Virus record (IMG/VR): IMGVR_UViG_3300030388_001728
Location: 1-23,072 of that record
Direction: 5' to 3' (one strand)
From: a virus
DNA: 23,072 nucleotides
In this document: positions 1 through 23,072 of the stretch, in pieces
How the letters are laid out: every line of letters starts with the position of its first letter
How positions within the stretch are numbered: the first letter of the stretch is position 1
Notes under the pieces: model-generated
What the model was told of the DNA's origin: nothing
Databases searched by the model: none
Seen by the model: only the letters and a program-made list of their open reading frames with translations
Position numbers and translations under genes: made by a program

Positions 1-1
1 T

Positions 2-121
2 AAATTTGATTTGCGTGGCAGAGGAAGACAAGCTAATGTGCGTATAGAATCAGATGCAGTAGGGGATAACTGGCGATATGGTACATTACGATTGGACGTT
101 CAACCAGATGGAGGTAGATAA
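2..121 (+). CDS. C-terminal end of a virion protein (partial)
   Basis: An open frame enters from the left edge and stops with TAA at 119-121, giving the last 39 residues of a protein. The visible tail contains GRGRQANVRIES followed by a GDNWRYGT...LDVQPDGGR stretch. From memory this R(G)RQ...ES...W..GT.R.D...DGRR pattern is common at the C terminus of phage tail or packaged-DNA-stabilisation-type structural proteins, often large beta-rich ones. The stop overlaps the next start codon by one base (TAATG), so the two are probably translationally coupled within the late structural operon. The assignment to a virion protein is an inference from this C-terminal pattern and the neighbours. The beginning of the gene lies outside the window. 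Confidence 0.6.
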   Translation, partial: KFDLRGRGRQANVRIESDAVGDNWRYGTLRLDVQPDGGR

Positions 122-636
122 TGGCTAGTGGCACAGCATATCCACAAAATAGCAATCCTTTAGGACTAGGAGGAATAGGTGGACTAATACCTAATCTTTT
201 TCAATCAGCCAATTATCGTCCAGATACCGCAACAAAATACGGATTAACAATGCCCGGTCTGGATCGATTAGAAGATGGAAACCCTATTAGATCCATAATG
301 CCGTATCTACCTGTCGAAGGTCCTGAGGGCAGGCCGTATCGACCCGGCCCCATGCCCATTCAAGAAGGTCCTGATTATCAAACTCAATTTAATAGTTTTT
401 CTGATACACTTGGTGGATTTGGAAAACAAATGGGAGGTTTCGGTGAACAAATGGGAGGATTTGATAAACAGTTTGGTGGAATCATGGATAGGCTATCTAA
501 GATAGAAGAAGGTATTGCAGGACTCATGCCCCAAGCTGCAGGAGGAGGAGTAGGGGCTACCGTGCCTTACGGAAATAATACTAGTTCAGGAGGGATAGCT
601 GATGTATATACTGGAACTAATTCAAGAGGATATTAA
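121..636 (+). CDS. Gly-rich phage structural-region protein with heptapeptide repeats
   Basis: This 171-residue protein is not one I can name. The N-terminal half (residues 1-90) is rich in Gly, Pro and Asn and has no membrane segment. Residues 98-125 hold four seven-residue units (GGFGKQM, GGFGEQM, GGFDKQF, GGIMDRL) that run into a short amphipathic segment, SKIEEGIAGLM. This is a heptad-spaced pattern that could form an oligomerisation stalk. The C-terminal tail is again Gly/Ser/Thr-rich. The start overlaps the previous stop by one base, and the GGAGG at 110-114 lies 6 bases upstream of the ATG, so the start is well supported. The position, between a virion-protein end and further small late genes, suggests a minor structural or tail-associated protein. 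That role is inference. Confidence 0.6.
   Translation: MASGTAYPQNSNPLGLGGIGGLIPNLFQSANYRPDTATKYGLTMPGLDRLEDGNPIRSIMPYLPVEGPEGRPYRPGPMPIQEGPDYQTQFNSFSDTLGGFGKQMGGFGEQMGGFDKQFGGIMDRLSKIEEGIAGLMPQAAGGGVGATVPYGNNTSSGGIADVYTGTNSRGY
412..495 (+). repeat. Four imperfect 21-bp tandem units in coding sequence
   Basis: Four consecutive 21-bp units start at 412, 433, 454 and 475. They encode GGFGKQM, GGFGEQM, GGFDKQF and the diverged GGIMDRL. The third base of many codons differs between units (ggtgga, ggaggt, ggagga), so the protein pattern is better kept than the DNA. This points to an old duplication maintained by selection on the heptad rather than a fresh slippage event. Confidence 0.75.
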
Positions 637-804
637 ATGGCTAAAATAACAACAACAAGATTTCCTCAAGCAACACCAGAATACCAGCCAAGAGTACTGG
701 ATATTTTAACTCGTTTGTTAGAGCAAATTGTACAACAATTAAACTTTGGTTTTCAACAAGATTTAAAAGACGAATCTACAGCAAGGACGTGGTTCCTTGG
801 CTGA
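637..804 (+). CDS. Small conserved-looking phage protein, 55 aa
   Basis: This short gene encodes 55 residues. It has an AGAGGA Shine-Dalgarno 8 bases before an ATG that directly follows the previous stop. The product begins MAKITTTRFPQATPEYQ, continues as an amphipathic helix (RVLDILTRLLEQIVQQLNF) and ends with DESTARTWFLG. I have the impression that a small protein with this ESTAR(T)WFLG ending recurs in marine phage late regions, but its function is unknown to me. It overlaps the next gene by 8 bases. An alternative is that a +1 slip at CTT-GGC-TGA fuses it to the downstream frame, giving one longer protein. The good ribosome site and the neat C terminus favour a free-standing small protein. 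Confidence 0.65.
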   Translation: MAKITTTRFPQATPEYQPRVLDILTRLLEQIVQQLNFGFQQDLKDESTARTWFLG

Positions 805-1138
805 TTCATTTTTAAGTTTTTCAGGTACAGGTGGCGGAGCTGCTGGCACTGTGTATACAGTTCCTACGGCTAGTCTTGTTACAGATCCTCCTATTCCTCC
901 TACAACAACGCTAGTTAAAAGTATTCGTTTATCTAATTCTACAGGTGGAGCGGTTGCTACAATAGTAAGTGTCACTGATTATAGTGCATCTACTGATATT
1001 AATTTAATTAATAATAGTGTAGCAGACAGTGAAGAAATAGAGTTACTTACTCAACCGATTGTTTTAGAACAACAAGATACTATTAAAATAACAGGAGTTG
1101 GTGTAAAGATACTAATTAGTTTAATGGAGATATCATGA
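797..1138 (+). CDS. Small beta-rich virion-associated protein (TTG start)
   Basis: This encodes 113 residues and is probably started by TTG at 797, because no ATG or GTG lies in frame near the 5' end. AAGGA at 783-787 is 9 bases upstream of the TTG. The sequence alternates small and beta-branched residues (GTVYTVPTAS, TLVKSIRLSNST, ATIVSVTDYS, DTIKITGVGV). This resembles the beta-sandwich pattern 'hVYTVP...hVKSIhLsN' seen in many small phage head-tail or decoration-type proteins. No signal peptide or membrane span is seen. It overlaps both neighbours (8 bases upstream, 4 bases downstream), as expected for a coupled late operon. A structural role is inferred from the fold-like pattern and location; the exact role is unknown. 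Confidence 0.6.
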   Translation: MADSFLSFSGTGGGAAGTVYTVPTASLVTDPPIPPTTTLVKSIRLSNSTGGAVATIVSVTDYSASTDINLINNSVADSEEIELLTQPIVLEQQDTIKITGVGVKILISLMEIS

Positions 1139-1386
1139 TGAAAAAAGTACAAGAAGGAAAAGTTATAGGATACCAAAAAGTTCATGGACAAGATATTCCT
1201 ATCTATCAACCAGAAGTACATACCGAAGTAAAACACAAAGTCACAGGAAAAGAATATGCTTCAAAAGAAGAAGCTCAACTAGATGTGGCTGATCCTAATA
1301 CCGATACGAAAGATGAGCACATCGAAGAAAATGTGATGATTAAAGTTATAGAACTACCTGAAATGGGTGGCGACGTTAATAGTTAA
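1135..1386 (+). CDS. Small phage protein with HKVTGKEY motif, 83 aa
   Basis: This encodes 83 residues and starts with ATGATG, overlapping the preceding TGA stop by 4 bases. The N-terminal part reads as beta strands (KVIGYQKVHGQDIPIYQ), followed by HKVTGKEYASKEEAQLDV and an acidic segment with DPNTDTKDEHI. The KVTGKEYxSxEEA..DV..P.TDT..EHI pattern is one I associate with short hypothetical proteins in uncultivated marine phages. There are no cysteines, membrane spans or enzyme motifs. It closes the first + strand block: its stop (TAA, 1384-1386) overlaps the stop of the convergent - strand gene. The function is unknown, and a role in virion assembly is only suggested by position. Confidence 0.6.
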   Translation: MMKKVQEGKVIGYQKVHGQDIPIYQPEVHTEVKHKVTGKEYASKEEAQLDVADPNTDTKDEHIEENVMIKVIELPEMGGDVNS

Positions 1387-1679
1387 GAATTAACAGCTAC
1401 TTCACCTCTAAGATGAGCTTTCATATTTTTTTCTACAAACGCTCTTTCTTCATTATCTAAAGGTCTTCCACCTGTAGCATATTTTGGAGCAGGATCAATT
1501 GTGAGAGTGTCATATACATCTCCTTTAGGATAATCTTTACCACTAGCAACTTCTTTTTGACAAGTACAACCTTGTACATGTCTCGTATGATCTCTTTCAA
1601 CGGCTAATAGTCTTTCGTGGTAGCGGCTCACCTTATCTGCGAGGACAGCTATAGCTTTCAATACTTCTTGATTATCCAT
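1383..1679 (-). CDS. Hypothetical protein with CxC and His-rich helix, 98 aa
   Basis: I place the start at the ATG at 1679, not further upstream, because AGGAG lies 6 bases before it, while the longer in-frame start has no ribosome site. The 98-residue product begins MDNQEVLKAIAVLADKVS. It has a helical segment with RYHERLLAVERDHTRHVQGCTC, which could bind a metal through His and the CTC pair, then a polar region and a charged C terminus. I do not recognise the family. The gene is on the opposite strand to the surrounding structural genes and converges on the 83-residue gene with overlapping stop codons. It probably shares a transcript with the gene at 1781-2062. The two form a small inserted unit of unknown purpose. 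Confidence 0.6.
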   Translation of the reverse strand: MDNQEVLKAIAVLADKVSRYHERLLAVERDHTRHVQGCTCQKEVASGKDYPKGDVYDTLTIDPAPKYATGGRPLDNEERAFVEKNMKAHLRGEVAVNS

Positions 1680-1780
1680 AATTTCTCCTAATTTACAATT
1701 TTTGGGTGAGAACCAATTTAAACATGTGCACCTATATATCAAGTAATCTTTTTAAAATTGTTTTCTTGACATTTAAAACT

Positions 1781-2062
1781 TTAGCTTCGTTCTCCATAAT
1801 CAACCTTTAAATATTCTATTTTAAATACCCAACCTTTGGGTATTGCAATGGCTCCACCACCATGATTGTCGTCTTTGTCCATGCACCAAGAACGCATAAT
1901 GACTACTTTATCATCATTATTAACTACCAACCAACCGACTTCTTGACACCTTGCTAAAGGAGCATCAACAATTTCTTTGGCAGATAACCAACCAGTTTCC
2001 GTGTCACGTGCATCGAGCCACGTTACACGTACCATAGGAACTTTCTTAATATCTATATCCAT
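1781..2062 (-). CDS. Small conserved phage protein of unknown function, 93 aa
   Basis: The likely start is the ATG at 2062 (MDIDIKKVPMVRVTW). Longer in-frame starts would run through the + strand promoter at 2076-2104 and have no clear ribosome site. The product pattern is 'MVRVTWLDA...GW....', 'CQEVGWLV', a 'DDKVVIM' strand, then 'AIAIPKGWVFKIEYL'. That is a compact beta-strand-rich protein matching a short family I have seen repeatedly in phage genomes without an assigned role. It has no catalytic motif, and no membrane span once the upstream extension is discarded. It is separated from the downstream 98-residue gene by 101 bases and probably belongs to the same leftward transcript. The MVRV methionine, nine codons later, is another possible start. 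Confidence 0.6.
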   Translation of the reverse strand: MDIDIKKVPMVRVTWLDARDTETGWLSAKEIVDAPLARCQEVGWLVVNNDDKVVIMRSWCMDKDDNHGGGAIAIPKGWVFKIEYLKVDYGERS

Positions 2063-2075
2063 CTCTAATTTCTCA

Positions 2076-2104
2076 TTGCACATTACAATAAAAACACTTA
2101 TAAA
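2076..2104 (+). promoter_or_regulatory. Sigma70-like promoter for the internal virion protein operon
   Basis: TTGCAC (2076-2081) and TATAAA (2099-2104) are separated by exactly 17 bases on the + strand, close to the sigma70 consensus. The site lies in the divergent gap between the 93-residue - strand gene and the large + strand gene at 2186, about 80 bases upstream of its ATG. It would allow the 2186-11556 block to be transcribed independently of the genes before the - strand island. Confidence 0.6.
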
Positions 2105-2185
2105 TATAGAATTAAATAGGCGCATTTCTTCAAGCTTCGCCCTCTTGCTTTTCAACGAAAAACTAGTTGCTATGAAGGATTATGC

Positions 2186-3232
2186 ATGATTGAATTTGAC
2201 GAACAGTTTATTGAGGATATACCTCAGTTTGGGATTGGAGGCTTTTTAAATAAAGCTTTTAAATCTGTAAAAAAAGCCATTAAAAAAGTAGCCCCTGTTG
2301 TAGGTGGTGGTATTGGATTTATGCTTGGAGGCTCTGCAGGAGCTGCCATAGGATCTGGTATTGGTGGTTTAATTGCAGGACAAAAACCTGAACAAGCTCT
2401 TCAAACAGCAATGCTTGGATATGGAATAGGATCTTTAGCAGGAGCTGGGTTTAGTCCATTAAAGAAATTTGCAGGTGAAGGTATTGGTGGCAACTTTGGT
2501 TTTTTAAAAGGTAAAGAAGATCCATTTAACCTTTTAGCAAAAGTTGGAGGACCAAAGCTACCTGATACAGGAGGGGCAGATCTTACTAATACTGAATGGC
2601 TAAAAAGCAAAAAAATAAATACAGATATTTTAACAAGTGGAAGTCCTGAGACAAATAAGATAATGAATGAATTAGTTACAAAACAAAAATTTACAGATGC
2701 AACTAAATTAGCATCAACAGCGAAAAAATCTTCTTTACTTGGTAATGCTTTAACAGCAGGTTCTATTGCTTCACCTTTTTTAACTTACTATGCAGCGAAA
2801 AAAGCGGAAGAAGATTATGTTCCAACAGATCCAATGGGTCTTAATCCATTATATTATCAAGATCCTCAACAATTTCAAGTTGCAGGTCTAGGAACAAAAC
2901 CTTATTATTTAAAAGACACACAAGATTATTATGGTTTACCAGTAGAAGAGTTACCAACTGACTTTATTCGTCAGTCTGCGGAAGGTGGTATTATTCAATT
3001 AGCTAATGGATCAAAAAAATATTTTCCTCGTAAGACTGGCCCTATTGATGGACCGGGAACAGGGACAAGTGATGATATTCCTGCTATGTTAAGTGATGGT
3101 GAGTTTGTCTTTACTGCTAAAGCTGTTCGTAATGCTGGTGGTGGTAATAGACGTAAAGGAGCAAAAAAAATGTATTCAATGATGAAAAATTTAGAAAAAA
3201 ATGTTAAAGAAGGTAGGAGAGGTAGAGCTTAA
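2186..3232 (+). CDS. Gly-rich virion protein with hydrophobic N-terminal domain and C-terminal IPAMLSDGEFV motif
   Basis: This encodes 348 residues, with AAGGA 8 bases before the ATG. Residues 30-100 are a glycine/alanine-rich hydrophobic stretch (VGGGIGFMLGGSAGAAIGSG) that could insert in or cross a membrane, preceded by a Lys-rich patch (KSVKKAIKKV). Residues 289-319 hold GPGTGTSDDIPAMLSDGEFV followed by TAKAVRNAGGG. This motif is widespread in phage virion proteins, usually near the C terminus, with no established role known to me. The C-terminal tail is strongly basic (KEGRRGRA). Just before the motif is an AEGGIIQLANG segment, a pattern that recurs in the next large genes. The location and composition fit an internal or ejected virion protein. 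That role is inference; membership in a structural block is fairly secure. Confidence 0.65.
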   Translation: MIEFDEQFIEDIPQFGIGGFLNKAFKSVKKAIKKVAPVVGGGIGFMLGGSAGAAIGSGIGGLIAGQKPEQALQTAMLGYGIGSLAGAGFSPLKKFAGEGIGGNFGFLKGKEDPFNLLAKVGGPKLPDTGGADLTNTEWLKSKKINTDILTSGSPETNKIMNELVTKQKFTDATKLASTAKKSSLLGNALTAGSIASPFLTYYAAKKAEEDYVPTDPMGLNPLYYQDPQQFQVAGLGTKPYYLKDTQDYYGLPVEELPTDFIRQSAEGGIIQLANGSKKYFPRKTGPIDGPGTGTSDDIPAMLSDGEFVFTAKAVRNAGGGNRRKGAKKMYSMMKNLEKNVKEGRRGRA

Positions 3233-4110
3233 TGGTTGAAGAGTATATTAATAGAGAAGCCCCAGATATAGAAGCTAGGAAACTAGGTCTTATAGATTCG
3301 GCTAAAGCTTTAACAGAACAAGGATATGTTCTTCCTGATTATGTTTTAGCAGGGCTTACACCAGAACAACAACAAGCTTTTAAACTAGCTCAGTCAGGTA
3401 TTGGTGCTTATCAACCTTATTTAAAAGCGGCAGGAGATGCCACAACACAAGGTCAAAATCTTTTACAAGGAACAATGGGAGCTCCAACACAAGCTCAATT
3501 AGATTCCTACATGAATCCTTTTCAACAACAAGTTATTGATGCAACCATGTCAGAGCTTGATAAACGAGGACAAATGCAAGCTAATCAATTAGCTGGTGAT
3601 GCTGTGAGAGGCGGTGTGTTTGGTGGCTCGCGTTACGGGGTTCAACAAGCAGAACTATCAGGACAACAACAAGATGCAAGAGCTGCAGCTTTAGCAGGGT
3701 TAAATTCTCAAAACTTTGGACAAGCACAAGCAGGAGTAGCTAATCAAATGGAAAGACAACGATTAGGTGGTCTAGGGATTGCAGGTTTAGGACAACAACA
3801 ATCACAATTAGGGGGACAAGCGCAAGCCTTAATGGGTCAAGATATTAATTCTCTTTTAGGTATTGGTGGAATGCAACAACAATATGCTCAACAACAAGAA
3901 GATATTAGAAGACAGAATTTAATGCAACCAATGTTGCAACCATATCAACAGTTAGGTTTTTATGGTGATATATTACAAGGAGCTCCAACATCATCGCAAA
4001 TGATTAATACATCTCAATCAATGGGACCAAGTCCAATGCAACAAGCTATTGGAACTGGTATTGGTGCAATGACAGGTATTGCAGGCCTTAAAAAATTAGG
4101 AGTAGTATAA
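3232..4110 (+). CDS. Gln/Gly-rich predicted internal virion protein
   Basis: This encodes 292 residues. It starts at an ATG overlapping the previous stop (TAATG), with AGGAGAGG upstream. From about residue 40 it is dominated by Gln, Ala and Gly, for example TPEQQQAFKLAQSG, GLGQQQSQLGGQAQALMGQ and GGMQQQYAQQQEDIRR, and it is probably largely helical. The segment YMNPFQQQVIDATMSELDKR followed by GGVFGGSRYGVQQAE matches a pattern I know from phage virion proteins found beside tape-measure or ejection genes. The C terminus is small and hydrophobic (GTGIGAMTGIAGLKKLGVV), possibly membrane-active. There is no enzyme motif. Its tight coupling to both neighbours argues for a stoichiometric structural role with them. 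Confidence 0.65.
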   Translation: MVEEYINREAPDIEARKLGLIDSAKALTEQGYVLPDYVLAGLTPEQQQAFKLAQSGIGAYQPYLKAAGDATTQGQNLLQGTMGAPTQAQLDSYMNPFQQQVIDATMSELDKRGQMQANQLAGDAVRGGVFGGSRYGVQQAELSGQQQDARAAALAGLNSQNFGQAQAGVANQMERQRLGGLGIAGLGQQQSQLGGQAQALMGQDINSLLGIGGMQQQYAQQQEDIRRQNLMQPMLQPYQQLGFYGDILQGAPTSSQMINTSQSMGPSPMQQAIGTGIGAMTGIAGLKKLGVV

Positions 4111-7100
4111 TGAGTGCTTTAAATAGATCAATGTTTAAAAAACAAATTGTTAATCGTGAAGAAGGCTCGCCTCTAGAAGGAGAAGATTCATCAGGGGGTA
4201 TTGGGCAAGCTCTTTTACAATCTATTAAAAATTTTGCTACTAATGGTTTTACTATGAATGATACGGAGATGTTAGATGAAAGCAAACAATTAATTGATCA
4301 AGGAAGGGATCATGTTCTTAATGAGTTTGAATTTAGTCTTTTATATCCTGGTGTAAGTTTTGATTCTGTTACAATAGAAGAACGAACTATTGGAGCCAAT
4401 AGTAAGGATATGAATACATTAATAGAAAAAGAAGCACAATTACGAGAACAAGAACCAGATATTAGTGAGGGAGAAGAAGGTTATCAATATGATTTTGATA
4501 TAGATGGTGAAAATAAAAGTTTTGGTTTTGATGAAAAATTAGCTCCTTCAGGTGTAGAATCTTTTAGAGAAAAATTAGGTATTACTGCTGATCCTAACTC
4601 CGTTGTTCGTGAAGGAGAGTTAATGAACATGATGGATCCAAACTCCGTTGTTCGTGAAGGAGAGTTAATGAACATGATGGATCCAAACTCCGTTGTTCGT
4701 GAAAGCGAAACACGATTTAGACAAATGGGATCTCCTCCTCAAGGGGAAATGATAGAAGAACAAGTTGATGTAGAAAATGTTGGTATTATGGATGGCTTTA
4801 GTGGTGGGGAAGAAGAAACTGCTGCAGCTGTATTAGAAGAAGGGGAAAGATCTAAAAAAGAAATTGATGATGCAAGTACTTATGACGAATTGATGAAATC
4901 GGTTCGAGGTGATGATTTAAGTGAAGAGGAACGCCGTCAAGAATTAGCTTCTGTTGTAGGAGAAAAAGATGCAGAAGAAACACCTGATAGTGTATTAGCT
5001 CTTGTTCAACCTGTTTTACAAATGTTAAATGAAGACACGGCTAATACCGGTATTGGCCAAATAGAAGAAGGTCAAGAAATGGCTAATGTTATGCCTACGC
5101 AAGCAGGAGCAACAGATGCAATGGCTATGATGATGCCTGAACAACCTGTTGGTGTAGCTGATGGTGGTTATATGAGTTCTTTTCCCAATCAAAATATGGG
5201 AACACAATCATTAACAGCAAGTGATAACATAGATGACCGCATTATGCAGAATCTACAATTTGAAAGAATGGCTCCAGGAATGATGGGCTATGCTGAAGGA
5301 GGCTTAGTTCAACCGTACGCCTTAGGAGGGGACGTACGCCCCATCCCAAAGTACTCTAATGGTACTAGTTCTTTAGGAGCAACTATTAATGATACCACAA
5401 CTAGTAACAGTCTTTTAGATAATACTCTTTTAGATGATGAAGTAGTGGAGGAAGCTGAACCATATGATCCAACTACTACAGATTTTTTAACACAAATATT
5501 TTCTCCAGAAGCAGGACAAAGTGCCTTAAAAACAAAATATGATACTAATTATAAATTATTTTCTGAAATTTTAGGTGGTCAAGGACCAAGTAAAGATGAA
5601 ATGATTGGAGAAATATTAACAAGTGTTGTAAGTCCTTTAGCTTTTAAATATGCTCAAGGTGAGGACATTCAAGAAGTATTAGCTGCGGGAACACAAGCAA
5701 TTGGAAAAATATCACAGAAATATTCTGCTGGGAAAAGAAAATCTGAAAGTGAAATTAAATCAGCAGCATTAGCTCAAGCTTTAAAACCTGCTCCAGATGA
5801 TCCTTTGGTAGCAGTATATTTAAAAGATGATCCATCAACTCTTGATGTAGACGAAAGTATATCACAAATACAAATTACTACATCACAGTTAAAAGCAGAT
5901 GCACTAAGACCTATAGGAGAAAAGTTATATACAAATAATTCTACAGCTATGGCTCTTGCAGAGTTAGCAAAAACACAAGGTGAAACTGATAAAACAACTA
6001 CAGAAAATGCTATACTAGATGTTGAATTATATTATGCAGATGAATATGCAAGTTTAGGAATAAAAGAACAAAAACAATTAGTTAAAAGCATAGAGATTAA
6101 AAATAAAATTGATAATGCTATTGCTAGTAATAAACCAGGAGAGCTAGAAGCAGCTCTTAAATCTGTTAATCTTGATAACATTGCTAAGTCAATAACGAAT
6201 GAAACTTTACGTCCTAAACTAGAAATAGAATTAGAAACTTTATCTGTTAATCTTGATCAAGAAATTCAAAATTTAAAAATTAAAGAAATTGAAGCTAACT
6301 TTACACAAGAAGAAAAAGAATTAGGTGTAGAAGAAAGACAAGGAATTATTGACGAAAGGCTTCAGACTATTGACTTTAATAAAAACAATAACATTCTTTT
6401 ACTAGAGCAAAAAAATGCTGAGATAGATAATATTATTCTTACAGGTAAAAATATAGATCTTGAAAATGAATATAAAGTTCTTCAAAATCAATTTGCTGAA
6501 GAGGAATTTAGTTTAGAAAATGAAGCTCTTCTTCTTGAGAATATTAATAAACGATTGAATAATACTAAGCTTTCTATAGGAAATGCATACTTATCAACAG
6601 AAAAGAAACTAGGTATTGATAAATTAAAATTAGATATGGAAATGATAAATGAAAATATTTCAGGGCAAATGTTGCAGAATGAAAAAATTCTTTTAGATTT
6701 AAATAACTATGATGAAAAAACTTTCTTAGAATTTCAAAAGCAAAGAAGAGAAATTGAAAAACTTGAATATGATTTGGCTAATCCTCCAAAAGATTGGTCA
6801 CAAATAAAAGTCCAAGCAGAGATGCGTAATAAATGGAACTTGTCTCCTATGACTGTAAACATGAGAGATAAACAAGGATTTATGGAAAATCTTGTTAGTA
6901 ATGCAGGTGAAAATACAGGTGCAGGTGATTTAAGCTTTATTTTCCAATACATGAAAATGCTTGATCCTCGTTCCGTTGTTCGTGAAGGAGAATTTGAAAC
7001 AGCTAAAAAAACTGGAGGCCTCCCCGCTAGTGTTTGGGCAGCATATGAAGGAATTAAAAATGGTAGACTTTTATCTGCTCAAGTAAAAGCTGATTTCCTT

Positions 7101-7364
7101 AGTGCAGCATCAAAAATGTATATGCAAGAAGTAGGTAATTATAATACTGAGTTAGGAACGTATAGAGACATTGCTACTTCTAATGGATTAAATTCAGAAT
7201 TAGCAATTCCTTCAATGAATTTAAATCAAGAACTCATTCAGCAATTAAGTAATGTAAATAAAATAAATGATTCAATAGATATTATTGAAAACTTTAATTT
7301 AGAAGATAGTGTTCTTCCTAATGTAAGTGACGGAAGATTAAAAATAAAAATTCCAAGTTTATAA
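4110..7364 (+). CDS. Large predicted internal virion protein with SVVREGE repeats
   Basis: This encodes 1084 residues, starting at TAATG with AGGAG upstream. The N-terminal third is acidic and low in complexity. It carries three tandem DPNSVVREGELMNMM-type units (residues 161-201), then Met/Gln-rich loops with ADGGYMSSF and YAEGGLVQPYALGG. Residues about 440-600 look more globular. Residues about 640-900 are rich in Glu, Lys, Leu, Ile and Asn and predicted to form long coiled coils (for example EEKELGVEERQGIIDERLQ). The C-terminal domain starts near LDPRSVVREGEFETAKKTGG (from residue 951), a pattern I recognise from many phage internal proteins, continuing with NGRLLSAQVKADFLSAASK. It probably works as a long helical internal or ejected protein; a tape-measure role is the main alternative. 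The function is inferred from composition and neighbours. Confidence 0.65.
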   Translation: MSALNRSMFKKQIVNREEGSPLEGEDSSGGIGQALLQSIKNFATNGFTMNDTEMLDESKQLIDQGRDHVLNEFEFSLLYPGVSFDSVTIEERTIGANSKDMNTLIEKEAQLREQEPDISEGEEGYQYDFDIDGENKSFGFDEKLAPSGVESFREKLGITADPNSVVREGELMNMMDPNSVVREGELMNMMDPNSVVRESETRFRQMGSPPQGEMIEEQVDVENVGIMDGFSGGEEETAAAVLEEGERSKKEIDDASTYDELMKSVRGDDLSEEERRQELASVVGEKDAEETPDSVLALVQPVLQMLNEDTANTGIGQIEEGQEMANVMPTQAGATDAMAMMMPEQPVGVADGGYMSSFPNQNMGTQSLTASDNIDDRIMQNLQFERMAPGMMGYAEGGLVQPYALGGDVRPIPKYSNGTSSLGATINDTTTSNSLLDNTLLDDEVVEEAEPYDPTTTDFLTQIFSPEAGQSALKTKYDTNYKLFSEILGGQGPSKDEMIGEILTSVVSPLAFKYAQGEDIQEVLAAGTQAIGKISQKYSAGKRKSESEIKSAALAQALKPAPDDPLVAVYLKDDPSTLDVDESISQIQITTSQLKADALRPIGEKLYTNNSTAMALAELAKTQGETDKTTTENAILDVELYYADEYASLGIKEQKQLVKSIEIKNKIDNAIASNKPGELEAALKSVNLDNIAKSITNETLRPKLEIELETLSVNLDQEIQNLKIKEIEANFTQEEKELGVEERQGIIDERLQTIDFNKNNNILLLEQKNAEIDNIILTGKNIDLENEYKVLQNQFAEEEFSLENEALLLENINKRLNNTKLSIGNAYLSTEKKLGIDKLKLDMEMINENISGQMLQNEKILLDLNNYDEKTFLEFQKQRREIEKLEYDLANPPKDWSQIKVQAEMRNKWNLSPMTVNMRDKQGFMENLVSNAGENTGAGDLSFIFQYMKMLDPRSVVREGEFETAKKTGGLPASVWAAYEGIKNGRLLSAQVKADFLSAASKMYMQEVGNYNTELGTYRDIATSNGLNSELAIPSMNLNQELIQQLSNVNKINDSIDIIENFNLEDSVLPNVSDGRLKIKIPSL
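4590..4711 (+). repeat. 45-bp in-frame tandem repeat (2 full + 1 partial unit)
   Basis: Units start at 4590, 4635 and 4680. The first two are full 45-bp copies encoding DPNSVVREGELMNMM and differ by one base (gatcct versus gatcca). The third keeps about 25 bases and then diverges into DPNSVVRESETRF. The near-identity, synonymous sites included, indicates recent duplication. The reading frame is preserved. Confidence 0.9.
6963..7000 (+). repeat. Distant fourth copy of the SVVREGE repeat core
   Basis: Within the same gene, about 2.3 kb downstream of the tandem array, the DNA encodes DPRSVVREGEFET. A 20-base core, TCCGTTGTTCGTGAAGGAGA, is identical to that in units 1 and 2 of the array at 4590. 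The codon-level match shows common descent or gene conversion rather than independent evolution of the peptide motif. Confidence 0.85.
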
Positions 7365-7367
7365 AAT

Positions 7368-10004
7368 ATGAATGAGATAAAATATACTACGGTTAAAGAC
7401 ATTCAACAAGAGGGAAGTGTTTCAAAAAAACATTTACAAGTTTTAAATTATGAACGTTTAGGTCTTTTACCTAATGATGTTTTAGAAGCTATTGCCGAAG
7501 AAAGAGATGCTGGTCGTTTTCCTCTTGCTTTAGAACCTGTGCCTCCTGAAGAATTTAAAGCATTTATAGATGCTATGAGTACTTTACCAGTAGGAGGTGG
7601 ACCTATTGAGGGGTTAATTGACAATAAAACAGGAGCTAAACTGTTTTTAACTCAAGAAATTGCTTCTAATTTTATTAAAGATAAAGATGTTCAACAAGAA
7701 GCCGCAGCAATTATAGGTGGAATTGCTATTCCTACAATTTTTGGTGGTGGTGCAGGCTTACCTATATCTGTAGCTAATTTTGTTGCAAGATTTCCTCGTA
7801 GAGCAAAAATGGTTATGGCTTTTATTGGAGGCTTTACTGGTGGTGGAGCAACTTCACAAAAAGGTTTTGATGATGGAGGTTTATATCTTGAAGCATTGGG
7901 TTATGGAGTACGAGAAGGAGCTGGAGAAGGTTTTTTTCAAGTACTGCATAAATTATTCCCAGGTATGAAACAGTTTCTTGGAAAAATTATGCAGGGAAAA
8001 AATAAAAATCTTCTTGAAGAAGGGGCAGAAACTGCACAAAAAATTATTAGTGAAGGAGGGGCAACTATTACTCCTGGTCGTTTAAGTAAATCTGGTTTTA
8101 TTGATTTAATGGAACAAGCAGCAGAAGTATCTTATGCAGGAGGAACTAAAATGAGAGTAGCGGGAGAAGAAGCAGCAGAAGTTGCTCAATCTCAATTAGT
8201 AAAATTTGTTACTAAAGAATTTATGGAAAAAACAGGTAAAGAAAGTATAGAAGCTCAATCTAATATGATTACTCATTTTTTAAAAAACGCTTCTGAATCT
8301 GAAATTAATTTAGTTTTAAAAGAATTTTTAGAAAATGGTGGTGCAATGTACAATGCTGCTATTGATACAGCTTATAAGGGAGTAAACAAATCTGTTCAAA
8401 AAGCTGTTGGAAATGCCCAAATTGTAAGCATTAAAAACTTAGAAAATATTTTTAATAGACAAATGAAAATTTTTGGAGGAGAAGCAGGAGATGCTACTGT
8501 AAAATCTATAAGAAGATATATAAAACAATTTAGATCAAAGTATGGAGATTTTGTTGATTTTAATACAGCTAAAGCAATGCGTTCTCAATTACTTGCTAAA
8601 ACAGGTGCCTTTGCTACATCAGGAACAACAACACCAAAATATGTAAATAAGATAGCAGGTATTCTTCAAAATGCCATTACTAAAAATATGAACAAAAGTC
8701 TTAAAGCTTTAGAAGAAAGTGCAACTATAAATAAAGACCTTTTGTCCGATATAATGAAACAATATAAAGCTGCAAACAGTTTATTTAAAGATGGTAAACG
8801 AACTTTTAATAATAGTTTTATTGTGGGATTATTAGGAGGAACTGGAGAAAATGTTACAAAAAAAGGATTAACGGCATCAAGCAAAATTTTTAGTCAATTA
8901 TTTAAATCAGGGGATAAAGGAACAGCCGAGTTTTTCTTTAAACTTTTAGATGATTCAGTAGCTAAAAAACATATTACGAAAGAAGTAGCAAATCAAATAC
9001 GAACAAAAGTTCAAGGATCTTTTTTTGCAAAAATAATGAATGATGCAAGGGATCCTACTACTAATGCTCTTAAAGCTGACAAATTAATTGAAGGTATTGA
9101 TGTTTTAAAGGGTTCAGGAAAAGACATCATAGATGTTATTTTTAAAGGTAATATGCAATCTGTTAAAGGTTTTGAAAGATATGCAAGAGCTATAAAAGTA
9201 GCTACAGATAGAGGCATTGCTTCTAGTAAAGGATCTTTAGTTTTATTTGGTCTTCAAGCAGGAGCTTTAATTGGAGGGGTAACAAGCCTTAATTTATTGT
9301 CATCGGATTGGAGTGCTGGGGAAACTGCTAGTGCTGGGGCTCTTTCTTTGGCTGTTTTAGGAGGCCCATATGCTATAGCTAAAGCCTTTACTAATCCTAA
9401 ATTTGTTAATAATTTAATTAATCTTCAACTTTCAAAATCAGGAACTAATCAATATGCAAGATATGCAACTCAAGTTGTAAATTCTTTGGTACAAAATGGA
9501 TTGGTTGATCCTGTAGTAGCAAACAGATTTGTTGATAAAGCACAAGCGGCAGGTATTTTTAAAGAAGTAGATGTTAATAAAATGGATTGGTATAATTCTA
9601 ATGACGATCCACAAGCCACAGAAACAGTAGAAGAATCCGAAGTTACAGAAGCAGATAAAAAATTAGATTTATTTACTGAAAATGCAGGAGACGATATAGA
9701 TACTGACCAAGGATTTTTAGATGAAATTAATGGAGAAGCAATAGTAGAAGAAACTGTTAGTGATAGACAGCCGGGTTTAGAAGAAGCTGTTACAACAGAA
9801 GAAGTTATTGATATCCCTGAACCAAATACAGAAATGATGTCAACAGAAGTAATTCAACCTCTTAGTAGTCCTGCTGGAATGCCTTTTGATCCAGAAATGT
9901 CTACAACAGATAAACTAGAAGAAGTAGGTTTACCTGTGTTTGCTAATAAAGGTGGAATTATGTCTTTAATGGGGCCAAGAAAACCAAAACAAATGGTGGC
10001 ATAA
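7368..10004 (+). CDS. Large predicted DNA-ejection/internal virion protein with hydrophobic segments
   Basis: This encodes 878 residues, starting 3 bases after the previous stop; no clear Shine-Dalgarno is seen, so coupling is likely. Two Gly/Ala-rich hydrophobic regions stand out: residues about 112-162 (AAAIIGGIAIPTIFGGGAG, MVMAFIGGFTGGG) and about 621-672 (SLVLFGLQAGALIGGV through LSLAVLGGPYAIAKAF). Between them is a long helical part with GAMYNAAIDTAYKGV and a FNTAKAMRSQLLAKTG stretch. That arrangement resembles large phage ejection proteins that partition into the host envelope. The C terminus is acidic (residues about 740-830), then ends with NKGGIMSLMGPRKP, echoing the GG-hydrophobic pattern of the preceding genes. 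I see no transglycosylase or peptidase motif. The ejection role is inference; no family name can be given from sight. Confidence 0.6.
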   Translation: MNEIKYTTVKDIQQEGSVSKKHLQVLNYERLGLLPNDVLEAIAEERDAGRFPLALEPVPPEEFKAFIDAMSTLPVGGGPIEGLIDNKTGAKLFLTQEIASNFIKDKDVQQEAAAIIGGIAIPTIFGGGAGLPISVANFVARFPRRAKMVMAFIGGFTGGGATSQKGFDDGGLYLEALGYGVREGAGEGFFQVLHKLFPGMKQFLGKIMQGKNKNLLEEGAETAQKIISEGGATITPGRLSKSGFIDLMEQAAEVSYAGGTKMRVAGEEAAEVAQSQLVKFVTKEFMEKTGKESIEAQSNMITHFLKNASESEINLVLKEFLENGGAMYNAAIDTAYKGVNKSVQKAVGNAQIVSIKNLENIFNRQMKIFGGEAGDATVKSIRRYIKQFRSKYGDFVDFNTAKAMRSQLLAKTGAFATSGTTTPKYVNKIAGILQNAITKNMNKSLKALEESATINKDLLSDIMKQYKAANSLFKDGKRTFNNSFIVGLLGGTGENVTKKGLTASSKIFSQLFKSGDKGTAEFFFKLLDDSVAKKHITKEVANQIRTKVQGSFFAKIMNDARDPTTNALKADKLIEGIDVLKGSGKDIIDVIFKGNMQSVKGFERYARAIKVATDRGIASSKGSLVLFGLQAGALIGGVTSLNLLSSDWSAGETASAGALSLAVLGGPYAIAKAFTNPKFVNNLINLQLSKSGTNQYARYATQVVNSLVQNGLVDPVVANRFVDKAQAAGIFKEVDVNKMDWYNSNDDPQATETVEESEVTEADKKLDLFTENAGDDIDTDQGFLDEINGEAIVEETVSDRQPGLEEAVTTEEVIDIPEPNTEMMSTEVIQPLSSPAGMPFDPEMSTTDKLEEVGLPVFANKGGIMSLMGPRKPKQMVA

Positions 10005-11354
10005 ATGGGTTGGTTTGGATTTGGAAAAAGTAAAAAGAAAAGCAAAGATGCTAATACTAATTCATCAAGTTCAAATTACAGTTCTGATAATTATTTACAA
10101 GCATCTGGAATAGGTAGTCAAATTGCTAATGATCAAATTGATACTTTAATTGCTAATAAAGATAACTTACAAAATCAAGCAGGCACAGTTAATGTAAACC
10201 CAAAGTTTAACGATTTTTTAGAAAGAAATAAAAGAGATGATGGCTCTTATAATTCTGCAGCTCAAGCTATTATAAATCAATATGATACTGGAACAAATGC
10301 TTACCAACAAGAGATGCAGAAGATTATTAATAGTAGTCCTTCCGCAGCTCAAGCTTACAAAAAAAGATTTCCTATATCTTCTGGAATTGCAAAATTAGCG
10401 GGGGCAGCTACTAATCTTATTCCTGGTGTAGGAATGGCAAAAGGAATTTTAAAAGTTTTAGGTAATTTTGGCAAAGGAACAAAAAATATTTTTAATCAAG
10501 CAAAAACAGGTATTACAAGTTCTGGTGCTTATAATGATTTTAAAGACTTAATTACTAAAGACGAAAAGCCTCCAACAGATATGGGTACCCGAAAAAGCAA
10601 TATAGATTATGATGATGCAAGTAATCCAAGAGGAATAAACATGGCTGATATTTCTGGTCCTTCTACATCAACAGATATTATAGAAATAAAAGACAACAAA
10701 GTTAAGACAAAAGATAATATTGACAAAGTAAATAATGCTCAAAAAACTTTAACAGAAGCTTTAGATGTACAGAACTTTAAAAGAACATTAGATAATCCTT
10801 CTGCTATTGAAACTTTACCTGTTAATTTTAAATCAACATTAGATAAACTCTTACAAAATAATCAATTAAATTCAAGCGAGATCCTTAGATCCCAACAATT
10901 ACTAAGAGATTTTTCTACTCCTAGCACTGTAGGACCTGTTACTAATGGATATAATAATTCAGGGATTACTAATACCCTACCTACTAATCAAATAGCAGGG
11001 GGATTTGGCACAGGATTAGAATATCTTTTAAATAATGAAGCAATAGAAAAAAGAAGTGGCTCAAAGGGAGTAAATTTAAATACATTGGGTAAAATTCAAG
11101 AGGGTATAGGAACAATAGATAATAATTTAAATAAATTTAATATTGATTTAAATAATATAGGGCTTAATAATAATTTTGGTCAAGGCTTAACTAGTGGGTA
11201 TAATGCTATTAAATCTACTCAAGATGGAAAAGGTTTTGATGTAGATATTAATAATAGAAGATTAGAGTACAATAAAGATTTTTTAAATGGTAAGATTAAT
11301 ACTTATATTGATCCAGAAAATGTCGGAATTGGTTGGAGTACATCAATTGGATAA
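10005..11354 (+). CDS. Asn-rich predicted virion protein, 449 aa
   Basis: The start codon directly abuts the preceding stop. The N terminus is Trp/Gly then strongly basic (MGWFGFGKSKKKSKD), followed by a Ser/Asn-rich linker. Residues about 123-155 form an amphipathic or weakly hydrophobic segment (SSGIAKLAGAATNLIPGVGM) with a Lys-rich follow-on. The rest is polar and Asn/Thr-rich, becoming very Asn-rich near the C terminus (LNNIGLNNNFGQG), which suggests beta-solenoid-like or flexible structure. The 'MGxFG-K/S-rich' beginning is common in phage internal proteins beside the tape-measure/ejection cluster. I recognise no catalytic motif. It ends inside the start of the membrane/coiled-coil gene. 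A structural role is inferred from neighbours. Confidence 0.55.
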   Translation: MGWFGFGKSKKKSKDANTNSSSSNYSSDNYLQASGIGSQIANDQIDTLIANKDNLQNQAGTVNVNPKFNDFLERNKRDDGSYNSAAQAIINQYDTGTNAYQQEMQKIINSSPSAAQAYKKRFPISSGIAKLAGAATNLIPGVGMAKGILKVLGNFGKGTKNIFNQAKTGITSSGAYNDFKDLITKDEKPPTDMGTRKSNIDYDDASNPRGINMADISGPSTSTDIIEIKDNKVKTKDNIDKVNNAQKTLTEALDVQNFKRTLDNPSAIETLPVNFKSTLDKLLQNNQLNSSEILRSQQLLRDFSTPSTVGPVTNGYNNSGITNTLPTNQIAGGFGTGLEYLLNNEAIEKRSGSKGVNLNTLGKIQEGIGTIDNNLNKFNIDLNNIGLNNNFGQGLTSGYNAIKSTQDGKGFDVDINNRRLEYNKDFLNGKINTYIDPENVGIGWSTSIG

Positions 11355-11556
11355 GGATTTTAATTTAAGAAATGTGGTATGGTTCTCCATGATCCTTGTG
11401 AGTGCCGGGATTGTTTATGGTATGTTGTCTCAAAAAGTAATAGCTTTAGAAACAAAACAATCTCAATTAGAAATGATAATACTCCAAGACATACCAGAAA
11501 TAAAAGAACGCGTGATACGACTTGAAGTATTATTAGAACAAATTATAGAGAGTTAA
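11347..11556 (+). CDS. Holin-like small membrane/coiled-coil protein
   Basis: I choose the TTG at 11347 (GGAG 8 bases upstream), giving 69 residues and an 8-base overlap with the previous gene. The ATG at 11320 is an alternative nine codons earlier, with a poorer ribosome site. The protein has a short charged N terminus (MDKDFNLRN) and one transmembrane helix at about residues 9-26 (VVWFSMILVSAGIVYGML). A heptad-rich coiled coil follows (KVIALETKQSQLEMII...IRLEVLLEQIIES). This single-span plus coiled-coil layout is like XhlA-type or other accessory lysis proteins, and the position at the end of the late block fits. No endolysin is visible beside it, so a lysis role is tentative; a membrane-anchored virion or spanin-like factor is possible. 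Confidence 0.6.
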   Translation: MDKDFNLRNVVWFSMILVSAGIVYGMLSQKVIALETKQSQLEMIILQDIPEIKERVIRLEVLLEQIIES

Positions 11557-11559
11557 TTT

Positions 11560-11790
11560 TTATATATCTCCATGTAATTTTTCTGATAATTTTTCACTAT
11601 CATCATAAGAAAAAAGAACTTTTTCCTCTGATTCTTCATCAATATTATTTGGAATCTTGATACTAGATATTTCCCTAGTCCATTTATAAGCTAACTCCAT
11701 ATCATCTATTTCATTAGTAATTTTATTTTTAAATTCTAATAAAACATGAATTAAGATATTTCTTTCTTTTTTACTTAATTTAATATTCAT
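11560..11790 (-). CDS. Small acidic hypothetical protein, 76 aa
   Basis: This encodes 76 residues with a good AGGAGA Shine-Dalgarno before the ATG. The product opens with a basic helix (MNIKLSKKERNILIHVLLEF), then EIDDMELAYKWTREISS, and ends in an acidic tail (DEESEEKVLFSYDDSEKLSEKL). I recognise no family. It is the last gene on the leftward strand and ends 3 bases from the stop of the convergent holin-like gene. It has its own promoter region (11801-11840), separate from the replication operon, so it is likely expressed at a different time or level from polA. The charge pattern (basic front, acidic tail) would suit a small regulator or inhibitor, but that is speculation. Confidence 0.65.
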   Translation of the reverse strand: MNIKLSKKERNILIHVLLEFKNKITNEIDDMELAYKWTREISSIKIPNNIDEESEEKVLFSYDDSEKLSEKLHGDI

Positions 11791-11800
11791 AATTTCTCCT

Positions 11801-11840
11801 TTATATTATATTATATTATATTATATTATACTAAAGTCAA
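11801..11840 (-). promoter_or_regulatory. Promoter with six TTATA pentamers forming overlapping -10 boxes
   Basis: Positions 11801-11830 are six perfect TTATA units, read on the - strand as TATAA repeats. Every junction therefore forms a perfect TATAAT. A TTGACT -35 element lies at 11840-11835, 4 bases beyond the array. In-phase TATAAT boxes fall at spacers of 14 and 19 bases from it (17 is optimal). The only gene it can drive is the 76-residue one, whose ribosome site starts immediately after the array. Promoter identity is strong by sequence but untested. Confidence 0.65.
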
Positions 11841-11865
11841 GAAAATAATTTTTATGAAAAAAAAT

Positions 11866-13731
11866 CTAAGTTGCATCTCCCCACGATTTTCCTACATCGC
11901 AATCAACTTTACTTGGCACAGACAAAGAAATACAGTTTTGCATTATCTCCATAATTTTATTTTTTACTTTTTCAGAACCATCAAAACTTAAAGTGAGTTC
12001 ATCATGAATTTGTATTAGAGGAGTCAATCCTTCTTTATATAATTCTATCATTGCTTGTTTTGTTTGATCGGCTGCTGATCCTTGAATTAATCTGTTCAAT
12101 GCTTTGTAAGTCCCCGCTCTTTTTAAATGATGATGTTTTCCATATTTTATTTTAGCTTGATCTAAAGGTAAAGCCTTAAATACACCAAAGGTAGTTGGTT
12201 CCCATAAATCAAACCGACATTTTCTGCCTTTTAAAGTTGAGACATAACCTTCACTATTAGCATAAGTAGAAACCCTCATTGCTAAATCCTTAACAAAAGG
12301 AACTTTAATATTGTACTCTGATAATATTTCTTTTGCAACAGTAACATCAACTTGTAATTCATTAGAAAGTTTGTTTACACCCATACCATAAAACAAGCCT
12401 AAATTAATAGTTTTAGCTTGATCTCTTTCTATATTAGCAATGTCAGCTACAATATTATGGAAATCAGCATTAGGATTTTTTTGATATTCATCTACAATAG
12501 TCTTTGCTCCACTACATCCAAGTTTAAAAGCATAGTGTGACGCGATCCGTGGTTCTTGTTGAGAGTAATCAAAACTACCCCAGATCTCTCCTTCTTCAGG
12601 TAAAAATAATCCTCGAATTTGTTTTTTAATTTCTTTATTACGAGAAGGTAATTGTTGTAAGTTTGGATTAGAATAACTTAACCTCCCTGACACTGTTCCT
12701 GATTGGCCATCTCTCATCTGATGGATACTTGCATGTATCCTGCCTGTTGCTCCATGATGAATAATAGTGTCTAAAAAAGTAGATTGAACTTTATTTATTT
12801 CCCTTGCACTTTGTATTTTTTGAGCAATGGGGTGAGGATGCTTTAATAAAAAATCTTTTGTAAAACTAGGTGCCCCTGTTTTCTCTGTTCGTGGGTATTT
12901 TATTTTAAGTTTGTCAAAAACTTTTTGAATTGAATTTGCAGCCCAAATATCCACTGCAATACCCGTGTCTGCAAGAATACTACCCAGTATCTTCTTTTCT
13001 GTAACTTTAAAACTTTTTTTATAACTTGCTGCTTTTTCAACATCAACACGTACTCCTTTTTTAATCATTTCAAAAATAATAGGAATTAATTCCATTTCTA
13101 ATTTGTAAACACTTGTTAAACTTTCTTTTTCTATAATAGGCCTCATGTGATGGTATAGTCGTAAAGTTAAATCAGCATCTTGCTCTGCATACGTCCCTAC
13201 AAAAATAGCAGGTAATTTATACATTTCACTTTTAGGATTAACTCCAAATTCTACAGCAGCTTGCTTTAACAAATTCTCATCTTTGTATTCATTAAGCATA
13301 TCTTTTCCTACAGCGTTTAATGCATACGAAAATTTATTCTCATTAATGATAGGAGCCATGATCATTGTGTCAACAATTGGTCCTTTAACATCAATTCCTT
13401 CAGCATAAAGCCAACCTAAATCATAAAGAGCATTATGAGCTACTTTTATAGCATCATTTTGCATTAATTTTTTAAACCATGCCATAACGCGCTTACGATC
13501 CCAATTGAAGCCATTTTCGTGTCTTATGGGGTAATACCCCTTCCAGCCTTCTACAGCGACAGCTACACCTATGATATGACCTTTTTTTATTGTCCACCCT
13601 GGACCATTGGTCTTCAATTCAGGATCATATGTCTCTAAATCAAATGCAATGACTTTTGCGTCGGATAAATCAGGTAACTCATGTGGAGGTACCCATTCTG
13701 ATTGTGTAAATCCAAAATTATGTTGCATCAT
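11866..13731 (-). CDS. polA: Family A DNA polymerase with 3'-5' exonuclease domain
   Basis: This 621-residue protein is the replicative polymerase. The N-terminal DnaQ-like proofreading domain has Exo I D31/E33 (AFDLET), Exo II N100/D104 (AHNALYD) and Exo III Y181/D185 (YAEQD). The polymerase domain has the VSGRLSYSNPNLQQLP signature (348-362), motif A FDYSQQEPR with catalytic D388, motif B R436...K440...Y448 (RDQAKTINLGLFYG) and motif C HDE at 576-578. All catalytic residues are present. There is no 5' nuclease domain, as usual for phage enzymes of this length. The residue equivalent to E. coli Pol I Phe762 is Leu444. Motif A has Gln-Glu-Pro in place of Ile-Glu-Leu. The gene overlaps the upstream DUF6378-like gene by 14 bases and ends the replication operon. 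Confidence 0.96.
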   Translation of the reverse strand: MMQHNFGFTQSEWVPPHELPDLSDAKVIAFDLETYDPELKTNGPGWTIKKGHIIGVAVAVEGWKGYYPIRHENGFNWDRKRVMAWFKKLMQNDAIKVAHNALYDLGWLYAEGIDVKGPIVDTMIMAPIINENKFSYALNAVGKDMLNEYKDENLLKQAAVEFGVNPKSEMYKLPAIFVGTYAEQDADLTLRLYHHMRPIIEKESLTSVYKLEMELIPIIFEMIKKGVRVDVEKAASYKKSFKVTEKKILGSILADTGIAVDIWAANSIQKVFDKLKIKYPRTEKTGAPSFTKDFLLKHPHPIAQKIQSAREINKVQSTFLDTIIHHGATGRIHASIHQMRDGQSGTVSGRLSYSNPNLQQLPSRNKEIKKQIRGLFLPEEGEIWGSFDYSQQEPRIASHYAFKLGCSGAKTIVDEYQKNPNADFHNIVADIANIERDQAKTINLGLFYGMGVNKLSNELQVDVTVAKEILSEYNIKVPFVKDLAMRVSTYANSEGYVSTLKGRKCRFDLWEPTTFGVFKALPLDQAKIKYGKHHHLKRAGTYKALNRLIQGSAADQTKQAMIELYKEGLTPLIQIHDELTLSFDGSEKVKNKIMEIMQNCISLSVPSKVDCDVGKSWGDAT

Positions 13732-14065
13732 TTTTTTCCTTTATATATTTTGCTGTTTCTCTTCCTCGTTTTTCACCTTCTGATTCAAACGATTTGTCTT
13801 TCGTGGTTCGTGCTTCAATTTCTGCAGCTATGCACGCATAAGCTGCCATATCAATGTAACTATCTTTTTTATGTTGATTCATGAGACGTGCTACTTTTAC
13901 CAAAGCCATACAGATAGCAACATCATGTGCTGTAATTTTTTTCTTTAAAAATATAGACCAGAAGTCTGCAATGTTTTGATGATTTTTTAATTTGTCTCCG
14001 TAGTCTGTTTGTCTATCACCACCAATTAATTTCTTTGCTTCATCTAAAAGTTCTTGCGATATCAT
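13718..14065 (-). CDS. DUF6378-like phage protein
   Basis: This encodes 115 residues. The visible pattern is GDRQTDYGDKLKNHQNIADFW near the N terminus, then ITAHDVAICMALVKVARL, followed by KKDSYIDMAAYACIAAEIEAR. The GDR..DYG, the W...L, the DVA..M.L.K.AR and the DS.ID.A.Y.. elements match the phage protein family I know as DUF6378, which is usually found among replication genes and has no settled function. The protein is all-helical, with conserved acidic residues that could bind a metal or nucleotide, like all-alpha NTP pyrophosphohydrolases. That comparison is a guess. The start overlaps the helicase stop (ATGA) and the stop overlaps the polA start by 14 bases. It is translated as part of the replication operon without a visible ribosome site of its own. 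Confidence 0.75.
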   Translation of the reverse strand: MISQELLDEAKKLIGGDRQTDYGDKLKNHQNIADFWSIFLKKKITAHDVAICMALVKVARLMNQHKKDSYIDMAAYACIAAEIEARTTKDKSFESEGEKRGRETAKYIKEKNDAT

Positions 14066-15552
14066 ATCAAATAACCGTCTGCTGTTGATGCTTCTACAAT
14101 ATATAAATTTTCTTTAGCTCTAGTAAAAGCCACATAAAAAACTCTATGCTCATCATCAGGATTTTTAACATAAGCTCTATAAACTAATCTACCAAGATCC
14201 AATAAGACAACAACATTATCACACTCACCACCTTTAGCTTGATGTATAGTCGATACACGGATTCTTGGTTCACCTTTTATATCTTCTCCTATTCGCTCTA
14301 ATCTTCTTAAATAAGCAATATCAAACTCAGTAATCTTATCCATTACCTCATGCCATTCTCCATCTACAAGAAGACCATGATCTTTTTTCAAATCTTCTAA
14401 GTTAAATAAAGATTCTTCATCTTTTCCTTTAAATGTTTTACCTCCTCTTTTAATACCTGTACCTGATTTAATTTTATTATATAAATTTTTTACCTCTAAT
14501 AAAGATATAGGAGTCCCATTTTTTAAACGTCGCCAAGTATCAATAGCATCTAAGGTTGAAGGAACAACGGGTCGATGTTCTCCTCTTCCATACCATAAAC
14601 CACTATCTTTTAAAAAAGACTCTATTTTTTCATTTCTAATTTTTTTTGTTCTACCTAATATTAACCAATTACCGCTAGATAAATCCACATGTTTTAAGTC
14701 AGCTACTTGATTAATTTTTCCTTCCTCCTCTTTAGGTTTCCAAACTTTTTCTCTTCTGTTTCTAACTTTGGAAATAATACGATTAGCTAATTCATAAACA
14801 GTTTTTGGACAACGATAAGACTTATTAAGCACTGTAACATTTCCTTCTAAGTTAATAAAACGATCAACATCAGCACCTGACCAACGAAAAATAGCTTGAT
14901 CATCATCTCCAGCTATATAAGTTTGTTTACTATTTTTAATTAATTTATCTACCATATTATATTGTATTCGAGGCATATCTTGTGCTTCATCGATAAAAAG
15001 AACATCAAACTGTGTACTAAACGTGTCAGTAGTGTAATTGACAATCATATCCGTAAAATCAAATAAATTATTTTCTTTCTTATAATCAATAATGCATCGA
15101 TTAAGATAATCTAATTTAGGCCAATTAATTGTATGATCCCCACTATTCCATGCATCTTCCAAAGAAATATCTTGTAATCTAGACATATTAATTAAATTAA
15201 CAAATTTATGATTAGAATTAGAATAAATTGAATCGTCATTTGTATCAAAAACTAAATCAAAACCTATAAGACTTGATAATTCTTTCCAATGTTTAGATTT
15301 CATTAAATTATTTCTATCAACAGGGAGGCCTCTATAGGCAAAACTATGTAGGGTTCTAAAGTGAACTAAATCATCTTTACTTGCTTGAAATTTATCACGA
15401 GCTCTATCTCTAGCTTCATAAGCAGCTTTCTTAGAAAATGAAAAAAATCCAATTTTATCCCAAGAAACACCTTGTTCTTTTTTCTGCCTACAAATATCTA
15501 AAAGCTTAGTGGTTTTCCCTGTGCCTGGTGGTCCTAAAATTATATTAATCAT
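14062..15552 (-). CDS. UvrD/Rep-like superfamily 1 DNA helicase
   Basis: This 496-residue ATP-dependent helicase has every SF1 motif: motif I GPPGTGKTT (7-15), motif Ia FSFSKKAAYEA (38-48) and FRTLHSF (65-71), motif II DEAQD (188-192) and motif III GDDDQAIFRW (215-224). Motif IV is SYRCP (245-249), motif V STIHQAKGGE (434-443) and motif VI VAFTRAKENLYI (474-485). It is shorter than bacterial UvrD/PcrA (about 700 residues), so the accessory 1B/2B domains are reduced, as in phage enzymes such as Dda. It probably unwinds DNA during replication or recombination, moving 3'-5' if UvrD-like. It lies between primase and polymerase genes, overlapping the primase stop by 4 bases. No recognisable DnaB-type replicative helicase is present in the window. 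Confidence 0.93.
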   Translation of the reverse strand: MINIILGPPGTGKTTKLLDICRQKKEQGVSWDKIGFFSFSKKAAYEARDRARDKFQASKDDLVHFRTLHSFAYRGLPVDRNNLMKSKHWKELSSLIGFDLVFDTNDDSIYSNSNHKFVNLINMSRLQDISLEDAWNSGDHTINWPKLDYLNRCIIDYKKENNLFDFTDMIVNYTTDTFSTQFDVLFIDEAQDMPRIQYNMVDKLIKNSKQTYIAGDDDQAIFRWSGADVDRFINLEGNVTVLNKSYRCPKTVYELANRIISKVRNRREKVWKPKEEEGKINQVADLKHVDLSSGNWLILGRTKKIRNEKIESFLKDSGLWYGRGEHRPVVPSTLDAIDTWRRLKNGTPISLLEVKNLYNKIKSGTGIKRGGKTFKGKDEESLFNLEDLKKDHGLLVDGEWHEVMDKITEFDIAYLRRLERIGEDIKGEPRIRVSTIHQAKGGECDNVVVLLDLGRLVYRAYVKNPDDEHRVFYVAFTRAKENLYIVEASTADGYLI

Positions 15553-17162
15553 AAAGGTATATCCACTTCATCTATATTTTCTCCCCCTAATACTTGATCT
15601 TCTTTAGTAACCTTATTATTTTTAATATTAATTGGAACAGGAATCTCTACTAGAGATCTCTCGAAAGCAGGGATAACCCAAGCTCGTGTTTGTATTTTTC
15701 TAACTGCTACAGTTATATTTTCCCCTCCTATATCTTTTAATCGTTGGACAATCCACACACGTTGGACTTTAAAATTCTTGCTATTCTCTAACCATTTAGA
15801 TAAATCAACTAAACGAAAATATGTTGGAATAGCTTTAAAAGTAGTTTCATTCTTTTTAAATTGTTTAATATTCTCATCATCAGTAAAAGATTTTTGCATT
15901 TCTAATTCATCTATAGAAAAAGAATCTCCTCTTGATAAACAAAATTCTTTTAAATAATCTAAAAATTCTCCTACCTTAGACACATCAGAAGGAACCTCAT
16001 CTATCTTAATTTCTTCAAATAGCATAGCAACTATCTCTTCCCAATCATCGGCTTTAACTTTAGGAACATAAATTTTTAATTGTTCTCCTACCATTTTTCT
16101 AAACAATGCATGAGCATATAAAACACCTAAATCATTAAACTCTACTCTTTTATCTCCTACATTTAAAAACCAAATAGGAGGTATACTATCTAAAACTGAT
16201 AACTCGCTATAGGTTGGGTGATCAGCCGTTGAATGACCAATTCCATGTTTTCTTAATTTACATAAAGCTTTTTGACAGACAGAAGAAATAGGAGGTTCTT
16301 TACAACGATAAAAATATTTAAAGTCACCATCTGGTTTTTTCTTCCCAATTTGTTTTTGTAATGTAGTTACTTCAGTAGCATTTAAAGGAGGATCCATATA
16401 ATTCCTGTTATAGGCCTCAAGTAAATCTTCCCAATCATCAGGATTAGCCTTACGATAAAAAACTCCAATATTAAGTAATCCATTATTTCTTGTTCCTTCG
16501 GGGAAACCTTGTGTAGTTAATACTTGTAGACATGGGGGACCATCCTTTATGACATCTTGTTCTACCTTGATTGCGATTTTGCTAATATCATCACAAACAT
16601 ATTTGTCGTATAAGTCAAAGAACTCGTCAAGAGAAGCACCCTCACCATTGTCAAGAAACGCGTACCGTGTCTCACCATGATAAGGAAGGTTCAGCCATGA
16701 ACCTGAGTCTTTTTCATTGGCTAGTTCTGTTTGTTTAGGGAAAACTTCTGTATTTGCATATCCGATGTAAGAAGCAATCTCTTTAAGTTTTTGTTGGAAG
16801 ATAGCTGCTGATTGTGGATTTTTGGAAAAAAGAAAAATATGTGCACCAAAAGATTTGGATGAACACATTATTAATGGTAATTTATATTTTCGTATTTTGG
16901 ATAATATTTTTTTGTGATCTAGGGGGTATTCGTCAATATCAATACATCCCCAAGTACAAGTGGCATCGTCACGAATGGGAACTATGCCAAGAGCAGGCAT
17001 CTTTCCATCAAGATGATCTAAATACATTTGCAATGTAGGTGGTTCGTGTTTCGTGAACATTTTACCATCTCGTTTTCCATTCAGCTTAGTTTCTGAATAA
17101 CGATACTCTCCATGAACCCGGTCAAGACCTGTAAATATATGTTTAAATTTTTCTGCTTTCAT
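15549..17162 (-). CDS. Archaeo-eukaryotic-type primase (TOTE-like AEP domain)
   Basis: This 537-residue protein is a DNA primase of the AEP superfamily. The catalytic core shows motif I DIDE (75-78, after WGC), motif II SSKSFGAHIF (101-110, the S-x-H type) and the EVFPKQ (139-144) ... GSWLNLPY (154-161) pair typical of the primase domain described from TOTE conflict systems. A PEGTRNNGLLNIGV segment (221-234) matches the helical C-terminal primase extension. Three cysteines (C287, C296, C301) in RCKEPPISSVCQKALC could hold zinc or an iron-sulphur cluster. The rest looks like a winged-helix or regulatory region. The ATG has no Shine-Dalgarno upstream, only an AU-rich leader after a strong hairpin. 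It presumably lays primers for the Pol I two genes downstream. Motif evidence for the AEP core is good; priming in vivo is inferred. Confidence 0.88.
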   Translation of the reverse strand: MKAEKFKHIFTGLDRVHGEYRYSETKLNGKRDGKMFTKHEPPTLQMYLDHLDGKMPALGIVPIRDDATCTWGCIDIDEYPLDHKKILSKIRKYKLPLIMCSSKSFGAHIFLFSKNPQSAAIFQQKLKEIASYIGYANTEVFPKQTELANEKDSGSWLNLPYHGETRYAFLDNGEGASLDEFFDLYDKYVCDDISKIAIKVEQDVIKDGPPCLQVLTTQGFPEGTRNNGLLNIGVFYRKANPDDWEDLLEAYNRNYMDPPLNATEVTTLQKQIGKKKPDGDFKYFYRCKEPPISSVCQKALCKLRKHGIGHSTADHPTYSELSVLDSIPPIWFLNVGDKRVEFNDLGVLYAHALFRKMVGEQLKIYVPKVKADDWEEIVAMLFEEIKIDEVPSDVSKVGEFLDYLKEFCLSRGDSFSIDELEMQKSFTDDENIKQFKKNETTFKAIPTYFRLVDLSKWLENSKNFKVQRVWIVQRLKDIGGENITVAVRKIQTRAWVIPAFERSLVEIPVPINIKNNKVTKEDQVLGGENIDEVDIPL

Positions 17163-17178
17163 AAATATAAATAATAAC

Positions 17179-17233
17179 TAGGGGCGAAGTGAAACAACAT
17201 TTCTAACAGGTTGTTAGATTAATTTCGCCCCTA
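17179..17233 (-). promoter_or_regulatory. GC-rich nested hairpin in the replication operon, before the primase gene
   Basis: In the 98-base gap between the primase start and the possible ssDNA-binding gene, TAGGGGCGAA (17179-17188) pairs perfectly with TTCGCCCCTA (17224-17233). Inside it TCTAACA (17202-17208) pairs with TGTTAGA (17212-17218) across a 3-base loop. The outer stem is the most GC-rich stretch for hundreds of bases. On the - strand it is followed by an AU-rich run, not a clean U-tract, and then the primase ATG. A leaky terminator, an RNA-processing site or a translational control element are all possible. Confidence 0.7.
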
Positions 17234-17260
17234 TTCTAGAAAATTAGAAATAGTAAGTAA

Positions 17261-18085
17261 CTAAGATCCTAAAACGTTAGTATCCACATTTGGAGTAACA
17301 TCTTTGATATCTTCATTCGCATCATTTAAAGCCTCTGGTGTTGGATCAATTGATCCAGAAGTCACAAGTTCATGAAAGTTTTTGGCTTCCTCAACTAAAA
17401 AAGATGGGTTCTTTAAATCATTAACAGATTTTTCTAAAACAATTTTCCATCCCCACCAATCATTCTTTTTATTTTGCTCTTGTATTCCTTCCATTCGGTA
17501 TACATTTGCAAACATAGGAAGAGTAAATAATGACCCATTTGATTGTTGAATTTTCTGATTCATCATCATTGTATTCCAATAACGTGATTTTTTATATTGA
17601 GTCTTTTGCATAATGATCTGACATCTTTCAAAAGTTCCATCTTTATTTAATCGTAAAACAAAGTACTCCGCTGTTCTTACAATATAAGTAGGACTCATTG
17701 CACCATCAATCATATAATGATCTTCACCATCGGCACCTCTAGTCAAAGGAGGAATGTCTTTTGGTTCATAAATTTTTACTGGAGCTCCTGTTCCTTCACC
17801 TAAAGGGGACCATTCAACACCTCTAACACGAAATGCACATGGTATAACACTTACACCTTTGTAAAAATCTTTAGTAACAGAATTAAAAATATCACCTTGG
17901 TCAAGTCCTTCTACAAACTTTGCATTTGATTTTTTAACTTCTGGAGTCTGGGAACTAGCAATCTTTAAAAATGGTATTGCCATTTCTTGTGCATCAACAT
18001 TCTCAAAACCTGCATTAGCAAACTTTGAAAAATCAATAACATTGGTCGATATTTCGCTTTTATTTTTTTTTGTTACATCGTTCAT
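17261..18085 (-). CDS. Conserved phage replication-module protein, possible ssDNA-binding protein
   Basis: This encodes 274 residues, with AGGAAA before the ATG and a 2-base gap from the gene upstream. The core pattern is AIPFLKIASSQTPEVKKSN near residues 38-56, GDIFNSVT, VSVIPCAFRVRGVEW, then YFVLRLNKDG and a W-rich part (KNDWWGWKIVLEKS). The 'PFL+hhQ..SPEV..G.....GD+hN' beginning is familiar from phage proteins encoded next to DNA polymerase and primase, some annotated as single-stranded DNA-binding. The acidic tail with DANEDIKDVT resembles the acidic C termini of SSBs such as T7 gp2.5. An OB fold cannot be confirmed by eye. The gene is followed by the nested hairpin, so its transcript could be processed or terminated there to make more of this protein than of the primase. 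Confidence 0.6.
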   Translation of the reverse strand: MNDVTKKNKSEISTNVIDFSKFANAGFENVDAQEMAIPFLKIASSQTPEVKKSNAKFVEGLDQGDIFNSVTKDFYKGVSVIPCAFRVRGVEWSPLGEGTGAPVKIYEPKDIPPLTRGADGEDHYMIDGAMSPTYIVRTAEYFVLRLNKDGTFERCQIIMQKTQYKKSRYWNTMMMNQKIQQSNGSLFTLPMFANVYRMEGIQEQNKKNDWWGWKIVLEKSVNDLKNPSFLVEEAKNFHELVTSGSIDPTPEALNDANEDIKDVTPNVDTNVLGS

Positions 18086-18087
18086 GG

Positions 18088-18651
18088 TTATTTTCCTTTT
18101 TTTATTTTTACTTTGTTACCTAAAAAAACACTAAAAGTTTCTATAGGAAGCTCTTTGCCCGCGTTTATTTGTTCACCAATAAAGGCATTCAAGGTCATCG
18201 GCTCGACCTTGCGTTTCTGGTCAGGAGCAAGACCATTTTGCTCTAAGTCATTAATTAACTTAGATGCTTGCTCATTATCTCCTTTTCCAAACCTGATAGA
18301 CACAATGTTTTTAATTAACTCGCCATGATTATTATCTTCGAGCCATTTAAAAGCTTCCGCTTCTTTATCACGTGTAATACTGCCTTTAAAAAAAGGTTTA
18401 AAACTAACAGCATCACCATTGGTCAATTTAATTTCTTTAACTCCACGAGATTCCATTAACTGAACAATTGAATCATTCATTTGTTGGAGCTCTTGTTTTT
18501 TAATTTTTGCTTGATGTTCTAAAGCCAGGATCTCGCTTTCAATTTCTAAAAATTTATTAGACGCCTCTGAAACATCCTTCACTTCAGATATATCTACAGT
18601 GTTATTCTCTTCTTTTGGTAAGTAGTTTGTAAAATCAACTTTCTCTGTCAT
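18088..18651 (-). CDS. Coiled-coil phage protein of the replication operon, 187 aa
   Basis: I place the start at the ATG at 18651 (MTEKVDFTNYL) because AAAGGA lies 8 bases upstream. The five-codon longer version places that ribosome site inside the gene. Residues about 30-65 form a coiled coil (FLEIESEILALEHQAKIKKQELQQM). Then comes a conserved-looking part: GVKEIKLTNGDAVSFKPFF, EAFKWLEDNNHGELIKNIVS and a RFGKGDNEQA helix, ending with TLNAFIGEQINAGKELPIETFSVF. I recognise this arrangement as a phage family usually placed next to the putative ssDNA-binding gene, without an assigned activity. It may be an accessory to DNA binding or annealing. It overlaps the upstream gene by 17 bases and is co-transcribed with it. 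Confidence 0.7.
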   Translation of the reverse strand: MTEKVDFTNYLPKEENNTVDISEVKDVSEASNKFLEIESEILALEHQAKIKKQELQQMNDSIVQLMESRGVKEIKLTNGDAVSFKPFFKGSITRDKEAEAFKWLEDNNHGELIKNIVSIRFGKGDNEQASKLINDLEQNGLAPDQKRKVEPMTLNAFIGEQINAGKELPIETFSVFLGNKVKIKKGK

Positions 18652-18988
18652 AATTATTCCTTTCATTAATGTCTATCTGTATGGGGTAGTATGTATAAGT
18701 ACGTCGATCATATTTTAAAACTTTATATTTTCCTCGATTAATATCTGCTGCTATTGAACAAGCTAATCCAATCATTGATGGATCACCTATTAATAACAAA
18801 TAATCGTTGTCATTAAAGTCTTTTAATATGGTTTTTGCCTTACGCACCGCAGGAGCTGGGGACAACATTATCTGTTTTCCTTCTTCAAAGAGTGGCACTA
18901 GTTTCCCATAACCTTGGGCACTAATAACATTAAACTTTGACACCTCTTGGATGACATACACATTACCTTTGTTTTCTAAGTCTTTCAT
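18635..18988 (-). CDS. Conserved phage protein of unknown function, first gene of the replication operon
   Basis: This encodes 117 residues and starts at 18988 about 13 bases after the -10 box of the leftward promoter, so its leader is very short and has only a weak AGAAAG ribosome site. The pattern is VYVIQEVSKFNVISAQGYG, LVPLFEEGKQIML, then DNDYLLLIGDPSMIGLACSIAADINRGKYKVLKYDR and YPIQIDI. The 'DDYLLLhGDPhhIGhAxAhAAxxNxGxhxhLKWDR' element is one I associate with many marine phage genomes. It probably forms a small alpha/beta fold, and the GDP...I..A.A...N.G element may bind a ligand or a partner. The function is unknown. As the promoter-proximal gene it is likely made early. Confidence 0.72.
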   Translation of the reverse strand: MKDLENKGNVYVIQEVSKFNVISAQGYGKLVPLFEEGKQIMLSPAPAVRKAKTILKDFNDNDYLLLIGDPSMIGLACSIAADINRGKYKVLKYDRRTYTYYPIQIDINERNNYDRES

Positions 18989-19000
18989 CTTTCTAAATTA

Positions 19001-19029
19001 CCTATATTATTTTAATTTACATTGTACAA
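19001..19029 (-). promoter_or_regulatory. Sigma70-like promoter for the replication operon (divergent region)
   Basis: On the - strand TTGTAC (19029-19024) and TATAGG (19006-19001) are spaced by 17 bases. The 84-base gap between the divergent first genes (starts 18988 and 19073) holds this and a weaker + strand candidate, TTTACA (19016-19021) with TAATGG (19039-19044), also 17 bases apart. The two overlap, so rightward and leftward transcription may compete. Confidence 0.5.
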
Positions 19030-19072
19030 GAAAAAAGTTAATGGTTAAGTAATTTTTTTAATCGCAGAAAGT

Positions 19073-20530
19073 ATGGAAAAATATAATTATAATTTTAAAA
19101 CCAAGCCCTATGGTCATCAATTGGCCGGTATGGGAGCTATGATAAACCATTTTTCTAAGGGAGAAAAAGAATTTGCTCTTCTTATGGAAATGGGCTGTGG
19201 AAAAACAAAAGTTTTAATTGATGGATCTGCTTTTCTTTATGATAATGGTTTTATTGTTGGCCTCCTTGTTATCTGTCCTAATGGTGTTAAAGGAACCTGG
19301 GTAAAAGAAATAGAAACACATATGCCTGAACATGTTGATTGTAATATTGTTGTGTGGACAGGGCAAAAAACTAAAAAACATGGAGAAGAATTACAAACTT
19401 TATTTAACACAGAAACAGTTCATCTTAATATTTTAATAATGAATGTGGATACGTTTGCTACGGATCGTGGTAAAAAATTTGCTGATAAATTTTTAATGAC
19501 AAGACAAGCAATGATGGTTGTTGATGAAAGCACTGTCATTAAAAACTCAACGGCACTTCGTACTAAAGCTATTACAAAGCTTGGTAATTTAGCACGCTAC
19601 CGGGTTATTATGACAGGTTCTCCTATAACAAATTCTCCTGAAGATCTTTATGCTCAATGTAATTTTTTAAATCATGAGCTGCTAGGGTTTAGTTCTATCT
19701 ACACTTTTCGTGCTCGGTATTGTCAGTTACAACGATTATCTTTTGGTGGAAGATCCTTTAATAAAGTAACAGGGTATAAAAACTTAGAAGAGCTAAATAC
19801 CAAATTACAAAAATTTTCTTATCGTGTCTTAAAAAAAGATGCATTAGATCTACCTGATCAAGTATGGATGAAAAGAATTGTATCCATGACTAACGAACAA
19901 CTTGATGCTTATATGCAAATGAAGAAACATGCATTAGTGCAGCTCAAGGAAGAAACATTGACAACAACGTCAGTGCTCGCCCAGTTAATTAGACTCCATC
20001 AAATTGTTTGTGGTCATATGGCAACGGATGACGGTAAAGTTTTATCGTTGCCAAATAACCGTGTCAAAGAATTATTAGCCATTCTAGAGGAAGGCTATGG
20101 AAAAGCGATTATCTGGGCGAATTATAGACATGATATTCAAAATATTGAAAAGACATTAATAAAGAAATATGGAGCGCGATCCGTGGTCACTTATTATGGT
20201 AGTACTCCTCAAAGGGACAGACAAGAAAACATTAGAAGATTTCAAGAAGATGATGAAACACAATTCTTTATTGGTCAGCCAATGACAGGTGGGAGAGGGA
20301 TAACATTAACAGCAGCTAACTTAACTGTTTTTTATTCTAACAGTTATGATCTTGAGATTAGAGAGCAAGCAGAAGCACGCAATCATCGTATTGGTACAGC
20401 AAATAAAGTCACTTACATTGATCTTGTTTCGCAAGGTACTGTGGATGAAAAAATTATTTATTCATTGAGGAATAAAATAAACTTAGCAACATCTGTGTTA
20501 GCTGAGGATATCCGTAAATGGCTAATATGA
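19073..20530 (+). CDS. SNF2-type superfamily 2 helicase/translocase
   Basis: This 485-residue protein has the full SF2 set. It has a Q at 16 in KPYGHQLAGM, Walker A MGCGKTK (40-46) and Walker B DEST (151-154; SNF2-like proteins vary the DEAH box). Motif III is MTGSPI (180-185), motif V GGRGITLTAA (406-415) and motif VI Q432..AR436..RIG. Between the RecA-like domains is the SNF2-like CQLQRLSFGG...LDLPDQVW insertion. At about 485 residues it is a minimal two-domain enzyme without accessory domains, as is common in phages. It may remodel or translocate on DNA at replication forks, or act in recombination or repair. It starts the rightward transcript divergent from the replication operon and overlaps the next gene by 13 bases. 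Whether it has helicase activity cannot be told by sight. Confidence 0.92.
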   Translation: MEKYNYNFKTKPYGHQLAGMGAMINHFSKGEKEFALLMEMGCGKTKVLIDGSAFLYDNGFIVGLLVICPNGVKGTWVKEIETHMPEHVDCNIVVWTGQKTKKHGEELQTLFNTETVHLNILIMNVDTFATDRGKKFADKFLMTRQAMMVVDESTVIKNSTALRTKAITKLGNLARYRVIMTGSPITNSPEDLYAQCNFLNHELLGFSSIYTFRARYCQLQRLSFGGRSFNKVTGYKNLEELNTKLQKFSYRVLKKDALDLPDQVWMKRIVSMTNEQLDAYMQMKKHALVQLKEETLTTTSVLAQLIRLHQIVCGHMATDDGKVLSLPNNRVKELLAILEEGYGKAIIWANYRHDIQNIEKTLIKKYGARSVVTYYGSTPQRDRQENIRRFQEDDETQFFIGQPMTGGRGITLTAANLTVFYSNSYDLEIREQAEARNHRIGTANKVTYIDLVSQGTVDEKIIYSLRNKINLATSVLAEDIRKWLI

Positions 20531-20754
20531 TTTGTCCTCGTTGTAAAGGTAATGGATATTTAAAACTATGCTTTGAAGCAGAGAATACTATAGAACAATG
20601 TTGGGTGTGTAATTCTACAGGGGAGGCCGATGAGACTAAACATTTTAGTCAAACATGGCAAGATGGAGATGATAACGAAAGTTTTCGCACACTTTATTAT
20701 GGTCCCTTACTTGATCCAGATGGGTTTAAAGACTATAGAATAGAAAAAGAATGA
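20518..20754 (+). CDS. DnaJ-like zinc-ribbon small protein
   Basis: This encodes 78 residues with two zinc-knuckle halves: CPRCKGNGY at residues 6-14 and CWVCNSTGE at 28-36. This is the CxxCxGxG type found in DnaJ cysteine-rich domains and in many small phage proteins, predicted to bind one zinc. The rest is polar, with a Tyr/Asp-rich tail (YYGPLLDPDGFKDYR). It overlaps the SNF2 helicase by 13 bases; GAGGA lies 9 bases before its ATG, inside the helicase gene. The coupling suggests it is made with, and may assist, the helicase, but no direct role can be shown. Confidence 0.8.
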   Translation: MANMICPRCKGNGYLKLCFEAENTIEQCWVCNSTGEADETKHFSQTWQDGDDNESFRTLYYGPLLDPDGFKDYRIEKE

Positions 20755-20966
20755 TTAAAGTATTTTTATTAATGTTAATGATGCATGCTCCAGGTATGCC
20801 TACTGTAAAGTATCAAGCCTATGTTTTACCTACTTTAGAAGCGTGTGAGAGTGCCAGAACGGTAAGAGAAAACCTTGCACATTACATGGCAAAACAACGA
20901 GGTATTGATGTAATATGGATAAAAAGTGCTTGCATAGAGATGGATGTGTTCACTCAAGAAATTTAA
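20751..20966 (+). CDS. Small predicted exported protein, 71 aa
   Basis: The start overlaps the preceding stop (ATGA). The 71-residue product opens with a hydrophobic segment (MIKVFLLMLMMHAPGMPTV) like a signal peptide or membrane anchor, with a single Lys and then Leu/Met. The remainder is soluble, with two cysteines (ACESAR and KSACIEM) that could form a disulphide in the periplasm. Similar short 'MIKVFLLhhMhxxPGMPTVKY' proteins are familiar to me from marine phages, with no function known. Export would allow a role at the envelope, such as superinfection exclusion or lysis timing, but this is speculation. The next promoter begins right after its stop. Confidence 0.7.
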   Translation: MIKVFLLMLMMHAPGMPTVKYQAYVLPTLEACESARTVRENLAHYMAKQRGIDVIWIKSACIEMDVFTQEI

Positions 20967-20968
20967 TA

Positions 20969-20997
20969 TTGTTTATTACTTAAAATATAGGTATAAT
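20969..20997 (+). promoter_or_regulatory. Strong-looking sigma70 promoter before the 65-aa CxxC gene
   Basis: TTGTTT (20969-20974) and a perfect TATAAT (20992-20997) are separated by exactly 17 bases. The predicted start would fall near 21004, giving a leader of about 20 bases to the ATG at 21026. Such a site inside a compact + strand series implies separate, possibly strong, expression of the small gene that follows. Confidence 0.72.
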
Positions 20998-21025
20998 TCG
21001 CTAAAATATTAAAGAAGGCGAGGTT

Positions 21026-21223
21026 ATGTTATTACCTAATAGTCCTGTAAGAAAAATATATGAATGTCACAATTGTGGTGACGTGTCTGTTCATTTTTAT
21101 GATCCTAAACACAATAAAGTTTTTTCTAAAGAAGAGTGGAGTAATGTTTTAGTAGAGGGAAAAGAGGCTTTACGAAAAATTATAAAGCCTCTCACAGAAG
21201 ATCCTAAGTTTTTTACTAATTAA
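21026..21223 (+). CDS. Small CxxC protein, 65 aa, with own promoter
   Basis: This encodes 65 residues, with AGAAGG 7 bases before the ATG. The N-terminal half has YECHNCGDVSVHFYD, a single CxxC pair plus nearby His residues that could bind zinc, alone or as a dimer. It is followed by a charged helical part (SKEEWSNVLVEGKEALRKI). No named family is recognised. It is the last + strand gene before the convergent right-hand block, and its stop overlaps the stop of the 37-residue membrane protein gene. It sits behind the best-matching promoter of the window, and its 3' end encodes a 10-bp hairpin. A small regulator is one possibility, but unproven. Confidence 0.68.
   Translation: MLLPNSPVRKIYECHNCGDVSVHFYDPKHNKVFSKEEWSNVLVEGKEALRKIIKPLTEDPKFFTN
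21163..21192 (+). repeat. 10-bp inverted repeat at the 3' end of the 65-aa gene
   Basis: AGAGGCTTTA (21163-21172) and TAAAGCCTCT (21183-21192) are perfect inverted copies with a 10-base loop. They lie within the coding region, 31 bases before the stop. A T-run (GTTTTTTAC) starts about 16 bases after the stem, too far for a standard intrinsic terminator, so the hairpin may stabilise the mRNA end or help terminate. Confidence 0.6.
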
Positions 21224-21333
21224 GTTTTACTTCTTTCATCAATCATTTTCCCCATTACATACACCATAAATCCAATACCAATTAGGGTTAACAATATTAG
21301 CCCTAATAAAATGTTTGTTATCATCATGCTCAT
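21220..21333 (-). CDS. Tiny membrane protein, 37 aa
   Basis: This short - strand gene encodes 37 residues: a few residues (MSMMITN), one long hydrophobic helix (ILLGLILLTLIGIGFMVYVM) and a charged tail (GKMIDERSKT), so it is a single-span membrane protein. Its ATG overlaps the TGA of the 93-residue gene (ATGA), with AGGAAA a few bases upstream, which strongly supports translation. The stop overlaps the stop of the convergent 65-residue gene. Such mini-membrane proteins in phages are often holin-like, antiholins or exclusion factors; which applies here cannot be told. A start at the third codon is also possible. Confidence 0.62.
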   Translation of the reverse strand: MSMMITNILLGLILLTLIGIGFMVYVMGKMIDERSKT

Positions 21334-21611
21334 TGCAGGTTTCCTCTTGATCCTATGTCATTTTCTCGGTGATAATTGTCAACAACAGTGGAAATCTCAC
21401 TTAAAAAGTTTTTGCAATGCCGCATATCATTTTCTAAGTTTACTATCGCTTTAAACATACGTTTTGCATTGGGGTTTTTATTACCCATAACTTCATCTCG
21501 TATGTAATTATTATTGATTTTATCATACAACTCTTTACTTCGTTTTGAAAATTCTTTTAAAAGTTCTCTTTCTGTCATATCTAAATCAAGTTTAATAATA
21601 TGTTCTGTCAT
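21330..21611 (-). CDS. Helical hypothetical protein, 93 aa
   Basis: A perfect AGGAGG lies 8 bases before the ATG at 21611, and the ATG overlaps the stop of the 45-residue gene (ATGA). The product is 93 residues and mostly charged helix (MTERELLKEFSKRSKELYDKI, then NLENDMRHCKNFLSEIST), with no membrane span or enzyme motif. I do not recognise a family. It is the middle of a chain of overlapping small genes that starts behind the ParB-like gene, and it is coupled at both ends. It may act in host takeover or regulation, as such small early phage genes often do; this is inference from context only. Confidence 0.7.
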   Translation of the reverse strand: MTEHIIKLDLDMTERELLKEFSKRSKELYDKINNNYIRDEVMGNKNPNAKRMFKAIVNLENDMRHCKNFLSEISTVVDNYHRENDIGSRGNLQ

Positions 21612-21745
21612 ACAGTTGCCTCCTCGACAATTTTTTCTAACTGCATAGGTTTAGAAAGCTTTGATTTTTTACAAAGTTTCTCAAGCAGCTTTCGTGTTTT
21701 CGCTGTAATCATTTGATTATAATGTGTTTGTGTTGGTTTTTTCAT
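21608..21745 (-). CDS. Ribbon-helix-helix-like small DNA-binding protein candidate, 45 aa
   Basis: This gene encodes 45 residues, starting at 21745 with AAAGGA 7 bases upstream. The sequence begins KKPTQTHYNQMITAKTRKLL. It is followed by a helix (LEKLCKKSK), a short turn (LSKPMQ) and a second helix (LEKIVEEATV). This strand-helix-turn-helix arrangement, with 'T...LL..L.....LS....LE.IVEEA', is what a minimal Arc/MetJ-type RHH repressor looks like. The TGA overlaps the next ATG. It would be a good candidate for regulating this small-gene operon. The fold is inferred from the pattern; structure prediction would settle it. Confidence 0.58.
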   Translation of the reverse strand: MKKPTQTHYNQMITAKTRKLLEKLCKKSKLSKPMQLEKIVEEATV

Positions 21746-21923
21746 TTTTTTCCTTTGGTTTTAATTTTTTTATTTCATCTCGCAATTCAAAAATTCTTTT
21801 TAATGAATTATCATGCATTTGGTTTAATTCAGTATTAGTGTTTTTTAATTTATTATTGTCCCACATTATATTATTGTATTCCTCTAATAAATTTTTATGT
21901 AATATTCTATAATCTTTAGGCAT
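21717..21923 (-). CDS. Small coiled-coil hypothetical protein, 68 aa
   Basis: I place the start at 21923 (MPKDYRILHKNLL) because its ATG overlaps the upstream TAA (TAATG). A nine-codon longer frame is possible but has no better signal. The product is 68 residues of Asn/Lys/Glu-rich helix (LLEEYNNIMWDNNKLKN, then DNSLKRIFELRDEIKKL) likely to form a coiled coil, with a Lys/Thr-rich tail. There is no recognised family. It overlaps the RHH candidate by 29 bases and shares the leftward transcript with it and with the ParB-like gene. The function is unknown. Confidence 0.6.
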   Translation of the reverse strand: MPKDYRILHKNLLEEYNNIMWDNNKLKNTNTELNQMHDNSLKRIFELRDEIKKLKPKEKNEKTNTNTL

Positions 21924-22123
21924 TAATTGGAACAAGTTGAACGACCACATGATGAACGACCATTTTTTTTTACTCCAATATTTCTATCATAATGTTTCCA
22001 ACCTATAATGCCTTCCTCTGCATCTTCGTGATGGACCTGTAAAAGCAAACCAAACCTAGTCTGCTTACAAAACAACCATAAAAATAAATCTGCTAAATAA
22101 TTAAAAATAAATCGATTTCTCAT
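21923..22123 (-). CDS. Small hypothetical protein, 66 aa
   Basis: AGGAG lies 6 bases before the ATG at 22123, and the start is one base after the ParB-like gene's stop, so the start is well supported. The product has an aromatic, hydrophobic first third (MRNRFIFNYLADLFLWLFC) that could be membrane-associated or a packed helix. It continues with LLQVHHEDAEEGIIGWKHYDR, in which His/Asp/Glu pairs (HHEDAEE) could bind a metal, and a Gly/Ser/Arg/Cys tail (GRSSCGRSTCSN). I do not recognise the family. It is coupled to the 68-residue gene by the one-base TAATG overlap. Confidence 0.62.
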   Translation of the reverse strand: MRNRFIFNYLADLFLWLFCKQTRFGLLLQVHHEDAEEGIIGWKHYDRNIGVKKNGRSSCGRSTCSN

Positions 22124-22124
22124 A

Positions 22125-22943
22125 CTATGCTCCTACTCTAAATAAAGCATCTGGTTCATTCCATCTGCTGTAAAAATCAACACGTCTATTCTTTAATTGG
22201 TTATAATTCATGACATCTTGAATACGTTTAAGATAATCCCCAACAGAACTACAGTCATATAGTTTATCCCTAACTTTTTCTAAATTAGAAATAAATCTTT
22301 TATGATTATAAGAGGGATCATTCATTACGCGGATCATTGCTTGAATAAAACTACGACGTTTAAAATTAGAATAATAAGGCTCTACATCATAAATTTGTTG
22401 TGCAAATTTTTTTCCTTTTTCTAAAGTTTCAATACGCATTTCTCCTTGAGTAAACCGGTCACGAAGTACTACTCTTCCTGCTAATCCTTTTGTTCGGCAA
22501 AATAAAAATAATACACTCCACATATCAAAGTCATATTTTTCTTTTAAATGATTATAAATCCCATACTCTGGATAACTTTCATCTTTTGCATTTTGTGTCA
22601 CATACAAATGTAACCAGTCTTCCATCTTCCATTGTCTTCTGGCTGCATTAAGTCCAATTAAAGAATTGATCATAGCTTTTTTTGATTTAGCATTTGGATC
22701 AACAACAAAATAAAAGTCAAGATCTAATTCATTGGCAATTTTTAAACGTGTTTGACCATCAATAAGTTCTCCTTTCATATTTACTGTTCCAGGAGACATC
22801 AACCAACCATGTTTTTCAATTGATTTTTTTAAAGATTCTAAACCTTTTATATCTCTGTTTTCTTCTATAATTGTAAATTGATTATAGTCTTTAGTGGAAT
22901 ATACATGTCCAACTGTTTTTGATTTTTTTATATTAAAAGTCAT
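22125..22943 (-). CDS. ParB/sulfiredoxin-fold nuclease- or partition-like protein
   Basis: I choose the ATG at 22943 (MTFNIKKSK) because AAGGAGG lies 6 bases upstream. The 20-codon longer frame would overlap the preceding gene and bury the ribosome site. The 272-residue product has a ParB/Srx-like N-terminal domain at residues about 20-85: QFTIIEENRDI (strand), a helix (GLESLKKSIEKHG), then GELIDGQTRLKIANEL, the 'DGQTRL' element typical of the family. The rest is helical, with RQWKMEDWLHLYV and PEYGIYNHLKEKYDF, possibly a helix-turn-helix, and ends with basic and aromatic residues. In phages such proteins act in regulation, DNA modification or cleavage, rather than partition. Which applies here is not decidable by eye. 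The gene leads the chain of small genes. Confidence 0.8.
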   Translation of the reverse strand: MTFNIKKSKTVGHVYSTKDYNQFTIIEENRDIKGLESLKKSIEKHGWLMSPGTVNMKGELIDGQTRLKIANELDLDFYFVVDPNAKSKKAMINSLIGLNAARRQWKMEDWLHLYVTQNAKDESYPEYGIYNHLKEKYDFDMWSVLFLFCRTKGLAGRVVLRDRFTQGEMRIETLEKGKKFAQQIYDVEPYYSNFKRRSFIQAMIRVMNDPSYNHKRFISNLEKVRDKLYDCSSVGDYLKRIQDVMNYNQLKNRRVDFYSRWNEPDALFRVGA

Positions 22944-22944
22944 C

Positions 22945-23072
22945 CTATGCCTCCTTGTGATAGTTTTTAATGAACTCATCAACTTTCCATTGATCGTAAT
23001 CAAATTCTTTATCGTCTACATGATCTTTTAAAGCTGATATAAGTAACGAGCCACGCGAACCGTGTTTCGTTG
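22945..23072 (-). CDS. C-terminal end of an unknown protein (partial)
   Basis: A - strand frame enters from the right edge and ends with TAG at 22945-22947, one base before the ParB-like start. The visible 41 residues read TKHGSRGSLLISALKDH and then an acidic, aromatic tail (DDKEFDYDQWKVDEFIKNYH). No domain can be named from this fragment. The ribosome site of the ParB-like gene lies within its last codons, so the two are co-transcribed. The beginning is outside the window. Confidence 0.55.
   Translation of the reverse strand, partial: TKHGSRGSLLISALKDHVDDKEFDYDQWKVDEFIKNYHKEA

Follow-up and report, generated by a model that had tools for sequence, protein, structure and literature searches.

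A ladder of TATAAT boxes behind the DNA polymerase gene of a marine phage group: a candidate promoter at an accessory-gene exchange site

Does a perfect array of short AT-only repeats ahead of a small phage gene act as a promoter, and would changes in its length alter expression of that gene? We examined this question in a 23,072-base virus record (the window, that is, the whole stretch of DNA analysed), whose minus strand reads CTTGACT-TTAG-(TATAA)6-AGGAG-AAATT-ATG at this locus. The array occupies positions 11801-11830 (TTATA x 6.0 with 100% matches according to TRF). It is preceded by TTAG (11834-11831) and by a -35-like TTGACT element (11835-11840), itself preceded by a C (CTTGAC). Perfect TATAAT boxes start on the minus strand at 11830, 11825, 11820, 11815 and 11810, corresponding to spacers of 4, 9, 14, 19 and 24 bases from TTGACT. 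The AAGGAG Shine-Dalgarno sequence (11796-11801) overlaps the array by one base, its first A being also the final base of the array, and the ATG of a 76-codon gene (11560-11790, minus strand) lies at 11790. A first-pass annotation had described six tandem TTATA units within 11801-11840, TATAAT recurring every 5 bases from 4 bases past TTGACT, and an array running up to the ribosome site; all three descriptions are accurate. The spacers of 14 and 19 that it proposed do hold perfect boxes, but they are not the full set, as a TAATAT box with four matches out of six stands at spacer 16.

Nowhere else in the window do two or more TATAA or TTATA units follow one another directly. The perfect period-5 run of 25 excludes a chance origin of the array: the longest such run was 13 among 20,000 dinucleotide shuffles of the 75-base spacer and 12 among 100 shuffles of the window. 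With regard to sigma-70 promoters, TTGACT agrees with TTGACA at 5 of 6 positions, and two candidate -10 boxes lie within the 15-19 spacing range, TATAAT at 19 (11810-11815) and TAATAT at 16 (11813-11818). The TATAAT at spacer 14 (11815-11820) would be a weaker candidate. Expression in E. coli is high with spacers of 15-19 bp and lower, yet above background, with shorter ones (PMC8695583), so that a spacer of 19 is acceptable rather than a defect, and both the 19 and the 16 box should be workable with TTGACT. No perfect -10 box is present at the stricter spacing of 16-18, and the site scores 9/12 in a consensus scan using that rule. Since a consensus promoter scan of positions 10500-23072 gave 57 sites against 62.5 in shuffles (sd 7.4), hence no excess, the consensus match alone carries little weight.

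Other candidate promoters of the window are built differently. The divergent region at 18986-19075 contains TTGTAC-N17-TATAGG on the minus strand (19029-19001), a candidate ordinary promoter for the replication module; in relatives, the same region shows a TTGTAN-like -35, N17 and TATAG or TATAT, and 14 of 15 aligned sequences retain the TTG (by eye). On the plus strand, TTGTTT-N17-TATAAT is found at 20969-20997, and also in G014 and G017. Because these candidates keep a plain 17-base spacer, the ladder spacing of 14/16/19 is unusual for these phages, and the ladder appears to be a different promoter design within the same phages.

The candidate promoter lies downstream of a family-A DNA polymerase gene (11866-13731, minus strand). 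Among annotated phages, the window polymerase is closest to those of 023Pt_psg01 (53.0% identity) and Pelagibacter phage HTVC023P (51.9%). The order of the replication genes is also similar to that of HTVC023P-type pelagiphages (PMC9599517; MN698239). The window phage is a distant relative of the HTVC023P pelagiphages; that its host is SAR11 is a guess from this kinship. In contrast to the window, with its spacer and ladder, the HTVC023P polymerase gene overlaps an endonuclease gene without any spacer (MN698239). For the 76-codon protein, neither PHROGs (E 0.001) nor Pfam (above cut-off) gave a match; homologues were found in L073 (40.5%, E 4e-18) and L008 (39%). Beyond its gene, the opposite module closes with a small convergent gene on the plus strand (11287-11556, listed from its first possible start; in relatives the start is closer to MEKDFNLRN).

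A polymerase search retained 79 loci, of which 68 extend through the end of the polymerase gene and were read; the other 11 stop short of it and were excluded. In L006, L027 and L048, among the 68, the sequence ends within the spacer. Of the remaining relatives, whose spacer is complete, the 53 with a polymerase at about 75-100% identity all show, by eye, a TTG followed by TATAAT-like boxes every 5 bases, and the 12 from viral contigs with a polymerase at 51-56% show no ladder. These 53 relatives and the window provide 29 distinct spacers, all with TTG ahead of the ladder, TTG being the anchor chosen for their comparison. In 25 of the 29, boxes with at least 5/6 matches occupy the 4/9/14 register; in L007, L008, L041 and L073 the register is shifted by one base. 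The mean lag-5 match of the spacers is 0.73, versus 0.44 in shuffles, with a signal per spacer that ranges from clear to not significant (for example L017, p 0.22, and L022, p 0.15). The relatives share ancestry and are not independent. With one mismatch allowed, the ladder core was found in 19 of 20 records, nearly always at this single place. The exact form TTGAC-N5-TATNATATNAT occurs at nine places in 21 records, eight of them behind the polymerase. Taken as a pattern rather than letter by letter, the ladder is conserved in this phage group. Many relatives also carry, between polymerase and ladder, letters like TTTTCTGSGGTAAATTAGATA, which in L168 and L169 form the 3' end of a gene. That gene contains a TSPPYWGLRDYG motif and is presumably DNA methyltransferase-like, and the spacer may carry a remnant of such a gene. 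A TTTTCTG..GTAAA block upstream in many relatives was considered as an activator site and rejected, as similar letters at two other places, in L168 and L169, belong to the 3' end of the putative methyltransferase gene; the block may thus be a gene remnant.

What follows the ladder is much more variable. In the window and its 53 relatives, 54 sequences in all, the first gene behind the ladder belongs to nine families, the largest with 29 members; the L030 sequence is not long enough to reveal one. In L007, L008 and L073 the spacer is common up to the Shine-Dalgarno sequence, where three different genes begin; L005 and L008 have the same gene behind different ladders. The exchanged cassette stops at the convergent structural module. 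A PHROGs scan of ten downstream genes returned hits of unknown function in all cases. The site between the DNA polymerase and the convergent structural module is an accessory-gene exchange site. Across these different genes, TTG and Shine-Dalgarno lie 39-51 bases apart in 26 of 30 spacers. In L018 the distance is 95, and the rule called none in L042, L043 and L066; a better fit by eye in L042 and L066 is an ATG further on, preceded by a Shine-Dalgarno sequence of its own.

The first-pass annotation had predicted that the repeat would change length by slippage. Searching with the 76-codon protein returned one locus, on contig IMGVR_UViG_3300030105_003049 (designated L001, L003 and L082, here L082), which has seven units where the window has six. 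The two sequences are 99.56% identical over the 8,486 bases of the contig. Up to the array they differ by one substitution in 6,413 aligned bases, and past the extra 5-base unit there is no difference in 488 bases; further differences lie beyond, many within one patch. With so few changes on either side of the extra unit, no other position of this stretch is as unstable as the array, in agreement with what slippage predicts. Since a normal read would span 30-35 bases of array, an assembly artefact is unlikely. Length variation is thus documented by two alleles, that of the window (six) and that of L082 (seven).

Such variation would not necessarily affect the promoter. Since one unit is 5 bases long and the -35 element lies outside the array, upstream of it, added units leave the usable spacings unchanged: in a computed series of unit numbers, boxes at 14, 16 and 19 were present at five units or more, and each unit added 5 bases to the leader. 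Six and seven units offer the same usable boxes and would be expected to behave alike. The first-pass annotation was therefore right that unit number changes the distance from -35 to ATG, by way of the leader, but not that it changes the usable -10 boxes between these two alleles. A switch acting through altered -35/-10 spacing is rejected for the six- and seven-unit alleles, and the proposed length-variable expression switch finds no support at the lengths seen. Because gains of overlapping -10 boxes raise or lower the output of E. coli promoters (PMC11661796), unit number may still have a small effect.

We favour, with a probability of roughly 0.6, a sigma-70-type phage promoter placed at the accessory-gene exchange site, with a ladder perfected by slippage and unit changes that would alter only the leader. 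A promoter was also the first-pass proposal, and position, TTGACT, boxes, Shine-Dalgarno and the persistence of the ladder before an exchanged gene all point in that direction. It is weakened by several relatives in which a good box at 19 is lacking and the -35 is poor (TTGCGT, TTGCAT). It would serve the last gene or genes of the minus-strand replication module. RNA polymerase would pair TTGACT with one of the ladder boxes as -10, either TAATAT at spacer 16 or TATAAT at spacer 19, or perhaps the TATAAT at spacer 14. Transcripts would then start at about 11807-11803, 6-7 bases past the 16- or 19-spaced box, with a leader of about 13-16 bases just including the Shine-Dalgarno sequence. The inherited ladder would have been an imperfect run of TATAAT-like boxes, which slippage turned here into a perfect six- or seven-unit array. 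As unit gain or loss keeps the boxes in register, the promoter core would be buffered and leader length alone would change; with four units or fewer the predicted start would fall beyond the Shine-Dalgarno sequence, so that failure is predicted only below about five units. More tentatively, the ladder might be a self-renewing series of -10 boxes beside the exchange site, providing any incoming gene with a workable -10 and a start just before its Shine-Dalgarno sequence, while whole-unit slippage adjusts the leader and leaves the promoter intact. If the favoured reading is right, the repeat varies in natural length without any change in the promoter that it builds, which is the reverse of a contingency switch, and the ladder marks a place where small unknown genes are exchanged within a marine phage group. 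Expression is then predicted to be flat above about five units and to collapse below.

The array could instead be an AT-rich spacer without promoter role, a slippage by-product or a cassette recombination junction, the downstream genes being read from the polymerase transcript. These genes do lie behind the polymerase and on its strand, gene exchange begins right after the ladder, and ladder letters are only slightly more conserved than polymerase third positions (0.63 vs 0.59; 120 pairs, 16 representatives). However, a neutral spacer would hardly retain a ladder in every relative with a complete spacer, nearly unique in each record and with box register and Shine-Dalgarno distance kept. Moreover, the ninth TTGAC-N5-TATNATATNAT place is a second site, in G007, ahead of another small gene (61 codons). 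We regard this alternative as unlikely. Less likely still is a phase-variable or rheostat promoter, in which slippage would set the expression of the 76-codon gene. A short tandem repeat with natural length variants is present, and loss of a unit could matter, as the window has the smallest TTG-to-Shine-Dalgarno distance (39) among the 27 measured, and a seventh unit brings it to 44, closer to the middle. Length-variable repeats do control promoters elsewhere, by varying promoter spacing at hifA/B, porA and nadA (PMC3899988) and also at sabA (PMC4081817). Against this, the -35/-10 spacing is not altered here at five or more units, only two alleles are known, and the ladders of relatives are mostly interrupted at the same site and should slip less.

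Another kind of regulated site, be it a MerR-like promoter, a bidirectional promoter using the symmetry of the -10 or an operator for a phage regulator, appears very improbable. A perfect palindrome, TATAATATTATA, is common among relatives; MerR targets are marked by palindromic spacers of 19-20 bp (PMC1526738), and divergent transcription from symmetric -10 elements is described (PMC12825309). A 19-base spacer is present, but the window proteins scanned gave no match to a MerR-type regulator, the box at 19 is absent in many relatives, and antisense transcription into the polymerase would have no visible purpose. A replication origin or DNA-unwinding element is the least probable of all: an AT-only repeat adjoining replication genes, about one per record, would suit it, but the site lies near the cumulative GC skew maximum where the modules converge, which resembles a terminus, and no origin-type repeats were recognised.

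The TA-repeat of Haemophilus influenzae hifA/hifB and the poly-G of Neisseria porA are likewise short tandem repeats inside a promoter that are altered by slippage (PMC3899988); there, the repeat is the spacer between a fixed -35 and a fixed -10 and each step changes the spacing, whereas in the window the repeat is the -10 ladder and the register is kept. The T-tract rheostat of Helicobacter pylori sabA is also promoter-proximal, with natural length variants (PMC4081817), but it lies upstream of the -35 and shifts UP-like elements, whereas our array lies downstream of the -35 and extends to the Shine-Dalgarno sequence. Several overlapping -10 boxes behind one -35 also characterize the 'homo-gain' cases in E. 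coli (PMC11661796); those boxes arose by single mutations, whereas the window has a five-box ladder with constant 5-base steps, present in a looser form across the phage group. Searches of the open-access literature for overlapping or multiple -10 boxes, and for phage promoters with repeats of variable length, turned up no matching case.

The idea that TATAA arrays form a general type of promoter was considered and rejected, since L082 alone, out of the 51 viral loci in which five or more units occur, had TTGAC five bases ahead. The genome collection contributed three places, and at two of these an open frame follows. In the viral contig L085, (TATAA)5 leads straight into AAGGAG and the ATG of a 340-codon frame, without TTGAC ahead. 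Two further repeats were observed in the window. A 45-base tandem repeat (2.5 copies at 98%) lies at 4590-4703 on the plus strand, within a 1084-codon gene, where the peptide DPNSVVREGE recurs. At 17181-17231, between the genes that end at 17162 and 17261, GGGGCGAA...TTCGCCCC forms an intergenic inverted repeat.

Follow-up and report, generated by a model that had tools for sequence, protein, structure and literature searches.

A predicted hairpin kept at the 3′ end of gp34-like genes in the replication operons of marine phages and their distant relatives

Gene layout of the replication operon

The window analyzed here, i.e. the whole 23,072-nt stretch comprising positions 1 to 23,072 of the IMG/VR virus record IMGVR_UViG_3300030388_001728, contained a minus-strand operon with genes similar to those encoding Pam3_gp32, gp33 and gp34, followed by genes for a primase and other replication proteins (Table 1). 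Between the gp34-like gene (gp34 hereafter) and the primase gene was a gap of 98 bases, 17163-17260, read on the minus strand, which carried the hairpin that is the subject of this study. Two other features of the window are recorded here. A strong hairpin (-20.9 kcal/mol) at 11476-11535 was located near the meeting point of two convergent gene blocks separated by 3 nt only (11556/11560), and could be a transcript end. An ORF at 4110-7364 contained 45-base direct repeats at 4590-4724 and 6963-7007, encoding the peptide DPNSVVREGELMNMM three times in tandem and once more at a distance.

Table 1. Positions of the operon, its genes and the predicted RNA features in the window, and of the GAGA-form stem-loop in related loci
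Feature	Position	Strand	Evidence
Operon: Pam3_gp32-like, gp33-like, gp34-like, primase, UvrD-type helicase, DUF6378 protein, family A DNA polymerase	18988 to 11560	-	
Pam3_gp34-like gene	17261-18085	-	PF23977 (E=1.8e-53); PHROG 2402
AEP (TOTE-type) primase gene, first gene 3′ of the hairpin	15549-17162	-	PF22548 (E=1.1e-10); PHROG 21866 primase (E=8.9e-86)
H1, upstream 5-bp stem adjoining H2	17234-17249 (arms 17245-17249/17234-17238)	-	Folding; counterparts in relatives
H2, main hairpin, 10-bp GC-rich stem	17179-17233 (arms 17224-17233/17179-17188)	-	Fold z -4.2; covariation
Inner hairpin within the H2 loop, 7 bp, triloop ACC	17202-17218 (arms 17212-17218/17202-17208)	-	Folding
U-rich tail/leader, 16 nt, from H2 to the primase ATG	17163-17178	-	Degenerate U-tract; no Shine-Dalgarno
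GAGA-form stem-loop	L067:1830-1861; L114:1718-1749; L115:1443-1474; L118:2012-2043; L127:1161-1192; L132:3790-3821; L135:3782-3813		

Structure and stability of the gap hairpin

Folded as RNA, 17163-17260 gave -22.8 kcal/mol on the minus strand (z -4.2) and -26.2 kcal/mol on the plus strand (z -4.9), and folded as DNA it gave a z of -5.3. The two nested stems described in a first-pass annotation of the same DNA were reproduced exactly, with z about -4 to -5, and the comparison of both strands with shuffled sequence that it had proposed was equally clear, as none of 200 shuffles folded as well on either RNA strand or as DNA; a third stem, H1, had been missed. Despite only 38% GC, the gap hairpin ranked second in stability among the 60-nt stretches of the window. 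Six of the 10 base pairs of H2 were G-C, and its loop was 35 nt long. Inspection of the sequence revealed a 6-bp pairing of 17210-17215 with 17193-17198 that would compete with the inner stem and was not kept in the related locus L003, and no pseudoknot was predicted in the gap RNA.

In the record from which the window comes, the hairpin matched once, with no second copy, and it was absent from the repeat families. An Rfam scan yielded no match above the curated score in the window and none in 16 related loci, and a similarity search of phage DNA with the hairpin region was likewise negative. A ribozyme is considered unlikely, as there was no Rfam match and the core letters were not conserved.

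The outer stem is kept in close relatives with changed letters

Close relatives of gp34 were encoded at 61 IMG/VR loci, all with the primase gene downstream, and 37 distinct gap sequences were taken from loci with a gp34 identity of at least 60%. All 31 gaps that were parsed possessed a stem of 7-22 bp whose end lay 12-23 nt upstream of the primase ATG, with loops of 3-14 nt versus 35 nt in the window. The arms were diverse in sequence, including GGGGCGAA/TTCGCCCC, GGGGCATAA/TTATGCCCC, GGGGCC/GGCCCC, GGGGGC/GCCCCC and GGGCGG/CCGCCC. Compensatory changes, which the first-pass annotation had suggested looking for in related phages, were found in an alignment of 20 sequences: 95.5% of the cells of the outer stem were paired, two-sided changes numbered 14 versus 3.7 in shuffles, and the covariation score was 0.238 versus 0.106, a signal that was destroyed when the partner was slid by 1-3 columns.

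The inner 7-bp hairpin had a counterpart in L003 only (AUAACA-UUC-UGUUAU), the other close relatives having short or unrelated loops. Counterparts of H1 with changed letters were present in L002-L005 (CTCTA/TAGAG etc.) and in L029 and L033 (ACCT/AGGT). Judged from these alignments, the conserved core is the outer stem H2, and the inner hairpin is a local variant rather than a family-wide feature; the nested architecture, which had earlier been taken as the element itself, was rejected as a conserved trait, conservation being limited to the outer stem.

Two apparent rearrangements were noted in related loci. In L055 (4838-4939) and L057, the junction hairpin had grown, relative to that of L056 (2629-2691), into a perfect stem of 22 bp; the entire original hairpin seems to have been duplicated in inverted orientation. 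Between L013 (4829-4898) and L015 (4451-4521), the loop was inverted between near-identical arms (TAACCTTCCGATAG versus CTATCGGAAGATTA), as expected for template switching between the arms.

The hairpin is associated with the 3′ end of gp34 in distant relatives

With profile and named-phage searches added, 79 gp34 clusters were obtained at 90% identity, and a stem was scored when at least 6 bp, including at least 5 G-C pairs, were present within 80 nt of the stop of the upstream gene. Such a stem was present after gp34 in 72 of 78 clusters, versus 14 of 74 after gp33, 18 of 59 after gp32 and 12 of 70 after the primase gene, although the clusters are not independent and the control junctions are more often coding. 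The median MFE z was -2.9 after gp34, as compared with -0.76 (gp33), -0.85 (gp32) and +0.09 (primase). Relatives with the same gene order and no paired structure, which the first-pass annotation had named as evidence that would speak against a functional element, were therefore mostly not encountered; HTVC023P, where the gap is 5 nt only, had no hairpin after gp34, and L097 had none at the junction. In L133 and L155, with almost no gap after gp34, a 14-bp hairpin was situated in the first primase codons (CTGGAGCAG.../CTGGAACAG...).

In named phages of other lineages (Xanthomonas, Burkholderia, Pseudomonas, Serratia, Escherichia, Vibrio, Stenotrophomonas, Rhizobium, Luteibacter, Alteromonas and Pantoea), a hairpin directly followed gp34 in 15 of 15 cases, in many of them with CTTTTT or TTTTT just downstream, and that of Escherichia phage Mansfield is annotated as a terminator. 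The next gene varied: it encoded a helicase (UvrD or RecD-like) in some phages, and a spanin, an SSB or an unknown product in others. Cultured carriers of the hairpin include HTVC027P, PB1, Wifcevirus Mansfield and vB_DshS-R5C. Because the hairpin is retained where the next gene is not the primase gene, the element is best assigned, by this comparison, to the 3′ end of gp34, and the control specific to primase that had been proposed earlier is not supported. Since nearly all relatives keep the hairpin with completely different letters, comparative evidence indicates that the gap hairpin is a real RNA element.

The gp34-like product

An AlphaFold model of gp34 (pLDDT 82.6) gave weak PDB matches (best E 0.015), mainly to OB-fold proteins that act on ssDNA, i.e. 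RPA, MCM N-domains, SSB, PriB and PrgE; two viral matches were named SSB. SSBs end in acidic tails finishing in F, and the gp34 homologues of named phages possessed acidic C-terminal tails finishing in ...PF or ...F. The C-terminus in the window's clade (17261-17275) ends in VLGS, unlike the acidic, F-final tail of the named homologues, and in that clade the SSB-like tail has apparently been lost or replaced. These similarities suggest that gp34 is an ssDNA-binding, OB-type replication protein, the assignment as an SSB being probable rather than proven because Vibrio phage H1 has an annotated SSB gene directly after its gp34 homologue.

Strand preference and the GAGA form

The tetraloop comparison was based on strand-neutral Watson-Crick stems. 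Four-base loops were present in 28 clusters, of which 20 had a GNRA or UNCG loop when read as mRNA and 1 when read on the opposite strand (sign test, p=2e-5). As the stable tetraloops favor the mRNA strand 20:1, the element is judged from its loops to act as mRNA and not as a DNA palindrome. G-U over A-C asymmetry across all stems was 24 versus 16, which was not significant.

A distant clade of about 22 phages, including the cultured pelagiphage HTVC027P, shared a 32-nt stem-loop at the gp34-primase junction (Table 1), consisting of an 8-10 bp stem, a 3x3 purine-rich internal loop, and a 2-bp stem that is closed by a nearly fixed G-U pair and capped by a GAGA tetraloop. Its covariation was 0.724 versus 0.182 in shuffles, with two-sided changes in 10 of 12 pairs. 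A covariance model of this form matched at the gp34-primase junction only, among the loci searched, and gave one match per record in eight whole records; it did not match the window, which is without the GAGA form, and the stem-loop had no Rfam match. Most members of the clade also contained a small tandem hairpin between the gp34 stop and the 32-nt stem-loop.

U-tract, spacing and primase leader

The tail after H2 in the window, GTTATTATTTATATT, had a T-score of 2.8, and the hairpin scored -31 by a terminator rule; this poor score resulted from the 35-nt loop and the broken U-tract. By the same rule, L034, L045, L053 and L058, with a stem followed by T5-7, scored +46 to +56 (T-score 4.8-5.5), that is, as strong, and are predicted to carry canonical intrinsic terminators. 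In the 6 nt after the stem, at least four T were found in 20 of 72 clusters and at most one in 23 of 72. The share of T was 41% after the stem versus 27% in the next 10 nt, and was not higher, across the 72 clusters, than that of A at the mirror positions before the stem (37%). The conserved feature thus appears to be the hairpin and not the U-tract, and termination is unlikely to be the common function of all forms, since many clusters are T-poor and T does not exceed the mirror A.

The distance from the stem to the next ATG had a median of 18 nt (IQR 15-20; 54 clusters), leaving little room for a promoter, so that the downstream genes are presumably reached by read-through. Promoter-like sites were not above chance (53 versus 58.8 in shuffles), and a promoter in the gap was rejected on this ground and because the candidate at 17193-17164 would start transcription inside the primase ORF. 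Read-through of bacterial terminators is described as common (cited in PMC10450193).

The primase leader, GTTATTATTTATATTT, was without a Shine-Dalgarno-like word, as the first-pass annotation had observed, but this is not unique in the window, the genes starting at 18666, 19073 and 23003 being the same; ten of the window's nearest clusters also had no Shine-Dalgarno before the primase gene. The most plausible reason for the absence is the U-rich tail, which fills the 16-nt leader and leaves no room. A search for T7-type RNA polymerase in ten relatives gave no match, and neither did the control set. The hairpin-bearing relative HTVC027P, for which public RNA-seq from infected Pelagibacter HTCC1062 is available (PRJNA1253180), is reported to be transcribed by the host RNA polymerase (PMC12753301), and thus the ordinary terminator rules are relevant. 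In its genome (MN698241), gp03 is the gp34 homologue and gp04 the primase gene, with the stem-loop between them at 1830-1861.

Proposed function

We propose, with roughly even confidence, that the element is an intercistronic hairpin at the 3′ end of the gp34 message, functioning as a leaky terminator, an mRNA cap or both, and setting gp34 above primase. On transcription of gp34, the GC-rich stem would form in the nascent RNA, and together with the U-rich stretch would stop a fraction of the polymerases in the manner of a leaky intrinsic terminator, while the same stem would cap the resulting or processed 3′ end against 3′-to-5′ exonucleases. Read-through transcripts would supply primase, whose start lies 16 nt after the stem behind an AU-only leader without Shine-Dalgarno. 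The net outcome would be much gp34 and little primase from one promoter, with partial termination where the tail is U-rich and 3′-end protection in all forms; how strongly polymerases stop, how well the end is protected and what protein ratio follows are expectations of this model. The earlier suggestion of ratio-setting at the junction of the SSB-like and primase genes holds insofar as there is a real RNA structure there that would be consistent with partial termination or 3′-end stabilization.

The T7 terminator after gene 10 is a leaky intrinsic terminator inside an operon. Shared with such terminators are the GC-rich stem after a highly needed gene, the presumed read-through to a co-directional gene and, in close relatives, a full T-tract; the window differs in its interrupted U-tract and 35-nt loop, and many relatives are without a U-tract. 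In the cip-cel operon of Clostridium cellulolyticum, an example of selective RNA processing and stabilization, 3′-terminal stem-loops set the transcript ratios within the operon (PMC4423207). The element described here similarly closes the upstream gene of an operon with a stem-loop, where a processing or stabilization stem-loop belongs, and is expected to set a ratio, but it involves phage replication genes instead of enzyme subunits.

That precedent also serves the closest alternative, pure 3′-end protection or processing, in which the polycistronic RNA would be cut near the stem and the hairpin would shield the gp34 part with no termination. The retention of the hairpin where the U-tract is often absent, the preference for stable GNRA/UNCG tetraloops and the poor terminator score of the window agree with it, yet canonical T5-7 tails, which occur in several close relatives as well as in many named phages, do not, and we consider it possible, at somewhat better than one chance in four. 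REP/BIME palindromes stabilize upstream mRNA. An intergenic palindrome able to block 3′-to-5′ decay is common to both cases; however, REP/BIME elements occur in many copies, and this class was rejected since the gap hairpin is single copy in the genome, belongs to no repeated family and had one match in the window's record.

A protein-binding RNA site is rather unlikely. Here gp34 or another phage or host factor would bind the hairpin, resulting in autoregulation of gp34 or control of translation of the next gene. The hairpin travels with gp34 and not with primase, one large clade has a conserved GAGA apex, 3x3 internal loop and near-fixed G-U pair once per genome, and the small tandem hairpin H1 adjoins the main stem. 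Against this, the letters of stem and loop turn over completely between clades, the GAGA motif is absent from the window, and the position is 3′ of gp34 and not at its start. The T4 gp32 autoregulatory leader pseudoknot resembles the element in linking RNA structure to the gene of an ssDNA-binding protein, a probable one in the case of gp34, but the T4 structure is in the 5′ leader, whereas here the structure is at the gp34 3′ end and has no predicted pseudoknot. It is similarly improbable that a specific factor, perhaps gp34 itself, recognizes a family-wide 3′ element, so that the supply of SSB would act in feedback on the mRNA encoding it or on the gene that follows; if so, the most elaborate version of the element would be the GAGA-capped, 3x3-loop form of the HTVC027P-like phages.

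There is little to recommend a translation insulator, a stem keeping ribosomes and upstream structure off the primase start so that the leader stays open and AU-rich. The tight stem-ATG distance of 15-20 nt, just beyond the ribosome footprint, and the hairpin in the first primase codons of the gap-less L133 and L155 would fit, but the spacing may be the mere minimum room for a start region, and the hairpin likewise precedes unrelated genes that have ribosome sites themselves. Least probable is a DNA element, i.e. a replication origin (the alternative raised in the first-pass annotation), a cruciform or a site for a dimeric DNA-binding protein, for although the arms are perfectly palindromic, lie within a replication module and fold well as DNA, such an element should have no strand preference, and the mRNA-strand bias of the tetraloops, the conserved G-U pair of the GAGA clade, the position almost always immediately 3′ of gp34 and the unconserved arm letters all speak against it.

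The quantities of ssDNA-binding protein and primase that a phage replication operon must deliver are very unequal, and the leaky terminator or mRNA cap favored here would give abundant marine phages a concrete means of controlling gene dosage. As far as comparison of genomes can tell, devices of this kind are already known, and this one is unusually well supported by its evolution: the structural RNA is shared by pelagiphages, uncultured marine phages and relatives of PB1, Wifcevirus and Pseudanabaena phages, with its letters wholly changed.
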